Below, in pieces: positions 1 to 64,000 of a stretch of DNA of 64,000 bases; the first letter of the stretch is position 1; each line of letters opens with the position of its first letter. The translations under genes were made by a program, and so were the position numbers. Origin of the DNA: Oscillospiraceae bacterium (GTDB lineage: Bacteria; Bacillota; Clostridia; Oscillospirales; Oscillospiraceae); contig JAFRIV010000047.1 in the NCBI GenBank assembly GCA_017432615.1, forward strand, positions 1 through 64,000, given 5' to 3'. The notes beneath the pieces are model-generated. The model saw only the letters and a list, made by a program, of their open reading frames with translations, did no database searches and had not been told where the DNA came from.

Positions 1-16
1 AAAGGAGATTACTATC

Positions 17-247
17 ATGGCAGAAATCATTAAAGACGCAGATCTGGAAGGCACCGTAGGCGGCAGCGCAAGAGGCCCGGAATGGACGCAGGGCGGCATG
101 ACCTTCTACCGCATCGCATCCGGCGACACACTCTCTGAGATTGCTTATCGCTTCCACACCACCTGTGAGGCAATCAAGGCTCTCAACCCGACCCTGATCA
201 AGGACATCAACAGGATCAACGCCGGCTGGGAGATCCGCGTTCGCTAA
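17..247 (+). CDS. Small LysM-domain protein
   Basis: A 76-residue protein with one LysM motif in its C-terminal half (residues about 29-76: YRIASGDTLSEIAYRF, then NPTLI and a closing WEIRV). LysM domains bind the glycan chains of peptidoglycan or chitin. There is no signal peptide or membrane helix, so surface location would need another route; small LysM proteins of this kind are common in Clostridia, some linked to spores. The start is fixed by AAAGGAG at 2-8, eight bases before the ATG. The gene is followed at once by a terminator. The first 28 residues are acidic and glycine-rich and not recognised. Confidence 0.8.
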   Translation: MAEIIKDADLEGTVGGSARGPEWTQGGMTFYRIASGDTLSEIAYRFHTTCEAIKALNPTLIKDINRINAGWEIRVR

Positions 248-266
248 AAAACAGCATAAAACAGCA

Positions 267-303
267 GGGGAGAGGTTCCGTCATCGGAGCCTCTCCTTTT
301 CTT
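267..303. terminator. Bidirectional terminator between LysM gene and rsmI
   Basis: The stem GGGGAGAGG/CCTCTCC flanks a short loop and is followed by a TTTT run on the plus strand. Convergent rsmI ends just beyond it, so the same hairpin could serve both genes. Confidence 0.6.
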
Positions 304-314
304 GGTTATTCTCA

Positions 315-1262
315 TCAGGAAAACAGTTTTTTCAGATTCAATGCGGCAGCTTTCAGTTCATTTTTGCTGTAGGAATTGTTTTCATCCGAAAGCACGGCGG
401 CTACGGCATCTTTCACATTGGAGATGCTCTGTGTGACCATGCTGTCGATCAGCAGGGCTTCGGCGGAAACGGCGTGTTCCTCTTTCCGGAAGAGATAGCC
501 GTCCGCAACCTCTACAATGACGGCATATTCCCCCTTTTCATAATTGCCTTTGGTGAGAAGCTGCTCTTTGACCTCGGACGGTGTGCCGCGAAAAGTCATT
601 TCATGCAGTTTTGTCATGTCATTGCAGAGGCACATCTGCACCTGTGCTTCGACAGCGAGAAAAAAATCCACCAGATCCATGATGCGCTTGGGCGACTCAT
701 AGAAAGCAAAGGTCTTTGTATCGCCTCGGCGCATTTTTTCCAGCAGTTTTTTTCTGTCTGCGTTTTCACGCGGAAAGAAACCGAAGAAAAGAAACGAGCT
801 CAAATCGAACCCCGAGATCGACAGCGCATTGACGGCGGCACAGCAGCCGGGTACCCCAACAACGCGGATGCCTTCTTTTACTGCTGCTTTAATCAGTTCG
901 TTGCCGGGGTCAGAGATGCAGGGGGTGCCGGCATCGGTGATCACAGCCACACTTTTGCCCTCCTGCAGCGCCTGTAGGAAGAATCTGGCCTTGCCGTACT
1001 CATTGAATTTGTGATTGGAAACCAGCCGGTTGCGAATGCCGAGCTTATTGAGCAATACCATGGAACGCCTGGTGTCCTCCGCAGCAATCATGTCGCAATC
1101 GGAAAGAATGGCTCTGCCGCGTATGGACATGTCTCTGGAGTTGCCGATCGGTGTAGCCACAATGTACAGGGTGCCGGGCTCGGCGTTTTGCGTGTCCTCT
1201 GCTTCCTCCGCCGGAGAGGGGAGGAACGCGTCCTCTTCAATAATCAGTTCCTGATCATCCAT
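315..1262 (-). CDS. rsmI: 16S rRNA (cytidine-1402-2'-O)-methyltransferase RsmI
   Basis: RsmI methylates the 2'-oxygen of C1402 in 16S rRNA using SAM, fine-tuning the decoding centre. The tetrapyrrole-methylase-type fold begins near residue 31 with LYIVATPIGNSRDMS and continues with AAEDTRR, VSNHKFNE, VITDAGTPCISDPG and GVPGCCAAVNALSISG, all hallmark motifs. Length (315) is a little over the usual 280 because of an acidic N-terminal extension of about 28 residues. It is the last gene of a minus-strand group and starts 4 bases after the YdcF-type gene ends. Confidence 0.95.
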   Translation of the reverse strand: MDDQELIIEEDAFLPSPAEEAEDTQNAEPGTLYIVATPIGNSRDMSIRGRAILSDCDMIAAEDTRRSMVLLNKLGIRNRLVSNHKFNEYGKARFFLQALQEGKSVAVITDAGTPCISDPGNELIKAAVKEGIRVVGVPGCCAAVNALSISGFDLSSFLFFGFFPRENADRKKLLEKMRRGDTKTFAFYESPKRIMDLVDFFLAVEAQVQMCLCNDMTKLHEMTFRGTPSEVKEQLLTKGNYEKGEYAVIVEVADGYLFRKEEHAVSAEALLIDSMVTQSISNVKDAVAAVLSDENNSYSKNELKAAALNLKKLFS

Positions 1263-1265
1263 AAG

Positions 1266-2000
1266 TCAATCTCCCAGAATCCAAAGATGTGTAACGCCGA
1301 AGGCCTCACGGATGAACATCCCCAGCGTGTAGATCGGATAACCGGGCTGAGCCGTCACGCCGACCGCTTCCAGACCGAGGCTTCGCGCCATGCTTTTTGC
1401 CCGGTACAGATGGTATCCGCTGGACAGGACAGCAACGTCATCCGGGGCTGTTCCCAGTTCATTTAAGATCTCCCAGGAAAAACGGAGGTTTTCCATGGTG
1501 GAGGTCGAGCGGTCCTCCATCAGGATGCGCTTCTCCTCTACACCATGCCGGATCAGCCAGTCATGCATACATTGTGCCTCACTGATATCTTCCCCCTTGC
1601 CCTGTCCGCCGCTGACGACGACACGGCTTTCCGGGAAGGCTTCCAGATAGGTCAGCGCACTTGCCATCCGGTGATAGAGTGCAAGGGAAGGCTCACTGCC
1701 ATGCACAGCAGCGCCTAGAACGATCAGGCTGCCTCTTTCTGCTTTCTGCAGCTGTTTCCCCCTGACGGCCTCCGTGATCACCAGCCCTTCCACAAAGCAG
1801 AAGTAGCAAAGGCCGACACAGGTGACGGCGGCCACCACGCGCCGCAGCCACAACGGAGCAAGATGATGGACGGCAATCAGGAAGGCAAGGAATATAAGCG
1901 TATAACTGATATAGGAATATCCGCGCATGGCAAAGAAAAAGAATGCGGCAAGGATGCACAAAATCAGGCATCCCAACACCCAGCCTTTCATCTTATGCAT
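1266..2000 (-). CDS. YdcF-like (DUF218) membrane protein
   Basis: A 244-residue protein with two or three N-terminal membrane helices (about residues 5-80) followed by a DUF218/YdcF/SanA-type domain: LIVLGAAVHGSEPS, VVVSGGQGKGEDISEA, ILMEDRSTSTMENLRFS and VLSSGYHLYRA are the standard motifs. Relatives (ElyC, SanA) affect envelope integrity and lipid-carrier use, but the reaction is not known. Its start overlaps the end of the ABC-F gene by 8 bases, implying co-transcription. Confidence 0.85.
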   Translation of the reverse strand: MHKMKGWVLGCLILCILAAFFFFAMRGYSYISYTLIFLAFLIAVHHLAPLWLRRVVAAVTCVGLCYFCFVEGLVITEAVRGKQLQKAERGSLIVLGAAVHGSEPSLALYHRMASALTYLEAFPESRVVVSGGQGKGEDISEAQCMHDWLIRHGVEEKRILMEDRSTSTMENLRFSWEILNELGTAPDDVAVLSSGYHLYRAKSMARSLGLEAVGVTAQPGYPIYTLGMFIREAFGVTHLWILGD

Positions 2001-3873
2001 TCAGCTCCTCCCATTTGAGATACAGCGGTTCCAGCTTTTCGTTAAGAGACCGACGTTGCTCGTCCAGCTCCATCAGGCGAAGATAGTCACTGGCACTCTC
2101 TTCCGCTTCCGCGTCAAGGCGGGCTAGCTGCGCCTCAATTTTCTCGATCTCCCGCTCGATCTTCGCAGAAGATTTCAGGCTGTCGGCTGCATGGGCATTT
2201 TTGTGGACGGCCTTTTTCTCCTTCTGCTCGCGGTTTCGGGTATTCTCGGCAAACACCGCCTGCCGCTCCCGCCAGGCAAGAAACTCACGGTAAGGACCGC
2301 GGTAATCCGTCAGGGTGCCATCGTCGTTGAAAGACAGGATCCGTGTGGCAAAACGGTCGATAAAATACCGGTCGTGGGAAACAAAAATCAGCGTCTGTTC
2401 ATAATCCTCCAAAGCATCCTCGATCCACTCCCTGCTGGCAATGTCAAGGTGGTTGGTCGGTTCGTCAAGCACAAGGAGGTTGATGTCGCTTCCCATCAGC
2501 ATACACAGCTTCAGGCGGCTGCGTTCCCCGCCGGAGAGTGCACCCACCGGCGTCATCACCGTTTCTCCCCGAAACCCGAAGGCGGCAAGGCGGTCTCTGG
2601 CCTGCTGCGGTGTGCATTTGCAGTCATAGAGCATCGTATCCAGCATCGTGCGTGTATTGCTTGTAAAGCGGACGATCTGCGGCAGATAAGCGGCGCGGAT
2701 CTGGGGGCCGAGGGCACAAAAGCCGGTGTCTGGGGCTTCTTCGCCCACAAGGATCCGTACCAGGCTGGATTTCCCGATTCCGTTGCTCCCTACGATGGCA
2801 ACGCTCTCTCCGCCGGTGATCTCCATATCCAGGCCGGAGAAGAGCTGCTTTTCTCCGTATCGTTTGGAGAGATCTGCCATTACCACTGCCTCGTCTCCGG
2901 TAAAACCGGTTTCTTTAAAGCGGATACTCAGCTTCTTCTGCTGGACGGGACGCTCCGTTTTTTTCAGTTTTTCAATGCGCTTTTCCATGGAAAACGCGCG
3001 CTTGTGCAGTTTGTCATTGCCCATGAAAGCCCAGAGATGCATCTGGTCGGCCGCACGCTGGAGCTGCTCGATCTTGGCGGCATCTTTTTCATACTGCTTC
3101 TTCTTTTCCTCAAAGCGTTTCTGACGTTCCTGCACGAAAAAGCTGTAATTTCCGTTATAAAACTCGGCTTTCCCGTCGACGATCTCAATACACCGCTGTG
3201 CAACCTTATCCAGGAAATACCGGTCGTGGGAGATGGCAAGCACAGTGCCTTTGAAGCGGGCAATATAGTCCTCCAGCCATTCGGTGGCATGCAGATCCAG
3301 ATGGTTGGTGGGCTCATCCAGCAAAAGTATGTCGGTATCTTCCAGGATCAGGCGTGCCAGGTTGACACGGGTCTTCTCCCCGCCGGAGAGCTGCTCGAAA
3401 AGCCGTGTGCGCAGCTCCGGGGTAATGTCCAGACCGCTGGCTACGCGGTTGCGCTCGGCATCCGCCTCGTATCCGCCCAGGCGCTGATACTCGCTCTGCA
3501 GCCGGTCATACTCCTTCAGAAGGCTGTCGGCATCCTGCCCGTCTGCAAGCTGAGCCTCAATTTCTCCCATGCGCGCGAGCATGTTGTCCAATTCCCTGTG
3601 CGCGCTTCGCAGAACGTCCTCCGTTGTCCAGCCGTCGGGGTAGACGGGGATCTGGGAAATCAGCCCAAGGCGCTTGCCAGGAGCCACCACGATGGTGCCC
3701 TCATCGGGAAACAGTTCCCCGGTGATGAGGCGAAACAGGGTGCTTTTCCCTGCCCCGTTCTTCCCCAGAATGGCGACTCGTTCTCCGGAGGAAACGGTAA
3801 AACTCAGCCCGTCCAGCACGTTGCTGCCAATTTCAAAACCCTTTGTTACATTGTTTACTGTGATATCGATCAT
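1993..3873 (-). CDS. ABC-F family ATPase (ribosome-associated type)
   Basis: A 626-residue soluble protein with two ABC ATPase domains and no membrane segments. Walker A motifs are GKNGAGKST (about 38-46) and GSNGIGKSS (about 362); signatures are LSGGEKTR and LSGGERSR; both Walker B regions read LLLDEPTNHLD or LVLDEPTNHLD. The charged linker between the domains and a C-terminal coiled coil (about 540-626) are typical of ABC-F proteins, which act on ribosomes in translation or antibiotic protection rather than transport. The subfamily (Uup-, YdiF- or YfmR-like) cannot be fixed by eye. Confidence 0.93.
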   Translation of the reverse strand: MIDITVNNVTKGFEIGSNVLDGLSFTVSSGERVAILGKNGAGKSTLFRLITGELFPDEGTIVVAPGKRLGLISQIPVYPDGWTTEDVLRSAHRELDNMLARMGEIEAQLADGQDADSLLKEYDRLQSEYQRLGGYEADAERNRVASGLDITPELRTRLFEQLSGGEKTRVNLARLILEDTDILLLDEPTNHLDLHATEWLEDYIARFKGTVLAISHDRYFLDKVAQRCIEIVDGKAEFYNGNYSFFVQERQKRFEEKKKQYEKDAAKIEQLQRAADQMHLWAFMGNDKLHKRAFSMEKRIEKLKKTERPVQQKKLSIRFKETGFTGDEAVVMADLSKRYGEKQLFSGLDMEITGGESVAIVGSNGIGKSSLVRILVGEEAPDTGFCALGPQIRAAYLPQIVRFTSNTRTMLDTMLYDCKCTPQQARDRLAAFGFRGETVMTPVGALSGGERSRLKLCMLMGSDINLLVLDEPTNHLDIASREWIEDALEDYEQTLIFVSHDRYFIDRFATRILSFNDDGTLTDYRGPYREFLAWRERQAVFAENTRNREQKEKKAVHKNAHAADSLKSSAKIEREIEKIEAQLARLDAEAEESASDYLRLMELDEQRRSLNEKLEPLYLKWEELNA

Positions 3874-3889
3874 TTGAAATGTCTTTCTG

Positions 3890-5191
3890 TCAGTTTCCGT
3901 TCACCATGAACTGCAAAAGGTCGTTGACTAGCACCCCGGCGGACCAAAGCCCGTAGCCGCCTTCTTCCACTACTGCCACAAAGGCGTACGGGTGCGTCTC
4001 ACTGCGTACAAACCCTGTAAACCAGGAATGGGAAGTCCCGGCGCCCGTCTCTGCAGTGCCGGTCTTTGCACAAAGCTCCAGGCCGGGGAAGGAAATATAT
4101 TGCTCATAGTGGCTTTTCACATTGTTGCGCATCAGCTGCTGCAGTCTGGCTGCCGTATCGGGGCGGACAAGCTGCGTGGTCTTTTCAGGCTGTGCCGTTT
4201 TTAAAAAGGAGGGTTCTGCCAGCACACCGTCATTGGCGATAGCGGCAACATATCGAAGCATGGAAAATGGACACACCTGGTCAACGGACTGCCCGATGCC
4301 CGACCACGCAAGTTCCGGATCACCTACAAAGGTAAGGGGATAATTCCCGGCCGAGGTGTAGATCCCATTGATCGTGTGGCCGCTCAGAAAGCCGTAATCG
4401 GTCACATGCTGTACCATGCGCTTCTGCCCCACCTGCACCGTGATCTGCGCGAAAGCGCAGTTGCAGGAATTGGCCAGTGCCTGCTCAAAGGTCTGTACAC
4501 CATGGGCCTCTTCACAGGTAATCTTGATCCCCGCAATGTCATATTCCCCCCAGCAGGTAAACTGCATCGTTTCCAGATCCGGCAGGCTTTCCAGTGCCGC
4601 AGCCGAGGTGATCAGCTTAAATGTGGAGCCCGGGATGTAAGTGGCGGAGAGGGCGCGGTTGAGATAGGCGCTGTCTTCCACTTCCCGTTCCGTATCCACG
4701 GGATCTGCCGAGGGGCAGGAGACCAGGCATTTCACTTCACCGGTGCGGTAGTTGAGTACCATGACGGTGCCTTTCCCGCTGCTGTTCAGCAGTGTGTAGG
4801 CATAGTTGTCGGCTTTCGCATCTACCCCAAGGAACACCGTGCCGTGACGGCGTACCGAGGTGCCGTTGACAAAATCGTAATCCTGTGCACTGCCCCAGAA
4901 ACGGGTGAGCACACCCGTACCCGACATCCCGTTAAAATCGCCGGTCACATGGTAATTGGCAACGCGTGTCAGGTAGTCGCCCGAGTAATCCCGTTTGCCT
5001 TTCCCGAAGGCAGCCAGCGGAACGCCGTTGCAGTCCAGCAATTGCCCTTCCGCCTCATTGTCGAAGGTGGAAAAGGCCATAGCCCAGCGCCGGCCGTGGA
5101 GGTAATCTTCCCGTACGAACCAGACCATCCCGGCCATGACGAAAAAGGCTATCATCAGCACAAAGAGCGCGCGGGTGCGGATCTTCTTCAT
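3890..5191 (-). CDS. Penicillin-binding transpeptidase (class B-like)
   Basis: A 433-residue membrane-anchored D,D-transpeptidase that cross-links peptidoglycan. One N-terminal helix (about 8-27) anchors it. Catalytic motifs are visible: PGSTFK (SxxK, about residue 188), SCN inside ANSCNCAF (SxN), and AKTGTAE (KTG). The N-terminal dimerisation region is short, as in the clostridial PbpA group next to FtsW/RodA-type genes. Its start overlaps the end of the FHA-FtsW gene by 4 bases (ATGA), so the polymerase and transpeptidase are translationally coupled. Confidence 0.92.
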   Translation of the reverse strand: MKKIRTRALFVLMIAFFVMAGMVWFVREDYLHGRRWAMAFSTFDNEAEGQLLDCNGVPLAAFGKGKRDYSGDYLTRVANYHVTGDFNGMSGTGVLTRFWGSAQDYDFVNGTSVRRHGTVFLGVDAKADNYAYTLLNSSGKGTVMVLNYRTGEVKCLVSCPSADPVDTEREVEDSAYLNRALSATYIPGSTFKLITSAAALESLPDLETMQFTCWGEYDIAGIKITCEEAHGVQTFEQALANSCNCAFAQITVQVGQKRMVQHVTDYGFLSGHTINGIYTSAGNYPLTFVGDPELAWSGIGQSVDQVCPFSMLRYVAAIANDGVLAEPSFLKTAQPEKTTQLVRPDTAARLQQLMRNNVKSHYEQYISFPGLELCAKTGTAETGAGTSHSWFTGFVRSETHPYAFVAVVEEGGYGLWSAGVLVNDLLQFMVNGN

Positions 5192-6876
5192 GCTTTTTTA
5201 CTCCCTTTTCCTTTTTTGCCGGCTTTCCCTTTGCGGTGTGCTGTGACGGGGAGGATCTTTTCCTCCATCGGGGCAATTTTATGCAGCGGATCTACCGCAA
5301 AACTTGCTCCGCGCCGGTTGTCGGTGCTTTTTAGAAAGGCCATCAGCATCCAGCAGGAGAGAAGCGAACTGCCGCCGCGGGAAACAAACGGAAAAGTGAC
5401 TCCCGTAAAGGGCAGCATATCCACCGAGCCGAATACATTCAGCGCCAGCTGTACAAGCAGCATGGCGGAGGCGGCACAAGCCGCAATCGAATAATAAGCG
5501 CTTCGGCCGTTTTTGGCGCACCGAAAGGCAAAAAAGGCCATCAACAGCACGGCACCGACCATACAAATGCCGACAGCCAGCCCCTGCTCTTCACATACGT
5601 AGGCAAAGACCATATCCGTGTCGCTGTAGGTGATGTTTTTCAGCCAGCCGTATCCGGCCCCTTTGCCGATGAGACCGCCGGAAGCCGCGGCGGAAATGGC
5701 GTGGGTCTGCTGGTATCCGGTGCCGAACATATCATCCCAGACATGCCGCCAGACGGTAAATCGGCGGGCAATATAAGGCTTTACGGTTACAGCCATGACG
5801 GCCGCCATGGCAGCCCCTGTCACAGCCATCAGCACTGTCGCCAGGGAGCCGGAGCGCATGAAAGCAATCACAAGAAAGGTTATAAAAAAGATCAGCGCTG
5901 TGCCAAAGTCACCGATGATGGCCAGCGCGCACACACAGGCAGCGGAATAGAGCAGAAAAGCATAGAGGTTTTTCTCCCGGTAGAGCATCTCCAGCGTGGC
6001 GGCACCGGCGAAGATATAAAACACCTTGACCAGCTCCGACGGCTGGAAGGAATATCCCCCGAATTCCAGCCAGCTTTTTGCCCCGTTGATACTGTCGCTG
6101 GTGAGGATGTTCAGCACCAGCAGTCCAAGTGCCAGCACGCCGGAGGGGATGCGGATGCTCCTGAGAATGCGCAGGGAGCGCATCCCCCATCCGCACAGCA
6201 GAAACAAAACCACTGACGCCACGATCAGCAGCACCTGTTTATAAAGCCCGGCCGGTATGGAAGAAGCTGCTACTGAAAGACCCAGCGTGGTGAGAAAGAA
6301 AGCAAGGATCTCAATTTCAAACCCGAGGCGGTCCATCAGGCGCATTGCCTGATAGACGCACCACTCCAGCACGCCCAGCGTGAGAAACGATATTGCAATC
6401 ACGGAAAAGTTTTCCCGCGAGGCGCTGTAGGCATGCTGCAGCAGCAGAAATGCCTGCAATAACGTCAGTTCCAGCAATGTGACGGCCGGATTTACGAGCT
6501 TGCCGGAATTGGTGCGGTTCTGTTCATTTTTCTGCCGCTGCTCAGTGCTGATATTCTGAAAGGTCACACAGCTACCGCCCAGGCTGATCACATCGCCGGT
6601 GCGCAGGGGACTCCCGTCAGAGCGTACCTGGGAACCGTTGACCCACACGCCGTTTCGGGAGAAAATATCAAAAACAGCCCAACCGCCCTGATCCGAGCGT
6701 TTGAGTACTGCATGATACCGGCTGATGCCCTCTCCGAAAAGGCGGATATCGCAGGATCTGGCGCAGCCCAGCAGACTCTCCCAGTGAGACACAGGAACCG
6801 TCTCCCGCCCAACTTTCAGATAGGCCCAGATTTCCGGCTCCGTTTTTTCGCGCAGCAGAGAACGCAGGCAGCGCAA
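5188..6876 (-). CDS. FHA domain fused to FtsW/RodA-type glycosyltransferase
   Basis: The N-terminal FHA domain (about residues 25-105, with SRYHAVL and NGVWVNG) would bind phosphothreonine proteins and tie cell-wall synthesis to a Ser/Thr kinase. From about residue 130 follows a SEDS protein with about ten helices, including FQPSELVKVFYIF, GDFGTALIFF and VCEEQGLAVG; SEDS proteins polymerise lipid II. The coordinates begin at TTG 6874-6876, the first ordinary start codon in frame. However the same frame is open to 6966 and encodes a membrane helix (KYAIVFLSAAILLRCLRSLL) expected in this family, so the true start is probably near 6937-6942, just after GGAGGG at 6951-6956. Confidence 0.88.
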   Translation of the reverse strand: MRCLRSLLREKTEPEIWAYLKVGRETVPVSHWESLLGCARSCDIRLFGEGISRYHAVLKRSDQGGWAVFDIFSRNGVWVNGSQVRSDGSPLRTGDVISLGGSCVTFQNISTEQRQKNEQNRTNSGKLVNPAVTLLELTLLQAFLLLQHAYSASRENFSVIAISFLTLGVLEWCVYQAMRLMDRLGFEIEILAFFLTTLGLSVAASSIPAGLYKQVLLIVASVVLFLLCGWGMRSLRILRSIRIPSGVLALGLLVLNILTSDSINGAKSWLEFGGYSFQPSELVKVFYIFAGAATLEMLYREKNLYAFLLYSAACVCALAIIGDFGTALIFFITFLVIAFMRSGSLATVLMAVTGAAMAAVMAVTVKPYIARRFTVWRHVWDDMFGTGYQQTHAISAAASGGLIGKGAGYGWLKNITYSDTDMVFAYVCEEQGLAVGICMVGAVLLMAFFAFRCAKNGRSAYYSIAACAASAMLLVQLALNVFGSVDMLPFTGVTFPFVSRGGSSLLSCWMLMAFLKSTDNRRGASFAVDPLHKIAPMEEKILPVTAHRKGKAGKKGKGSKKA

Positions 6877-6971
6877 AAGAATGGCGGCTGACAGAAAAAC
6901 GATTGCATATTTGGAAATACTGAAAATATAATCGGTTAACGTGCCTGCCGCCCTCCAGTTCTTTTTCTATT

Positions 6972-8213
6972 TTATTCGAAATCAAGCACCCGCAACATGC
7001 GCACCAGCGTCAGCCGGTTGCGAATGGCAGCCGATACCGGCAGGATCTCTTCGGAAAGCGCAGGGTCAATGCCGATGTGTTCGGGCAGATATCTGCAGCT
7101 GCAGCCCTGGTAGACCTTTTCCAACGTCTCGGGGGCAGGAATGGTGCTGATCAGGTTGCGGATATCCTCCCAGCAATCTACAATGTTCTGCGGGTCAAAG
7201 GTGCCGAGGACGTCCTGCGCATTTTCCTTCACAATGCCGTCGGCAAGGCGGTCACCGAATTTTTCCCGGATCCATTCCACGCTCAGCGGCTCGAAAGGTT
7301 TGGCTTTCGGCGTCTTCTTTGCCAGCTCATGGTACTTTTTGGCACAGAGATAGGTGCCTACGCCGACGCATTCGCCGTGGATGCCTTCTGCCTTTTCAAA
7401 GCGCGGCGGCTTCATTTCCACCAGGTGCGCGATCAGATGTTCTGCCCCGGAAGCGGCGCGGGAATGATTCAGCAGCTGCATGGTCAATCCGCTCAGCATC
7501 TGAGCCATCGTCATGGCTTCAATATCTGCAGCGCCGGTCTCGGCATACACATCGGCGGCATTGCGCATGATCGAGAGCGCCTGCTGGGCAAGCTCCGCGA
7601 CCATGTGGCAGTAATACTCACCGTCGACCAGATGAGAAATACGCCAGTCAACCAGGGAAATATACTTGGAGAGAATATCGTTGATTCCGCTGGCAACAAG
7701 GCGTGCCGGTGCTCCTTTGATAATGTCCAGATCTGCCACCACGAGAATCGGTGCACACATGGGGATAGATTTTTTCTGACCTTCCAGGATCACAGAACAG
7801 ATATTGGCCGTGAACCCGTCAGAACTGGCCAGCGTCGGTACGGCGACGAAGGGAATACCCAGCTTGTAGGCAGGATAACGGCCGAAGTCCATGATCGTGC
7901 CTGCCCCAAACGCAACGATCACCTCCGGCGCGTCCAGATCCTTCATCATCATCTCAATCAGCACATCTTCCGAGCGCAGCCCGTTGGCATCCAGCACGAT
8001 CTCCTGGTCGCAGGGGATGTGCTTCCCCTCGGTAAGGCGGTAGACGTTGGTATCATATACCACGGTGCGGCGCTTGCCGGCCAGGCCAACCTGTTCCATA
8101 TAGGTTTCAAACCGCGAAAGCGCATTGTACTCCACCACGACCATTTTGGTTTCCAGCGTGTGCTCTCTTCCGCATACACATTTGCCCGTGTACTGGGCGC
8201 AGTTCATAATCAT
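6972..8213 (-). CDS. sn-glycerol-1-phosphate dehydrogenase family protein (paralogue 1)
   Basis: A 413-residue member of the iron-containing alcohol dehydrogenase superfamily, EgsA/AraM branch. That branch reduces dihydroxyacetone phosphate to sn-glycerol-1-phosphate, or the reverse, with NAD(P)H and a divalent metal. Visible are the nucleotide-binding VAFGAGTIMDFGRYPA, TLASSDGFTAN, and likely metal ligands in GINDILSKY, GAEHLIAHL and IHGECVGVG. An N-terminal CVCGREH motif (residues 12-18) recurs in the two paralogues near 20-23 kb. AGGAAG seven bases before the ATG supports this start. It stands upstream of the FHA-FtsW gene, with 30-100 bases between depending on the latter's start. Confidence 0.88.
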   Translation of the reverse strand: MIMNCAQYTGKCVCGREHTLETKMVVVEYNALSRFETYMEQVGLAGKRRTVVYDTNVYRLTEGKHIPCDQEIVLDANGLRSEDVLIEMMMKDLDAPEVIVAFGAGTIMDFGRYPAYKLGIPFVAVPTLASSDGFTANICSVILEGQKKSIPMCAPILVVADLDIIKGAPARLVASGINDILSKYISLVDWRISHLVDGEYYCHMVAELAQQALSIMRNAADVYAETGAADIEAMTMAQMLSGLTMQLLNHSRAASGAEHLIAHLVEMKPPRFEKAEGIHGECVGVGTYLCAKKYHELAKKTPKAKPFEPLSVEWIREKFGDRLADGIVKENAQDVLGTFDPQNIVDCWEDIRNLISTIPAPETLEKVYQGCSCRYLPEHIGIDPALSEEILPVSAAIRNRLTLVRMLRVLDFE

Positions 8214-8266
8214 AGCATTTCTTCCTTCGTTATTATTGATGAGATCCGAATCAGACCGTAAACTTT

Positions 8267-8295
8267 ATTTTAATATGGAATGGGAAAAAAGGCAA
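8267..8295 (-). promoter_or_regulatory. Predicted promoter of G1PDH paralogue 1
   Basis: On the minus strand TTGCCT (8290-8295) and TAAAAT (8267-8272) are separated by 17 bases, about 55 bases upstream of the start codon. Confidence 0.55.
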
Positions 8296-8330
8296 GTGCA
8301 AATGAAATGCTCCGGGCAGTTCCCGTTGTT

Positions 8331-8981
8331 TTACAGCACATACCGGTCATAGCCTGCATGGGCTAGACGCTCATAGGCTTCCCAGATCTGCTCCGGCACT
8401 TCAACGGGTACCTGAAACCCTCTTTCGGCATACACTCTCAGCCGCTGCAGATCACCCACCATCAGTTCAATTTCCTGTCCCGGCGGGGTATCCTTCCCGG
8501 CATATTCCTCAAACGGGATGGGCGGAGCGGCTACCTGCCAGGCAACTTCCGGCCATTGCTTTGTGCCTGTCGCCCAGGTCCTGGCAGACATGTAGGGTTT
8601 GCAGACGATCAGGCCTGTTTTCGGCGCCAGCCCCAGCCGGGAGAAAAGCGCACGGCTGAGGGAAAAGTTTTCTCCGGTGTTTTTGGATTCCTGCTCGATC
8701 AGGATGCAATCCCGGGGCACACCGCATTCCCGGCAGCGATCGGCGAAAAGGACCCCTTCCGGTTCCCGGAACAGCCCGTCGGTAATCTTGCCGAATCCCC
8801 CCGTGCAGACGATCAGCGGCGCATAGCCTTCGTGAAAGAGAAAAGCCGCGTGCTCCGGTACCCGCATGTCGTGGCTGCCCGCGGCAAGGATCATATCAGC
8901 CTTTTCCGGCGCGCGGCTGAACGAAGCGTGAAAGTCATACAGGGTTTTGGCATCCTGCAGGATCGTTTCCGGTATTTCCAT
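8331..8981 (-). CDS. YdcF-like (DUF218) protein, soluble
   Basis: A 216-residue DUF218-type protein without membrane segments. Motifs of the family are MILAAGSHDMRV, LIVCTGGFGK, ILIEQESKNTGENFS and GLIVCKPYMSARTW. Some relatives bind nucleotides or SAM; the function is unknown. The ATG at 8981 is chosen over longer in-frame starts because AAAAAAAGGAG precedes it and the family homology begins here. It faces away from the small basic membrane peptide at 9186. Confidence 0.82.
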   Translation of the reverse strand: MEIPETILQDAKTLYDFHASFSRAPEKADMILAAGSHDMRVPEHAAFLFHEGYAPLIVCTGGFGKITDGLFREPEGVLFADRCRECGVPRDCILIEQESKNTGENFSLSRALFSRLGLAPKTGLIVCKPYMSARTWATGTKQWPEVAWQVAAPPIPFEEYAGKDTPPGQEIELMVGDLQRLRVYAERGFQVPVEVPEQIWEAYERLAHAGYDRYVL

Positions 8982-9081
8982 GGCAGTTCTCCTTTTTTTA
9001 TCTTTTTTGAAAATTGTACACTGTTTCTGAAGAAAATACAAGCGGGAAGATCCACCGGCATACCGGGGCTTCATTCTTGCC

Positions 9082-9107
9082 ACGGCTTCTCGCGGGAAGC
9101 CGTTTTT
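9082..9107 (+). terminator. Terminator-like hairpin between divergent genes
   Basis: CGGCTTC-TCGCG-GAAGCCG followed by TTTTT on the plus strand. No plus-strand gene lies upstream, so it may stop antisense transcription or end a small RNA. Confidence 0.4.
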
Positions 9108-9112
9108 ATCGG

Positions 9113-9141
9113 TTGTCCTCCCGCAGGATTTATGCTATAAT
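9113..9141 (+). promoter_or_regulatory. Predicted promoter of the 65-residue membrane peptide
   Basis: TTGTCC (9113-9118) and a perfect TATAAT (9136-9141) with a 17-base spacer, about 40 bases before the start codon at 9186. Confidence 0.65.
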
Positions 9142-9185
9142 TTCTTCATGTTTTTTGAATATTATCAGACGAAGGAGAACGGAAA

Positions 9186-9383
9186 ATGAAGCTTATCAAG
9201 AAGCTCCTCTTCGGTGGGGCAGCGGCCGGGATCAGCCTGGCGAAAAAGAAAGTCGGCAAGGCAAAAAAACAGGCAAAGAAAAGGGCAAAGCGGGCAAAAA
9301 TCAGCCTGCTGCTCACCCTTCTTGTTTTTGTTGCGGGGGCGGCTGCAGGCGGTGTTTTTGTGATGAAACATAATAAAGCATAA
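9186..9383 (+). CDS. Small basic single-helix membrane protein
   Basis: A 65-residue peptide. Residues 18-43 are almost entirely lysine, alanine and arginine (KKKVGKAKKQAKKRAKRAK), followed by one membrane helix (about 43-62: LLLTLLVFVAGAAAGGVFVM). The basic stretch could lie on the inner membrane face or bind nucleic acid or anionic lipid. GAAGGAG precedes the ATG, a good promoter lies upstream and a terminator downstream, so it is a real monocistronic gene. No family is recognised. Confidence 0.7.
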   Translation: MKLIKKLLFGGAAAGISLAKKKVGKAKKQAKKRAKRAKISLLLTLLVFVAGAAAGGVFVMKHNKA

Positions 9384-9392
9384 AGGAAAATC

Positions 9393-9420
9393 AAGGGGTG
9401 AGCGGTTTGCTCACCCCTTT
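9393..9420 (+). terminator. Terminator of the small membrane peptide
   Basis: AAGGGGTGAGC and GCTCACCCCTT form an 11-base-pair stem around a five-base loop, ending in TTT. Confidence 0.75.
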
Positions 9421-9452
9421 ACCATGGAAATCACGATCCTGTCTTTTGCGGC

Positions 9453-9485
9453 AGACCGGCAACTGTCAAATGCCGGTCTTTTTTT
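9453..9485 (+). terminator. Second T-tailed hairpin overlapping the anti-sigma gene end
   Basis: AGACCGGCA and TGCCGGTCT form a 9-base-pair stem followed by a run of seven T on the plus strand. It backs up the preceding terminator and overlaps the 3' end of the convergent anti-sigma gene. Confidence 0.6.
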
Positions 9486-10206
9486 CGTTCTTTGCAAAAA
9501 AAACCTCATAAGCGATCAGAACAAGAAGCACAAGGATACCCCGCCGAAACAGGACGGCTGTCTTTCCGTAGGAGAAAATGGCATTCATCATATTGGCAAA
9601 CAGGGCTGCATCCACGCCGAGGATCACCATCAGCCGGTTGCGGCTGCCGATCAGCTTTTTGGCCGGCCTGGCTCTGACAAGGAAGGGAAGGGAAACGGCT
9701 GCCAGGCCGAACATGGTTGCGCTGGAAGCGATCCAGAACCAGTTTCCGCCGGTACACAGGCAGATCACAGCAAACAGGAGCAGTACACTTACGCAAAAAG
9801 CACAGACAGTCCAGAACAGCTTATCTTCCGAAACCGTCAGCGGTACGACTGTCAGAGAGGCAGCCACGCAGAGCGAGGCCAAAACAATATAAAACCAGCC
9901 GGGGATAGTACCGAAAACAAAGTAGATATAGAGACAAATCAGAAGCGGAACCAGCACAGAACCGGAAAGGGCGGAGCCCACAGCGGCGGTGCGGCGCCGG
10001 AACTGCCGAATACCGTATTGGATCACCTCATTTTTCTCGTTTTTGAGGTCGTTTTCTATTTCCGTCTGTCGCAGAGACTGGAGCATTTCCCGACATCCCG
10101 GGCAATTTGGCAGGTGATCCTCCACCAGCTCACGGCTTCCTTCGCTGCAGGCATCGTCCGCATACAGCGGCAGCAGATCCCGGATCACATCACATTCGTT
10201 TTTCAT
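9466..10206 (-). CDS. Putative zinc-finger anti-sigma factor
   Basis: A 246-residue protein with an N-terminal zf-HC2-type anti-sigma domain: DLLPLYADDACSEGS followed by HLPNCPGC (HxxxCxxC, about residues 31-38). Four or five membrane helices fill the remainder. Such proteins hold an ECF sigma factor at the membrane until an envelope signal releases it. The gene overlaps the end of the sigma gene by 4 bases, the usual sigma/anti-sigma arrangement. Confidence 0.85.
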   Translation of the reverse strand: MKNECDVIRDLLPLYADDACSEGSRELVEDHLPNCPGCREMLQSLRQTEIENDLKNEKNEVIQYGIRQFRRRTAAVGSALSGSVLVPLLICLYIYFVFGTIPGWFYIVLASLCVAASLTVVPLTVSEDKLFWTVCAFCVSVLLLFAVICLCTGGNWFWIASSATMFGLAAVSLPFLVRARPAKKLIGSRNRLMVILGVDAALFANMMNAIFSYGKTAVLFRRGILVLLVLIAYEVFFAKNEKKTGI

Positions 10207-10688
10207 GCTTCACGCATCCTTTCCTGTAATTTCAGCCTGGCGCGGTGATAAGTGACCCGTGCCCAGTTCTCGGTTTTGCCAAAAATCGTCCCGATCTCCC
10301 GAAAACTCAGTTCACCGAAGACTCGGAGTTCAAACGCTTCCCGGTAAGGCTCTTCCAGCGCGTGCAGCGCCAGATGGATCCGAAACGAGGTGTCTCTGTC
10401 TACGGCCCTTTGCTCAAGGTCCTTTCCGTCTTCCGGCAGATCTTCCGACAGCGGTTCGACGGTGCGTTCGCGGCGTTTTCCGTCGAGGAAGAAGTTCTTT
10501 GCAATGGCACACAGCCAGGTGCCTTCATCCGATTCTCCCCGGAAGTCCTTCTGCTTTGAAAAAGCACGGAAGAAAGTCTCCTGCATGATCTCCTCGGCCT
10601 CTTCCCGGTTTCCCGTCAGAGTCATAGCATAGGAAAATACACGCATATAATAGGTCTCATACAGTTTTTCACGGCTGTCTCGGGCCAC
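10203..10688 (-). CDS. ECF-type RNA polymerase sigma factor
   Basis: A 161-residue group 4 sigma factor. Region 2 is YYMRVFSYAMTLTGNREEAEEIMQETFF, shown here as its parts YAMTLTGN and EEIMQETFFRAF; region 4 ends with FGELSFREIGTIFGKTE. It redirects RNA polymerase to a regulon that probably includes its own promoter. GTG at 10686-10688 is chosen because GAGGAGGTGAAAAT directly precedes it and homology starts there. Its anti-sigma partner follows with a 4-base overlap. Confidence 0.92.
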   Translation of the reverse strand: MARDSREKLYETYYMRVFSYAMTLTGNREEAEEIMQETFFRAFSKQKDFRGESDEGTWLCAIAKNFFLDGKRRERTVEPLSEDLPEDGKDLEQRAVDRDTSFRIHLALHALEEPYREAFELRVFGELSFREIGTIFGKTENWARVTYHRARLKLQERMREA

Positions 10689-10722
10689 ATTTTCACCTCC
10701 TCGCCTTGTCAGACTCACTCTT

Positions 10723-10750
10723 TAGACGGAGCAAAGGCTGTTTCGTTACA
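10723..10750 (-). promoter_or_regulatory. ECF-type autoregulatory promoter
   Basis: On the minus strand TGTAAC (10745-10750), 16 bases, then CGTCTA (10723-10728). This matches the -35/-10 pattern recognised by ECF sigma factors of the Bacillus SigX/SigM/SigW type and sits 35 bases before the sigma gene. Confidence 0.7.
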
Positions 10751-11164
10751 GAAAAACAGTAAAAATTTTTTTATTTAAAATTATAATGATTCTATCATAG
10801 CGGAGCTCTCTGCACAACCGCCGTTTATGGCATCCCGATTGATAGGATAAGGAAAGAGAAAGGGGTGCTCTCTGCAGCACCCCAAGATCCTCTTGTCATC
10901 TTGTTATCAAACCAATATTTAAAGCGGTTCTTTACGGTAAATCTTTCATTTCTGCCCGATTTATCATTTTTCATTGTATTATTCCTTTTTTATGATATTT
11001 TGAGAGAAAAGGTTAAGGAAATTGACGCAGGAATGACATATCGTTTTTTACATCTTATTATTCATCTTATCACTTTTTCCTGATCCGCACAATGATATCG
11101 TGAGACAAAAAAGCATTATTGCTCACGACGCACAATGTATTTTGCGGATAACAATATATGTATT

Positions 11165-11224
11165 CGGTGCGAACCCCTCTCAAAACAACCGGCTAAACAG
11201 GCAGTTTTACCCGCGTTCGCACCG
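11165..11224 (+). repeat. Leader inverted repeat (10-bp arms)
   Basis: CGGTGCGAAC (11165-11174) and its exact complement GTTCGCACCG (11215-11224) enclose 40 bases. GTGCGAAC...GTTCGCAC palindromes of this size are known, from memory, in leaders of some clostridial CRISPR arrays; here it ends 138 bases before the first repeat. Confidence 0.6.
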
Positions 11225-11283
11225 GGCGTATTACAAAAAAGGACTCTTGTTAAGTCCATTTTTTATACAGTTTGATGAAACGA

Positions 11284-11312
11284 TTGCTTTTTTTCGTTAC
11301 CTCTGTTATGAT
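11284..11312 (+). promoter_or_regulatory. Predicted CRISPR array promoter
   Basis: TTGCTT (11284-11289), 17 bases, TATGAT (11307-11312), 50 bases before the first repeat and pointing into the array. Confidence 0.45.
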
Positions 11313-11362
11313 AATGCACACAGGGAAAAGGCTGCAGGGTATTGCTTTTGTTGCTTTTTGCC

Positions 11363-11599
11363 GAAACAATCTACACCCCGCAAGGGGACGAAAACATGGT
11401 ATCCATAATGGTCTGGAGCCTTTGAGCAAGAAACAATCTACACCCCGCAAGGGGACGAAAACGTCATGTAAACATCACGCATTTTCAAACCGTAAGAAAC
11501 AATCTACCCCCCGCAAGGGGACGAAAACGTGAAGAATGTGCTCAGGAAGCCATGCCGTCAATAAAACAAACAACCTGAACCACGCAAGGAACAAAAAAC
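11363..11599 (+). CRISPR. Orphan CRISPR mini-array, type III-like repeat
   Basis: Three near-identical 33-base repeats lie at 11363-11395, 11430-11462 and 11496-11528 (the third has one change, A to C). A degenerate fourth copy is at 11568-11599, matching at 23 of 32 positions. Spacers are 34, 33 and 39 bases. The repeat contains the stem CCCCGCAAGGGG and ends in ACGAAAAC, closely resembling the ACGAGAAC handle of type III-A repeats (Staphylococcus epidermidis). That implies plus-strand transcription, and the decayed repeat at the far end agrees. No cas gene is in the window, so effector and adaptation proteins must be elsewhere or lost. Confidence 0.88.
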
Positions 11600-11708
11600 A
11601 CAAGGGTCAGTTATTTATTACAGATCCTTGTGTTCATTGTGTTGGCAGCGAATGTTATTATAAGCAGATGAATCAACAATCAATTTTTCTAAAAAAGGAG
11701 TATTCAAA

Positions 11709-12383
11709 ATGAAAAAATCATCAATTGTATATATTGTTCTAACTGTGCTGGTAATATGTACAGCTGTAGGTATAGCGGCTTACAGTATTTATATTAATCC
11801 GGGAGCATTCGTCAGGCCAAACCAAAACCTGCCGGAATCTGTCCTGATAAATGAAACACCCAAACCATTTCCATTAGCTTTTGAGGAGATTATTACTAGT
11901 GAAACAATTCGGGACAGCTTTCAGGACGTTGAAAGGTTAGTAACAGAAGAATATTACTTCACGGAAGTTATGGACTACTCAACAATGAAAGATTGGTGGA
12001 TTATTGCGGGCTTAACAAAGTCAAACCTTCTATGCAGCTACGATGGTACTATTACAGCGGGAGTGGACCTGTCAGAAACAGAGATTGAAATTGATAATGA
12101 AAAGAAAAATATTAAAGCGATACTCCCGGCAGCTGAAATTTTGAGTATAAACATTGATCATTCCAGCTTGAAGGTTTATCAGGAAAAGGAGGGTTTTTGG
12201 AATAAGTTTACTGCCGATAATTACAATGATGCCTTACAGCGACTGGAAGAAACAATTGAACAGAAAGCGATCGACAGAGGCATCCTAACAAGGGCAGAAG
12301 AGAATGCCTCGAAAATTATGAAACAGTTTATAATAAGTGTGATCGGAACAACAAAATACACTGTTGAGATTGTGAGGAAATGA
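11709..12383 (+). CDS. DUF4230 family membrane-anchored protein
   Basis: A 224-residue protein with one N-terminal helix (about 7-28) and an outward DUF4230-like domain. Characteristic stretches are YYFTEVMDYS, LLCSYDGTITAGVDLSE, IKAILPAAEILSINID and the C-terminal GILTRAEENA. DUF4230 proteins are widespread and of unknown role; the fold is reminiscent of membrane-scaffold-type domains. AAAAAAGGAG precedes the ATG. The next gene starts 1 base after its stop. Base composition is clearly more AT-rich than the flanking housekeeping genes. Confidence 0.8.
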   Translation: MKKSSIVYIVLTVLVICTAVGIAAYSIYINPGAFVRPNQNLPESVLINETPKPFPLAFEEIITSETIRDSFQDVERLVTEEYYFTEVMDYSTMKDWWIIAGLTKSNLLCSYDGTITAGVDLSETEIEIDNEKKNIKAILPAAEILSINIDHSSLKVYQEKEGFWNKFTADNYNDALQRLEETIEQKAIDRGILTRAEENASKIMKQFIISVIGTTKYTVEIVRK

Positions 12384-12384
12384 G

Positions 12385-13215
12385 ATGGAAAAAGAAGAAC
12401 TCTCAAAAAGGATGTTTATAGCCGCTATTCTTGTATTGTTTGCTGTAGTTTCCTTTTTTATTCTGGGAAGACTTTTTTCGAATCCGCAAACCTATTCGGC
12501 CCAAATCGATTCATTAGATAATAAGGTTGTGACCACTTTAAGGCTGACCGCTTCAGCAACTGCGGCTTCTGCAGGTATTACGGCTTTGCCGGATGATATT
12601 GGCACACCGATTGCTCAAAGACTGGCAGAGTTCTCTGAGTATGGATTTATTATCGTCTGTATTCTTTATGCAGAAAAATATCTGATGTCTATGCTGGGTG
12701 AAGCGGTATTCTGTGTTATCCTTCCTTTAACCATCGTACTATATGCATTCACACTTTTTTTCACAACAAAAAAGATGCCGGAATTGTTAGTAAAAATAGC
12801 ATTGGTGAGCGTTGCTTTATGGATTGCTATACCGTTTAGTATTCATGTCTCAGATAAAATATATGAAACCTATACTGTTTCCATAAACCAGACGATATCA
12901 GATGCCGAGCAGTTAACAAGCGATACCTCTCAGCTTCAGGCTGCAGGGAATGATAAGAACCTTCTACAGCGGATACTGACTGGGTTGAAAACGACTGTTA
13001 CGGGGCTTGCAGACAGAGGCGCGACTCTTGTAAACAGATTTATCGAGAGCATGGCAATTTTGGTCGTTATTTCCTGTATCATTCCTTTGCTGGTCCTATT
13101 TTTTGCACTTTGGCTGATCAAACAGATCCTGGGCTTTGATATTCCCATACCGAAGCCACAGCATGGAAGAAAATTGCAAAACCAACTGAGTGAATCTATC
13201 CATGAATCTGACTAA
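12385..13215 (+). CDS. Multi-spanning membrane protein, unknown
   Basis: A 276-residue protein not assigned to a family. Four hydrophobic segments are visible (about residues 10-30, 88-135 as two, and 218-240). The loop between the third and fourth has TVSINQTISDAEQL and a stretch likely to be helical. The C-terminus is short and basic. It follows the DUF4230 gene by 1 base and is probably a partner of it in one complex or process. It ends 22 bases before the interrupted zinc-ribbon gene. Confidence 0.7.
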   Translation: MEKEELSKRMFIAAILVLFAVVSFFILGRLFSNPQTYSAQIDSLDNKVVTTLRLTASATAASAGITALPDDIGTPIAQRLAEFSEYGFIIVCILYAEKYLMSMLGEAVFCVILPLTIVLYAFTLFFTTKKMPELLVKIALVSVALWIAIPFSIHVSDKIYETYTVSINQTISDAEQLTSDTSQLQAAGNDKNLLQRILTGLKTTVTGLADRGATLVNRFIESMAILVVISCIIPLLVLFFALWLIKQILGFDIPIPKPQHGRKLQNQLSESIHESD

Positions 13216-13420
13216 ATCTGAAGAAAGTTAGCAAGACATGAGTAATTATTTTTGTCCTCATTGCGGAGCTGATCTTGATGACCAGGACGGTTTCAATCCA
13301 AATACTGGTTACTGGACGTGTAAAGAGTGTGGACAGTTCTTGACAGATCCGGAGATCGATGTGGATAAATCCAGCCGTTTTGACGGAGTCGGCTGGTTCT
13401 GCGATAATTGCGGAGCATTT

Positions 13421-14563
13421 TTAAGGCAACACCGCGCAAAATAGAGTAGTGCGGTAGAGCACACAATATGGTAAAATAGCAGTATGAATAAGCAGATAAC
13501 GCTGTCCACGTTCAACGATGAGTTGGCGAAAGTTCGGACGAAGAAAAAAGAATTTCTGGTGCAGATGGATCGCATCATCCCGTGGGACGAGTGGAAGGCA
13601 CTCATTCAGCCGTACTACTACAAAGGAGAGCGCGGCAATAAGCCCTATGACTTGGAACTGATGCTTCGGTTATTTATACTGCAGAACCTCTACAACCTTT
13701 CCGATGAGGGGACAGTTGCGGAGGTCATAGACAGTCGCGCGTTTTCAGAGTTTTGCGGGGTGGATTCCAGTAACCAAGTACCAAATGGGGATACCTTGGG
13801 ACGGTTTCGGAATCTGTTGATGAAGCACGGACTTCAGCAACAGTTGTTTGCACAAGTGGTCAGCATGCTGATGGAGCGTGGATTGATTCTGAAAAAGGGA
13901 ACGATCGTAGACTCTACAATCATCTCAGCGCCATCTTCCACGAAGAACGAAGAAAAGAAACGCGATCCCGATGCCCATCAGGTGAAGAAGGGCAATACTT
14001 GGCATTTTGGGTATAAGGCACATATTGGCGTGGACAGAGACAGTGGCATAGTTCACACGGTCAAGGCCACAGCAGCCAATGTGCATGACGTGACTATGAC
14101 ATCTGAACTCATGCACGGAGAGGAAGAAACCCTCAACGGAGACAGCGGATACCTGGGCGTTGAGAAGCGTGAGGATGCCAAAGTACGCAACAAATCCGGC
14201 AAGAAGATCCGATATGAGATCAACCGTCGCCCCAGCCAAATGCGCAAGCTCAGCAAAAGCGGTCAGTACAAGGCCAAGAAGCGGGAACACGCGAAGTCTT
14301 CTGTACGGGCCAAGGTAGAACATGTTTTCGGCGTGGTAAAGGGTCTGCTTAAATTCAAGAAGACGCGATACCGAGGGCTTCAAAAACAAGAAGCAAAATT
14401 CAACATCATGTTTGCGCTGGCAAATCTGATTCTGGCTGACAGGCCCTGCCTGGCAGCTTGATTCAGTACACCCCCGCAAGAAAAATGTAGGGGCAACATC
14501 TGCAGTTGGCTATGTTACAGAGTACTCATATCTCATTTTGCTGATTGTGCGGTGTTGCCTTAA
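13421..14563 (+). mobile_element. IS5-family insertion sequence with TTAA target duplication
   Basis: The element spans 13425-14559 (1,135 bp). Terminal inverted repeats begin GGCAACACCGC at the left and, reading inward from the right, GGCAACACCGC again (about 15 of 16 bases match). TTAA is present on both sides (13421-13424 and 14560-14563), fitting the YTAR-type target of IS5-group elements. The single transposase gene and clean ends suggest a recent, complete insertion. Confidence 0.92.
13484..14461 (+). CDS. IS5-family DDE transposase
   Basis: A 325-residue transposase. The N-terminal domain (about 15-110) has PYYYKGERGNKPYDLELMLR and the SRAFSEFCG stretch of IS5 relatives, given here within the allowed length. 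The catalytic DDE residues lie in TIVDSTIISAP, NGDSGYLGVEK and VEHVFGVVK. The preserved reading frame and intact motifs suggest activity. It excises and inserts the element whose terminal repeats flank it. No clear ribosome binding site precedes the ATG, typical of poorly translated transposases. Confidence 0.93.
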   Translation: MNKQITLSTFNDELAKVRTKKKEFLVQMDRIIPWDEWKALIQPYYYKGERGNKPYDLELMLRLFILQNLYNLSDEGTVAEVIDSRAFSEFCGVDSSNQVPNGDTLGRFRNLLMKHGLQQQLFAQVVSMLMERGLILKKGTIVDSTIISAPSSTKNEEKKRDPDAHQVKKGNTWHFGYKAHIGVDRDSGIVHTVKATAANVHDVTMTSELMHGEEETLNGDSGYLGVEKREDAKVRNKSGKKIRYEINRRPSQMRKLSKSGQYKAKKREHAKSSVRAKVEHVFGVVKGLLKFKKTRYRGLQKQEAKFNIMFALANLILADRPCLAA

Positions 14564-15714
14564 ATAAACAGACTGGCTTTTCGGATTGGTACAATACTTG
14601 GACTTGTACTCAATGTGGGCATGTCAATTCTATTTCTGAGGAAGAAATATATGAGTCAGAAGAAGCATACCAATCCAGTAAAAAGAAATCAGATTCTGAG
14701 AATGATGATGAATATGGTTATGATGAGGAATGGAAATATGATACTCCACGGAGATGCGAAAACTGTGATCGGCTCTTAAACAAGCAGGCTGGTTTTGAGG
14801 AATGGATGAATGCCTTCACATGCGAAAAATGTGGCTGGTATAATGAGTGGACGACAGATGATGAAGATGATATAGATGAAGACGACAGTGACGAAGATGA
14901 TTATGAATATGACAGCATAACTGAAGAAACAAATTATTATTCTCCGGAAACTGAGCAAAGATTACGAACAGAAGAACGATTAAGGGAATTAACGCTGGCG
15001 CAGAAAGAAAGACGCAGAGCGAAAAAAGACGAACATCGAGTAATAAAAGCTCAGAAAAAGGAAGAAAATCGAGTAAAAAAAGCACAAAAAAAGGAACAAT
15101 GGAAAAGATTTTTGAGAAGAATCCTGAGGAAAAAACAAACAGTAGGATTGTCTTCTGATCAATGTAAAAATATGCAATACGGAGATGTTATTACATTTTT
15201 AAAATCAAGGGAGTTTTATAATTTCAGGGTTTCAGCAAGTGAGACTCTTTCGGGAAAAAATGCTTCACAAGAAGGGGTCGTGGCACGAATCTCTATAGAT
15301 AATCAAGATTTATTTGAAGAATTAACAGAATTCCCGTATGATGCATTTATTAATATAGCATTCTATTCAATGAAGAAGGCTTTCCCGCCACTAACTTCCA
15401 GAAATGCGAAGAGAGCAGACTTAAAGGATATTATATTGAGTTTCAGAAATGCCGGATTTGAAAACCTGTATCAGCAAGCAATACCAGACATAACAAAAAG
15501 ATGGCTTGCAAAAGATAATTATGTTGAAGCAGTTATGATTAATGGAAGAACAGATTACAAGAAAAATGAGCGGTTCAGAATCGATACTAAAGTTGTAATT
15601 ATCTATCATACATTCAAAGACAAATAGTTTTCCAATCCGTTGTCATTTGGCAAAATGGAGTAATATTTGATTTCCTTGAAAAAAGGAATGCCGATTATAG
15701 TCTCCAAGAATAAG

Positions 15715-15757
15715 AAGAACGCAACCAAAAGTGTTTAAAAGCGTTCTTTCTTATTAT
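15715..15757 (+). terminator. Terminator after the split zinc-ribbon gene
   Basis: AAGAACGC (15715-15722) pairs with GCGTTCTT (15741-15748), followed by TCTTATTATTT. Confidence 0.55.
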
Positions 15758-15849
15758 TTGCGCGATTATTAAATGGAGTAAATTAGTACTGGAAAGAAAT
15801 TTATGGACTAAAGAAAGCGCCAGGAGATATGATCCCCCGGCACATTATT

Positions 15850-16266
15850 TTAAATCTTGCCGTTTATACAGTTTTCCAGCATGGAGAGGGCAGCCTGACG
15901 CTTTTTTTCAAATTCATCTTCCGTCAGGGCTTTTCTGGCAATGCCGTTTTCCTTGTCATACATGGAGTTGAAAACAGTCCGGTCCGGTACAGGGATTCCG
16001 TTTGCTTTTGCAGTTTTCACGGCGGCACTGTAGGAGGCGGAACGGCATTTTTCGTTGTAGGCATCCTTGTCCTCGTCCAGCTTCCTCCGGATCGACGGCC
16101 AGATCATTCGAAACTCCTGTGGGAGTTCCGGCTCTTTTCCGTCTCTGGCATAATAGAAGATCGCCCGGTGGATCAGCCCGAGTTCCTCATCGGTGCAGGA
16201 CTCCACAAGTCCCTGCATCTGGTCAAAGTAAAGCAGGTAGCCGGGGTATTCTTTCTTTTTACTCAT
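15850..16266 (-). CDS. DUF6291-like, phage-associated protein
   Basis: A 138-residue soluble protein. The stretch FDQMQGLVESCTDEELG, then AIFYYARDGKEPEL and KLDEDKDAYNEKCR are typical of DUF6291 proteins, which are mostly found in phage or integrative-element replication regions of Firmicutes; the function is unknown. It overlaps the start of its upstream neighbour's end by 4 bases, so the two form an operon. No integrase or structural phage gene is near, so this may be a remnant. Confidence 0.7.
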   Translation of the reverse strand: MSKKKEYPGYLLYFDQMQGLVESCTDEELGLIHRAIFYYARDGKEPELPQEFRMIWPSIRRKLDEDKDAYNEKCRSASYSAAVKTAKANGIPVPDRTVFNSMYDKENGIARKALTEDEFEKKRQAALSMLENCINGKI

Positions 16267-16802
16267 TTCTGCACCTCCTCACGCTGTTTTCCCTCAATGT
16301 ATGCATCCAGTTCCCGATCGAGATCCGCCAGGACCGGATAGAATTCCGAATCAAGGGCGTGATATAACGCTTCATACCCCTCCGTATCCTGCAGCCTTGT
16401 ATCGGAGACCGTATAGAAAAAGGAAGGAATCTCTGCGGAATAGTCCTTTTCCGCACAGGCGATATACTCTTTGCCCCGGTACTGAAACAGATTGGAAGCA
16501 GTATACCGTTCCCCGACGGCAGAGAAGGAGATGCTGCCGGTGATCTCTTCAAGAATCGTACCGCCCAGAAGGGTGTTGCAGATGTTCATATTTTTCTGCA
16601 AAGCGAGAAAAACGGGGAAGTAGCGGGAATGTACACTGCGTTCAAGAGAGGGATATTGCTCCAGAAGTGTACCGGAGGCATCTGTTACGCGAAAGCGTTT
16701 GTCTTCATAAGCACCGATTTCCACTTGATAGCTGTGTATACCGTCTGATATCTTTGCTGCTGCAAAGGTGTCCAGGACAGTAAGCTGATTGATTTTTAGC
16801 AT
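16263..16802 (-). CDS. Unknown protein paired with DUF6291 gene
   Basis: A 179-residue protein I do not recognise. It appears all soluble, beta-rich, with SYQVEIGAYEDKRF near the N-terminus and an acidic C-terminal helix (ADLDRELDAYIEGKQREE). A 4-base overlap couples it to the following DUF6291 gene. GAAGGTGAATT lies before the ATG at 16802. Upstream is the hexanucleotide repeat at 16909-16968. Confidence 0.55.
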   Translation of the reverse strand: MLKINQLTVLDTFAAAKISDGIHSYQVEIGAYEDKRFRVTDASGTLLEQYPSLERSVHSRYFPVFLALQKNMNICNTLLGGTILEEITGSISFSAVGERYTASNLFQYRGKEYIACAEKDYSAEIPSFFYTVSDTRLQDTEGYEALYHALDSEFYPVLADLDRELDAYIEGKQREEVQK

Positions 16803-16908
16803 AATTCACCTTCTTTTTTGTGTTGCCGGCGGAAAAAACAAATACAGTATTTTGAGAAGAAAAGAACAATTGTTACCGTGTAATTCGTACAGTCCACATG
16901 ACCCGCAG

Positions 16909-16968
16909 CTGTGGCTGTGGATGTGGGTGTAGCTGTGGTTGTTTTTGTAGCTGTGGATGTTGTTGGTT
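16909..16968. repeat. Imperfect hexanucleotide repeat, ten units
   Basis: Ten consecutive six-base units of the form NTGTGG (CTGTGG occurs four times, with ATGTGG, GTGTAG, TTGTAG and similar variants). It is immediately followed by about three copies of a 9-10-base CGTT(A/G) motif (16970-17000). Confidence 0.8.
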
Positions 16969-17140
16969 ACATTCGTTAACGTTCGTTACCGTCCGTTGCT
17001 CAGCCGAAAGTCAGAGTATGGGTGCGCGGCTCCATCCTATTCATTTTAGCATATTTCTTCATGCCGCACAATATCTTGCACAGGATTCTGCAGGAAGTGT
17101 GCTGGATTCTGCGGGAAGTGTGACACACGGCAGACAACGC

Positions 17141-17175
17141 CACGCAAAAAGGGGGTGCTGTTTTCAGCACCCCTA
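17141..17175 (-). terminator. Terminator of the zinc-ribbon/TM protein gene
   Basis: On the minus strand GGGGTGCTG...CAGCACCCC is followed by a CTTTTTT run, 20 bases after the stop at 17194. Confidence 0.7.
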
Positions 17176-17193
17176 AGGGAGATATCCGCCTTT

Positions 17194-17862
17194 TTATCCG
17201 GCGGCTGTCAGCAGCTTCCGGCTCACGCGGCTTGTGACTTCGATATAATAAGCCATTTCCGCATTGCTCAGATCTTCCTGCTCCATGGCATCGATCTTTT
17301 CCGCAAATTCCTGATAACGTGCGAGAATTTTCGTGTAGCTGCCGAGCATGGTTATCATACTGGCGGCATCTGCATTACTGTATTTCTGCATAAATTCCAC
17401 ATACTCGTCCATGAATGCTTCGTAGGAATCGAGATAGTCCTTCACCTCCGGGCGGATCCCGTTTGCCGGAGAGGGCTTTTCTGCAGGAACCGGAGTGGAA
17501 GCCGGAGCGGGGGAGGAAGATGCAGCCGGTGCCGCGGCTTTAGAGGGATTGGCTGTCTGCACGGGCTTTGCTGTGGCGGCAGGCAGCGACGGAACAGAAG
17601 CTGCTATCTTTTTCGGAACGGACGGGATCAGCTCGCGGATATTTGTTCGTCCTGAAACATAGAATGCTGCCGCAATGACCAGCACCCAGAACCACCAGCG
17701 TTTAAAAAGGGATTTCTTCCGCGGTTTTGATTTCTTTCCTGTCTGTAGCGGGGGAGCTGCATCCGTAACGGAAATCACGGAACTCATTGCCGGTGTGCCG
17801 CACTCCGGGCAGAATTTTGTGCCTTCCGGAAAGCTTGCTCCGCATCTGCTGCAATAGTACAT
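17194..17862 (-). CDS. Zinc-ribbon membrane protein with DUF6591-like domain
   Basis: A 222-residue protein: zinc ribbon at the N-terminus (YYCSRCGASF and FCPECGTP, residues 2-24), basic segment, one helix (about 55-70, WWFWVLVIAAAFYV), a Pro/Ala/Ser-rich linker of about 55 residues, and a helical C-terminal domain (about 135-222, PEVKDYLDSYEAFMDEYVEF) resembling DUF6591. The ribbon would be cytoplasmic and the helical domain outside. AGGAGGTGATCGATC precedes the ATG. Function unknown. Confidence 0.75.
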   Translation of the reverse strand: MYYCSRCGASFPEGTKFCPECGTPAMSSVISVTDAAPPLQTGKKSKPRKKSLFKRWWFWVLVIAAAFYVSGRTNIRELIPSVPKKIAASVPSLPAATAKPVQTANPSKAAAPAASSSPAPASTPVPAEKPSPANGIRPEVKDYLDSYEAFMDEYVEFMQKYSNADAASMITMLGSYTKILARYQEFAEKIDAMEQEDLSNAEMAYYIEVTSRVSRKLLTAAG

Positions 17863-17951
17863 GATCGATCACCTCCTGAATCGGTTGTCTTCTTATTATA
17901 GCAGGTTGAGGAGATATCCGTTCCCACCGGAAAGGTGGGAAAAACTCCTTT

Positions 17952-18416
17952 TCAGGCTGTATTTTTGAGGAGCGGGCGCTGAGAGCACCGGATCAGCAGT
18001 TCATTTACCTCATGGATATCGCAGATCCTGTTCATGATCGCCGTGATAAAGACCAGATCCCGCGGCAGTCGGGGATGCAGCGGGGCCATTCCATACAGGA
18101 TCAGGGCTTCCTGCGTTTCATCCAGTGTAAAGCGTCCCACAATGCACATCCTGAGAGGAATATCCCGGTTTATCGTACGTTTTTCTTCGGAGATCAGCTT
18201 GTAACCGTAGTTTTCAGATAAATCGGCTGCGAGAAAGAGGTTCTGCTGCGGGATGCCTTTTTCCCTGAGTTTTCGCCTCACGTAATCGGAAAACGGCCGC
18301 GGACTTTGCTCCAGCCTCTCCCGGTTTGCTTCCAGATAGGCAGGCAACCCGTCCGGAAGAATGCCGGCCAAATCTTCACTCAGATTTGTGCTGACGCCAA
18401 ATAACTCTTTGTTCAA
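17952..18416 (-). CDS. Possible XRE-like helix-turn-helix protein
   Basis: A 154-residue protein. Residues about 40-105 (RRKLREKGIPQQNLFLAADL, then YGYKLISEEKRTINRD and LDETQEALILYGM) look like a divergent lambda-repressor/XRE helix-turn-helix fold seen in small regulators of gut Firmicutes. No membrane segment. Its target is unknown. A 10-base-pair palindrome (18439-18472) lies just upstream and could be an operator. Confidence 0.5.
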   Translation of the reverse strand: MNKELFGVSTNLSEDLAGILPDGLPAYLEANRERLEQSPRPFSDYVRRKLREKGIPQQNLFLAADLSENYGYKLISEEKRTINRDIPLRMCIVGRFTLDETQEALILYGMAPLHPRLPRDLVFITAIMNRICDIHEVNELLIRCSQRPLLKNTA

Positions 18417-18438
18417 CTTTGTTCACCCTTTCATAGTT

Positions 18439-18472
18439 GAACACCGGCTGGTCTTTGAACCGGCCGGTGTTC
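18439..18472. promoter_or_regulatory. GAACACCGGC palindrome upstream of XRE-like gene
   Basis: GAACACCGGC (18439-18448) and GCCGGTGTTC (18463-18472) pair perfectly around 14 bases. There is no T-run on the minus strand, so an operator or attenuator is as likely as a terminator. Confidence 0.45.
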
Positions 18473-18541
18473 TACCATAGAGGCTGTATTTTTTACGAGT
18501 TATTTTTCAAATCAACTGTACGATGAGGGCAGGCGGAAGGG

Positions 18542-19565
18542 TTACAGGACGACTGTGATCAATATCCCGGGTCGGATGTCAGGGTTATAATAGAATATGG
18601 CCTGGTCATTCTCATAATCCATCAGGGCAATGGCCGTGCCGTCCGCGGTTTTCCAGATGTAAAAATCTTCACAGTCTTCCGGCTCCAGAATGCGGGCAAT
18701 ATGGTCTGCAGAATAGACGGAGATCGGTTCCACGCGCGTTTCAATGATGTCGGTCAAAGCCAGATATTCATGCAGGACGTCGGCACAGACGTTCAGATCA
18801 AATGGTTCTTCCGGGCCGTAGACGATGCGCAGTGCTCTGCGGGTGCCTGCCTCAGAGAAAAGGTTCGGCGATATAGGAATATCTTCCCGCGCCGGCAAAG
18901 GCTGCAATGCTGACGATGGTTTCCGCGTCGCCATAGGGGCCGATAAAGATTGGGTCTTCCGGATTGATCCAGTCCAATGTCTGCTGCAGCAGATGATCAT
19001 AGCCCCCTTTCTGCCGATATTCCTCCGGTAAAGTGCGGTTCTGCTCTTCAAACATGGAGGTGACTTTCTCCCGCAGTTTTTCAAGATATTCCTGCTCTGT
19101 AATTCCCAGCTCCTGCAGGATGCTCTCATTGCTTACTCTGGAATCCGTGCTGAAATCATAACCGTATACGCCGTATTCTGTCATATCCCAGGAGATATCC
19201 GCCGAGACGAGAAGAAAGACCCAGTTTTCGTGCCAATAGGCTTTCCAATAGATGGACGGCGTCAGGATCGATGTGCCGAGCTGCATGCTTTGCAGTTCTC
19301 TTTCCACAGCAGAACCGAATTTGTCAGAGATTTCACGGTTGATCTCCTGTGCAGCTTCCGACTGTGCCGTGTTCAGCTGCGGGACATGCCAGGAGTATAC
19401 TGTATGGTTCCCGACGTCGTCCGTATAACTGCCGTCGATGCTGTAGAGTTCCCGGACAGCTCCTTCACGGGGAGACGCGCTGTCTGCCAGCGCGGCGCTT
19501 CCGACGCTCAGCAGCAGGCAGAGGCTGATAAGGACGGCGGTAATGCTTTCCGGTCTGTGTTTCAT
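18542..19565 (-). pseudogene. Secreted RsiV/DUF3298-like protein, frameshifted
   Basis: The first part (18852-19565, 237 residues) starts with a signal peptide (ITAVLISLCLLLSVGSAALA) and a beta-rich domain that loosely resembles DUF3298 of anti-sigma RsiV, including INREISDKF and SILQELGITEQEYLEKL. It ends at TGA within CCT-TTT-CTC-TGA. The +1 frame continues with credible coding sequence (ALRIVYGPEEPFDL ... DFYIWKTADGTAIALMDYEN) to 18542, about 100 more residues. A single-base change near 18852-18862 explains the split. The context CTC-TGA-G also resembles the +1 slip site of prfB, so programmed shifting is not excluded. Assignment of the domain is tentative. Confidence 0.65.
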
Positions 19566-19878
19566 AAAGTTCTCATTCCTTTCTGAATCTTTTCGATTGG
19601 CTGTTCATATTATATGATAAAGAAAGCAGGCTGGCAAGTGATTCTTGCGCTGGGAGAAATCAGTCAAGAAAATTTTCTCTCGGTATTCAGGACGGCTTCC
19701 GGTTCCTTTTGCAGCAGAAATATAATCCGGAGGAATGATGGAAAAGCAGTGGAAGTTTTTTCTTTTTTCCTGTATAATAAGAAAAAAGAAAACGGGTTCG
19801 CGAAAGAAAAGTTCATGTCGGCGATATGCCGTAAAAAGTATATCAATTTTCACTCCATAAGTGAGGAGCAGAATCATT
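19566..19878. promoter_or_regulatory. Divergent promoter region
   Basis: On the minus strand TTGCCA (19632-19637), 17 bases, TATAAT (19609-19614) drives the frameshifted secreted-protein gene. On the plus strand TATAAT at 19773-19778, with only a weak -35, could drive the G1PDH operon about 100 bases downstream. No gene lies between. Confidence 0.55.
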
Positions 19879-21243
19879 ATGAAAATGTATCAGACGACCC
19901 AGCCCATCGAAAAATATCTCAATATTCCGTTGGAGTGCTCCTGCGGGAGGACGCATTTTGCACCTATCAAAGCCATCCGTGTCAGCAGCGGAGCGATTTC
20001 GCTTCTGCCGGATTATATGAAGCAATACGGCTATTCTCACCCGTATCTGCTCTCAGACAGGATCACTTATGATATCGCCGGGTACAGGTGTGAAGCAATT
20101 TTGCAGCAGGCCGGGTTTTCCCCCTTTACGAGGATCCTGACCCATATGGCGTATGACGAGGCCACTCTGGGGGAGATCGTTCTCAACAAACCGGATGACT
20201 GTGACGTGATGATCGGCATCGGCACCGGACAGATCACCGACATGCTGCGCTTTGCCAGCTTCAAGCTGGGCCTGCCCTGTTTTACTGTGCCTACCGCTGC
20301 CCCTATGGACGGGTTTTCTGCATCCGTCGGTATCATGAATGTGGATCATCTGAAAGCGACCATGCCCGCTCATGCTTCGGAAGTGATCCTGGGTGATACG
20401 GATGTGCTGAAGGGTGCGCCGATGCGTATGACCCTTGCCGGCTTCGGCGACCTCGTGGGGAAGTATAATGCCCTCAATGACTGGCGCCTCGGCAGGATCG
20501 TCAATGGCGAGCACTACTGTGAAAAAATAGCCACCATGGTGGAGGACTATGTCACCGGGGTGACGGAAGACGCCGACAGGATCCGGGATAAGGATCCGGA
20601 GACCATCGGGGGTATTCTCAATGCGCTGCTTCTGACGGGAGCCACCGTCAGTCTGTATGGTACTTCCCGTGCCATCTCGGGGGCAGAGCACCACATGTCC
20701 CACTACTGGGAAGTGCTGGGGGATGAAAGGGGAAAGCCCTTTGCCATGCACGGAGAACAGGTGGCCGTGGCCACGGTGCTGGCCCTTTCCGTTGTGGAAA
20801 AGCTGAAAGACAGAGCCATCGATTTTAACCGTGCCCGTGCTGCTGCACAGAGGTATGACAGCGATACGTGGGCTGCCCAGATCCGGTTGGCTTACGGGGA
20901 GGCGGCAGAGGCTATCCTTGCGCTGGAGGAGAAAGCGCAGAAAAATGCGCCGGAAGGCCGCCTGAAGCGGATCGATGCGATGGAAGAAAAATGGCCGGAG
21001 ATCCGTTCCCTGCTGGAGACGGTGATCCCTGCCGGACAACTGAGAGAACTTCTGCGATCCCTGGGCTGCCCGTGTGACCCGAGGGACATCGGCGTTACCC
21101 CGGAGATCCTGAAAGACACCTTCCTCTACTGCAAGGAAACACGCACGATCTTTACGGTGTATCAGATGGCCTGGGATCTGGATCTGATGGACGAGATCTC
21201 CGATGAGATCATCCGCTTTTTAAAGCAGGAGAACAGAATATGA
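19879..21243 (+). CDS. sn-glycerol-1-phosphate dehydrogenase family protein (paralogue 2)
   Basis: A 454-residue EgsA/AraM-type dehydrogenase. Family motifs are MIGIGTGQITDMLRF (nucleotide), TAAPMDGFSASVG, and metal-ligand regions AGFGDLVGKYNALNDW, SGAEHHMSHYWE and MHGEQVAVAT. The N-terminal motif CSCGRTH is at residues 20-26. It is about 40 residues longer than the other two paralogues, mainly in the C-terminal helical half and tail. ATG 19879 is preferred to an upstream GTG (19861) because GTGAGGAG spaces correctly. It heads the operon; the HAD gene overlaps its end by 4 bases. The true substrate may be a glycerol phosphate or related ketose phosphate. Confidence 0.87.
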   Translation: MKMYQTTQPIEKYLNIPLECSCGRTHFAPIKAIRVSSGAISLLPDYMKQYGYSHPYLLSDRITYDIAGYRCEAILQQAGFSPFTRILTHMAYDEATLGEIVLNKPDDCDVMIGIGTGQITDMLRFASFKLGLPCFTVPTAAPMDGFSASVGIMNVDHLKATMPAHASEVILGDTDVLKGAPMRMTLAGFGDLVGKYNALNDWRLGRIVNGEHYCEKIATMVEDYVTGVTEDADRIRDKDPETIGGILNALLLTGATVSLYGTSRAISGAEHHMSHYWEVLGDERGKPFAMHGEQVAVATVLALSVVEKLKDRAIDFNRARAAAQRYDSDTWAAQIRLAYGEAAEAILALEEKAQKNAPEGRLKRIDAMEEKWPEIRSLLETVIPAGQLRELLRSLGCPCDPRDIGVTPEILKDTFLYCKETRTIFTVYQMAWDLDLMDEISDEIIRFLKQENRI

Positions 21244-21968
21244 GCATCCGCCTGATCGCTTTTGACCTGGACGGTACGCTGACGCAGCATAAAACACCGC
21301 TTTCCGCCAAAAATCGCGCTGTGCTGGATGCCCTGAAAAACCGCTGCCGCCTGCTGATGGTAGGCGCAGGGCAGTGTATGAGAATCTTCCGGCAGATGGA
21401 GGAATACCCCATTGATATTATCGGGAACTACGGTATGCAGTTTTATCGCTATGATGAGACGGAAAAATCCCTCTGCCCTGTTTATGACGAGCACGCTCCC
21501 TGTGACAGGGGGCGTGTGGAAGCGCGCATTACGGCATTGCGCAGGCAATTCGGGTATGAATCCTACACCGGTGACAACGTGGAATTCCATGCCTCCGGGT
21601 GTGTGACGTTTCCGCTGCTTGGCACGAAAGCCGCTCAGGAAGACAAACTTGCCTTTGACCCGGACCATGCCAAACGGCTTCCGATGTTTCCTGCCGTCCG
21701 GGATGCTTTTCCGGATTATACGGTGTTTATCGGAGGCAGTTCCTCTTTTGACTTTGCCCCTGCCCCCTATAACAAATACTACGCGCTGGACCGTTACTGT
21801 AAAGAAAACGGTTTTCTGCACCGGGAAGTGCTCTACTGCGGAGACGATTACGGAGAAGGCGGCAACGATGAAGCGGTCTACCGCTCGGATTTCCCCTTCC
21901 TCTGTGTAAAGGACTATACCCGTGTGGGTGAACTTATAAATGATTATCTGGAGGGAACGATATGCTGA
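21240..21968 (+). CDS. HAD superfamily (IIB-type) phosphatase
   Basis: A 242-residue HAD hydrolase of the Cof/phosphomannomutase-like IIB group. Motif I is AFDLDGTLT (residues 7-15), with nucleophile Asp9 and acid/base Asp11; motif IV is LYCGDDYGEGGND near residue 200; the cap domain lies between. Such enzymes dephosphorylate sugar phosphates. Start and end overlap both flanking dehydrogenase genes (4 and 7 bases). The grouping recalls araL-araM of the Bacillus arabinose operon, where a HAD phosphatase also sits next to a G1P dehydrogenase. Confidence 0.87.
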   Translation: MSIRLIAFDLDGTLTQHKTPLSAKNRAVLDALKNRCRLLMVGAGQCMRIFRQMEEYPIDIIGNYGMQFYRYDETEKSLCPVYDEHAPCDRGRVEARITALRRQFGYESYTGDNVEFHASGCVTFPLLGTKAAQEDKLAFDPDHAKRLPMFPAVRDAFPDYTVFIGGSSSFDFAPAPYNKYYALDRYCKENGFLHREVLYCGDDYGEGGNDEAVYRSDFPFLCVKDYTRVGELINDYLEGTIC

Positions 21969-23215
21969 TTGACAGTCTGCAATACAATGGCGCGTGCTCC
22001 TGCGGCCGGGAGCACACGATGGTGACCCGCGTTGCGGTGATCGAATCCGGGTGCCTGTTCCGCTTTGAAAAATGGATGGAAGAGTATGGCATTACAGGGA
22101 AACGCTGTGCCCTGTATGGAGAGCATTCCTACGCGGCTACAGTTGACCGTCATCCCGAAGCGGAGCAGGAAATCATTCTGGATCCAAACGGCCTGCATGC
22201 CGATGAGCGTTCTACCGCCCTGGTGCTGGAGAAGCTTGAGGATGATGTGGAAGTGCTGATTGCCGTCGGCAGCGGAACCATCCACGATATTGCCCGGTTC
22301 TGCGCCCATGAAAGAGGGATCCGGTTTGTCTCGTGCCCGACGGCTGCCAGCGTTGACGGATTTTGCAGTACGGTCGCTGCCATGACCTGGTACGGCTATA
22401 AAAAAACGCTGCCCGCCGTAGCGCCGGAGCTGGTGCTGGCGGATACGGAGGTGATCCGCCATGCGCCGATGGAACTGGTACGCAGCGGCGTGGGGGATAT
22501 CATGGCAAAGTACACCGCCCGTGCCGACTGGGAGATTGCCCACCTGCTGACAGGGGAGTACCTCTGCCCGCGCATTCGTGACATTATGGCGGAGGCGGCT
22601 GACACGGTGATGGCCAGCATCCCCGGCATCCTGTCCGGCAGCGAAGAAGCATATGCTCATGTGACCTATGCCCTGATCATGAGCGGCATCGCCATGCAGA
22701 TGATGGGCAATTCCCGCCCGGCATCCGGTGCGGAACATCATATTTCCCACATGATCGAGATGCAGCCGGCAGCTTTCCGGGTGCGGTTTCCTGCCCTGCA
22801 CGGTGAAAAAACAGGGGTGGGGTCGATCCTCGCGGCGAGGGAATATGAACGCCTTGCCCGGATCGAGGACATTTCCCCTGTTCTGACGGACTATGCTCCC
22901 GTGCCGGACGAGACATTGAGAGCCTTCTTCGGGGAGGACCTTTTCAGGGCTATTTCGGAGGAAAACCGAAAGGATTGTCTTGCTGCAGTTTCCAAAGAGC
23001 GCCTGGCAAAATGCTGGCCTGAGATCCGGCAGATCATTGACGCCATGCCGAAGGCGGAAGCCTTCGACAGCACCCTCCGACAGCTCGGCGCGAAGCATAC
23101 ACTGGAGGAAATCGGCGTGGCATCGGAAGATTTGTCAATATTGCTAAAATATTCTCCCCTGGTTAGAAATCGTTTGACGTTAATGCGAATTAGGCGTATG
23201 ATAAAAGGAGATTAA
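21962..23215 (+). CDS. sn-glycerol-1-phosphate dehydrogenase family protein (paralogue 3)
   Basis: A 417-residue EgsA/AraM-type dehydrogenase, closer in length and N-terminus to paralogue 1 than to paralogue 2. CSCGREH is at residues 12-18. Other motifs are IAVGSGTIHDIARFCA, TAASVDGFCSTVA, SGVGDIMAKYTARADW, SGAEHHISHMIE and LHGEKTGVG. Overlap with the HAD gene and a 34-base gap to the ABC ATPase show it is mid-operon. Two different dehydrogenases in one operon suggest two substrates or enantiomers, or a heteromer. Confidence 0.87.
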   Translation: MLIDSLQYNGACSCGREHTMVTRVAVIESGCLFRFEKWMEEYGITGKRCALYGEHSYAATVDRHPEAEQEIILDPNGLHADERSTALVLEKLEDDVEVLIAVGSGTIHDIARFCAHERGIRFVSCPTAASVDGFCSTVAAMTWYGYKKTLPAVAPELVLADTEVIRHAPMELVRSGVGDIMAKYTARADWEIAHLLTGEYLCPRIRDIMAEAADTVMASIPGILSGSEEAYAHVTYALIMSGIAMQMMGNSRPASGAEHHISHMIEMQPAAFRVRFPALHGEKTGVGSILAAREYERLARIEDISPVLTDYAPVPDETLRAFFGEDLFRAISEENRKDCLAAVSKERLAKCWPEIRQIIDAMPKAEAFDSTLRQLGAKHTLEEIGVASEDLSILLKYSPLVRNRLTLMRIRRMIKGD

Positions 23216-23249
23216 AATCTATATTACCCATAAAAAGGAGTGATAGCGG

Positions 23250-24362
23250 ATGAGTGTTGATATCAGGATCAGCCACGCGTTAAAAAAGTACGGGGAGAAT
23301 ATCATCATCCCGGACCTGAGCGTGAATATCAATCCTGGTGAGTTTTTCACACTTCTCGGCCCGTCAGGATGCGGGAAAACCACCCTGCTGCGGATGATTG
23401 CGGGCTTTAACAGCATCGAAGGCGGGGATTTTTACTTCGGGGATAAGCGCATCAACGATCTGGATCCTTCCAAACGCAACATCGGTATGGTCTTCCAGAA
23501 TTACGCCATCTTTCCGCACTACACTGTGCGCAAGAATGTGGAATTCGGCCTGAAGAACCGCCATCTGCCCAAGGAGCAGATCAAAGAAAGCACCGATAAA
23601 TTCCTGAAGCTGATGCAGATCGACAACCTGGCCGACAGGCTGCCGGACCGCCTTTCCGGCGGGCAGCAGCAGCGTGTTGCACTGGCCAGAGCCCTTTGTA
23701 TCAGCCCGGATGTGCTTTTGATGGATGAGCCGCTCTCCAACCTGGATGCCAAGCTCCGCGTGGAGATGCGCACCGTCATCAAAAACATCCAGCATGACGT
23801 GGGCATCACCTGTGTTTACGTGACGCATGACCAGGAAGAAGCTATGGCAGTATCCGACAGGATCGCCGTTATGAATGCCGGCGTGATCCAGCATATCGGC
23901 AACCCGAAAAGCATCTACCAGCGCCCGGCAAATGTATTTGTTGCCACTTTTATCGGCAGAACGAATATGCTTAAAGGCACTCTGTCGGTGGACGGCGGCA
24001 AAGCAAAGCTCAGAATCGGCGAATATGAGGCGGAGATGCATACGATTGCTCCGGAATATCTGCATACGCAGGAGGTCCAGGTCAGTGTTCGGCCGGAAGA
24101 GCTGCTTCTCAACCGTGACGCTGATGCTTACGGTATTAAAGGCACGGTTCAGGATGCTGTCTTCCTCGGGCTCAATACTCATTACTTCGTAAAGCTGGAC
24201 AGCGGTGAGGATGTGGAGATCATCCAGGAATCCTCCATCGAAGAGACGCTCGGCAGGGGAGCCAGAATCTCTCTGACGATCAACACCGAGAAGGTCAACC
24301 TCTTCCTGGCAGACGGGTCCAGAAATATCCTCACAGGGGTCCGGAACGACCTGGAAGCATGA
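23250..24362 (+). CDS. ABC importer ATPase, Fbp/Pot/PhnT type
   Basis: A 370-residue ATPase of the iron/polyamine/phosphonate/sugar-phosphate importer class. Walker A GPSGCGKTT (37-45), Q-loop MVFQNYAIFPH, signature LSGGQQQRVALARAL (about 136-150), Walker B VLLMDEPLSNLDA, and a C-terminal TOBE domain (about 290-355, VSVRPEELLL). AAAAAGGAG lies upstream. It energises the fused permease encoded next (10-base gap). Confidence 0.93.
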   Translation: MSVDIRISHALKKYGENIIIPDLSVNINPGEFFTLLGPSGCGKTTLLRMIAGFNSIEGGDFYFGDKRINDLDPSKRNIGMVFQNYAIFPHYTVRKNVEFGLKNRHLPKEQIKESTDKFLKLMQIDNLADRLPDRLSGGQQQRVALARALCISPDVLLMDEPLSNLDAKLRVEMRTVIKNIQHDVGITCVYVTHDQEEAMAVSDRIAVMNAGVIQHIGNPKSIYQRPANVFVATFIGRTNMLKGTLSVDGGKAKLRIGEYEAEMHTIAPEYLHTQEVQVSVRPEELLLNRDADAYGIKGTVQDAVFLGLNTHYFVKLDSGEDVEIIQESSIEETLGRGARISLTINTEKVNLFLADGSRNILTGVRNDLEA

Positions 24363-24372
24363 GGGACTCGTC

Positions 24373-26028
24373 ATGCAGAAAAATAAGAAGTTTGAGGTAT
24401 GGACGGTCCTGTCCATTGTGCTTTTCCTGCTTTTCCTGCTGATCCTTGTCTATCCGATGTTCGGCATCCTCAAGCAGTCCCTCTACGATAAGGAAGGGGC
24501 GCTGACGTTTGCCAACTTTGCCAAGTTCTTCTCCAAAAAGTATTATACCAATACCATTCTGAACAGTTTTAAGGTCACGATTGCCGTAACGCTGGTTTCT
24601 CTGCTGATCGGCATTCCGCTGTCCTATTTCTACAGCTTTTATCGGCTGAAAGGCGCCAAGATCATCTTCGTGGTGAGCATTCTCTGCTGTATGTCGGCAC
24701 CATTCCTCGGCGCCCTTTCCTGGATCATGCTGATGGGCAGGAACGGCATTGTTACCAAGTTCTTCCTGAATGTGTTCCATATCCGGCTCGGCAGTATCTA
24801 TGGATTTAAAGGGATCCTGCTGGTGCAGGCGCTGAAGTATTTTCCTCTGGTGTTCATCTATATGAACGGGGCTTTCCGCAATATCGACAACACCCTGATT
24901 GAAGCTTCCGCCAACATGGGATGTACGGGCATCCGGCGCTTTTTCAAGATCATTCTGCAGTTGTCCATGCCCACCGTTCTGGCTGCTTCCCTGATGGTAT
25001 TCATGCGTGCCTTTGCCGACTTCGGTACCCCGATGATCATCGGCGAAGGATACCGGACTTTCCCGGTAGAGATCTATTCCCAGTATCTCGGTGAAAACGG
25101 GAGGGACTACGGTTTTGCCGCCGCCATCTCGGTCATCGCCATCATCATTACAGCACTGGTGTTCTTCCTTCAGCAGTGGGCCACGGGAAAATTCCGCTTT
25201 TCCATCAATGCCCTTCACCCGGTGGAAAAGAAGCCTGCAAAAGGCATCGGCGGTTTTCTGATGCATCTCTATGCCTACCTGCTGATCTTTATCGGCTTTG
25301 CCCCGAACCTTTACATTGTATATCTTTCCTTTGTCAACAGCGACGGTGCTGTATTTAAAAACGGGTATTCCTTCAACAACTACAAACTGGCGGCCAAGAA
25401 GCTTCTGGTTCGGTCCATCAACAACACGCTGATCCAGGGATTCGGCGCCCTGCTGATCATCATAGTCTTTGCGGTCATCGTTGCCTATCTCGTGGTGCGC
25501 CGCTCCAACCCGATCAATCACGCAATCGATACGATGGCCATGCTGCCGTATATCATGCCGGGAGCAGTCGTCGGTATTGCACTGGTCATGGCATTCGGCT
25601 CCAAGCCCTTTGCCCTCACCGGCACGATGACGATTATGATCTTGAACCTGGTGGTTCGAAGAATGCCCTATACCATACGATCGGCCACGGCCTGTCTGAT
25701 GCAGATTCACCCGAGTATTGAAGAGGCAGCCATCAGTTTAGGGGCGTCCAAGCTGAAAACGTTTTCCAGGATCACGGTTCCGATGATGTCCAGCGGCATC
25801 ATTTCCGGAGCTATTCTGAGCTGGGTCTCCATTGTGACGGAACTTTCCGGTTCCATTATTCTGTACAACAATAAGACCATCACTCTTACTATGAGCACCT
25901 ACGTGCAGATCAACCGCGGCAATTACGGCACAGCCTGCGCCTTTGCCGCAATCCTGACGGTCGTTACGATCCTCTCGCTGCTTGTCTATATCAAAGTCAG
26001 CGGGAATGAAGACGATATCCGTCTCTGA
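24373..26028 (+). CDS. ABC importer permease, two fused halves (FbpB/AfuB type)
   Basis: A 551-residue membrane protein with about 12 helices and two copies of the binding-protein-dependent permease domain. Each has an EAA loop contacting the ATPase: EASANMGCTGIRRFF (about 177) and EEAAISLGASKLKTFSRI (about 454). One fused chain replacing a permease dimer is standard for FbpB/AfuB/ThiP-type systems. Substrate is inferred only from the neighbours. Confidence 0.92.
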   Translation: MQKNKKFEVWTVLSIVLFLLFLLILVYPMFGILKQSLYDKEGALTFANFAKFFSKKYYTNTILNSFKVTIAVTLVSLLIGIPLSYFYSFYRLKGAKIIFVVSILCCMSAPFLGALSWIMLMGRNGIVTKFFLNVFHIRLGSIYGFKGILLVQALKYFPLVFIYMNGAFRNIDNTLIEASANMGCTGIRRFFKIILQLSMPTVLAASLMVFMRAFADFGTPMIIGEGYRTFPVEIYSQYLGENGRDYGFAAAISVIAIIITALVFFLQQWATGKFRFSINALHPVEKKPAKGIGGFLMHLYAYLLIFIGFAPNLYIVYLSFVNSDGAVFKNGYSFNNYKLAAKKLLVRSINNTLIQGFGALLIIIVFAVIVAYLVVRRSNPINHAIDTMAMLPYIMPGAVVGIALVMAFGSKPFALTGTMTIMILNLVVRRMPYTIRSATACLMQIHPSIEEAAISLGASKLKTFSRITVPMMSSGIISGAILSWVSIVTELSGSIILYNNKTITLTMSTYVQINRGNYGTACAFAAILTVVTILSLLVYIKVSGNEDDIRL

Positions 26029-26101
26029 TTTTCTCTTTGTCCAGTAGGCGTCCTTCATGCGCCACGGAATAAAAAATTTTTCAAGAAAAGGAGAATTAAT
26101 C

Positions 26102-27133
26102 ATGAAGAAAATTCTCGCGATGCTGCTGGCACTCAGCATGGTATTTGCCATCGTAGCGATTTCTGCTTCTGCAGAAGAAGACATCGGCGACACCCTCGTC
26201 CTTTATTCCACCATGACGGAAAAAGACCTGGATGCACTGATCAGCGGCTTCAATGAAGTCTACCCCGACTGTGAAATCGAAGTAGTTTCCGGAACCATCG
26301 GGGAAACAACTTCCCGTATCGCTGCGGAAGCAGACAACCCGCAGGGCGACGTGACCTGGGGCGGCCTCGCAGATTCTGACGGCATGCAGTATGCCGATCT
26401 CTTTGAAGAGTGGGTTTCCGATGAATCCGCCAATGCCATTGAAGGCTACTCCACCCCCAACGGCATCTACTCCATGGACCACCTGTCCACCGTCGTATTT
26501 GCCATCAACACCGACCTGGAGAAGGAACTCAGCCTTGATATCCGCAGCTATGCTGACCTCCTGGATCCGAAACTCGAAGGCAAGATCATCTTCTCCAACC
26601 CGAACAGCTCTTCTGCAGCATGGAACAACCTCTGCAACATTATGTCTGTTTTCGGCAATGACAGCGAAGAAGCATGGGACTATATCGGAAAGCTTATGAA
26701 GAACCTCGTCATCTCTGACTCTTCCTCTAACTGCTTCAAACTGGTTGAGCAGGGCGAATATGTTGTGGGTCTGACCTATGAAGACGGCGCTATCAAACTC
26801 ATTCAGCAGGGTGCAGATGACCACTTCACCATGCGTTATCCTGCCGACGGGGCTTCCGCTTCCGCATTCGGCATGGCTGTGATCAAAAACTGCAAGCACC
26901 CTGCAGCTGCGAAAGCTCTGGTCAACTGGGTCTGCTCCGCAGAAGGCTGCTCCTATATCGCTCAGTATCTGAAGACGCTGCGTATGACCAACAAGGATAC
27001 CGTTTACGGCGAGAGCCTGCTTCCCGCTACGGAAGACATCAAGTGGGTCTTCCGCGATGTTCCGTACCTCACCGAGCATAAGCCGGCCATTCTGGAGCAC
27101 TGGAATGACCTCCTCCTTGAGGTTCAGGGCTGA
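26102..27133 (+). CDS. Extracellular solute-binding protein, AfuA/FbpA type
   Basis: A 343-residue periplasmic-binding-protein-like receptor. Signal peptide residues 1-23 end in ISASA, without a lipobox cysteine. The mature part opens with DTLVLYSTMTEKDLDAL and has VTWGGLADSDGMQ, IIFSNPNSSSAAWN and GLTYEDGAIKL, typical of the Fe3+/sugar-phosphate/phosphonate binding class 1 superfamily. No tyrosine pair for iron is obvious, which favours an organic phosphate ligand. The ATG at 26102 is chosen for its AAAAGGAG and the signal peptide. A stem-loop follows the gene. Confidence 0.9.
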   Translation: MKKILAMLLALSMVFAIVAISASAEEDIGDTLVLYSTMTEKDLDALISGFNEVYPDCEIEVVSGTIGETTSRIAAEADNPQGDVTWGGLADSDGMQYADLFEEWVSDESANAIEGYSTPNGIYSMDHLSTVVFAINTDLEKELSLDIRSYADLLDPKLEGKIIFSNPNSSSAAWNNLCNIMSVFGNDSEEAWDYIGKLMKNLVISDSSSNCFKLVEQGEYVVGLTYEDGAIKLIQQGADDHFTMRYPADGASASAFGMAVIKNCKHPAAAKALVNWVCSAEGCSYIAQYLKTLRMTNKDTVYGESLLPATEDIKWVFRDVPYLTEHKPAILEHWNDLLLEVQG

Positions 27134-27152
27134 TTCTTTCGGAAAAAAGCGG

Positions 27153-27181
27153 AATAGGGCCGCGTAAGCGGCCCTATTCTT
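27153..27181 (+). terminator. Intercistronic stem-loop after the binding-protein gene
   Basis: AATAGGGCCGC and GCGGCCCTATT pair over 11 bases around GTAA, followed by CTTTG. The short T-run suggests partial termination or 3'-end protection between the binding protein and the aldolase gene. Confidence 0.7.
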
Positions 27182-27281
27182 TGACACAAGCGGGGTTCGG
27201 GTGTTTTCGCCTCTGCCTGAGGCTGTTTGCCGGCAGACACAGGCAAAAGCCCCTGAAAAAGAAAAAATGAGGAGTAATGTT

Positions 27282-27971
27282 ATGTTAACTGAATTGAAAG
27301 AACAGGTCCTGCAGGCAAATCTCCTGCTGCCGAAGCATGATCTTGTCACCTTCACCTGGGGAAACGTCTCCGGGATCGACCGCGCTTCCGGCCTGTTTGT
27401 CATCAAGCCCTCCGGCGTTTCCTATGAAGGCATGTCGGTGGAAGACATGGTTGTCTGTGATCTTGACGGAAAGGTCGTAGAAGGGAAGTGGAAGCCTTCC
27501 AGCGATACGCCGACGCATCTGGAACTCTATAAAGCGTTTCCGGAGATCGGCGGCATCGTGCATACCCACTCCCGCTGGGCAACCTCTTTTGCCCAGGCAG
27601 GGATGAGCATTCCGGCACTTGGCACTACACAGGCGGATTATTTCTACGGAGCCATCCCCTGTACCCGCCCGATGACGGAGGAAGAGATCCGCGGAGAGTA
27701 TGAAAAGGAGACCGGCAAAGTTATCATCGAGACCTTCCGCGGGAAAAATGCTGCAGATCTTCCGGGGGTGCTGGTTTACAGCCACGGGCCGTTTGCCTGG
27801 GGCACCGATGCCCTCAATGCCGTGCACAACGCGGTAGTGATGGAAGAAGTTGCTTTTATGGATTACCATGCCCTCACGCTCAATCCGTCTCTTACAACAA
27901 TGCAGAGCGCTCTGCTGGACAAGCATTATCTGCGTAAGCACGGCAAAAATGCTTACTACGGCCAGGGCTGA
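27282..27971 (+). CDS. araD: Class II aldolase/epimerase, L-ribulose-5-phosphate 4-epimerase type
   Basis: A 229-residue AraD/FucA-family protein. Hallmarks are [37 protein letters not shown] (catalytic Asp), and zinc-binding [11 protein letters not shown] plus a later YSHGPFAWG histidine. Length and motifs fit L-ribulose-5-phosphate 4-epimerase, but related aldolases cleave ketose phosphates to dihydroxyacetone phosphate. ATG 27282 is supported by TGAGGAG and homology onset. As last gene of the phosphorylated-polyol operon it may process its product. Confidence 0.88.
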
Positions 27972-28015
27972 GTTTCTGCACAGAATCTGATCATGAATAA
28001 GGAGAACCATAACCC

Positions 28016-28846
28016 ATGAGTGAATGCAACCACGATTGTTCCAGCTGCACTTCCAAGTGCTCTGATCCCGTTGATTTTCGCAAGCACCTGCACGAAGGCG
28101 CCTCTGTAAAAAAAGTAATCGCTGTGGTAAGCGGAAAGGGAGGTGTCGGGAAAACGCTTGTCACCACCATGCTCGCCTCTGAAATGCAGCGCCGCGGATA
28201 CCGCACAGCTGTGCTGGATGCGGATATTACCGGCCCCTCCGTGCCTCGGTCCTTCGGCATCCATGAGCATGCCGTCGGCGGAGAGGATTTTCTCTATCCT
28301 GCCGTCACTGCTAAAGGGACGCAGATCATGTCCATCAACCTGGTGCTTGAGGAAGAAACACAGCCAGTCGTCTGGCGCGGGCCGGTGATTGCCGGGGCTG
28401 TGACCCAATTCTGGACGGATGTCATGTGGGATGATGTGGACTTTATGTTTGTCGATATGCCTCCCGGAACAGGTGATGTGCCCCTCACGGTTTTCCAGTC
28501 TCTCCCGGTGGACGGAGTGATCATTGTTACCTCTCCGCAGGATCTCGTTGGAATGATCGTGGCAAAGGCAGTGCGCATGGCCGACATGATGAAGATCCCC
28601 GTGCTTGGTATCGTGGAGAATATGTCTTATTTCAAATGCCCTGACTGCGGCAAAGAGCATGCCGTCTTCGGAGAGAGCAAAGTGGATGCCGTGGCAAAGC
28701 AGTTTGGCATAGCCCATACAGCCCGTCTGCCCATTGACCCTTCCGTTACTGCCCTGGTGGACGAAGGCAGGATCGAGGAAGTAAGCGGAGAGCCGATCAG
28801 CGCTTTTGCTGACGAAATAGAGCGTTCATGCGGTTTCTGGCATTGA
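28016..28846 (+). CDS. Mrp/NBP35-type P-loop ATPase (iron-sulfur carrier)
   Basis: A 276-residue ApbC/Mrp-family protein that scaffolds and transfers [4Fe-4S] clusters. The N-terminus carries four cysteines (C4, C8, C11, C15) like NBP35; the deviant Walker A is SGKGGVGKTL (about 40-49); switch regions include VDMPPGTGDVPLTVFQS; a C-terminal CPDC (about 205) is the cluster-bridging pair. AAGGAG lies upstream. The next gene starts 19 bases inside its 3' end. Confidence 0.9.
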   Translation: MSECNHDCSSCTSKCSDPVDFRKHLHEGASVKKVIAVVSGKGGVGKTLVTTMLASEMQRRGYRTAVLDADITGPSVPRSFGIHEHAVGGEDFLYPAVTAKGTQIMSINLVLEEETQPVVWRGPVIAGAVTQFWTDVMWDDVDFMFVDMPPGTGDVPLTVFQSLPVDGVIIVTSPQDLVGMIVAKAVRMADMMKIPVLGIVENMSYFKCPDCGKEHAVFGESKVDAVAKQFGIAHTARLPIDPSVTALVDEGRIEEVSGEPISAFADEIERSCGFWH

Positions 28847-30900
28847 TGCTTTCTGTGCTGCTTCTGTCAGGGCTCCTGGCAGGGTGCGGCACCGACTTGC
28901 CGGAACAACAAAATCAGCAGGAGCCCGAGCCGACCCCTGAAAGCGTTTCTGTTTATACAGCAACTTTTCAGCAGATCAGCCCCGGGCTCTCTGCACTGTT
29001 GCCTCTTTGTGCTTCAGAAGACGGTTTTTTCTGTGCTTCCACAGAAAAAACGGGAGAAAATATCCCGGATCAGGTCATCCGGCAGGCACGACAACGCAAC
29101 CGGGAGCCGTATAACGATGGCCGGTACGACCTGCTTTCTCCGGCTATCTGGTTTGTATCGGCAGACGGCACGGCCGAGGCTTTGCCGGCGTATATTCCCC
29201 TGGCAGCGGAAAGTACACCGGAGGGGTGGCGCGGCTTTGCCTGTGAACCGGGTGTGGAGGCACTCGGTCCGGGAGAAGGCAATACGCTTCTCTCTCTGGA
29301 GTATAATGCGATCAGCGGCAACAGTGCGCCTCTGCAAAGGGCACAGCAGGTCATAGGAAAGAATTATCGGGAATACCGCCTGGTGTGGCATCTCCGTACG
29401 TTGAATGCAGACGGAAGCGAACAATCCGACAGGATCGTGGAAGGGGATAGGGAAGCGGCTTTCTCGGCCCTTCAGGCTCGGATCTCCCCGAGTGCACCAA
29501 AAGTGTTTTCTGCTTCGGAAACGCCCATTCCCTTTGCCGATCTCGGCATCGCGGCTGAAGATATCTGTTCGCCCATTCTGCAGCGCAGTGACGGGTCGTT
29601 TCTTTTCCTGATCGGCAGCCGGGGTGCGGAAGAAATTGTCACGGTGAAGCAGGAAGAGCGTGAAACGTCGCCGCAGTCGCTTCTCCTTGCCGCCGAAAGC
29701 AGAACACCCCTGCTGGAGGAAGCGGTGCTGGCCTTTAACCGTACCCATCCTGATCTCATCATCGCCCTTATCAGCCTGGAGGGAGCAGAAGAGCGCCATG
29801 CGGACCTCTACTGCCTGACGGCGGAGGCGTGCCGCACAATGGCAAAAGCAGGGAAACTCGCAGATCTGTATCCGTTTATCGATGCGGACAAAAGCCTGAA
29901 GCGTTCTCTTCTGTTTTCCAACATTCTTCAGGCACTGGAGGTAGACGGCGGACTCTACTGTACCTGTGCCGGCGTCAGCTTTGAAACGGTGATCGGGGCG
30001 TCCTCCCTGGTAGGGGAAAAGGCAGGCTGGACCTATGATGAGTTTCTGCAGGCCTGGAGCAGATTCGGCATCGGGACAGACGCATTCGATGCCTTTACAA
30101 CTGCTGCGGATGTGCTTCACGCCTGCCTGACGGCAGATCTCCCGCTGTTTTTTGACCGTGACGACGGGATAAGCCGCTTTACGGAGGAAGCATTTACGCG
30201 CCTGCTGTATTTTACCAGGAACTTTCCCCGGCAGATCGATCTCTCCGCCCACTCCTTTATTGATGCGGATGCATCCGACCTTCGTTTGCAGCGAGGAAAA
30301 CAGATGCTTCTGGAAAAAACTCTTTGCAACATGACGGATGCCCTTTACTGCGGTTATGAATATCCGGAGGAAGTTACTTTTATCGGGTATCCTACGCTGT
30401 CGGGTACAGGCAATGTAATGACAGTTTCCACGCTGGAAACAGGCCTGAATCTCTCCATGGCAGAGACGTCTACCCGGAAAGAGGCTGCCTGGCAGTTCCT
30501 GCGGACCTTCTTTACCGAAGACTATCAGAAGAGTTACCGGTATTTTCCCGTCAACATCAATGCTTTCAACCGGAGCCTGACAGCCGCTATGCAGGTAGAT
30601 TACGTTCTGGATGAGAAAGGCAACCCCGTGACCGACCGTGCCACCGGGGAGAAGGTGAAGCGCAGTATCGATACCATGTATTTGAGCAATTATACTGCCG
30701 TCAATATCTACCCGCTGACCGATTCCCAGGCGGAAAAACTGGTGGATCTGATGCGCAGCACCACCAAACTGAAGACCACGGATGAGGAAGTGCAGCATCT
30801 GGTGCGGGAAAACGCCTCAGGCTTCTGGGAGGGGACGGTTTCTCTTGAAGAGTCCGCTCAAAGGGTACAGGATGCCGTAATGAAAACGTCAGGAGAATAA
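28828..30900 (+). CDS. Large lipoprotein with solute-binding-protein-like domain
   Basis: A 690-residue lipoprotein: signal peptide with lipobox LLAGC (Cys20), a Glu/Pro linker, an N-terminal unknown domain (about 40-290), and a C-terminal part (about 295-680) resembling family 1 extracellular sugar-binding proteins: LLEEAVLAFNRTHPDLIIAL, WTYDEFLQAWSRFGI and AAWQFLRTFFTEDYQ. No permease genes accompany it, so it may sense or present a ligand rather than feed an importer. It overlaps the Mrp gene by 19 bases and ends before a terminator. Confidence 0.75.
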   Translation: MRFLALMLSVLLLSGLLAGCGTDLPEQQNQQEPEPTPESVSVYTATFQQISPGLSALLPLCASEDGFFCASTEKTGENIPDQVIRQARQRNREPYNDGRYDLLSPAIWFVSADGTAEALPAYIPLAAESTPEGWRGFACEPGVEALGPGEGNTLLSLEYNAISGNSAPLQRAQQVIGKNYREYRLVWHLRTLNADGSEQSDRIVEGDREAAFSALQARISPSAPKVFSASETPIPFADLGIAAEDICSPILQRSDGSFLFLIGSRGAEEIVTVKQEERETSPQSLLLAAESRTPLLEEAVLAFNRTHPDLIIALISLEGAEERHADLYCLTAEACRTMAKAGKLADLYPFIDADKSLKRSLLFSNILQALEVDGGLYCTCAGVSFETVIGASSLVGEKAGWTYDEFLQAWSRFGIGTDAFDAFTTAADVLHACLTADLPLFFDRDDGISRFTEEAFTRLLYFTRNFPRQIDLSAHSFIDADASDLRLQRGKQMLLEKTLCNMTDALYCGYEYPEEVTFIGYPTLSGTGNVMTVSTLETGLNLSMAETSTRKEAAWQFLRTFFTEDYQKSYRYFPVNINAFNRSLTAAMQVDYVLDEKGNPVTDRATGEKVKRSIDTMYLSNYTAVNIYPLTDSQAEKLVDLMRSTTKLKTTDEEVQHLVRENASGFWEGTVSLEESAQRVQDAVMKTSGE

Positions 30901-30972
30901 GATGACAGAGGTAACCGTACTTTGCCTGCCGTAGGTATTCTCTGTGATTTTCAATCCCTTGAAAGAAAAAAA

Positions 30973-31000
30973 CGAGACCGGATTTCCGGTCTCGCTTTTT
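30973..31000. terminator. Bidirectional terminator
   Basis: CGAGACCGG (30973-30981) and CCGGTCTCG (30986-30994) form a perfect stem with CTTTTT on the plus side and a run of T on the minus side, separating the lipoprotein gene from the convergent DUF1508 gene. Confidence 0.85.
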
Positions 31001-31012
31001 GAAATGGTGGTT

Positions 31013-31396
31013 TTATGCTTCGTCCAGCTTCTCGACGATCGGGGAATCCACAGCGTTTTTGCGGATACTGGCAATACCCTTCTTGCAGCTCGTCTTGGCT
31101 TTGTAGCCTTCGCCCGTGAGGATGGTCTCGCCGTTGCCGGCTTTCAGGCGGAAGCGGAACTCACCGCGCTTGTCCTGATAGATCTCAAACTTCGGATTTT
31201 TGGCAGGCTCAAAGCCTTCCTTGGTCTGATCTTCAAGGTTGGCGATCGGGGCGTTTTTCTGTACGCTGGCAATGCCGCTTTTGCAGGCATCAACGGAAGA
31301 ATACTGTTCGCTGGTGCCAATGATCTCGCCGTTGCCGGCCTTCAGATTGAACATCGGGCTGCCGTTTTTTGCCTGTTTGATCTCAAATTTACCCAT
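31013..31396 (-). CDS. YegP-like protein with two DUF1508 repeats
   Basis: A 127-residue soluble protein of two tandem DUF1508 units: FEIKQAKNGSPMFNLKAGNG ... GIASVQKNA (about 4-50) and FEIYQDKRGEFRFRLKAGNG ... GIASIRKNA (about 70-115). These small beta domains are common in bacteria, with a possible stress or membrane-associated role, but no known reaction. AGGAGGTACTTTTT precedes the ATG. It ends at the shared terminator. Confidence 0.92.
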   Translation of the reverse strand: MGKFEIKQAKNGSPMFNLKAGNGEIIGTSEQYSSVDACKSGIASVQKNAPIANLEDQTKEGFEPAKNPKFEIYQDKRGEFRFRLKAGNGETILTGEGYKAKTSCKKGIASIRKNAVDSPIVEKLDEA

Positions 31397-31711
31397 AAAA
31401 AGTACCTCCTGTTATTTAATAAAATCATGGAATAACTACCTTAAGGCTGCGGTAGAGTGCAGCAAGTGCTTCTAAGCCGGTGTCGCGGGGGCTGCCGGAG
31501 CAGCAGACGCAAACAACAGACTGTTTTTCATATCATACCATAAGCGATGCTGATTTACAATCAAAAAAGAACATCATCCGGCAAAAGATTTTCGTTTAAC
31601 GGAGTGATTTTCCCGGTGAAACTCTTGACAAAAATCTTGCAGGGTAGTAGATTGAACTGATATTCATCCGGTTTCAGTAAACGGAAAAACGTGGGAAAAG
31701 GAGAGAAAAGA
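31397..31711 (+). promoter_or_regulatory. Intergenic region with promoter of the secreted coiled-coil protein
   Basis: TTGACA (31625-31630), 17 bases, TAGATT (31648-31653) points to the gene at 31712. The stretch 31441-31510 superficially resembles part of a tRNA but does not fold as one. No gene seen. Confidence 0.55.
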
Positions 31712-32191
31712 ATGAAAAAATGGATCGCTTCTCTGCTGTGTATGGCAATCGTGTTCGGGGTCTGCGGCACAGCCCTGGCAGAAGACCGGGAGGCAAAGCA
31801 GGACAACATCCTGAAAAAAGTGCAGGATCTGCTCGGAAAGACAGACCGCATGGAAGATTCTGAGCTTCGGGATGAGATTCGCAAAATAGCAGAGGAAGCC
31901 GGTTTTTCACTTACGGAAAAACAACTGGACAGGGCAGTGAAGGTCTGCCGCTCTATGGAGGATTTGAATGAAGAAGAGCTCCGTGATCGGATCGAACAGG
32001 CAGAGAAGGCGGTAGAGCAGAGGCTCGGTGAAACCTCTGATCGTTTGAGCAACTGGATCGAGGCAATCGAAAACGGCGAAGTTACCTGGGAAGATGCGAA
32101 GCAGGGGCTGTTTACCGGGCTCGGCACTGCTGCCGGGGTGTTATCGGACTTCTTTGGCGGCGTTGCTGATTACTTCTCGGATAACAGGTAG
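31712..32191 (+). CDS. Small secreted helical protein, unknown
   Basis: A 159-residue protein with a signal peptide (residues 1-23, ending GTALA). The mature part is highly charged and predicted helical or coiled-coil, with LTEKQLDRAVKVCRSMEDL vaguely like DUF1002, and a small glycine-rich hydrophobic C-terminal end (GLGTAAGVLSDFFGG). ATG 31712 has AAAAGGAGAGAAAAG in front. No family assigned. Confidence 0.7.
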   Translation: MKKWIASLLCMAIVFGVCGTALAEDREAKQDNILKKVQDLLGKTDRMEDSELRDEIRKIAEEAGFSLTEKQLDRAVKVCRSMEDLNEEELRDRIEQAEKAVEQRLGETSDRLSNWIEAIENGEVTWEDAKQGLFTGLGTAAGVLSDFFGGVADYFSDNR

Positions 32192-32226
32192 AAGGCTAAG
32201 AACAGGATGACACACGAGGGTATGAA

Positions 32227-32781
32227 ATGAATACAATACAGGCAATTCACAGCAGACACAGCTACAGAGGAAAATATAAAAAGACACCTGTTCCCAGAGA
32301 AGATCTGATCCGGATCCTGCAGGCAGGCCTTGCAGCTCCCTCCGGATGCAATAAACAGACGACATCTCTGATCGCAGTCGATGATCCGCTGGTTTTGGAA
32401 AGACTTCACAGCGTGATCCAGCCGCCTGTGGGAGAAACTGCACCGGCAGCGATCTGCGTCCTCACCCGGAGGATTTTTGCCTACCGGGACAAGTGTTTTG
32501 CCATTCAGGATTACTCAGCGGCAATTCAGAATATGCTGCTTGCCATGACGGATATGGGATATCAGAGCTGCTGGTATGAAGGGCATATTACGGATGATGA
32601 CAGGATCTGTGACAGAATGGCGGAGATCTTAAATGTTCCTGACGGCTATGAAGTGGTATGCTTTCTGCCCGTCGGAATTGCCGAAAGCGCCACGAACCCT
32701 GCAAAAAAGAAATCTTTTGAAGAAAGAGCATGGTTTAATTCGTTCCCCTGCAAAACAGGAGACCCTGTCGAAAACAGTTGA
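32227..32781 (+). CDS. Nitroreductase-family flavoprotein
   Basis: A 184-residue FMN-dependent oxidoreductase. Family features are IHSRHSYRGKYKKTPV at the N-terminus, LAAPSGCNKQTT, the IQNMLLAMTDMGYQSCWYEG region, and VCFLPVGIAE. Members reduce nitroaromatics, quinones or flavins with NAD(P)H. The substrate is not evident. The gene stands alone; the metK promoter -35 box overlaps its stop codon. Confidence 0.9.
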   Translation: MNTIQAIHSRHSYRGKYKKTPVPREDLIRILQAGLAAPSGCNKQTTSLIAVDDPLVLERLHSVIQPPVGETAPAAICVLTRRIFAYRDKCFAIQDYSAAIQNMLLAMTDMGYQSCWYEGHITDDDRICDRMAEILNVPDGYEVVCFLPVGIAESATNPAKKKSFEERAWFNSFPCKTGDPVENS

Positions 32782-32805
32782 CAATGACGCATTATATGTT
32801 ATAAT
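32778..32805 (+). promoter_or_regulatory. metK promoter
   Basis: Consensus TTGACA (32778-32783) and TATAAT (32800-32805) with a 16-base spacer, immediately before the SAM riboswitch. Confidence 0.85.
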
Positions 32806-32824
32806 ACCCTTTGACAATAAAACA

Positions 32825-32922
32825 CCTTATCAAGAGTGAGGGAGGGACCGGCCCAGTGATCTCACAGCAACCAGCTTGCAAGGCATGGTGCTAAATCCGG
32901 CGGACGCGAAAGATGAGGCTTG
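32825..32922 (+). promoter_or_regulatory. SAM-I riboswitch (S box)
   Basis: CTTATCAAGAG opens the P1 helix, followed by GGAGGGACCGGCCC, CAGCAACC, GGTGCTAAATCC and closing AGATGAGG, the core of the SAM-I aptamer. SAM binding should favour the terminator just downstream and switch off metK when its product is abundant. Confidence 0.95.
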
Positions 32923-32942
32923 ATGACGCTGCACTTTTTTAT

Positions 32943-32967
32943 CCTGCCGGCTCGGCAGGTTTTTTAT
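32943..32967 (+). terminator. Riboswitch-controlled terminator
   Basis: CCTGCCGGCTCGGCAGG forms the hairpin, followed by a TTTTTT run. It is the expression platform between the S box and metK. Confidence 0.9.
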
Positions 32968-33004
32968 TGCCTGAAAATTATTTCCAAGAGGGAGGCTATT
33001 GAAA

Positions 33005-34186
33005 ATGGCACATTATTTTTTTACATCGGAATCTGTTACGGAAGGGCATCCGGACAAGATCTGTGACCAGATCTCGGATGCGGTACTGGATGCGATCCTG
33101 GAACAGGATCCTGAGGGGCGAGTAGCGTGTGAGACTACCGTGTCAACAGGACTTGTGCACATTATGGGAGAAATCTCTACCAAGACGTATGTAGATATCC
33201 CCGGAATTGCCCGGAAGGTGATCCGGGATATAGGCTATGACCGTGCAAAATACGGTTTTGACTGCGACACCTGCGGCATCATCGTCAACATTGATGAGCA
33301 GTCTCCGGATATTGCGCTCGGGGTTGACAAAGCGCTGGAAAATAAGCTTGGAGAAGATGCTGAGCTGCAATCCGGTGCCGGTGACCAGGGGATGATGTTC
33401 GGGTATGCCTGCAGGGAAACGCCCGAGCTGATGCCGCTCCCCATTTCTCTTGCCCATGCACTTGCCAAACGCCTGACGGAGGTGAGAAAGCAGGGTCTGG
33501 TTCCTTATCTTCGCCCGGACGGAAAATCGCAGGTTACTGTGGAGTATGACGAGCAGCGGCACCCCGTTCGGGTGGATACTGTGGTGATTTCCACACAGCA
33601 TGCACCGGAAGCAGAGCTTGAAACGATCCGGAGGGATATGATCGAACTTGTTATCAAAAAGGTCATCCCTGCAAATCTGCTGGATGAGAGCACTAAATAT
33701 TATGTTAATCCAACAGGGCGCTTTGTCGTCGGCGGACCCCAGGGCGACTCGGGGCTTACAGGCAGAAAAATTATTGTAGATACTTATGGCGGCAGTGCAC
33801 CGCACGGCGGCGGTGCATTTTCCGGAAAGGATCCCACGAAGGTGGATCGCAGTGCCGCTTATGCTGCCCGCTATGTGGCTAAAAATGTGGTAGCGGCAGG
33901 TCTTGCGGAAAGATGCCAGGTGCAGCTTGCCTATGCCATCGGCGTGGCAAAACCGGTCTCGGTGCTGGTGGAGACGTTCGGTACAGGGAAGGTCAGTGAT
34001 GATAAACTCAGCGAGGCAGTAGAGAAAGTGTTCGATCTGCGTCCTTCTGCCATCATCCGGGATCTTGACCTGCGTAAACCAATCTATCGCCGGCTGGCAG
34101 CCTACGGCCACATCGGCAGGGAGGATCTCGGCGCCCGCTGGGAGGATACCGACCGTACAACACAGCTTCTGGAAGCGGTAAAGTGA
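33005..34186 (+). CDS. metK: S-adenosylmethionine synthetase
   Basis: A 393-residue enzyme making SAM from methionine and ATP. Signature sequences are [20 protein letters not shown] at the N-terminus, [12 protein letters not shown], and [19 protein letters not shown]. Full family length. ATG 33005 is used; an in-frame TTG six bases earlier is less likely given GAGGGAGGC spacing. It is followed by DUF1643 and NUDIX genes with overlapping starts, so both fall under the same riboswitch. Confidence 0.98.
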
Positions 34187-34812
34187 TGCCGCACATCCCG
34201 TACACGGAAAGCAGCGCGCTTACGCTGCTTTCTTTTGATGAGGCACTTTCTGCGTCCGGAAAGAGCGGCGGGTATGACCCGGAAAAATGGATCTATGTAC
34301 CGGATTTCTATACGGAATACCGATACCTGCTGGGTACGAGAGGCGATAACCCGCTGATCTGTATCGGGATCAATCCGTCTACCGCAGCGCCGGATGCGTT
34401 GGACAACACACTGAAATCCGTTTCCCGGATAGCAAAAGGGAACGGGTTCGACAGTTTTCTGATGTTCAACGTTTATGCACAGCGTGCGACCGATCCGGAT
34501 CGGATGGATACGGTTTTCAACCGGGCACTGCATAAGGAGAACATGAAGGCTTTTGAATATGTGCTCTCTCATGTGGGGGAGGGAATCTCTCCGGCAGTCT
34601 GGGCTGCGTGGGGTACCATTATAGAAAAGCGGCCTTACCTGTTTTCGTGTGTGAAGGACATGGCGGCTATCGGCAGACGATACGGGGCACACTGGCTATG
34701 TGCAGGGAAGTGTTCCAAAGCGGGGCATCCGCATCATCCCCTTTATCTGAAAAAGGATGAAAGGACCGTTCCTTTTGATCTGGAATCTTATCTGAAGGAG
34801 GCTGAGGCATGA
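34186..34812 (+). CDS. DUF1643 family protein
   Basis: A 208-residue soluble protein of the DUF1643 family, unknown function. The core is YRYLLGTRGDNPLICIGINPSTA, listed here in parts YRYLLGTR and CIGINPSTA, then FLMFNVYAQRATDPD, VWAAWGTIIEKRPYL and KCSKAGHPHHPLYL. Its ATG overlaps the metK stop (TGATG), implying translational coupling. The next gene overlaps by 4 bases. Confidence 0.9.
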   Translation: MPHIPYTESSALTLLSFDEALSASGKSGGYDPEKWIYVPDFYTEYRYLLGTRGDNPLICIGINPSTAAPDALDNTLKSVSRIAKGNGFDSFLMFNVYAQRATDPDRMDTVFNRALHKENMKAFEYVLSHVGEGISPAVWAAWGTIIEKRPYLFSCVKDMAAIGRRYGAHWLCAGKCSKAGHPHHPLYLKKDERTVPFDLESYLKEAEA

Positions 34813-35387
34813 ACCGGCAGGAACTGATAAAGGCAATATCAGCCTATGTTCCATATAATGCACAGGAAGCGGCAGATAAGGAAAACATCCTGGCGTTTCT
34901 GACAGAGAATGAAGATGCTTTTCTGCGCTCCAATGAAATGGCCCACATGACGGCATCTGCCTGGGTTGTCAACCGGGAAAAGACAAAGGTCCTGATGGTG
35001 TATCATAAGATCTATGATTCCTGGTCTTGGACGGGCGGACATGCCGACGGGGAGACGGATCTGCTTGCTGTGGCTCTGCGTGAAGTACGGGAGGAGACAG
35101 GTGTGAAGACGGTCTTCCCGTTGTCTGACGATATTTTTTCCCTGGAAGCGCTGACGGTGGACAGGCATGAAAAACACGGGCAGTACGTCCCCAGCCATCT
35201 CCATCTGAATATTACCTATCTGCTGGAAGCGGATGAGAAAGAGACGCTGACTGTCTGCAAAGATGAAAATAAAGCTGTGGCATGGTTTTCCCTGGAGGAC
35301 GCATTGCGTGCTTCCACAGAGCCCTGGTTTGTAGCGCGTATTTACCGAAAGCTGAATGATAAATTGTGCAGTTTATACAAAAACTGA
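34809..35387 (+). CDS. NUDIX hydrolase
   Basis: A 192-residue hydrolase of nucleoside diphosphate-linked compounds. The Nudix box is GHADGETDLLAVALREVREETGV in shortened form: GHADGE, then REVREETGV (about residues 77-99). Upstream MTASAWVVNREKTKVLMVYH is typical of the NUDIX fold. Coupled to DUF1643 by an ATGA overlap and thus part of the metK operon. Specific substrate unknown. Confidence 0.93.
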   Translation: MNRQELIKAISAYVPYNAQEAADKENILAFLTENEDAFLRSNEMAHMTASAWVVNREKTKVLMVYHKIYDSWSWTGGHADGETDLLAVALREVREETGVKTVFPLSDDIFSLEALTVDRHEKHGQYVPSHLHLNITYLLEADEKETLTVCKDENKAVAWFSLEDALRASTEPWFVARIYRKLNDKLCSLYKN

Positions 35388-35412
35388 CACAATATCTTGG
35401 TTATATTGTCTA

Positions 35413-35441
35413 TTGCCGAACGGATTGTTTTCCTGTATAAT
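35413..35441 (+). promoter_or_regulatory. Promoter of msmX-type gene
   Basis: TTGCCG (35413-35418), 17 bases, perfect TATAAT (35436-35441). The leader to the start codon is about 185 bases; I see no known riboswitch in it. Confidence 0.65.
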
Positions 35442-35627
35442 AATCAAGTATTAATATGCATGTACGGCTCTCCATACTTTTAGCTGTGCATGACATAAAA
35501 AAAGGAGGAAATAAATATCCCTTGTGCTCAGGGTGCGGCAGTGTGGAGACCTGTCGTAATGCATGTCTGTTTTTACGGCATGTGAGGCTGCATCATGGCG
35601 GATGCCGTGCAGTCGGGGCAGAGAAGT

Positions 35628-36815
35628 ATGGCAACTGTTCAGCTGAAAAACATCAAGAAGGTCTATCCGTACATTAGCGGAGAGGAAAAGAAAAAGAACA
35701 AGAAAAAGTCTGCAGATGAGCCGGAAAAGAAAAAGGTCAATCTGCAGATCACGGATGAAGGCGTTGTTGCAGTTCAGGCGTTCAACCTGGATATCGCAGA
35801 CAAGGAATTCATCGTGCTGGTCGGCCCCTCAGGCTGTGGAAAATCCACAACACTGCGTATGGTGGCAGGTCTGGAAGAGATTTCCGGAGGCGAACTGTAT
35901 ATCGACGGCAAACTCATGAATGATGTTGCCCCGAAAGACAGAGATATCGCGATGGTTTTCCAGAACTACGCTCTCTATCCGCATATGACGGTTTATGAAA
36001 ATATGGCATTCTCTCTGAAGCTTCGCAAGGAGAAGAAGGAAGTCATCGACAAGAAGGTTCGTGAAGCAGCCGAGATCCTGGATATTACCCAGTATCTCAA
36101 CCGTAAGCCGAAGGCTCTGTCCGGCGGCCAGCGTCAGCGTGTTGCAATCGGCCGTGCTATCGTCCGTGATCCGAAGGTCTTTCTGATGGACGAACCGCTG
36201 TCCAACCTTGACGCTAAGCTCCGTAACCAGATGCGTGCTGAGATCATCAAGCTGCGTGAGAGAATCAATACCACGTTCATCTATGTTACCCATGACCAGA
36301 CGGAAGCTATGACTCTGGGCGACAGAATTGTCATCATGCGTGACGGCTATATCCAGCAGATCGGCACCCCGCAGGATGTTTTCAATCACCCGGCCAACCT
36401 CTTCGTTGCAGGCTTCATCGGCATGCCGGTTATGAACTTCTTTGACGGCAAGCTCACCCGTGAAGGCGACAAGTACTTTGCAGAACTCGGCGGCGTAAAG
36501 GTCGAGCTGAGCAAGGACAAGGAAGAGCGTCTGCTCAAGAATAACGTTCAGAGCCAGGAGGTCACCCTCGGTATTCGTCCGGAGCACACGGAACTTGCTG
36601 ACAAGGGCGTTCCCGCAAAGGTCGACGTGTCTGAAATGATGGGCTCCTCCGTGCATCTGCATGTTTCCGCAGAGGGCAAAGACGTGATCATCATTGTCCC
36701 GACCACCGAGATGCTCAGTGATGCATTCAAGATGGGCCAGGAACTGCACTTCACGTTCAACGGCTCTGTGGCACATGTCTTCTCCAAGGAGACGGAGAAG
36801 AACCTCGAGTTCTGA
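35628..36815 (+). CDS. msmX: Multi-sugar ABC importer ATPase (MsmX/UgpC type)
   Basis: A 395-residue ATPase shared by several carbohydrate importers in Firmicutes. Walker A GPSGCGKST (about 67-75), Q-loop MVFQNYALYPH, signature LSGGQRQRVAIGRA, Walker B VFLMDEPLSNLDA, TOBE domain at the C-terminus. A lysine-rich insert (about residues 16-38) precedes the domain core, as in other clostridial versions. It stands alone, with no permease genes, while the nearby LacI-controlled permease operon has no ATPase. ATG 35628 gives the conserved start MATVQLKNIKKVY; an ATG at 35595 is also possible. Confidence 0.92.
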   Translation: MATVQLKNIKKVYPYISGEEKKKNKKKSADEPEKKKVNLQITDEGVVAVQAFNLDIADKEFIVLVGPSGCGKSTTLRMVAGLEEISGGELYIDGKLMNDVAPKDRDIAMVFQNYALYPHMTVYENMAFSLKLRKEKKEVIDKKVREAAEILDITQYLNRKPKALSGGQRQRVAIGRAIVRDPKVFLMDEPLSNLDAKLRNQMRAEIIKLRERINTTFIYVTHDQTEAMTLGDRIVIMRDGYIQQIGTPQDVFNHPANLFVAGFIGMPVMNFFDGKLTREGDKYFAELGGVKVELSKDKEERLLKNNVQSQEVTLGIRPEHTELADKGVPAKVDVSEMMGSSVHLHVSAEGKDVIIIVPTTEMLSDAFKMGQELHFTFNGSVAHVFSKETEKNLEF

Positions 36816-36842
36816 TTTCCTCTGATAAACCTCATAAAAAAG

Positions 36843-36871
36843 CAGGGCTGCCTTCCGGCAGCTCTGTTTTT
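36843..36871. terminator. Bidirectional terminator
   Basis: CAGGGCTGCC and GGCAGCTCTG form a stem around TTCC with TTTTT on the plus side and TTTTTTAT on the minus side, ending msmX and the convergent phosphoesterase gene. Confidence 0.8.
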
Positions 36872-37463
36872 ATATCTCAAAGGTTACTTTTCCGGCGGCA
36901 TTGAGTACCGTCGTGCCGTGATAGTCGGTCTCCCGATGAAAATTATGGGCACGATAGTTCTGGTGAACGTGGCCGTGAACCAGGTATGCGGGATGATAAC
37001 GGTCGAGCAGAGGGAGAAAGGCTTCAAACCCACGGTGTGCGATATCTTCCGCATCCCCGTAACCGGCCGGAGCAGCGTGCGTCAGCACAATATCCACTCC
37101 GCCGGCACGATACAGTTTCCAGGCCAGTTTTCGGATGCGGTTTCGCATCTGCTTTTCGGAATACTGCTGCGGACCGCCGCTGTACAGTTTTGCTCCGCCG
37201 AGACCGAGAATACGCAAACCGTTTATCCGGACAAGAGTATCATCAACGCATTCACAGCCTTCCGGCGGCTTCTGCGCATAGACGCCGTCATGGTTGCCGT
37301 GCACATAGAGGAGAGGACGGTTTGCCATTGTGACAAGGAAGGAGAGATATTCACTTTTTAAATCTCCTGCGGAAAGGATCAGATCAATATCGGAGAGTCT
37401 TCCCGGCTGATAATGATCCCAGAGGTAGGCATCTTCCATATCGGCAATGGCAAGGATCTTCAC
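36870..37463 (-). CDS. Calcineurin-like metallophosphoesterase
   Basis: A 197-residue YfcE-like phosphoesterase. Metal ligands are visible in ILAIADMEDAYLW, LILSAGDLK, YVHGNHDGVY, VLTHAAPAGYGD and LVHGHVHQNY. It would hydrolyse phosphodiesters or phosphomonoesters. The start overlaps the end of the BMP-fusion gene by 4 bases, so they are co-transcribed. Confidence 0.92.
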   Translation of the reverse strand: MKILAIADMEDAYLWDHYQPGRLSDIDLILSAGDLKSEYLSFLVTMANRPLLYVHGNHDGVYAQKPPEGCECVDDTLVRINGLRILGLGGAKLYSGGPQQYSEKQMRNRIRKLAWKLYRAGGVDIVLTHAAPAGYGDAEDIAHRGFEAFLPLLDRYHPAYLVHGHVHQNYRAHNFHRETDYHGTTVLNAAGKVTFEI

Positions 37464-39409
37464 AGCTGCACCTCCTCCACTGCCGGCGCGATTGCCTCAT
37501 GTCCCAGCCCGAATAGGCGTACCGTTTCACGGGACGGTTCGATCAGTTCATCGAAAGACGGAATTTTCCCTTCAATATTGTCGATGAGCCAATCCATATC
37601 CATCAGGGCTGCAGAAGAAAAATCAGTGGTGCCGTCATTGCGCACGATTCCGTTCTGATCGGCGATGTATGTGCGGAAGGGGTGGATAAAATCAGATGCA
37701 ATGCCGCGCAGCAGCGTATCGGCAAGGCTCTTTACGCCGGGGGGCAGCAGTTCACTGAGCTGCAGACTGACAACGCCGCTGCTTAAGCCCCACCAGTAAT
37801 TGACGGAGCGGTCACCGCTGAGAGCAGACCACGTTCCGTTGAAGATGCTCAAAATCACTTTCTCATAAAAACGGCCCCAGTCCCAGCAGGGGACGGCAAG
37901 AGGCGTCATTTCACCGCTACGATTGAGCATATAGGTGCCCCATTCCAAGGCCCAGTGCTGATTGCCGGGGTTGGTGGCATCCCGGTTAGAGATGACGGAA
38001 ACTCCTTCATCCCACAGCTCCTGCAGCGGGTCTCCGGGAAGGCAGGACCAGCGCAGCTTCACTTTTGCGCGCGGATTGGTCATCCGGACCCCGAGAGCAA
38101 AAGCGTTGACATTGGCAGGGTCTCCGATGATCGGGTAGTTGGAGATATACCCGACGGAATCATTTTCTGCCATAGCTCCTGCAATGGCTCCGGTAATGAA
38201 TTTGCACTCATAAATGCGGCTGTAATACATCCGTACGCCGGTATAGGGACGGGAAAGTGCACAAAGCATTACTTTTACGTCTTTATGAAGCGCAGCAATG
38301 CGCCGGCAGGCATCCAGCATCGTGGGGGTGGTCGCAAAGAGAATATCAGCACCGTCCTCCACGGCCTGCTCCATTATGGCAAAATAGTCACGGACATACG
38401 CATGGTAGACCTGTACGGTAACTCTGCTGCCGAGCTTTTCCTCCAGATAGATCCGCCCGTGATCATGAGCGCGCGTCCATACGCTGGTCTCCGGGGAAAA
38501 GGCATAGATGAAAGCAACCTGCAGATGATCCGGCCGGGTGAAACCCAAAAGATGGGAGAGCATACCGGGGGCTTTCTCCTCGGCTGCCGAACTAACTTCC
38601 AAAGCAGGTTTTCGGTCTATGGCGCGGATGTCCGGCCACAGCGAAGTAAGCTTTTTGACCAGTTCCGGCTCGGTGAGCTCCTTGATCTCCGAAAAGGGGA
38701 AGACCTCCAGCCAGACGAGAAGGGCTTCTGCTGGGGATACGTGGGCATCGCCGGTATCCAGCCTGTCAAATGCGGAACAGAAATGGGTAAAACCGGCAGA
38801 AAAACTTTTGCGTTCGCGCTCGGTCCATACATGGTCTTTTTCCAGACCAAGGGAGGCAATCAGTTTGGTATAACTTCCGGGGGTACGAAAAGAAAGACCG
38901 TAAAGCCCGGTCAATGCATAAAAATGAAGAAATTCATAATACAGGAGGATCTCGGGTTCCTCTGAATACTCAGGGATCAGGCGGGTGACCAACCCCGGGA
39001 TCGTCGGTGCACCGTAGCTTTTTAAAACACTGACACGCTTGTTGCCTTCTTCTACGTAGAACTTGCCGAGATATTCCACACAGCGGATAGGATCCCGGAT
39101 CCCCTCATCACTGAGATGGGCTTCACACAGGCTGATCCATTTGCCGGCAAACTCGGTTTTCTCCTCCAGCAGCGGCATAAAATTTCCGGCCAATGCGGCT
39201 GTCCGCCCGGCATGCCGCGTGCCGATGATCAGATCGGCCGGAATATTGACGACCCCGAGAGATGCCTGCCCGGCAAGAGTGCGTTCATCCAGTATTTCAT
39301 CAAGAACAAGCGGATAAGGATAGGTGCTGCGGTTCACAGCATCGTGGAGATATTTCTGCCCGAGCTTTACAGCATGGCTATATTGTTCGACTGCTTCGAT
39401 GCGGTTCAT
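37460..39409 (-). CDS. ParB-like domain fused to BMP-family binding domain, cytoplasmic
   Basis: A 649-residue protein without signal peptide or membrane helix. The N-terminal part has VVNIPADLIIGTRHAGR, IRDPIRCVEYLGKFYVEEGNKRVSVLK and similar, shown in short form, which look like the ParB/Srx-type fold (partner GNKRVSVLK resembling the GHRR box). The C-terminal part (about 300-640: QVAFIYAFSPETSVWTRAHD, DILFATTPTMLDA, VGYISNYPIIGDPANVNAFA) is a BMP/PnrA-type binding domain that normally binds nucleosides outside the cell. Here it is likely an intracellular ligand sensor, perhaps like Med of Bacillus. AAAGGAG precedes the ATG. Confidence 0.75.
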   Translation of the reverse strand: MNRIEAVEQYSHAVKLGQKYLHDAVNRSTYPYPLVLDEILDERTLAGQASLGVVNIPADLIIGTRHAGRTAALAGNFMPLLEEKTEFAGKWISLCEAHLSDEGIRDPIRCVEYLGKFYVEEGNKRVSVLKSYGAPTIPGLVTRLIPEYSEEPEILLYYEFLHFYALTGLYGLSFRTPGSYTKLIASLGLEKDHVWTERERKSFSAGFTHFCSAFDRLDTGDAHVSPAEALLVWLEVFPFSEIKELTEPELVKKLTSLWPDIRAIDRKPALEVSSAAEEKAPGMLSHLLGFTRPDHLQVAFIYAFSPETSVWTRAHDHGRIYLEEKLGSRVTVQVYHAYVRDYFAIMEQAVEDGADILFATTPTMLDACRRIAALHKDVKVMLCALSRPYTGVRMYYSRIYECKFITGAIAGAMAENDSVGYISNYPIIGDPANVNAFALGVRMTNPRAKVKLRWSCLPGDPLQELWDEGVSVISNRDATNPGNQHWALEWGTYMLNRSGEMTPLAVPCWDWGRFYEKVILSIFNGTWSALSGDRSVNYWWGLSSGVVSLQLSELLPPGVKSLADTLLRGIASDFIHPFRTYIADQNGIVRNDGTTDFSSAALMDMDWLIDNIEGKIPSFDELIEPSRETVRLFGLGHEAIAPAVEEVQL

Positions 39410-39441
39410 AGTGCTCCTTTATTCTTTCAAAATGCTGCCAT

Positions 39442-39470
39442 ATTATACTGGCTTTTCCCCCTTTATGCAA
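39442..39470 (-). promoter_or_regulatory. Promoter of the ParB-like/BMP gene
   Basis: On the minus strand TTGCAT (39465-39470), 17 bases, TATAAT (39442-39447), 32 bases before the start codon. Confidence 0.65.
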
Positions 39471-39504
39471 GAGAAGTTTTTTCTATCGCAGATAATCTGT
39501 TACA

Positions 39505-39546
39505 AAAGAAAAATATGCTGTGATGCAGAGTGCACGCACAGCATAT
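39505..39546 (-). terminator. Terminator of the LacI-controlled operon
   Basis: ATATGCTGTG (39513-39522) and CACAGCATAT (39537-39546) are exact complements around 14 bases; on the minus strand TTTTTCTTTTG follows. It separates the GH3 gene from the BMP-fusion gene. Confidence 0.75.
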
Positions 39547-39566
39547 AATGGTTGAAATTGGACCAG

Positions 39567-41660
39567 TCAGTCTGTCAGAAGGATGGACCGGCTTTTTTTG
39601 CCTGTAAGCTCTTCCGTACGGTTGTCCGGTGCGCCAAAGCCCGTATACAGCCGCCTTTTTCCGCTGCCAGGAATACGGATCCCCTCCGAATTGACAACCG
39701 TGAAAGCGGCAGGATCGAGCGGAACACGGATAACGGCAGTTTCTCCCGGCTCCAGGGAAATACGCTGAAAACCGCAGAGTACCGGATGAGGCGGAGCAAA
39801 GGGAGAAGCTTCATCCTGCAGATAGCATTCGATTACATCCTCTGCACGGATCTTTCCCTCATTTACAACGGTAACGGAGGCCGCCTCCCGGTCTGCCGTG
39901 AAGGCTGTGACAACAGCATTGCCGTACGTAAGGCCGTATCCGAAGGGATAAAGCGGCGTTCCATTGTAATACCGGTATGTCCGGTTGGAAAGAGTATAGT
40001 CTGTAAAGGCGGGCATTTCATCGAGCACTGTGTTGTAATAGAAAGTGACAGGCAGCTTTCCGGAAGGGGAAGCTTTTCCAAAGAGCAGCTCGGCAACGGC
40101 TTTGCCGCCCCGTGCCCCCGGATACCAGCTGAGAAGAACTGCATCGGCCTTTTCCTGGGCAAGGGAGAGATCAATGGAACTTCCCGCCATCAGCACGACC
40201 ACAGTGGGCTTGCCAACGGATAGCACAGTCTCCAGAAGCTTGCGCTGGGAAGCGGGGAGAAGAAGATCATCCTTGTCTCCGGAGAAATAGCTGTTGCCGG
40301 TATCGCCCTCTTCGCCCTCCAGTGTCTCATCCAGTCCGAGAACAAGGATCACTTTATCGCTGTTTTTTGCCACAGCGACGGCTTCCGCAAGGCGGTCGTT
40401 CTCTTTTGCAAGAGGTTCTACCCGGTCCAGGCTCAACGCACACCCTTCGGAATACAGGACTCTGCACTTCCCGCCGACGAGATCCTGGATCCCTTCCAGC
40501 ACGGTAACATAGCGAGAAGAAGTGCCATGGTAATTCCCAATCAGAGATACACGGGAATTTGCATTTGGGCCGATTACACCCAGAGTGCCGCAGGATTTGC
40601 AGCTGAGCGGGAGGATCCCGTTGTTCTTCAGCAGTACACAGCTCTCCAGTGCTGCCCGGTGGGCCAGAGCAAGGTGCTCGCTGCACTCGACAGCAGAGTA
40701 GGGGATCGTGTCATATTCGCTGCCCTCTTCCCCCAGAACTCCAAGGAGGAACCGTGTAGTAAACAGGCGCACAGCGCTGCGGGTAATGTCCTCTTCTGAG
40801 ATCATTCCAAGTTCATAGGCGTGCATAACGTGTTCATAGGTACAACCGCAGTTGAGGTCACAGCCGGACTTCAAAGCCAGAGTAACGGATTCTACAGGTG
40901 CGGAAGTTACCTTGTGGCTTTCATGAAAATCGCGGACTGCCCAGCAGTCTGAGACGAAGTGACCTTCAAACCCCCACTCATCCCGCAGCTTTTTCATCAG
41001 AAAGCTGTTGGCGCAGCAGGGCTCGCCGTTGGTGCGGTTGTAGGCGCCCATGACGGCTTCCACACCGGCTTCCTGTACAAGGGCACGAAAGGCGGGGAGA
41101 TAGGTCTCCTCCATGTCCTTCCGGGAAGCAACGGCATCAAAAGAATGCCTCAAGGCCTCCGGCCCGCTGTGTACGGCGAAATGCTTGGCACAGGCGGCTG
41201 TCTTCAGTGTTTGACCCTTCCCCTGCAGACCGCGGACAAAGGCTTTGCCGAGGCGGGCGGTAAGATAGGGATCTTCTCCGTAGGTCTCATGGCCACGGCC
41301 CCAGCGCGGATCGCGGAAAATATTGATATTGGGGGACCACATCGTAAGGCCATGATAAATGTCACGGTCTCCTTCTGCGGAAAGGGCATTATATTTCGCG
41401 CGAGCCTCTGTGGAGATAGCGTCTGCTATTTTTTCCAGCAGTTCGTCATCGAACATGGCCGCCATCCCGATTGCCTGGGGGAAGCTTGTTGCCGTGCCGC
41501 CCCGGGCAAGGCCGTGCAATGCTTCGTTCCACCAGTTGTATTCCGGGATGCCGAGACGCTCTATGGCAGGGGCATCAAACTTCAGCTGGCTTGCCCGTTC
41601 GGCAACAGTCATCTGTGCCACCAGGACTTCAGCTCTTTTTTTTGCTTCGGCTCTATTCAT
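39567..41660 (-). CDS. Glycoside hydrolase family 3, beta-xylosidase/beta-glucosidase type
   Basis: A 697-residue intracellular glycosidase (no signal peptide). The GH3 N-terminal barrel has YNWWNEALHGLARGG and the nucleophile region GFEGHFVSDCWAVRDF (Asp in VSD). The C-terminal domain has VILVLGLDETLEGEEGD and the fibronectin-like end LSNRTYRYYNGTPLYPFGYG. The NWWNEALHG variant is usual in beta-xylosidases and arabinofuranosidases. It overlaps the DUF624 gene end by 4 bases and would cleave oligosaccharides brought in by the adjacent importer. Confidence 0.93.
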   Translation of the reverse strand: MNRAEAKKRAEVLVAQMTVAERASQLKFDAPAIERLGIPEYNWWNEALHGLARGGTATSFPQAIGMAAMFDDELLEKIADAISTEARAKYNALSAEGDRDIYHGLTMWSPNINIFRDPRWGRGHETYGEDPYLTARLGKAFVRGLQGKGQTLKTAACAKHFAVHSGPEALRHSFDAVASRKDMEETYLPAFRALVQEAGVEAVMGAYNRTNGEPCCANSFLMKKLRDEWGFEGHFVSDCWAVRDFHESHKVTSAPVESVTLALKSGCDLNCGCTYEHVMHAYELGMISEEDITRSAVRLFTTRFLLGVLGEEGSEYDTIPYSAVECSEHLALAHRAALESCVLLKNNGILPLSCKSCGTLGVIGPNANSRVSLIGNYHGTSSRYVTVLEGIQDLVGGKCRVLYSEGCALSLDRVEPLAKENDRLAEAVAVAKNSDKVILVLGLDETLEGEEGDTGNSYFSGDKDDLLLPASQRKLLETVLSVGKPTVVVLMAGSSIDLSLAQEKADAVLLSWYPGARGGKAVAELLFGKASPSGKLPVTFYYNTVLDEMPAFTDYTLSNRTYRYYNGTPLYPFGYGLTYGNAVVTAFTADREAASVTVVNEGKIRAEDVIECYLQDEASPFAPPHPVLCGFQRISLEPGETAVIRVPLDPAAFTVVNSEGIRIPGSGKRRLYTGFGAPDNRTEELTGKKSRSILLTD

Positions 41661-42322
41661 AGTTCTGGATCCTCCTCAGTGGATTTGCTCTGATCGGTTG
41701 GAATAAACCGGTCAAAAATCTTCTTTAGGATGAGGCTGTTGCAATATATGGGGAGAGACAATCCAAACAGGATGAAGAGAAACCCGATATATGCAACGAC
41801 GTATTGCGGCAAAAACAGAAAAAGAAGCACCGGGCAGGCAAGAATACCCCACATCAGAACAGTCTTCCCCGGGGCACAGAAAGCCAGCAGGAATGCATTC
41901 TTGATATGTGCTTTCACAGTGTTTTCAAATTTGGCCTGCAGCGCGAAAACATAGCAGACATAAGTGAGCCAAACTGCTCCTACGATTCCGGTGACAATAC
42001 AGAATACGATTTTAAAGGGCCCGTCAAGGGAAAAAGCATAAACGCCGTCGGCAAAGACCACAGCAGCAGCAAACAGTGCCAGGATCCCCAGGATCAGCCC
42101 CTGCCGAAAATTGCTTTTGAATGCAGAGAAAAATTCCCGCAGCGTCTCCACCGGTTCCTCAGAGGCAATTTTCAACGTGACGGTGAACAGCGCACAGAGA
42201 GCGGGACCGACAGTGATGATCGGCAGAGAACAGACCAGAATCAGCAGGTTTAAGATCAGCAGATCTGCCATGGCATACATAAAACGCCCGAAGGAAGATT
42301 TCAGTTTGTTCTTTTGATCCAT
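41657..42322 (-). CDS. YesL-like DUF624 membrane protein
   Basis: A 221-residue protein with five or six membrane helices, DUF624 family: MYAMADLLILNLLILVCSLP and TVGPALCALFTVTLKIA are typical. DUF624 proteins are regularly encoded next to carbohydrate ABC permeases in Firmicutes; role unknown. It follows the second permease by 79 bases and overlaps GH3. Confidence 0.9.
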   Translation of the reverse strand: MDQKNKLKSSFGRFMYAMADLLILNLLILVCSLPIITVGPALCALFTVTLKIASEEPVETLREFFSAFKSNFRQGLILGILALFAAAVVFADGVYAFSLDGPFKIVFCIVTGIVGAVWLTYVCYVFALQAKFENTVKAHIKNAFLLAFCAPGKTVLMWGILACPVLLFLFLPQYVVAYIGFLFILFGLSLPIYCNSLILKKIFDRFIPTDQSKSTEEDPEL

Positions 42323-42401
42323 TTTTGCCTCTATACAACGGATGAGAGGTCATTTGCCTCTCATCCGGATTATTATTAAGGAAGAAAGGAAGAATCCTTT
42401 G

Positions 42402-43253
42402 TCAGCCTTTCACACCGCCGAGTGCCACACCGGCAATGATATATTTGCTGAGTGCAAAGTAGATGACAAACAGCGGCAGCACGGAGAGCGTCAGCCCGAG
42501 ATAAACGGCACCGTATTCCACCTTGTAGATGTCACCCTTGAGCTGGGATACCATCAGCGGCATGGTGTACAGCTCGTTGTTGGTAAGCAGGATGCTTGGC
42601 AGGAACAACTGGTTCCAGCTGCCCACAAAGCTGAAGATACCCTGCGTTGCCATGGCCGGCTTCATGATCGGGAGAGAGATCCGGTTGAAGGTGTTGAATT
42701 CTCTGGAGCCGTCAATTCGTGCGGAGTCCAGCAGCTCCAGCGGGAAAGAGGCCAACATAAACTGCCTCATGAAGAATACACAGCTCGGTGCCGCTATGGC
42801 AGGCAGGATCAGTGCCAGGAAGTTGTTGGTCATGTGAATCTTGTACATGAACTGATAAAAACCGATAGAGGTGATCTGTGCCGGAATCATCATCACGCAA
42901 AGAATAAAGGTGAAGAAGGGATTGCGGAGCTTCCAGTCATAGGCAACCAGTGCATAAGCTGTCAGCGTGGAGAAGTAGATCGTGCAGACGGTAGAACCGG
43001 AAGAAATGATCACAGAGTTGATAAAACCGCGGATCGGGTTGAAAGTCTTTCCGTTGAAAACTGCCCAGTTCTGCGCAAGATAATGGGAAGGAATAAAGGA
43101 TACGGCATGCTGCTGGATCTGAGGAGTGTTTCTGGTGGAGTTGATGACCATCACGATAAAGGGAAACAGGCTCAAAACCGCCAGGAAAATGCATACGACA
43201 TATATAATGGTCTTGTAAACGGGATTTCCGTCTCTTCTTTCAATCTTTTTCAT
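42402..43253 (-). CDS. Carbohydrate ABC permease, MalG/UgpE type
   Basis: A 283-residue permease with six helices. The EAA loop is LLDSARIDGSREFNTFNRISLP (about residues 180-200). Pairs with the MalF-type permease encoded 10 bases upstream in the same operon. The C-terminus (ALGGVKG) is the usual end of this family. No ATPase gene in the operon. Confidence 0.94.
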   Translation of the reverse strand: MKKIERRDGNPVYKTIIYVVCIFLAVLSLFPFIVMVINSTRNTPQIQQHAVSFIPSHYLAQNWAVFNGKTFNPIRGFINSVIISSGSTVCTIYFSTLTAYALVAYDWKLRNPFFTFILCVMMIPAQITSIGFYQFMYKIHMTNNFLALILPAIAAPSCVFFMRQFMLASFPLELLDSARIDGSREFNTFNRISLPIMKPAMATQGIFSFVGSWNQLFLPSILLTNNELYTMPLMVSQLKGDIYKVEYGAVYLGLTLSVLPLFVIYFALSKYIIAGVALGGVKG

Positions 43254-43263
43254 GTTGTTTACC

Positions 43264-44178
43264 TCAGCTCTTTCTGTCGCGCATCATATAGAAGACAATG
43301 ATTGAGAAGAATGCAATGATGACAAACATGATCATGCTGGCGGCAGCTGCCCGGTTGAACATATAGCTGCCGGCAAAAGCCTGATTATAGATGAACACAT
43401 TGGTCGTCAGCGTGGAGTTGTTCGGGTTGCCGTTATTGAACATCTTCGACATATCGTACATGTTCAAGCCGCCGATCATACTGGTGATGAGCGTATAAGT
43501 GAGGATCGTGCGCAGGTTCGGGATCGTAATCTGCCAGAATGTCTGCCAGTCGTTGGCACCGTCAATTTCGGCTGCTTCGTAAATTTCCGGGTTAATGCCC
43601 AGCACGCCGGAGATCAGGATGATCATGGTATACCCATACCACATCCAGAACTGGATGAATGCAATGATCCAACGGGAGGCCGTAGCATTATTGATAAAGA
43701 AGAAAGCTTCTTTTCTCAGCCCCAAAGATACAAGCAGATCATTGACAGGCCCCTTCGGATAACCGAACAATACATTGAACAAAATAGCAACGGAAGCGGC
43801 CGTAATGATGTTCGGCATATAAAACACAACTTTGAAAAAGCCCTGTCCCTTGATCACATTGCGTTTGCTGGTAAACCAGGCGGTAAGCAGAAGAGCCAGC
43901 GTAATCTGAGGGATAAAGTTCATGATCCATAGAATAACGGTATTCTTCAGAGAAATCTTGAAGGTGTTGTTGTTTACAATCGTGCGGAAGTTCTTCCAGA
44001 TATCATCCTTTAGAAAGTGCCAGTTGGTGTTGCCGAGGCCTTTGCAGTCTGTAAAGCCGAGAACTGCAGTGTAGATCGTCGGATAGAGGTGGAAGATCAG
44101 GTACGCAATCACAAACGGCAGGCTGAACAGATAGCCGTATTTTGCATAACTGATTGTCTTTCTTTTTTCCAGTGTCAT
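43264..44178 (-). CDS. Carbohydrate ABC permease, MalF/UgpA type
   Basis: A 304-residue permease with six helices: YLFSLPFVIAYLIFHLYPTI at the N-terminus and the EAA loop IYEAAEIDGANDWQTFWQITIP (about 200-222). AAAAAGGAGTG precedes the ATG. It lies downstream of the binding-protein gene, separated by two strong hairpins (44217-44301). Confidence 0.94.
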   Translation of the reverse strand: MTLEKRKTISYAKYGYLFSLPFVIAYLIFHLYPTIYTAVLGFTDCKGLGNTNWHFLKDDIWKNFRTIVNNNTFKISLKNTVILWIMNFIPQITLALLLTAWFTSKRNVIKGQGFFKVVFYMPNIITAASVAILFNVLFGYPKGPVNDLLVSLGLRKEAFFFINNATASRWIIAFIQFWMWYGYTMIILISGVLGINPEIYEAAEIDGANDWQTFWQITIPNLRTILTYTLITSMIGGLNMYDMSKMFNNGNPNNSTLTTNVFIYNQAFAGSYMFNRAAAASMIMFVIIAFFSIIVFYMMRDRKS

Positions 44179-44216
44179 AAGCGTTCACTCCTTTTTCTGC
44201 TGATTGATTGTTCAGA

Positions 44217-44301
44217 GCAGACACAACGACCCTGAGATAAAAAATAAAAGCAGGGTGGTTGTGTCTGCTTTGAAAAAGGGGGAGGGGGGTTGCCCCTCCC
44301 C
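44217..44301 (-). terminator. Tandem stem-loops between binding-protein and permease genes
   Basis: Nearest the binding-protein stop, GGGGAGGGG pairs with CCCCTCCCC (44279-44301) and on the minus strand is followed by CTTTTT. Next, an 18-base arm at 44251-44268 pairs with 44217-44234 at 17 of 18 positions. Together they should partly terminate transcription and stabilise the binding-protein message. Confidence 0.8.
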
Positions 44302-44322
44302 TTCAAGATAACGGATTTACAA

Positions 44323-45666
44323 TCAGTTGACTTCGACGTCGAGGTTGTCGCCGACATTCTGCTTGAATGCAGAGATTGCATCTTCGCGGGACAGAGCGCC
44401 GGAAGTGTACTGACGAACTGCATCACGCCAGTAGTTGTTGATGGTCTCATCATACTGGGTGAGGTTCTTGCCGTTTGCGTACTGGTTGGCCGGTACGAAC
44501 ACGTCGAACATGTTCTGACCGCCGAGGAATTCAACTTCGCCGTTGGACATGGCCATGACCGTGCCGGAAGCAACCGTATCCTTCGTGCCGCCTTCACCGT
44601 TCAGAGTGCCGTTTGCCCAGTAGTACTGGAGAGAGGTCTCATCGCAGTCAAGGGTGATCCACTTGATGATGTCAGCAACAACTTCTGCCTTCTCCGTGCC
44701 AACAACCGTTTTGCCGGCGAGGACCCAGGTGCCGCCCCAGAAGAAGCCGATGTTCGGGGTGCAGACTGCCCAGTCACCAAAGGAGCTGTTGTCATCCGTG
44801 CCGCAGTTCGGAGCGAGAGTGTAGTTGATCAGCCATGCCGGACCGTAGAAACCGAAGACGCCGCCGTCCTTCTGCATGTCACCGAACCAGCCTTCGGTCC
44901 AGTCCTGCGTGTCATGATGATAGCCGTTGTCCATGAGCTTCTTGGAGAGATCAAGGAACTCTTCACGAGCCGGGTCGATGTTGAGTGCGCCGTCTACAAT
45001 CCAGCCGGTGGGAGAGCTGTTCTCCACTGCGTGCCACATATCGCCGTCACCGGAGATGATTGCATAACCCTTTTCCTTCAGTTCTGCAGCTGCTTCAAAG
45101 AATTTATCCCAGTTGCCGGTGCCTGCGCCGATCTTCTCAGCGACGAACTCAGGATCGTCAGTGCCCCAGACATCCTGAGCGATGGAACGACGGTAAATGA
45201 AAGCACCGCCGGTTGCCTGATAGCCAAGGCCGACGAGTTTGCCGTCGGAAGGACGAGTGCCGATATCGATGGTGTACTGAGCAATGTCAGCAGCTTCGGT
45301 AGCAGCTGCAACATCGATGCCGAGGTCTTCATAAGCTGCTGCATACTCTGCCGCATCGCCCTGTGCATACTTCAGCACGAATGCTGCTTCTGCGCAGTAG
45401 ATATCAGGGGAGTTTGCATCAGCTGCCTGAAGAGCCTGGTCCAGAGCGGGCTGGTAGAGACCGTCTGTGGTGGCAACGATGGTGGTCTTTACATCGTACT
45501 TTTCAGCAACATCGGGATGCGCTTCCATGTACTTGGTGATCATGCCGGGGACTTCATCCGTGAAGGACATCACATTGATGGTTGCTTTGCCATCTGCGGA
45601 TGCGCTGATTGCACAGAGAGAAAGGACCATGCAAAGAGCAAGTGCGAGTGCGAGAACTTTCTTCAT
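44323..45666 (-). CDS. Extracellular sugar-binding protein of the MalFG-type importer
   Basis: A 447-residue family 1 solute-binding protein. Signal peptide residues 1-24 end ISASA; there is no lipobox. Mature domain: TINVMSFTDEVPGMITKYME, NSPDIYCAEAAFVLKYA and WDKFFEAAAELKEKGY. It delivers oligosaccharides to the permease pair. AGGAGGAAATTCC precedes the ATG. The gene follows lacI by 57 bases, so repressor and transporter share a transcript. Confidence 0.92.
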   Translation of the reverse strand: MKKVLALALALCMVLSLCAISASADGKATINVMSFTDEVPGMITKYMEAHPDVAEKYDVKTTIVATTDGLYQPALDQALQAADANSPDIYCAEAAFVLKYAQGDAAEYAAAYEDLGIDVAAATEAADIAQYTIDIGTRPSDGKLVGLGYQATGGAFIYRRSIAQDVWGTDDPEFVAEKIGAGTGNWDKFFEAAAELKEKGYAIISGDGDMWHAVENSSPTGWIVDGALNIDPAREEFLDLSKKLMDNGYHHDTQDWTEGWFGDMQKDGGVFGFYGPAWLINYTLAPNCGTDDNSSFGDWAVCTPNIGFFWGGTWVLAGKTVVGTEKAEVVADIIKWITLDCDETSLQYYWANGTLNGEGGTKDTVASGTVMAMSNGEVEFLGGQNMFDVFVPANQYANGKNLTQYDETINNYWRDAVRQYTSGALSREDAISAFKQNVGDNLDVEVN

Positions 45667-45723
45667 TTTGGAATTTCCTCCTAATAAAATTTGTGATTAT
45701 ATAATATTGCGGTGACCCGCTAA

Positions 45724-46737
45724 TCACACAAGTTTTTTGACGGATTCTCCGGGAAGCAGTTCTCCCGGAACAATGATCCTGTCGAGAAGCGCTGTTCTGG
45801 GATGCTCGATCAGCTCAATCAGCTTTACGGCGGCTTCTTTTCCGAGTGCTTCCGTATCCTGCCGCAGTGTTGTAATTTTGGGGCTGACGATCTGGGAGGT
45901 GATAATCCCGTCATAACCGACGACCGAGATATCTTCAGGAATTGCAAGCCCAGCTTCCAGAATTGCCTGAACACCACCAGTCAGAGAATAATCATCGGGG
46001 AACAGAATACAGGTTGGAATCTCTGATAACTGTAAAAGTTTTTTCGTTGCTTCATAGCAAGCTTCGGGATCATAATAACGCGACTGGATCAGATAGTTTT
46101 CCGGGACCGTAATTCCGAACTGTTCGCATCCCCTGTAGAATCCGATCTTGCGGTTTTCTGTCACGGCTGTCGGTTCCCCGTAGATAAAAGCAATCTTTTT
46201 ATGCCCATTTGAACACACATAGGAAACCAGCTGTTCCACCCCGTCAATGTTGTCGGACAGGACAGAAGCCCGATTATTAAACATGTGGTCGATCGTGACG
46301 ACCGGAAGAGAGGAATTTACGACTTCCACAACCTGGCTGTCGTAAAAGTCCACACAAGCCATCAGCACACCGTCCACACCACGGTACAGGCAATGCTGCA
46401 GGTAAGTGGCACTTTTCCCGCCAATATTGCGGTTGTTGATGAAAGTGATGTCGTAACCTTCTTTTTCCGACTCTTTCCGAAAACTGTCAAGGAGCGCGGC
46501 AAAAAACTCATGTGTCAAGCCCTTTCCGCCTTCATCCACAAAAAGCACTCCGAGGTTGTTGGTGCGGTTCGTCTTCAGAGCCCGAGCAGCAGAATTGGTG
46601 AGATACCCCAACTCATCCGCCACAGCCTGAATACGATCCCTTGTATCCGGACCGATATCGGGCATGTTGTTCAAAGCCTTGCTGACCGTCGCCGTAGAAA
46701 CGCCGCACTTGGCCGCGATGTCCTTCAGCGATACCAT
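45724..46737 (-). CDS. LacI-family transcriptional regulator
   Basis: A 337-residue regulator. The helix-turn-helix VSLKDIAAKCGVSTATVSKA with the hinge helix region (residues 2-60) is followed by a sugar-binding core (about 60-337: NLGVLFVDEGGKGLTHEF, VVTIDHMFNNRASVLSDN, CILFPDDYSLTGG). It likely represses its own operon until an oligosaccharide binds; two operator candidates lie upstream. Start ATG 46737 chosen for homology; an ATG 12 bases earlier is possible. Confidence 0.93.
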   Translation of the reverse strand: MVSLKDIAAKCGVSTATVSKALNNMPDIGPDTRDRIQAVADELGYLTNSAARALKTNRTNNLGVLFVDEGGKGLTHEFFAALLDSFRKESEKEGYDITFINNRNIGGKSATYLQHCLYRGVDGVLMACVDFYDSQVVEVVNSSLPVVTIDHMFNNRASVLSDNIDGVEQLVSYVCSNGHKKIAFIYGEPTAVTENRKIGFYRGCEQFGITVPENYLIQSRYYDPEACYEATKKLLQLSEIPTCILFPDDYSLTGGVQAILEAGLAIPEDISVVGYDGIITSQIVSPKITTLRQDTEALGKEAAVKLIELIEHPRTALLDRIIVPGELLPGESVKKLV

Positions 46738-46788
46738 TGCTCTGCCCAACCTTTCTTTGTTTTACAACACCCTAAAACCATCAATTTT

Positions 46789-46841
46789 TAACGTAATCGT
46801 TTTCGTGAGGCTATGATACCGCCTTTTTCACTTTTTTGCAA
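46789..46841 (-). promoter_or_regulatory. lacI operon promoter with overlapping LacI-type operator
   Basis: On the minus strand TTGCAA (46836-46841), 17 bases, TATCAT (46813-46818), then directly downstream the LacI-like half-palindrome ACGAAAACGATTACGTT (46789-46805). Position over the transcription start fits autorepression. Confidence 0.65.
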
Positions 46842-47030
46842 GAGGGAAAGTGCAAAAAATCAAATCTTCCCTAAAATTTATTAGAAATAAACAAATAATG
46901 GAACTTAAATTTATGCAAATTGCATACTTAACAATTTCGAAAGAGTAGACATAACAGCAAAACAATGAAAGATTTTTTCTTGTATTTCGTAATATTAAAA
47001 TCTTTTTCAGGTTAAAAACGGCAGAAACGA

Positions 47031-47053
47031 CCGTAATCGATTTCGGTATTATA
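47031..47053 (-). promoter_or_regulatory. Second LacI-type operator behind a TATAAT box
   Basis: CCGTAATCGATTTCGG (47031-47046) is a near-perfect palindrome centred on CG, the LacI/CcpA operator pattern. Minus-strand TATAAT (47048-47053) immediately precedes it. It is about 240 bases upstream of the first operator. Confidence 0.6.
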
Positions 47054-47159
47054 GAAACGGAAAACTTTGAATTCCATTTCATGTAACGAAAATCAGGTAA
47101 AAGAATAAACTCGGCATCAACTCGGCAAACTCAGGTTTTATGGAAAGAACAGCAGAAAA

Positions 47160-47190
47160 ACCCCTGCAACGACGTAAAGCTGCTGCAGGG
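47160..47190 (-). terminator. Terminator of the mgl-type operon
   Basis: On the minus strand CCCCTGCAGCAGC pairs with GTCGTTGCAGGGG, allowing one bulge, and is followed by TTTTT. Confidence 0.7.
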
Positions 47191-47202
47191 GAAAAGCCGT
47201 AT

Positions 47203-47619
47203 TTATTTTTTCAGCGCTTTTCCGATCTTGACCTGATTCGGCAGGCGCTGCAGCCGGGGAAAGGCCTTGTTATACCAGGCGGAAAGCTCTGCCCTGGCTT
47301 CGGGAGTAAGATAAGCAATCAACGGCAGGGCATGAGTCTGAATGGCGACCAGCATCCATTCTGAAAGCGTATTGCCAGGATAACTGCTGCTTGCAGTCAG
47401 CAGAAAGCGAACAAGCGCTTCTGCTGTCTGCGCATCGGGGACTTCTCCGGCTAGTTCCCGGACGGCTGATTCCACGGCGGCATAATACTCCGTATGAACA
47501 GGGCTGTCCCGCGCGGAATCCGGCATCCCAAAGATCCCCTCGCCGAACTTGCGGTTGGCAATCAGATCCTCTACGGCGGCAAGGTAATCTCTCGTCAGTC
47601 TGTCCAGTTTTTCAGTCAT
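47203..47619 (-). CDS. Unknown soluble protein at the end of the mgl-type operon
   Basis: A 138-residue, probably all-helical protein that I cannot assign. Notable stretches are RDYLAAVEDLIANRKFGEG, AEALVRFLLTASSSYPGN and PEARAELSAWYNKAFPRL; the C-terminus is basic. It begins 8 bases after the permease gene ends and is followed by the operon terminator, so it is co-expressed with the importer. Confidence 0.65.
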   Translation of the reverse strand: MTEKLDRLTRDYLAAVEDLIANRKFGEGIFGMPDSARDSPVHTEYYAAVESAVRELAGEVPDAQTAEALVRFLLTASSSYPGNTLSEWMLVAIQTHALPLIAYLTPEARAELSAWYNKAFPRLQRLPNQVKIGKALKK

Positions 47620-47627
47620 TGCGGATC

Positions 47628-48641
47628 TTATTTTTTCGCGATGTACTTCCGGATGTCGAGTGCAACGGCAATCACGATAACGAGGCCCTGTACCACATAG
47701 TTGTAATACGGGTTGACATTCAGGAACTGGAGAATGATCTTCAGCAGTTCAAATACCAGCACGCCGACGAGGATGCCGGGGACGGTACCGATACCGCCGG
47801 TGGTGGAGACGCCGCCGATGGTGCACCCTGCGATGGCTTCCAGCTCATAGCCGGTACCCATGGAGGCTGACGCGCCGCCGGATTTTGCAGCCAGCAGGTA
47901 ACCGGCAATTGCATACATCACGCCGGCAGTTGCATAGATACGGATCAGCGTTTTTGTGGTGTTTACACCGGACACTTCCGCTGCAACTTCATTTCCGCCG
48001 ATTGCATACATATATTTGCCGTGCCGGGTCTTATTGTAAATAAACCAGAAGAGAAGGCCGAACACCAGTGCAACAAACAGCAGGTAAGGGAGATGGAACC
48101 CTCTCGTGTTGCCGATCCTTCCGGTGATCAGTTTGGTATAGATCTTCTGGAAGCCGCCGATAGGCTGCGCATCGGAGATCACCAGCGCAATGCCGTAGAT
48201 AATGGTCTGGGTACCCAGGGTCGCAATGAAGGGCGGAACATGAAGCTTGGTTACGATCAGGCCGTTGACCAGGCCGAATACCAGGCCGACCGCTACAACA
48301 ATCAGAAATACCAGAGCGATATTCATCTCCGGAACGTTCTTCCAGAGCCGGCCGGTGTAATCTCCGCGCTGGCAGAGGATACCGGCAAGGCAGGCTGCAA
48401 AGCCGACCTGACGCCCGGCGGAAAGGTCAGTGCCCTTAGTGATCAGACAGCCGGATACGCCGAGCGCGATAAGGAAACGTACAGCGGTATTGCTCATCAG
48501 ATTGCCGAAGTTTGCCCAGGATGCGAAGTTATCCACACGGAATCCAACGATGACTGCGGCCAGAACGAGGAGCACGGCAATCGGGTTGCCCTTGATTACG
48601 TCCAAAAACTTTTTTCCGAAACCGGATTTTGTATTCTGCAT
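47628..48641 (-). CDS. mglC: Galactose/ribose-type ABC permease
   Basis: A 337-residue membrane protein with about ten helices, MglC/RbsC type: FLIALGVSGCLITKGTDLSA near the N-terminus, VPPFIATLGTQTIIYG, and the C-terminal GGVSTTGGIGTVPGILVGVL are hallmarks. It forms the homodimeric channel for the MglA-type ATPase encoded 18 bases upstream. MglC is the closest name by order and motifs; the sugar is not proven. Confidence 0.93.
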   Translation of the reverse strand: MQNTKSGFGKKFLDVIKGNPIAVLLVLAAVIVGFRVDNFASWANFGNLMSNTAVRFLIALGVSGCLITKGTDLSAGRQVGFAACLAGILCQRGDYTGRLWKNVPEMNIALVFLIVVAVGLVFGLVNGLIVTKLHVPPFIATLGTQTIIYGIALVISDAQPIGGFQKIYTKLITGRIGNTRGFHLPYLLFVALVFGLLFWFIYNKTRHGKYMYAIGGNEVAAEVSGVNTTKTLIRIYATAGVMYAIAGYLLAAKSGGASASMGTGYELEAIAGCTIGGVSTTGGIGTVPGILVGVLVFELLKIILQFLNVNPYYNYVVQGLVIVIAVALDIRKYIAKK

Positions 48642-48659
48642 TTGTCTATCCCCCTGTTT

Positions 48660-50171
48660 TTATTCAAACTGTGTGGCCAAAGCCATGATACTTTCCTGTG
48701 TTGCGTCGGCTCCGTTGATAAAGCCGGTGACGCGCCCGTCACACATGACCATGATTCTGTCGGACATACCGATCAGTTCACTCATCTCTGAACTGATCAT
48801 GATGATGCTTTTTCCTTCACGGGCAAGCTGTTCAATGATGCAGTAGATCTCGTACTTGGCGCCGACGTCGATGCCTCGCGTGGGTTCATCCAGGATCAGT
48901 ACATCCGGGTTGTTGGCAAGCCAACGGCCTACCAGTACTTTCTGCTGGTTGCCGCCGGAGAGTGACTTGATCTGCGTTTTGGAAGAAGGCGTTTTAATAT
49001 TCATCTTCTTCACGTTGTCCTGAACCAGCTGCTCCACTTTTTTGCTGTTGATGGAAATACCGAAATCGAGATACTGATCGAGAGACGAGATAGAGATATT
49101 GTCGGCTACGCTCAGCACGCCCATGATGCCGCTTCCGCGGCGATCCTCCGTCAGCATCGCGACGCCCTGATCGATGGCGGACTTCGGGCGTGTAATGTTC
49201 AGTTCCTTGCCTTTGTAGGTGATCTTCCCAGAAGTGTGTGAACGGATACCGAACAGACCTTCCATCAGCTCCGTCCGCTGTGCGCCGACGAGCCCGCCTA
49301 CACCCAGGATCTCTCCCTTCCGGAGGTCAAAGCTCACATGGCGGAAGCTCTTGGGATTGATGGAGGTAAAATCCTCCACCTTAAAGACCACCTCACCGGG
49401 GACATTGTGTCTCTCCGGATAGAGATTGGTGAGTTCGCGGCCCACCATTTTGGTGATGATGTCATCCGTGGTCAGTTCACTGGCCGGCCAGGTGCCGATA
49501 TACTGCCCGTCACGCATGATCGTCACTTCATCCCCAATGCGCAGGATCTCATCCATCTTATGGGAGATGTAGACGATGGCAACCCCTTCCGCCTTAAGAT
49601 CTTCCACAATGCGGAAAAGAGCTTCCACTTCATTTGCCGTCAGGGAGGAAGTCGGTTCGTCCAGGATCAGCACACGGCAGTTGGCGGAAACTGCTTTGGC
49701 AATTTCCACACTTTGCATCTGGGATACACTCAGTTCGCCAACCTTCTGTTTTGGATCAAAGTTCATCCGCACTTTTTTCAGAAGCTCTGCCGTATCGGCA
49801 TACATCTTCTTGTGGTCGACGATGGAGATAAAACCCAGGGCTTTCTTCATGGGATAGCGCCCGAGGAAGATGTTTTCACCCACTGTGCGGGCAGGGATGG
49901 GCTGCAATTCCTGATGCACCATGGCGATCCCTTTGTTCAGGGCATCCATCGGGTCCTTGATCTGCACAGGTTCTCCGTCGATAAAGATCTGCCCTTCATC
50001 CATTTTGTAGATGCCGAACATGCACTTCATCAGGGTCGATTTCCCTGCCCCATTTTCTCCCATCAATGCGTGCACTTTTCCTGGATGGAGCCGGAGTTGT
50101 ACATGGTCAAGGGCTTTCACGCCCGGAAATGACTTGCATACATCCCGCATCTCCAGAACAAATTCAGACAT
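48660..50171 (-). CDS. mglA: Galactose/ribose-type ABC importer ATPase (double domain)
   Basis: A 503-residue MglA/RbsA-type protein with two ABC domains. Walker A of the first half is GENGAGKST (about 38-46), signature LSVSQMQSVEIAKA and Walker [12 protein letters not shown]. In the second half the Walker A is degenerate (GGLVGAQRTEL) and the signature is [14 protein letters not shown], the normal asymmetry of this family. ATG 50171 is used because TTGGAGG is ten bases upstream. It is separated from the binding-protein gene by a stem-loop. Confidence 0.94.
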   Translation of the reverse strand: MSEFVLEMRDVCKSFPGVKALDHVQLRLHPGKVHALMGENGAGKSTLMKCMFGIYKMDEGQIFIDGEPVQIKDPMDALNKGIAMVHQELQPIPARTVGENIFLGRYPMKKALGFISIVDHKKMYADTAELLKKVRMNFDPKQKVGELSVSQMQSVEIAKAVSANCRVLILDEPTSSLTANEVEALFRIVEDLKAEGVAIVYISHKMDEILRIGDEVTIMRDGQYIGTWPASELTTDDIITKMVGRELTNLYPERHNVPGEVVFKVEDFTSINPKSFRHVSFDLRKGEILGVGGLVGAQRTELMEGLFGIRSHTSGKITYKGKELNITRPKSAIDQGVAMLTEDRRGSGIMGVLSVADNISISSLDQYLDFGISINSKKVEQLVQDNVKKMNIKTPSSKTQIKSLSGGNQQKVLVGRWLANNPDVLILDEPTRGIDVGAKYEIYCIIEQLAREGKSIIMISSEMSELIGMSDRIMVMCDGRVTGFINGADATQESIMALATQFE

Positions 50172-50285
50172 AAAACACATGCCTCCAATCTTTTTCCGTA
50201 ATCTTAGCCATGCTCTTTGCGCTGCCGCAGGAGAGGGAACCGTCCTCTGCAGCACTGCAAAAAGCATTGTGCTTCTTCCTACAGA

Positions 50286-50314
50286 AAACGGGTGAGCAGA
50301 ATGCTCACCCGTTT
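50286..50314 (-). terminator. Intercistronic stem-loop between mglB and mglA
   Basis: AAACGGGTGAGC (50286-50297) and GCTCACCCGTTT (50303-50314) form a perfect 12-base-pair stem around five bases. It lies 44 bases after the binding-protein stop and probably reduces read-through into the ATPase gene. Confidence 0.75.
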
Positions 50315-50357
50315 ATGTTTCAATCAAACGGGGCTAAGACAATAGCCTGAGTTTGGA

Positions 50358-51377
50358 TCAATAATTTGCCTCGGCGTAGGCTTTGTCAACCATGACGTAG
50401 TCTACCCAGTAATAGTTCTGGATCTCTTCACCGTTGAGGAGCTGAACAGCAACATCAACAGCAGCATGAGACTGGCCAACAGCATCGTTCAGAACGGTAC
50501 CGGACATCTCACCTTCCTTGATCAGCTGGACGGCTTCTTCCAGAGCGTCAACACCGTAGAGGTAGATGTCTTCACCGACGGTACGGCCGGCAGCGGTGAT
50601 AGCCGTTGCAGCGCCGAGAGCCATGGCGTCGTTGTTGCAGAATACAACTTCAACCTTGTCGCCAAACTGGGTGAGAGCGGAAGCGCAGAGCTCCTGGCCC
50701 TTGGTCTGATCCCAGTTACCAACCTGGTCGAACAGCTCTTCCACTTCAACACCGGCATCGGTGAGAGCCTTGACGGAGAACTCGGTACGATACTGCGCGT
50801 CAATGTTCTCGGGGTCGCCTTCAATCATAATGTAGGAGACTTTGCCGTCGCCGTTGAGATCGCCCTTGTTGTCAAGTGCGAGAACCATCTGGCCCTGGAA
50901 AGTGCCGGACTGGCGGGCGTCTGCACCGACATAGCAGACGGTGGGATTATTCAGGATGCCTTCGTAAGCTTCATCGATGGTATTGCCGTCTGCATCATAG
51001 GCAAGAGGCTCACGGTTGATCAGAACGAGGGGGATACCGGCATCGACGACCATGTCGATCACGGCATCTGCAGAAGAAGTCTGCACGAGGTTGAGGATGA
51101 TGACATCCATGCCCTGGGTGATGAAGTTCTGGACCTGGTTGGTCTGCTCGGCCATGTCATTCTTGCCGTCAGCCATGGTGATCTCATACTTCACAGTGTC
51201 GGTCTCGAGGGACTTGAAGTAATTCTCGATCTCGTTGCGGTAGAGCGTCATGAAGTTATCAGTAAACTGATAAATGGAGACGCCGACTTTGTACGTCTTG
51301 ACATCGTCTGCCGAAGCGACTGCGCAAAGGGTGAATACCATGCAGAGAGCAAGTGCCATTGCGAGGATCTTTTTCAT
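50358..51377 (-). CDS. mglB: Galactose/ribose-type binding protein
   Basis: A 339-residue periplasmic-binding protein of the sugar-binding family 4 (MglB). Signal peptide 1-22 ending AVASA, without lipobox. KVGVSIYQFTDNFMTLYRNE, VDAGIPLVLINREPL, VEVVFCNNDAMALGAATAI and YLYGVDALEEAVQLI match MglB well. ATG 51377 has AAAGGAAGAAACCC before it. First gene of the mgl-type operon, with an operator-like palindrome in its leader. Confidence 0.92.
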   Translation of the reverse strand: MKKILAMALALCMVFTLCAVASADDVKTYKVGVSIYQFTDNFMTLYRNEIENYFKSLETDTVKYEITMADGKNDMAEQTNQVQNFITQGMDVIILNLVQTSSADAVIDMVVDAGIPLVLINREPLAYDADGNTIDEAYEGILNNPTVCYVGADARQSGTFQGQMVLALDNKGDLNGDGKVSYIMIEGDPENIDAQYRTEFSVKALTDAGVEVEELFDQVGNWDQTKGQELCASALTQFGDKVEVVFCNNDAMALGAATAITAAGRTVGEDIYLYGVDALEEAVQLIKEGEMSGTVLNDAVGQSHAAVDVAVQLLNGEEIQNYYWVDYVMVDKAYAEANY

Positions 51378-51416
51378 GGGTTTCTTCCTTTCTTTTTTTG
51401 AGCGATGCTCATTTTT

Positions 51417-51477
51417 CAAAATTCGTATGACCGAATTTTGTTTAATTTATTGTAAGGCTTTCCGAGTACAAGGTCAA
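51417..51477 (-). promoter_or_regulatory. mgl-type operon promoter with 9-6-9 palindromic operator
   Basis: On the minus strand TTGACC (51472-51477), 17 bases, TACAAT (51449-51454). Just downstream CAAAATTCG (51417-51425) and CGAATTTTG (51432-51440) are exact inverted repeats with a six-base spacer, placed to block elongation. The neighbouring ROK regulator is the obvious candidate binder. Confidence 0.7.
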
Positions 51478-51565
51478 GAAAAATCTTTGATAAACCAAAA
51501 ATATTTGATGCACGGGATAGAGCCGGCATTCCTATAATATATTCTTAGGAAAGAAGAAAGCGCCG

Positions 51566-52699
51566 TCAGATACTGTTCAGAAAGTCCCTTATAAAACTTA
51601 GAGCCACTCCCAGCATGGAGCTGTACTTGCCGTAACGGCTGATGCGCAGATAGCTGCATTCCTTGTCGAAAGGATCGTTCTCTGCCAGCATTTCTTTCAG
51701 CTCAGGCAGATACGGTTCCAGAAATTCGGTAACATATCCGCCGAGGACGATATCACAGTCCAGCACCATGCGGATGTTGTGCAGGCCGATGACCAGATGC
51801 TTCTTGTAATCCTCCCACAGGGCGGATGCATCGGGGTCTTTGATTTCCAGCTTTCGGAAGAATTCTGTCAGCGTGATGCCCAGGTCTCCGCTGAGCCGTT
51901 GTGCACCGCAGTATGCCTCCAGGCACCCGCGCTTCCCGCAGGCACAGGGGAGACCGTTCCATTCCACGCACATATGGCCGAATTCCCCGCTGCGGTAATG
52001 ATCTCCCACATACTGGTCGCCGTTGACAAGCACAGCACCGCCCACGCCGTCGGCAAGGGAGAGAAAGGCTGTGCTTCGCCGCTCTTCACTGCCGAACCAT
52101 TCCGCAAAGCCGCCGCTGTTGCCGTCGTTTTCCACATAGACGGGATAGGGAATGGCCTGCACCAGCTGCTGCAGAGATACATTCCGGATATACAGGGTAG
52201 GGGCATAAAAAACCGTCTGGGAATCCGGAAGAATAATCCCCGCAAGCGTAATTCCCACCCCGAGAAGCCTTTCCCGGTCGATGTGGCTGCTGTCAATGAA
52301 TTCTTCCAGCTGCTGTGCTACAAAAGTGTGATAGTCTTCATCCTCTACATTATAATGATGGGGGAGATCCAGATAGGCGACCTGCTTTCGGGAGAGGTCC
52401 GCCGCGGAGAAACGAAGCCGATGGCCTGTTATACTGATACCAATAGCAAAACGGGCATCAGGAAGAATGCGAAGCTGCATGGCAGGCCTGCCTCCGGCCG
52501 ACTGCGCCGCACCGGCGTAATCGATCAGCCCGGCATTGATCAGCTCCGTTACATTCTGGTAGACCGTCGGCAGGCTGAGATTCAGATCCCGGGCAATATC
52601 TTGTTTGGAGCGGGGTTCGCCTGCATTGTACAAATAATGGTAGATGCTGCTGCGCGTCTGTTTGCGGCGGGCAGTAATGGCATCGTTCAGCTCGGACAT
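51566..52699 (-). CDS. ROK-family transcriptional regulator
   Basis: A 377-residue XylR/NagC-type regulator. N-terminal winged helix-turn-helix (about 15-65: YLYNAGEPRSKQDIARDLNL, SLPTVYQNVTELINAGL). The ROK domain has VYVENDGNSGGFAEWFG, LADGVGGAVLVNG and a zinc site GHMCVEWNGLPCACGKRGCLE in short form: CACGKRGCLEAY. Sugars or sugar phosphates usually relieve its repression. It lies between the mgl-type operon and the divergent ChvE-type operon and may control either. Confidence 0.92.
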   Translation of the reverse strand: MSELNDAITARRKQTRSSIYHYLYNAGEPRSKQDIARDLNLSLPTVYQNVTELINAGLIDYAGAAQSAGGRPAMQLRILPDARFAIGISITGHRLRFSAADLSRKQVAYLDLPHHYNVEDEDYHTFVAQQLEEFIDSSHIDRERLLGVGITLAGIILPDSQTVFYAPTLYIRNVSLQQLVQAIPYPVYVENDGNSGGFAEWFGSEERRSTAFLSLADGVGGAVLVNGDQYVGDHYRSGEFGHMCVEWNGLPCACGKRGCLEAYCGAQRLSGDLGITLTEFFRKLEIKDPDASALWEDYKKHLVIGLHNIRMVLDCDIVLGGYVTEFLEPYLPELKEMLAENDPFDKECSYLRISRYGKYSSMLGVALSFIRDFLNSI

Positions 52700-53007
52700 A
52701 TTGCAGCACCTCCTGCGGGAAAAGTTTCAAAAATGAGTTTTGCAAATTTATTTTATATATTTCTTTTATAAAAGTCAAGGGCTGGTTTTGCAAAAAACAT
52801 CTCTTTTGCATAAAAAGAAGGGAATATATTATGTTAATTGTGAAAACTATCCAAAAACCGACATGCTTTTTTGTGCAGAAAGACGAAAATCTTTGAAACG
52901 TAAATATGTAATTGACTTTTGTAAAAATACTTTATAAAATACGAACAAGTGGTGAATACCACAAATAAATTCCCTTAAACGGGAAAACAGAAGAAGGAGA
53001 AAGCAAA
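52700..53007. promoter_or_regulatory. Divergent promoter region of ROK gene and ChvE-type operon
   Basis: Minus strand: TTGACT (52773-52778), 17 bases, TAAAAT (52750-52755) for the ROK gene. Plus strand: TTGACT (52912-52917), 17 bases, TAAAAT (52935-52940) for the sugar operon. Three TTTTGCA motifs (near 52737, 52785 and 52803) lie around the ROK promoter and may be operator half-sites. No gene inside. Confidence 0.7.
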
Positions 53008-54060
53008 ATGAAAAAGTTTCTCGCAATGGTACTTGCACTGTGCATGATCTTTGCACTGTGCGCAATTTCTGCTTCGGCAGAAGGCGAAACGATCGGCGTT
53101 TCCATGCCGACGAAGGACCTCCAGCGTTGGAACCAGGATGGCGAAAACATGAAGAATATGTTCGAGGAAGCTGGCTTCGCCGTTGACCTGCAGTTCGCTT
53201 CCAACGACGTTCAGCAGCAGCTCAACCAGGTCACCAACATGATCAACAACGGCTGCAGCGTCATTGTGATTGCAGCAGTTGAAGGCTCCTCCCTCGGCTC
53301 CGCTTTGGATCTTGCCAAGGAAAAGGGCATCCCCGTGATCGCCTATGACCGTCTCCTGATGGAGTCTGACGCAGTTTCCTACTATGCAACCTTTGATAAC
53401 TACATGGTTGGTACCGTTCAGGGCACCTATGTAAAAGAAGCTCTGGATCTTGATAATGCAGAAGGCCCCTTCTACATGGAGATCACCGCCGGTGACCCGG
53501 GCGACAATAATGCCAACTACTTCTACAGCGGCGCTATGGATGTCCTGAAGCCCTACATTGATGCCGGCAAGCTGGTCATCAAATCCGGCCAGATTGAATT
53601 CACCGATGTTGCCACTCCAACATGGAAGACCGAAGTTGCCCAGACCCGTGCAAGCAGCATTCTTTCCTCTTTCTATGCAGATGGCTCCAACATTGATGTG
53701 TGGCTCTGCTCCAATGACTCCACCGCTCTCGGTGTAACCAACGCCCTCGATGACAACTATGATGGCGAGTGGCCCATCATCACCGGTCAGGACTGCGACA
53801 TCTCCAACGTGAAGAACATGATCGCAGGCAAACAGAGCATGTCCGTCTTCAAAGACACTCGTACTCTCGCAGCACAGGTCGTGAAGATGGTCGGCCAGAT
53901 CCTGGCTGGGGAAGAGGTCGATGTCAACGACACCGAGACCTATGACAACAACAAGATCGTTGTTCCGTCTTTCCTTTGTGAGCCTGTTTTCGCCGATGTG
54001 AACAACTATGCAGAGCTGCTGCTCGATTCCGGCTACTACACGGCCGATCAGCTGCAGTAA
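53008..54060 (+). CDS. Sugar-binding protein, ChvE/XylF type
   Basis: A 350-residue periplasmic-binding protein of the ChvE group, which binds several aldoses such as galactose, arabinose and xylose. Signal peptide 1-23 ending ISASA, no lipobox. Family features are IGVSMPTKDLQRWNQDGENM, GIPVIAYDRLLMESDAV, YYATFDNYMVGTVQG and PIITGQDCDISNVKNMIAGK. AGAAGGAGAAAGC precedes the ATG. It heads a seven- to eight-gene operon and is followed by a stem-loop. Confidence 0.92.
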   Translation: MKKFLAMVLALCMIFALCAISASAEGETIGVSMPTKDLQRWNQDGENMKNMFEEAGFAVDLQFASNDVQQQLNQVTNMINNGCSVIVIAAVEGSSLGSALDLAKEKGIPVIAYDRLLMESDAVSYYATFDNYMVGTVQGTYVKEALDLDNAEGPFYMEITAGDPGDNNANYFYSGAMDVLKPYIDAGKLVIKSGQIEFTDVATPTWKTEVAQTRASSILSSFYADGSNIDVWLCSNDSTALGVTNALDDNYDGEWPIITGQDCDISNVKNMIAGKQSMSVFKDTRTLAAQVVKMVGQILAGEEVDVNDTETYDNNKIVVPSFLCEPVFADVNNYAELLLDSGYYTADQLQ

Positions 54061-54094
54061 TCCAGCAAAATAACCAGAATATACTGTAGCATAA

Positions 54095-54131
54095 AAACGA
54101 TGCAGGTGGGCGATGCTCGCCTGCATCGTTT
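54095..54131 (+). terminator. Intercistronic stem-loop after the ChvE-type gene
   Basis: AAACGATGCAGGTG (54095-54108) pairs with CGCCTGCATCGTTT (54118-54131). It lies 35 bases after the stop codon and before the ATPase gene, as in the other importer operons. Confidence 0.75.
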
Positions 54132-54173
54132 CCCAAGAGGAATACAATCATTCCGTAAAGCTGGAGGAGAGTC

Positions 54174-55718
54174 ATGGCCAAAATTCTGCTGGAAATGAAG
54201 AATATTACAAAGACCTTCCCTGGGGTAAAGGCGCTTGACAACGTGAATCTGCAGGTGGAAGAGGGAGAAATCCACGCCCTCGTGGGGGAAAACGGAGCAG
54301 GGAAATCGACCTTGATGAACGTTTTGAGCGGCATTTATCCCTACGGCACTTACGAAGGGGATATCATTTACAACGGGCAGGTCTGCAAGTTTTCCAATAT
54401 CAAAGATTCCGAAAAACTTGGGATCGTCATTATTCATCAGGAACTGGCGCTGGTCCCGGAGATGACGATCGGCGAAAACATGTATCTGGGCAATGAATGC
54501 GGACATAAATTCGCCATTGACTGGAATAAGACCTATTCCGAAGCCGATAAATATTTGAAGATGGTCGGCCTCGAAGAAAGCTCCAAAATTCAGGTAAAAA
54601 CCATTGGCACAGGCAAGCAGCAACTGGTTGAAATTGCAAAAGCCCTTGCAAAAAACGCAAAGCTGCTGATCCTGGATGAACCTACATCCTCTTTGAACGA
54701 AGAAGATTCCCGCGCATTGCTTGACCTAATGCTCAGCTTTAAGAAGCAGGGGATGACGATGATCATCATCACCCATAAGCTGAATGAGGTTTCCTATGTG
54801 GCGGATAAAATAACAGTGGTCCGTGACGGATCGACAATTGAAACCATCGACAACCACGGCAAAGAACCCGTCAGTGAAGACAGGATTATACGCGGTATGG
54901 TCGGCCGTGAGCTCACCAACCGCTTTCCGAAGCGCGAAAACATCAAGATAGGCGATATCAAAATGGAGGTCGACCACTGGACGGTGCACCATCCGCTGTA
55001 TCCTGAGCGCAAAGTGGTGGACGATGTTTCCATGTATGTGCGGCAGGGAGAAGTGGTAGGCATTTACGGTCTGATGGGCGCCGGGCGTACAGAGCTTGCC
55101 ATGAGTATCTTCGGCCAGAGCTACGGTGTGAATTTCTCCGGCGAACTGAAGCTGGACGGGAAACATGTGAAGCTTCGCAAAAGTGAGGCAGACGCCATCC
55201 GACACAAGATTGCCTATGTGACGGAAGACAGGAAAGGAAATGGTCTGGTGCTGTCCCAGTCCATCAAAGTCAACACGTCCCTGGCAAATCTCGGGGCTAT
55301 TTCAAACCGTTCCGTGATCGACGGAGATAAGGAATATGCCGTTGCGGAGGAATACAGGGAAAAACTGAAAATCAAAACACCGTCTGTGGAGCAGCTCGTC
55401 GGCAATCTTTCCGGCGGCAACCAACAGAAAGTGCTTTTGGCAAAATGGATGTTTGCCGAGCCGGATGTCCTTCTTTTGGATGAACCCACCCGTGGTATCG
55501 ACGTCGGCGCAAAGTACGAGATCTACTGTATCATCAACGATCTTGCCGCTGCCGGGAAGTGCGTCGTGTTGATCTCCTCTGAACTCCCCGAGGTCCTGGG
55601 TATGAGTGATCGTATCTATATCATGAATGAAGCCAGGATCGTCGGCGAGATGAAAGCGGAAGAGGCGACGCAGGAGAACATCATGGCAGTCATTCTGAAA
55701 TCAGGAAGGGGTGTGTGA
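54174..55718 (+). CDS. Sugar ABC importer ATPase, GguA/XylG type (double domain)
   Basis: A 514-residue ATPase with two ABC domains: GENGAGKST (about 39-47), [13 protein letters not shown], and in the second half [24 protein letters not shown] and [14 protein letters not shown]. Best matches by pattern are GguA, XylG and MmsA (multiple monosaccharide importers). GGAGGAGAG precedes the ATG. It would energise the two permeases encoded next. Confidence 0.93.
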
Positions 55719-55721
55719 CCG

Positions 55722-57023
55722 GTGAACGAGAAAGCAGTGGGGTCTTCTGCCGGGAAGCAGTCATTCTCGGATCTCATGCAGAAGTACAAAATCGGTGAAT
55801 TCTTACGAAAATACACCATGATCATAGCACTGGTCGTTGTAACCATTGTTTTTGCCACCTGGAAGGGCAAGGAAGGGATGATCCTCCTGCCTTCCAACAT
55901 TACCGGTCTGATTGCTGAAAACGCGTATGTGTTTGTGCTGGCAACCGGTATGCTAATGTGCATCCTCACCGGCGGCAACATCGACCTGTCTGTCGGGTCG
56001 GTGGTCTGCTTTACGGCCGCCGTCGGCTGTGTGATGATGGCCTCCGGCATCAACATGTGGCTGACAGTTCTGGTTATGCTGCTGATCGGTCTGGCCATCG
56101 GCGTTTTTCAAGGGTTCTGGATCGCCAAACTGCGGGTCCCTGCCTTTATCGCCACCCTCGCCGGGATGTATGCCTTCCGCGGTTTCTCCAATGTGGTGCT
56201 GAACGGCTACCGTGTGGATATTACCAACCAGAGCTTTCTTCAGCTCTTTGGCAACGGTAAAACCAGCTATATCCCAGACGTGATGCGCAGCGTCTTCCCA
56301 AATCTCGAAGGCATCTTCACCAAGGAAAATGCCTTCCTAGTCAAACTGATTGGGGAGAACTTTGTTGAAAAATTCAATGTAACCTGCATGAGCATCGGCA
56401 TTGCCGCAGCCATCGTCTTTATCCTGGTGAAGATCCGCAAGATCCTAATCCAGAAGAAGCTGGGGATCAGCCAGTCCATCCCGGGGCAGATCATCACGAT
56501 GGTCCTGGTCTCCGCCTTGACGCTCTGGATAGCCTACAAGCTCAGTTGCTACCGCGGCTTCCCGATGGTGCTGATCTGGATCATCCTGGTGCTCGGCCTG
56601 TATGCCTATATTACTACAAAAACGGCCATCGGCCGTCATCTGTATGCCGTAGGCGGCAATGAAAAGGCAACAGCCCTCTCCGGCGTCAAAACCCGCAATG
56701 TCTACTGGTTTGCCTATGCCAACATCGGCCTGCTGGCAGGACTGGCAGGGATCCTGACGGCCGGCCGTGCAAAGGGCATCGACCCTGTCTACGGAGAAGG
56801 CTATGAAATGGATGCCATCGCTTCCTGCTTTATCGGCGGTGCTTCAGCCTACGGCGGGACCGGCAAGGTCTCCGGAATGATCATTGGTGCCACGTTGATG
56901 GGCGTCATCAACAAAGGCATGATCATCGTCGGCGTTGATGCCAACTATCAGAAGGTAGTTAAAGGCATCGTGCTGTTGATTGCCGTTATGTTTGATGTGC
57001 TGTCCAAACGGCAGAAGCGATAA
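55722..57023 (+). CDS. Sugar ABC permease, GguB/MmsB type (first)
   Basis: A 433-residue permease with 10-12 helices. ENAYVFVLATGMLMCILTGG, GNIDLSVGSVVCF and VPAFIATLAGMYAFRGFSN mark the MmsB/GguB group, as does the C-terminal GGASAYGGTGKVSGMIIGA. Translation begins at GTG 55722, three bases after the ATPase stop, with AGGAAGGGGTG upstream. A closely related second permease follows. Confidence 0.92.
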   Translation: MNEKAVGSSAGKQSFSDLMQKYKIGEFLRKYTMIIALVVVTIVFATWKGKEGMILLPSNITGLIAENAYVFVLATGMLMCILTGGNIDLSVGSVVCFTAAVGCVMMASGINMWLTVLVMLLIGLAIGVFQGFWIAKLRVPAFIATLAGMYAFRGFSNVVLNGYRVDITNQSFLQLFGNGKTSYIPDVMRSVFPNLEGIFTKENAFLVKLIGENFVEKFNVTCMSIGIAAAIVFILVKIRKILIQKKLGISQSIPGQIITMVLVSALTLWIAYKLSCYRGFPMVLIWIILVLGLYAYITTKTAIGRHLYAVGGNEKATALSGVKTRNVYWFAYANIGLLAGLAGILTAGRAKGIDPVYGEGYEMDAIASCFIGGASAYGGTGKVSGMIIGATLMGVINKGMIIVGVDANYQKVVKGIVLLIAVMFDVLSKRQKR

Positions 57024-57041
57024 CACAGCGAGGAGGATTCT

Positions 57042-58214
57042 ATGATGGATAATAAATCAATTCGTGCCGCGCTGAAGAAAAACGCAATGCTAATTATTCT
57101 GCTGCTGGTATACCTGTTTTTCCTAGTGCTTACCAAAGGCAGCATATTCAACCCCTCCAGCTTTACGGAACTGATCAACCAGAATGCCTATGTGTACATC
57201 CTCGGCGTCGGTATGCTGATGTGCATGCTCACCGGCGGCAATATTGACCTGAGCTGCGGTGCTTTTGTGTGCCTGTTGGGTGCTTTCGGCGGCGTGTTCA
57301 TGATCGTCCGGGGGATGGAGCCCGGAGTTTCCATCCTGCTGATGCTGCTCATCGGCATTGCGTACGGCATTTTTCTTGGCTTTCTGATCGCCTATGTGCA
57401 TATCCCGCCCTGGATTGCCACCCTGGCCGGATATCTGGCTTTTCGCGGTCTGGGCACTTCGATACTTTCCAGCAATTCCAAAACCGGTTCTCTGGCTCCT
57501 TTCCCGGTGAGCTTCCAGAATATCTTCTACGGCCGTATCTTCCCTACGGAGAAAGGCGTGTTTAACGTACCATGCCTTGTGTTCGGCATGTTGGCGGCGG
57601 CTGCCGTGGTGCTGATTATTTTCCTCAGCAGAAGAAGCCGGCTTGCCAAAGGCTATGAGGCAGATTCCGTCCGCAATGCAACTGTTAAAAGCGTGCTCAG
57701 CGCTGCAGTAATCATCCTTGTGATGACGAAGCTTTCTTTAGACGGCGGCATCCCAACAACCCTGCTCTGGGTGGCTGGCATCGTTCTTATCTACAGCTTT
57801 ATCACCAGCAAAACAACGGTCGGCCGTCACTTCTATATAGTCGGCGGAAACATGGAAACCGCCCGTCTCTCCGGTGTGAATACCCGCAGGATCATGTTCC
57901 TGGCCTATCTGAATATGGCAGTCCTCACGGCCATTGCCACGTTTACGGTTATTGCCCGTTCCCAATCGGCCTATGCCGATGTGGGCAAGAACTTTGAAAT
58001 GGATGCCATTTCCGCTTGTGTGGTGGGCGGCGTCTCTGCAAGCGGCGGTGCAGGCTCAGTTTTCGGCATGGTGGTTGGTGCTACACTGATCGGTATCATC
58101 AACCTGGGTATGAGTCTCATAAGCCTGGATGCCAACTATCAGCGAGTCGTAAAAGGTTTTGTTCTTCTGGCGGCCGTGGTGTTTGATATCCTCTCTAAGA
58201 AAAGGGATACCTGA
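57042..58214 (+). CDS. Sugar ABC permease, GguB/MmsB type (second)
   Basis: A 390-residue paralogue of the preceding permease: NQNAYVYILGVGMLMCMLTGG, GNIDLSCGAFVCLLGAFGG, IPPWIATLAGYLAFRGLGT and GGVSASGGAGSVFGMVVGA align motif by motif, with about 40 residues fewer, mostly in the middle loop. Most importers of this class use one permease as a homodimer; two tandem genes point to a heterodimer. GAGGAGG precedes the ATG. Confidence 0.92.
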   Translation: MMDNKSIRAALKKNAMLIILLLVYLFFLVLTKGSIFNPSSFTELINQNAYVYILGVGMLMCMLTGGNIDLSCGAFVCLLGAFGGVFMIVRGMEPGVSILLMLLIGIAYGIFLGFLIAYVHIPPWIATLAGYLAFRGLGTSILSSNSKTGSLAPFPVSFQNIFYGRIFPTEKGVFNVPCLVFGMLAAAAVVLIIFLSRRSRLAKGYEADSVRNATVKSVLSAAVIILVMTKLSLDGGIPTTLLWVAGIVLIYSFITSKTTVGRHFYIVGGNMETARLSGVNTRRIMFLAYLNMAVLTAIATFTVIARSQSAYADVGKNFEMDAISACVVGGVSASGGAGSVFGMVVGATLIGIINLGMSLISLDANYQRVVKGFVLLAAVVFDILSKKRDT

Positions 58215-58217
58215 GCA

Positions 58218-58481
58218 TTGAACGGCAAGAAAACAAGAGCGAGCCTGTTTGTCCTGGTGGCAGCTTATCTGATCTATCTCTGTTATGGCCTGTTTCAGGG
58301 CAGGTTGGATGCCTCCACAACTATGTCGTCTTGGGTGCGTTATGCAAGTATCGGCGTGTTTGTGGTTTCAGCCGTTGTGCTGGCTGTCTATGCCTTCTGC
58401 CTGTGGAAACAGGGGGAAGCGGAAGAAAAAGCTTTGCAGCAGCAGGCAGAGGAAGCCGGGCAGCAGGACGAAATGAATTGA
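58218..58481 (+). CDS. Small two-helix membrane protein in sugar operon
   Basis: An 87-residue protein starting at TTG 58218, three bases after the permease stop. Two helices (about 9-27 and 40-65) are followed by a Glu/Gln/Ala-rich cytoplasmic tail. It is not assigned to a family. Position suggests an accessory to the importer. The weak start and short length lower certainty, but the frame and spacing to xylB (23 bases) are consistent with a gene. Confidence 0.65.
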   Translation: MNGKKTRASLFVLVAAYLIYLCYGLFQGRLDASTTMSSWVRYASIGVFVVSAVVLAVYAFCLWKQGEAEEKALQQQAEEAGQQDEMN

Positions 58482-58504
58482 TCTTACAATCGAGGTAAAA
58501 GTGT

Positions 58505-59983
58505 ATGCTTACTATTGGTATTGATCTGGGCACTTCGGCAGTCAAGCTTTTGCTGATGGACGGGGAGGGCAAGATCCTTAATGTGCTATCCCGCGAGTAT
58601 CCGCTCAGTTTCCCGCATCCCGGTTGGTCCGAGCAGGATCCGGACGACTGGATTCGTGAAACCTGGACCGGCATCCGGGAACTGATTTCCGGATTTGACG
58701 CCTCACAGATCGGTGGCATCGGCGCCGGAGGTCAGATGCACGGGCTCGTCGTACTGGATGAAAATGATCAGGTGATCCGTCCGGCAATCCTGTGGAACGA
58801 TGGGAGGACGGCTGACGAGGTAGACTTTCTCAACGATGAGATTGGCAAAGAAAAACTTTCCGCTATGACGGCGAATATTGCTTTCGCCGGTTTCACCGCG
58901 CCAAAGCTGCTTTGGATGAAGAAAAATGAGCCTGAGAACTTTGCGCGTATCCGCAAGATCATGCTTCCGAAGGACTATGTCAATTATCGGCTGTCCGGCG
59001 TGCACTGCACGGATTATTCCGACGCCTCCGGCATGCTCCTGCTGGATGTGAAAAACAAGTGCTGGTCGGAAGAAATGCTCTCTCTCTGCGGTCTCACAAA
59101 AGCGCAGATGCCGCAGCTCTTTGAAAGCTATGAACCTGTCGGCACCATCCTGCCTTCCGTCGCCTCTGTGCTCGGCCTGCCCCAGAACGTCGTGATTGCG
59201 GCCGGTGCCGGGGACAATGCTGCCGCGGCCATCGGCACAGGCACGGTAGGGGAAGGCGGCTGCAATATCTCCGTCGGCACTTCCGGCACCATCTTTATCT
59301 CCAGTGAACACTTCGGTGTGGATAAAAACAATGCTCTGCATTCCTTCGCTCATGCCGACGGGAACTATCATCTGATGGGTGTCGTGCTCTCAGCGGCCTC
59401 CTGCAACAAGTGGTGGATGGAAGAGATCCTGAAAACAGGTGATTTCTCCGGTGAACAGAAAGCCATTACCCCGGACAAGCTTGGCAGAAATCATGTCTTC
59501 TTCCTGCCCTATCTGATGGGCGAGCGTTCTCCTATTAACGACACCAATGCCCGCGGCACCTTCATCGGCCTGACGATGGACAATACCCGTGCCGACATGA
59601 CATTGGCTGTCCTGGAAGGCGTTGCTTTTGCCATCCGGGATTCTCTGGAAATCGCACGTTCCCTCGGTAACACTATCACCAGCAGCCGCATCTGCGGCGG
59701 CGGAGCAAAAAGCCCGTTGTGGCGCAAGATCTTTGCCAACGTCTGCAACATCAATATCGAGTCCATTGCGGCGGAAGAAGGCCCGGGTTACGGCGGGGCA
59801 ATGCTGGCTATGGTTGCCTGCGGGGAATACCCCAACGTAAAAACCATTGCGGAAAAGTTTGTTCAGGTGACTGCCGTTGAAAAACCGGATCCGTCCCTTG
59901 TATCCCTGTATGAAGACCGCTATCAGCGCTTCAAAGCAATCTATCCGTCGGTAAAGAAACTGTTCCCCATGTTGATCGGTTGA
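58505..59983 (+). CDS. xylB: Xylulokinase (FGGY family)
   Basis: A 492-residue kinase that phosphorylates D-xylulose or a similar ketopentose. GIDLGTSAVKLLLMDGEGK at the N-terminus is the phosphate-1 region; GAGGQMHGLVVLDE is diagnostic for xylulokinases; AGAGDNAAAAIGTG and CGGGAKSPLWRKIFAN complete the ATP site. Full length. Product would enter the pentose phosphate pathway. Upstream of DUF4867 and the isomerase. Confidence 0.93.
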   Translation: MLTIGIDLGTSAVKLLLMDGEGKILNVLSREYPLSFPHPGWSEQDPDDWIRETWTGIRELISGFDASQIGGIGAGGQMHGLVVLDENDQVIRPAILWNDGRTADEVDFLNDEIGKEKLSAMTANIAFAGFTAPKLLWMKKNEPENFARIRKIMLPKDYVNYRLSGVHCTDYSDASGMLLLDVKNKCWSEEMLSLCGLTKAQMPQLFESYEPVGTILPSVASVLGLPQNVVIAAGAGDNAAAAIGTGTVGEGGCNISVGTSGTIFISSEHFGVDKNNALHSFAHADGNYHLMGVVLSAASCNKWWMEEILKTGDFSGEQKAITPDKLGRNHVFFLPYLMGERSPINDTNARGTFIGLTMDNTRADMTLAVLEGVAFAIRDSLEIARSLGNTITSSRICGGGAKSPLWRKIFANVCNINIESIAAEEGPGYGGAMLAMVACGEYPNVKTIAEKFVQVTAVEKPDPSLVSLYEDRYQRFKAIYPSVKKLFPMLIG

Positions 59984-60038
59984 ATTAATTTTAATAACCC
60001 CGGGCAAGGTTTGCCCCTGGAAAGAGAGGAAAAGAAAC

Positions 60039-60677
60039 GTGAAGATTTTTTCTGTCTATGACAAAGAATTTGTCCCTTATGGCCGTGTGATCGAAGGCTA
60101 CGATCTCGCCCAGCTTCTCGAAACGCTGGACGCCATCTCTCCGTTGCCCGAAAAAGGCACCCAATATGTCGCTTCCAACGAAACGCTGGAAGCACTACCC
60201 GTTGCCGGCCTGTTCGCTTCCAATGAATACGGCGGCATGCCGATTCAACTCGGTTGGTGCAACGGCCACAACACACGCCTCAACTGCCTGGAATACCATC
60301 GCGACAGCGAGGTAAACCTCGGTACGACTGACTTCATCCTTCTGCTCGCCAAAATGGATGATATTGAAAACGGCTTGCTGGATACTGCCAGAGTAAAGGC
60401 TTTCCGCTGTCCGGCAGGCGTCCCGGTAGAAGTGTTCGGCACCTCTCTTCATTATGCACCCTGCAGTGCCGCACCGGGTGCAGGCTTCAAAGTGCTGGTC
60501 ATCCTGCCCAGGGGCACCAACGGCCCGAAGCCGGAGATCGCCCCCCTTAATGCTGAAGACAAACTTCTCTGGGCCTGCAACAAATGGCTGCTTGCCCATC
60601 CGGAGAGCAACGAGGCCGCAAAAGGCGCTCAGTGTGCCCTCACCGGTGAAAATATCGACATCGCCCCTGATCTGTAA
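60039..60677 (+). CDS. DUF4867 family protein, possible cupin
   Basis: A 212-residue DUF4867 protein. The conserved centre is LGWCNGHNTRLNCLEYHRDSEV in short form: NGHNTRLNCLEYHR, then LGTTDFILLLAKMDD and HYAPCSAAPGAGFKVLVILP. Spaced His and Glu residues suggest a metal-binding cupin such as sugar isomerases or epimerases. It occurs between a kinase and an isomerase gene, consistent with a step on a ketose or aldose. GTG start with AGAGAGGAAAAG upstream. Biochemical role not established. Confidence 0.82.
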   Translation: MKIFSVYDKEFVPYGRVIEGYDLAQLLETLDAISPLPEKGTQYVASNETLEALPVAGLFASNEYGGMPIQLGWCNGHNTRLNCLEYHRDSEVNLGTTDFILLLAKMDDIENGLLDTARVKAFRCPAGVPVEVFGTSLHYAPCSAAPGAGFKVLVILPRGTNGPKPEIAPLNAEDKLLWACNKWLLAHPESNEAAKGAQCALTGENIDIAPDL

Positions 60678-60715
60678 TTCCATAGTATTTTATAATAGAA
60701 AGGACTATTAACATC

Positions 60716-62191
60716 ATGCAGAATATTCCGGAAGTAAAACTCGGCATCATTGCCGTCAGCAGAGACTGTTTCCCCATCAACCTGTCCATCCGCCGCAGAG
60801 AGGCTATTGTAAAGGCGTATGACGGCGACCTTTACGAATGCCCTGTCACTGTGGAAAATGAAAAGGACATGCTTGCCGCTGTGGCAGATGTCAAAGCGGC
60901 AGGCTGCAACGCGCTGACGGTCTTCCTCGGCAACTTCGGCCCGGAGACGCCTGAGACGCTCATCGCGAAAGAATTTGACGGCCCGGTCATGTACATTGCC
61001 GCCGCTGAAGGCGATGGCGACCTGATCAACGGCCGTGGCGACGCTTACTGCGGCATGCTCAACTGCTCCTATAACCTCGGCATGCGCCACCTCAAGGGAT
61101 ATATCCCGTCCTATCCGGTGGTCACGGCGGAAGAAGCCGCTGCCGAAATGAAGAAGTTCATCCCTATCGCCCGTGCTATCCTCGGTGTTTCGAACCTGAA
61201 GATCATCACCTTCGGCCCGCGCCCGCAAGACTTCTTTGCCTGCAATGCACCCATCAAGGGGCTATATGAACTCGGCGTCGAGATCGAAGAGAACTCCGAA
61301 CTCGACCTGTACGTTTCCTACAAGGCCCATGCAGGGGATGAGAGAATCCCCGCTGTCTGCGAAGACATGAAGGCCGAAATGGGAGAAGGCAGATACTATC
61401 CCGACATGCTTGAACGCATGGCACAGTTTGAACTCACCCTTCTTGACTGGGCGGAAAATCATAAGGGTGCCCGCAAGTATGTTGCCTTTGCCGACAAATG
61501 CTGGCCTGCCTTCCCGGAGCAGTTCGGCTTTGAGCCCTGCTATGTGAACTCTCGTCTGGCCTCCCGCGGCATTCCTGTTTCCTGCGAAGTCGATATTTAC
61601 GGTGCCCTGAGTGAGTACATCGGCTCCTGCATCTCCGCCGATGCCGTCACCCTTTTGGACATCAACAACTCCGTGCCTGCCTCTCTTTGGGAGAAGGAGA
61701 TCCGCGGCAAGTTCGACTATGCCCTTACGGATACCTTCATGGGCTTCCACTGCGGCAACACCCCGTCCTGCAAGATGTGCGGCGACAGAGCCATCAAGTA
61801 TCAGCTTATCCAGCACCGTCTCCTTGAGCCGGAAGGAAGCGAGCCTGACTTCACCCGCGGCACGCTGGAAGGCGACATTGCAGCTTCCGATATCACCTTC
61901 TACCGTCTCCAGTGCGACAGCGAAGGCACCGTACGCGCCTACATCGCCGAGGGCGAAGTTCTCCCCGTGGCAACGGGCAGCTTCGGCGGCATCGGCATTT
62001 TCGCTATCCATGAAATGGGCCGCTTCTATCGCCATGTCCTCGTCCAGAAGCGCTACCCGCATCACGGCGCAGTAGCCTTCGGCCATGTTGGCAGGTCTCT
62101 GTTTGAAGTCTTCAAATACTTCGGCGTGGCAGACGTCGCCTACAACCAGCCCAAGTCCCTCCCGTACCCGACGGAGAATCCGTTCGCCTGA
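60716..62191 (+). CDS. L-fucose/arabinose isomerase-family protein
   Basis: A 491-residue aldose-ketose isomerase of the FucI/AraA fold. Likely metal-binding residues sit in VSCEVDIYGALSEYIG (Glu, Asp) and FMGFHCGNTPSC (His); GNFGPETPETLIA and GSFGGIGIFAIHEMGRFYRH are other conserved stretches. True FucI is about 590 residues, so this is the shorter branch whose substrate is uncertain (L-fucose, D-arabinose, D-xylose or L-arabinose). With xylulokinase next to it, a pentose is likely. Last gene before a strong terminator. Confidence 0.87.
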   Translation: MQNIPEVKLGIIAVSRDCFPINLSIRRREAIVKAYDGDLYECPVTVENEKDMLAAVADVKAAGCNALTVFLGNFGPETPETLIAKEFDGPVMYIAAAEGDGDLINGRGDAYCGMLNCSYNLGMRHLKGYIPSYPVVTAEEAAAEMKKFIPIARAILGVSNLKIITFGPRPQDFFACNAPIKGLYELGVEIEENSELDLYVSYKAHAGDERIPAVCEDMKAEMGEGRYYPDMLERMAQFELTLLDWAENHKGARKYVAFADKCWPAFPEQFGFEPCYVNSRLASRGIPVSCEVDIYGALSEYIGSCISADAVTLLDINNSVPASLWEKEIRGKFDYALTDTFMGFHCGNTPSCKMCGDRAIKYQLIQHRLLEPEGSEPDFTRGTLEGDIAASDITFYRLQCDSEGTVRAYIAEGEVLPVATGSFGGIGIFAIHEMGRFYRHVLVQKRYPHHGAVAFGHVGRSLFEVFKYFGVADVAYNQPKSLPYPTENPFA

Positions 62192-62216
62192 CAGTTGCCT
62201 TTTCCGGATGAACCTC

Positions 62217-62248
62217 CCCGGTGTGCCCAACGGCACACCGGGTTTTTT
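62217..62248 (+). terminator. Terminator of the ChvE-type operon
   Basis: CCCGGTGTGCC (62217-62227) and GGCACACCGGG (62232-62242) form a perfect 11-base-pair stem around CAAC, followed by TTTTTT. Confidence 0.9.
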
Positions 62249-62389
62249 GCCTGTTCTGAAAATTCAGAGATATGACTTGCCATGTGTACAGAAAACATGC
62301 TATATTGCTTTGTGAAAACAAACGGAATGACGTTGGGTATCAAACAGAGCCTTACCAAAAACAGAACAGAAGGGGGAAACGGCAGGAGG

Positions 62390-63010
62390 ATGAATTTGTA
62401 TCAGTTTGAGGATAAGATCGTTCGTGTGATCGATGATCAGGGCAGGGCATTCACCGGTGTGCCGGTAGCCTTTCCGGCTGATTACGGGTTCCATGAGTTT
62501 AACAGGGATGAGGAGAGCATTCATCTCAATGACTATCAGCTCTTTGAATCCGATATTGCGGAGATCAGAGAGCTGCCCGCATTTTCCATCATACGGGCAA
62601 CAGAGACCTGGCAGCAGGCCGGGGCTTACTATGTTCGCATCCAGGCAATGGCAAAGAAGCATCATATCCCTCTCCGGCAGGAGTTTGACGAGCATGACGG
62701 GCCGGACACGAAGTATATTGTTGTGACCGACAATGATTTTCCAATCGCAACGGCAAGGATGTACCCCCTGGATAAAAAACGGATGATGATCGGCAGGGTG
62801 GTCGTTCTACCGGAATACAGACATCAGGGAATCGGAACAATGGTCGTAAGCGAGTGTGAGGTATGGGCAGAGGAACTGGGCTATATAAAAACAGTCGTGG
62901 AAAGCCGGGAGAATAAAATTCCATTTTATGAGCAGATGCTGTATGAAGTCTGCGGGGAGGCCGTGGACGGGGAGACCTTCCGCTGCATCAGAATGGAGAA
63001 GGATTTATGA
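62390..63010 (+). CDS. GNAT acetyltransferase with N-terminal small beta domain
   Basis: A 206-residue protein. Residues 1-65 (KIVRVIDDQGRAFTGVPVAF ... LFESDIAEIREL) look like an Sm-like beta barrel; residues about 80-205 are a GNAT domain with acetyl-CoA motif VVLPEYRHQGIGTMVVS. ATG 62390 follows GGCAGGAGG closely; AGGGGG (62371-62376) is the other possible ribosome binding site. The downstream gene overlaps by 4 bases. Substrate unknown. Confidence 0.82.
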   Translation: MNLYQFEDKIVRVIDDQGRAFTGVPVAFPADYGFHEFNRDEESIHLNDYQLFESDIAEIRELPAFSIIRATETWQQAGAYYVRIQAMAKKHHIPLRQEFDEHDGPDTKYIVVTDNDFPIATARMYPLDKKRMMIGRVVVLPEYRHQGIGTMVVSECEVWAEELGYIKTVVESRENKIPFYEQMLYEVCGEAVDGETFRCIRMEKDL

Positions 63011-63507
63011 CTTATGAAGAAGCAGTGAGATCGATCCTGCCGGGTAAATACAGGCATTTCAAAGGCAAGGAGTATGAAGTGATCGGGATCGCGCGCCACA
63101 GTGAGACGGAAGAGCCACTGGTCGTTTACCGTACACTCTACGGGGAAGGCGGATTGTGGGTCAGGCCGGCACAGATGTGGCTGGAAACCGTGACAAGAGA
63201 TGAAAAAACCTATCAAAGGTTTTATCGGGCAGACCGTATTGAACGAATCGAGAAGTACGAACGGCTCTTTGAAGAGGCAGCGGTTTCTCATGACCCGGAA
63301 AAACTCCGGGTTCTCGATGCCTATTATACTTCCGGAGAGTGGCGGGAGGATTATGAGGCGGATGAAAGAGGGGAACTGCCGCCTGATCTGAAGCGCGGGG
63401 TGCTTTCTCAGGACGCTCTATATGATCTGCTGGAGCGGCAGACCTGTGACATGGAAGGGAACCAGAGAGTTTTTCCTTGCAATCAACGGCAAAGTACGGT
63501 AAAATAA
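63007..63507 (+). CDS. DUF1653-DUF4298 fusion protein
   Basis: A 166-residue soluble protein. The N-terminal 70 residues are DUF1653 (GKYRHFKGKEYEVIGIARHS, VYRTLYGEGGLWVRP), a small beta domain. The C-terminal 90 residues match DUF4298 (LRVLDAYYTSGEWREDYEAD, LPPDLKRGVLSQDALYDLL). Both are unknown-function domains found near acetyltransferases. It overlaps the GNAT gene by 4 bases. Confidence 0.88.
   Translation: MTYEEAVRSILPGKYRHFKGKEYEVIGIARHSETEEPLVVYRTLYGEGGLWVRPAQMWLETVTRDEKTYQRFYRADRIERIEKYERLFEEAAVSHDPEKLRVLDAYYTSGEWREDYEADERGELPPDLKRGVLSQDALYDLLERQTCDMEGNQRVFPCNQRQSTVK
63477..63505 (+). promoter_or_regulatory. Promoter of the secreted carbohydrate-binding protein
   Basis: TTGCAA (63477-63482), 17 bases, TAAAAT (63500-63505), overlapping the end of the DUF1653-DUF4298 gene. 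Confidence 0.6.
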
Positions 63508-63556
63508 ACCTTCAGTGACCAAATAACCATGATCTCAGGATCGGTTTGGAGGAAGA

Positions 63557-64000
63557 ATGAAAAAACGGTTTTTCAGTATGCTCTTTATTCTGGCGCTTTG
63601 CTTCGCAGTTACCGTTTCGGCCTTTGCGGAAGCAGTGCAGTACATTGGTATCGGAACGCGGGAGATCACACTCACCGGCAGCGGCGCGTCGTTTTCCTGT
63701 GAAGGCGTCCGGGCAGAGGGCAGCGTAATCACGATTTTTGAACCGGGTGAGTATACCGTCTCCGGCACGCTGGACGACGGACAGATCATCGTGGATACAG
63801 GCTATTCCATTGAGAAGACCTCTATCACGCTCTCCGGCGCCTCTGTCACCTGCCTCAATGATGCCGCCATCTATGTGCGGCAGGCGGAAAAGGTGAAGAT
63901 TTATATGGCTGAGGGGACGGAAAACACCGTCACTTCCGGCAAAGAGGAGATGCTTGCCGCTTTTTCCAAGGACAACACCGGGGCGGCCATCTATGCGGAA
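63557..64000 (+). CDS. Secreted carbohydrate-binding-domain protein, partial
   Basis: The first 148 residues of a protein cut by the window end. The signal peptide (residues 1-23, ending VSAFA) is followed by a repetitive beta-rich sequence (ITLTGSGASFSCEGV, IFEPGEYTVSGTLDDGQIIV, AIYVRQAEKVKIYMAEGTEN) typical of DUF4353 carbohydrate-binding-domain proteins, which form right-handed beta-helix-like surfaces. TTTGGAGGAAG precedes the ATG. Confidence 0.85.
   Translation, partial: MKKRFFSMLFILALCFAVTVSAFAEAVQYIGIGTREITLTGSGASFSCEGVRAEGSVITIFEPGEYTVSGTLDDGQIIVDTGYSIEKTSITLSGASVTCLNDAAIYVRQAEKVKIYMAEGTENTVTSGKEEMLAAFSKDNTGAAIYAE

What the first reader, a model, noticed from the sequence alone, without database searches (positions are those of the whole stretch)
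19879..27971. Candidate uptake-and-catabolism operon for a phosphorylated polyol or sugar, built on two glycerol-1-phosphate dehydrogenase paralogues
Two EgsA/AraM-type dehydrogenases flank a HAD phosphatase with overlapping frames, then come an Fbp/Afu-type ABC importer and an AraD-type aldolase. AfuA-class receptors bind sugar phosphates, and Bacillus araD-araL-araM is a partial parallel, but neither has this combination. One hypothesis is salvage of sn-glycerol-1-phosphate, for example from archaeal lipids in a gut or rumen, oxidised to dihydroxyacetone phosphate. Alternatives are pentose phosphates or 2-aminoethylphosphonate.
Basis: partly seen in the sequence, partly recalled or inferred. 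Interest (0 to 1): 0.72.

Follow-up and report, generated by a model that had tools for sequence, protein, structure and literature searches.

The report
Phosphorylated-compound uptake operon with two dehydrogenases
A gut bacterium's gene cluster appears to import a small phosphorylated sugar or sugar alcohol and process it with a phosphate-handling enzyme and two relatives of an enzyme best known from archaeal lipid making; the exact compound is still unknown.

Summary
AraD probably does not belong: a hairpin follows the binding-protein gene in 14 of 14 loci examined, AraD follows it in 2 of 12 assessable genus loci, and in four relatives AraD sits with Mrp, importer elsewhere or absent.

The binding protein is nearest to organophosphate receptors (AfuA, HptA, P5PA), but keeps 1 of 5 tested AfuA residues, so its ligand probably differs. 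HAD is the constant neighbour (13 of 13 genus loci). DH2 is in the cluster in 8 of 13. DH1 is adjacent in 7 of 13, yet all 13 importer-bearing genomes have a DH1 orthologue, against 3 of the other 89. HAD's nearest solved relatives are sugar-phosphate mutases, so 'phosphatase' is unproven.

Best reading: uptake of a phosphorylated sugar or polyol, with DH1/DH2 oxidising polyol phosphates. sn-glycerol-1-phosphate is possible (paralogues sit with glycerol kinase; lipoteichoic acid is a plausible source), but AraM genes outside the genus lie near arabinose genes in 17 of 40 loci (controls 0 of 20). Substrate unresolved. New variant of a known kind.

The parts
19879..21243 (+). DH1, AraM/G1PDH-family (Fe-ADH_2) metal-dependent dehydrogenase, 454 aa
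   Evidence: Pfam PF13685 83.6 bits; best PDB match 9h4x 'glycerol-1-phosphate dehydrogenase' 157 bits; D/H/H positions conserved
21240..21968 (+). HAD-IIB enzyme, PMM/alpha-PGM-like (sugar-phosphate phosphatase or phosphomutase), 242 aa; constant neighbour of the importer
   Evidence: Pfam PMM 36 bits over cut-off 22.4; PDB best 4bnd alpha-phosphoglucomutase 53.7 bits; 13 of 13 genus loci (window)
21962..23215 (+). DH2, AraM/G1PDH-family dehydrogenase, 417 aa
   Evidence: Pfam PF13685 96.4 bits; 9h4x 177 bits
23250..24362 (+). ABC importer ATPase with TOBE domain, 370 aa
24373..26028 (+). ABC importer permease, two fused transmembrane modules, 551 aa
   Evidence: two BPD_transp_1 stretches
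26102..27133 (+). Secreted substrate-binding protein, 343 aa, AfuA/HptA/P5PA-like
27151..27180 (+). Hairpin (13-pair stem, loop of 4) after the binding-protein gene, probable end of the transcription unit; the T-run on the + strand is short
   Evidence: -27.1 kcal/mol, z -4.28; hairpin in 14 of 14 loci
27282..27971 (+). AraD (L-ribulose-5-phosphate 4-epimerase family): neighbour, judged outside the operon
   Evidence: TIGR00760 407.4 bits over 389.1; AraD-Mrp without the importer at that place in L132-L135
6972..8213 (-). DH3, third AraM/G1PDH paralogue; related, not in the operon

Best explanation
DH1-HAD-DH2-ATPase-permease-binding protein is one transcription unit (inferred from overlaps, spacing and the hairpin). 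A secreted receptor of the AfuA/HptA/P5PA class captures a small phosphorylated sugar or polyol and the ABC importer carries it in intact (inferred from family). Inside, the PMM/alpha-PGM-like HAD enzyme either removes the phosphate or moves it (inferred; its gene is never missing from the locus). DH1 and DH2, metal-dependent AraM/G1PDH-type dehydrogenases, oxidise a polyol phosphate at the carbon next to the phosphate-bearing one, giving dihydroxyacetone phosphate or a longer ketose 1-phosphate for glycolysis (inferred). AraD is a neighbour. The substrate is not fixed by the sequence; glycerol phosphate, pentitol phosphate and hexose/hexitol phosphate all remain open.
For: Receptor profile: AfuA 119.6, HptA 96.4/95.9, P5PA 95.4 bits, against AEP 46.8, other iron-named receptors 44.2 or less, polyamine 25.5. 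Phosphate-side Gly/Ser positions are kept as G67, S170, S171, S208, S209 (against residues in PMC8427247, passages). HAD directly upstream of DH2 or the ATPase in 13 of 13 genus loci, and further upstream in the L020 cluster. DH2 in the same-strand run in 8 of 13 genus loci plus L019 and L020; DH1 adjacent in 7 of 13; a DH1 orthologue (53% or more) somewhere in 13 of 13 importer-bearing genomes against 3 of 89 others. Of 10 more distant permease places I read 6: some sit with GutQ-like and GmhA-like SIS proteins and HAD-IIB (L075, L118, L119) or a PHP protein (L120). DeoR regulators beside L110, L113, L116, L020. Metal-site D/H/H positions invariant in 16 of 16 AraM proteins aligned.
Against: The best receptor hit, 8x1a, is named an iron(III) receptor in its record, and I have no ligand for it. 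Only 1 of 5 AfuA residues tested by mutagenesis is identical (D206 = D228; S37, T150, H205, E229 fall on I66, A172, E227, S254), so a phosphate ligand is itself an inference. The G1PDH equivalog cut-off (413) is missed by DH1 (157) and DH2 (185). No structure could be predicted. DH2 rows with and without the importer interleave in the tree, so DH2 may have been recruited from arabinose loci. In L106, L108, L109, and in L111 as far as its contig shows, HAD and importer stand without a dehydrogenase beside them. The DH1 co-occurrence is not corrected for relatedness, though importer-bearing and other genomes mix in the DH3 part of the tree.
Confidence: 0.6

Rival explanations
1. sn-glycerol-1-phosphate salvage (a special case of the best explanation): the importer takes up sn-G1P, or a glycerophospho compound that yields it, from lipoteichoic acid, phosphatidylglycerol head groups or archaeal lipids; DH1/DH2 oxidise it to dihydroxyacetone phosphate; HAD makes glycerol for glycerol kinase.
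For: Metal-site positions of G1PDH kept. DH3-type paralogue in an operon with glycerol kinase and a NagD-like HAD in three importer-bearing genomes (L145, L222, L223). GlpO-like oxidase, FAD protein and DUF1667 inside the L020 cluster. GDPD beside DH2 and AraD in L070. Own genome has glycerol kinase (74% identity to the L145 protein) and a GlpO-like protein (38% identity to the L020 protein). PcrB in 0 of 102 genus genomes, so G1P is not being made for PcrB lipids. LTA is an sn-G1P polymer (PMC7086022).
Against: GlpK or GlpO genes lie near AraM loci outside the genus in only 2 of 40. DH1 orthologues sit with GutQ-like SIS genes (6 loci) and MtlD-like genes (3 loci) rather than glycerol genes. 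The passages I saw on receptors of this class name no glycerol phosphate ligand.
Confidence: 0.12
2. Pentose/pentitol phosphate pathway: the importer takes up a pentose or pentitol phosphate, DH1/DH2 produce a pentulose phosphate and AraD epimerises L-ribulose 5-phosphate to D-xylulose 5-phosphate.
For: AraA, AraB, AraD or a related FGGY kinase within about 8 kb of AraM-family genes in 17 of 40 regions outside the genus, 0 of 20 control windows. FGGY-AraA-AraD-DH2 run in L136; AraB beside DH2 in L010. Importer-linked and ara-linked DH2 interleave in the tree. Own genome has no AraA_N match yet keeps AraD.
Against: AraD follows the importer in only 2 of 12 assessable genus loci and lies behind a hairpin; in L132-L135 it belongs to an AraD-Mrp block without the importer at that place. 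An araL deletion did not impair L-arabinose growth in B. subtilis (PMC3207120, passages), so HAD/AraM neighbours need not be pathway enzymes. By my own stereochemical reasoning, oxidation next to phosphate with G1PDH handedness would not give L-ribulose 5-phosphate.
Confidence: 0.17
3. Hexose or heptose phosphate import: AfuABC-like uptake of a sugar 1-phosphate or similar, with HAD acting as the phosphomutase; the dehydrogenases are hexitol-phosphate enzymes.
For: AfuA and HptA are among the nearest receptors. HAD is nearest to alpha-phosphoglucomutase and phosphomannomutases and has a conserved GGxSSFD motif (its likeness to PMM's motif is recalled). DH1 orthologues lie beside GutQ-like SIS genes (L072, L073, L075, L119, L123, L125) and MtlD-like genes (L073, L074, L119). 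A DH1-like gene is in a run with FGGY kinase, 1-phosphofructokinase, AKR and GatZ-like genes in L080.
Against: AfuA residues H205 and E229 are replaced; AfuA itself does not bind glucose 1-phosphate (PMC4546632). HAD similarity to mutases is low (53.7 bits). The loci with HAD and importer alone are weaker support than they look, because those four genomes carry DH1 elsewhere; I lowered this reading from 0.28 to 0.25 for that reason.
Confidence: 0.25
4. Iron, polyamine or 2-aminoethylphosphonate importer that merely lies beside unrelated dehydrogenases.
For: The best receptor hit (8x1a) and AfuA itself carry iron-transporter names in their records; the best NCBIfam hits are the PhnS2/T2/U2 models.
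Against: AEP 46.8, other iron-named 44.2 or less, polyamine 25.5 bits against AfuA 119.6; PhnS2/T2/U2 miss their cut-offs (132 vs 393, 360 vs 458, 183 vs 593); constant HAD neighbour and DH1 co-occurrence. AfuA was shown to bind sugar phosphates despite its name (PMC4546632).
Confidence: 0.07

Closest known systems
AfuABC hexose/heptose-phosphate importer (Actinobacillus; PMC4546632)
   Same: Receptor is the nearest homologue with a known ligand that I found (119.6 bits); same receptor class
   Different: 4 of 5 residues tested by mutagenesis are replaced; here coupled to HAD and AraM-type dehydrogenases
HptA (Staphylococcus aureus; PDB 6lkg/6lki, identified from recall)
   Same: Receptor homology about 96 bits
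   Different: No two-component system beside the operon; only the distant L067 shows one, by my reading of its sequences
Bacillus subtilis araABDLMNPQ-abfA operon (PMC3207120, passages)
   Same: An AraM-family dehydrogenase, a HAD enzyme and ABC importer genes in one operon
   Different: HAD is type IIB here, NagD-type there; importer class differs (recalled for NPQ); no AraA_N match in this genome
Glycerol-1-phosphate dehydrogenase (EgsA/AraM; PDB 9h4x, 4rgq)
   Same: Family, metal-site positions; phosphopolyol chemistry expected
   Different: Below the NCBIfam equivalog cut-off; no PcrB match in the genus
alpha-phosphoglucomutase / phosphomannomutase HAD-IIB (PDB 4bnd and others)
   Same: HAD domain, DLDGT motif; Pfam PMM cut-off passed
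   Different: Low similarity; mutase or phosphatase activity not established

Membership tests
AfuA-type organophosphate receptor class | Sequence profile nearest to AfuA/HptA/P5PA rather than to AEP, polyamine or classical Fe3+ receptors | tested here: met
   119.6 / 96.4 / 95.4 bits versus 46.8 (AEP), 44.2 or less (other iron-named), 25.5 (polyamine); best hit 8x1a (121.1) is iron-named, ligand unknown to me
AfuA hexose-phosphate receptor proper | Residues S37, T150, H205, D206, E229 | tested here: not met
   1 of 5 identical by the alignment; residues from PMC4546632
2-aminoethylphosphonate transporter PhnS2/T2/U2 | NCBIfam equivalog cut-offs | tested here: not met
   132.2 vs 392.75, 360.4 vs 457.7, 183.4 vs 593.25
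G1PDH/AraM superfamily | Fe-ADH_2 domain and metal-ligand Asp/His/His | tested here: met
   (which residues are the ligands is recalled; positions read from alignments)
G1PDH equivalog | NF002022 cut-off 413 bits | tested here: not met
   156.6 (DH1), 185.2 (DH2)
G1PDH equivalog | Reduction of DHAP to sn-G1P | not testable with these tools
   needs enzyme assay
B. subtilis-type araDLM arrangement | AraD co-transcribed with AraM and a NagD-type HAD | tested here: not met
   HAD matches IIB models, not NagD/IIA; AraD behind a hairpin and in an AraD-Mrp block in relatives; transcription itself not tested
Classical L-arabinose pathway | AraA in the genome | tested here: not met
   no AraA_N match in own genome (87% complete); 35 of 102 genus genomes have one
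PMM/alpha-PGM HAD-IIB | Pfam PMM cut-off | tested here: met
   36 vs 22.4 bits; mutase activity not testable here

The most novel reading that the evidence does not exclude
A dedicated route for catabolism of the 'archaeal-handed' glycerol phosphate in a bacterium: import of sn-glycerol-1-phosphate (or glycerophospho compounds) released from lipoteichoic acid, phosphatidylglycerol or archaeal lipids by an AfuA-class ABC importer, and oxidation to dihydroxyacetone phosphate by AraM paralogues, in a genus where most genomes have G1PDH-family genes and none searched has PcrB.
Probability: 0.12. Interest if true: 0.72.

Novelty: new variant of a known kind. Interest (0 to 1): 0.42.

Why it matters
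G1PDH is the enzyme behind the lipid divide between archaea and bacteria, yet here 93 of 102 genomes of one genus hold a match to the family (E 1e-30) and 0 of 102 hold PcrB. What these bacteria use it for is open. This operon couples the family to an organophosphate-class importer, and the DH1 type follows the importer from genome to genome (13 of 13 against 3 of 89), which makes the question testable with a ligand screen and enzyme assays. The importer's best curated-model hits are phosphonate-transport models below cut-off and iron-named structures, so such systems are easily misnamed.

Tried and rejected
AraD as an operon member: rejected as more likely wrong than right (hairpin, AraD-Mrp block in relatives, 2 of 12 loci). 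Iron, polyamine or AEP importer: disfavoured on receptor scores and cut-offs, not excluded, since the best hit bears an iron name. G1P for ether lipid by PcrB: disfavoured for the genus (0 of 102; B. subtilis control rings). A wide spread of the importer through the order: only 3 of 394 genomes have a permease match at 1e-60, own genome included (3 candidates per genome were scored there). Afu-type permease or receptor near AraM genes outside the genus: 0 of 40 regions. Literature: the listings (5 of 5 papers; 15 of 22; 3 of 3; 8 of 30; 2 of 2; 5 of 5) show no title or abstract start that describes this gene combination; that is all I saw of most of them, and most subscription papers are not held. 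Papers opened for passages only: PMC4546632, PMC8427247, PMC13400652, PMC7086022, PMC3207120. The designed-protein (sTIM11) hits I take as chance.

Caveats on counts. L007, L008 and L009 appear to be the same loci as L107, L112 and L113 (same lengths, gene sizes and identities) and were counted once. Of 10 more distant permease places I fetched and read 6. For one search the 40 regions cover 41 of the 58 places outside the genus listed (one more, G053, was read apart as L085); several regions come from the same genomes (G667, G845, G510, G780, G881, G556). Of the 20 control windows, 14 come from genomes among the 40 and 6 from other genomes. At that cut-off a hit called AraB is the best of my seeds and may be another FGGY kinase. 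L111's binding protein is cut by the contig end, so its hairpin and downstream genes were not seen; L019's upstream was not seen. Gene calls outside the window come from my own codon-usage script, and several neighbour names (FrlB-like, two-component genes of L067, sulfatases, tagaturonate/altronate genes) are my reading of sequence starts, not family searches.
Full report
OBSERVATION. The window carries, all on the + strand, DH1 (19879-21243), HAD (21240-21968), DH2 (21962-23215), ATPase (23250-24362), fused permease (24373-26028), binding protein (26102-27133) and AraD (27282-27971), followed by Mrp at 28016. The overlaps are 4 and 7 bases. A third AraM-family gene, DH3, lies at 6972-8213 on the other strand.

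WHERE IT OCCURS. The permease clade is narrow. At E 1e-60 it is in 3 of 394 genomes of the order, own genome included (3 candidates scored per genome); at E 1e-150 it is in 19 of 102 genomes of the genus, own included. I fetched all 12 other genus places with 66-94% permease identity (L106-L117) and read them with my own gene caller; two loci of the clade outside the genus sample (L019, L020) came and were read. HAD is directly upstream of DH2 or the ATPase in 13 of 13 genus loci, the window counted, and lies further upstream in the L020 cluster; L019's contig starts too late to tell. DH2 is in the same-strand run in 8 of 13 (and in L019 and L020); in L110 it is next door on the other strand; it is not there in L106, L108, L109 and L111. 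A DH1 orthologue (53% or more) is adjacent in 7 of 13: upstream of HAD in the window and L107, downstream of the binding protein in L113-L117.

CO-OCCURRENCE. All 13 importer-bearing genomes (66-100% permease identity) carry a DH1 orthologue somewhere (53-100% identity; in G024 as two fragments), the four without a dehydrogenase at the locus included; of the other 89 genomes 3 do (G457, G020, G012) (Fisher p 6e-14). The test ignores relatedness. In the DH3 part of the tree, importer-bearing and other genomes are mixed, so one shared ancestor alone does not obviously explain it. DH2, by contrast, is found with the importer in only part of the genomes. So HAD is the constant neighbour and DH1 the constant companion in the genome.

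WHERE IT ENDS. A hairpin follows the binding-protein stop codon (27151-27180; -27.1 kcal/mol, z -4.28). A stem of nine or more pairs lies within 75 bases of that stop in 14 of 14 loci examined; in 9 of them I see a T-run right behind it (L106-L110, L113-L115, L117), while in the window and L112 the T-run is weak, in L116 it is part of the stem, in L019 I see none, and in L020 the stretch ends with the stem. Read-through is possible. In L113-L117, DH1 lies beyond the hairpin. AraD follows the binding protein in the window and L112 only, of 12 loci where the next gene is visible. In L132-L135 (four relatives) an AraD with 87-89% identity sits between a GpsA-like gene and Mrp with no importer at that place (GpsA models 114 bits vs cut-off 257). 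The window's AraD-Mrp pair is best read as that block, with the operon lying upstream. The own genome has one AraD match and no AraA_N match, at 87% completeness.

THE RECEPTOR. A profile of 14 receptors (A4) hits 8x1a (121.1 bits), AfuA (119.6), HptA (96.4 and 95.9; the name is recalled) and P5PA (95.4), then AEP (46.8) and further iron-named receptors (44.2 and lower). 8x1a is named an iron(III) receptor in its record; I do not know its ligand, and AfuA's record is iron-named too although AfuA binds sugar phosphates (PMC4546632, passages). I mapped contact residues given in PMC4546632 and PMC8427247 (passages) by the alignment, by hand. On the phosphate side, G38, S148, G149, S184 and G185 fall on G67, S170, S171, S208 and S209, all Gly or Ser and conserved in the clade. 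On the sugar side, H205, D206 and E229 fall on E227, D228 and S254, and Y103 on H127. Of the five AfuA residues tested by mutagenesis (S37, T150, H205, D206, E229) only D206 is identical. The class is organophosphate-like and the head group is probably not that of AfuA.

THE HAD ENZYME. It passes the Pfam PMM cut-off and its nearest solved relatives are alpha-phosphoglucomutase 4bnd (53.7 bits) and phosphomannomutases. DLDGT and GGxSSFD are invariant in 14 of 14 orthologues aligned. Phosphatase and mutase cannot be told apart from this.

THE DEHYDROGENASES. DH1 and DH2 hit PDB 9h4x (a glycerol-1-phosphate dehydrogenase; I believe B. subtilis AraM, from recall) with 157 and 177 bits. The Asp/His/His positions that I take for the metal site are invariant in 16 of 16 aligned proteins. 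Both miss the G1PDH equivalog cut-off. In a tree of 103 rows, DH2 and DH3 fall together and DH1 in another group; importer-linked and arabinose-linked DH2 rows interleave (quick method, several open forks and long rows). A match to the family at 1e-30 is in 93 of 102 genus genomes, PcrB in 0 of 102.

CONTEXT OF THE FAMILY. In 40 regions with AraM-family genes outside the genus (41 of 58 places), arabinose genes (AraA, AraB, AraD or a related FGGY kinase) lie within about 8 kb in 17, NagD-like HAD genes in 8, GlpK or GlpO in 2, and Afu-type permease or receptor in 0; the 20 control windows have none of these kinds (generic ABC ATPase hits occur in both sets). Glycerol links in the wider set: DH3-GlpK-NagD operons in L145, L222 and L223, GlpO-like (285 bits vs cut-off 460), FAD protein and DUF1667 in the L020 cluster, and GDPD beside DH2 in L070. 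Twelve of 13 importer-bearing genomes have a GlpK at 72-100% identity to the query from G018, own genome included, and 6 of 13 a GlpO-like protein. DH1 links are different: a GutQ-like SIS gene beside DH1 in L072, L073, L075, L119, L123 and L125, and MtlD-like genes near it in L073, L074 and L119. A more distant DH1-like gene in L080 sits with FGGY, 1-phosphofructokinase, AKR and GatZ-like genes, which would fit oxidation of a polyol 1-phosphate to a ketose 1-phosphate (my inference).

MECHANISM. Shown: gene order, families, conservation, co-occurrence, terminator-like hairpin, receptor class. Inferred: uptake of a phosphorylated sugar or polyol, phosphate removal or transfer by HAD, oxidation of polyol phosphate by DH1 and DH2. 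The evidence pulls three ways on the substrate: glycerol phosphate (DH3 links, L020, L070), pentose or pentitol phosphate (17 of 40), hexose or hexitol phosphate (receptor, HAD, DH1 links). I do not think the sequence settles it. sn-G1P remains the most novel option; lipoteichoic acid is an sn-G1P polymer (PMC7086022, abstract and passages), so archaeal lipids are not needed as its source.

NOVELTY. Each part is a known kind. I saw no description of the combination in the listings. It is a new variant of an organophosphate uptake operon, of moderate interest mainly because it ties bacterial G1PDH-family enzymes to uptake.

Noticed in passing
window 6972-8213 (-): Third AraM/G1PDH paralogue (DH3). 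In relatives L145, L222 and L223 a DH3-type gene is in an operon with glycerol kinase and a NagD-like HAD.
   Followed up: partly
window 53008-62191 (+): Separate sugar operon: binding protein, ABC ATPase and permeases (by sequence reading), xylulokinase (TIGR01312 over cut-off), DUF4867 and a protein with an L-fucose isomerase C-terminal domain. It could be the user of AraD in this genome.
   Followed up: no
A3 alignment, N-terminus (e.g. window 21962-23215): An N-terminal CxCGxxH motif is invariant in all 16 AraM-family proteins aligned; its role is unknown to me.
   Followed up: no
L080 4584-10924 (-): DH1-like gene in one strand run with 1-phosphofructokinase, FGGY kinase, aldo-keto reductase and GatZ-like genes, suggesting a polyol 1-phosphate to ketose 1-phosphate route.
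   Followed up: no
L068 (own genome C21) 1995-15750: Three further Fbp/Afu-type importers in a row with a GDPD-domain protein and a HAD gene, followed by what look like tagaturonate/altronate genes.
   Followed up: no
40 AraM regions, L152-L191: Arabinose genes beside AraM-family genes in 17 of 40 regions, several with AraB and/or AraD but no AraA hit (e.g. L163, L181, L184, L189), hinting at an AraM role in a pentitol route.
   Followed up: partly
L071, L072, L078, L123: DH1 or DH1-like genes near sulfatase-like and BadF-type kinase genes, perhaps mucin or sulfated-sugar use (names by sequence reading; one kinase scanned).
   Followed up: no
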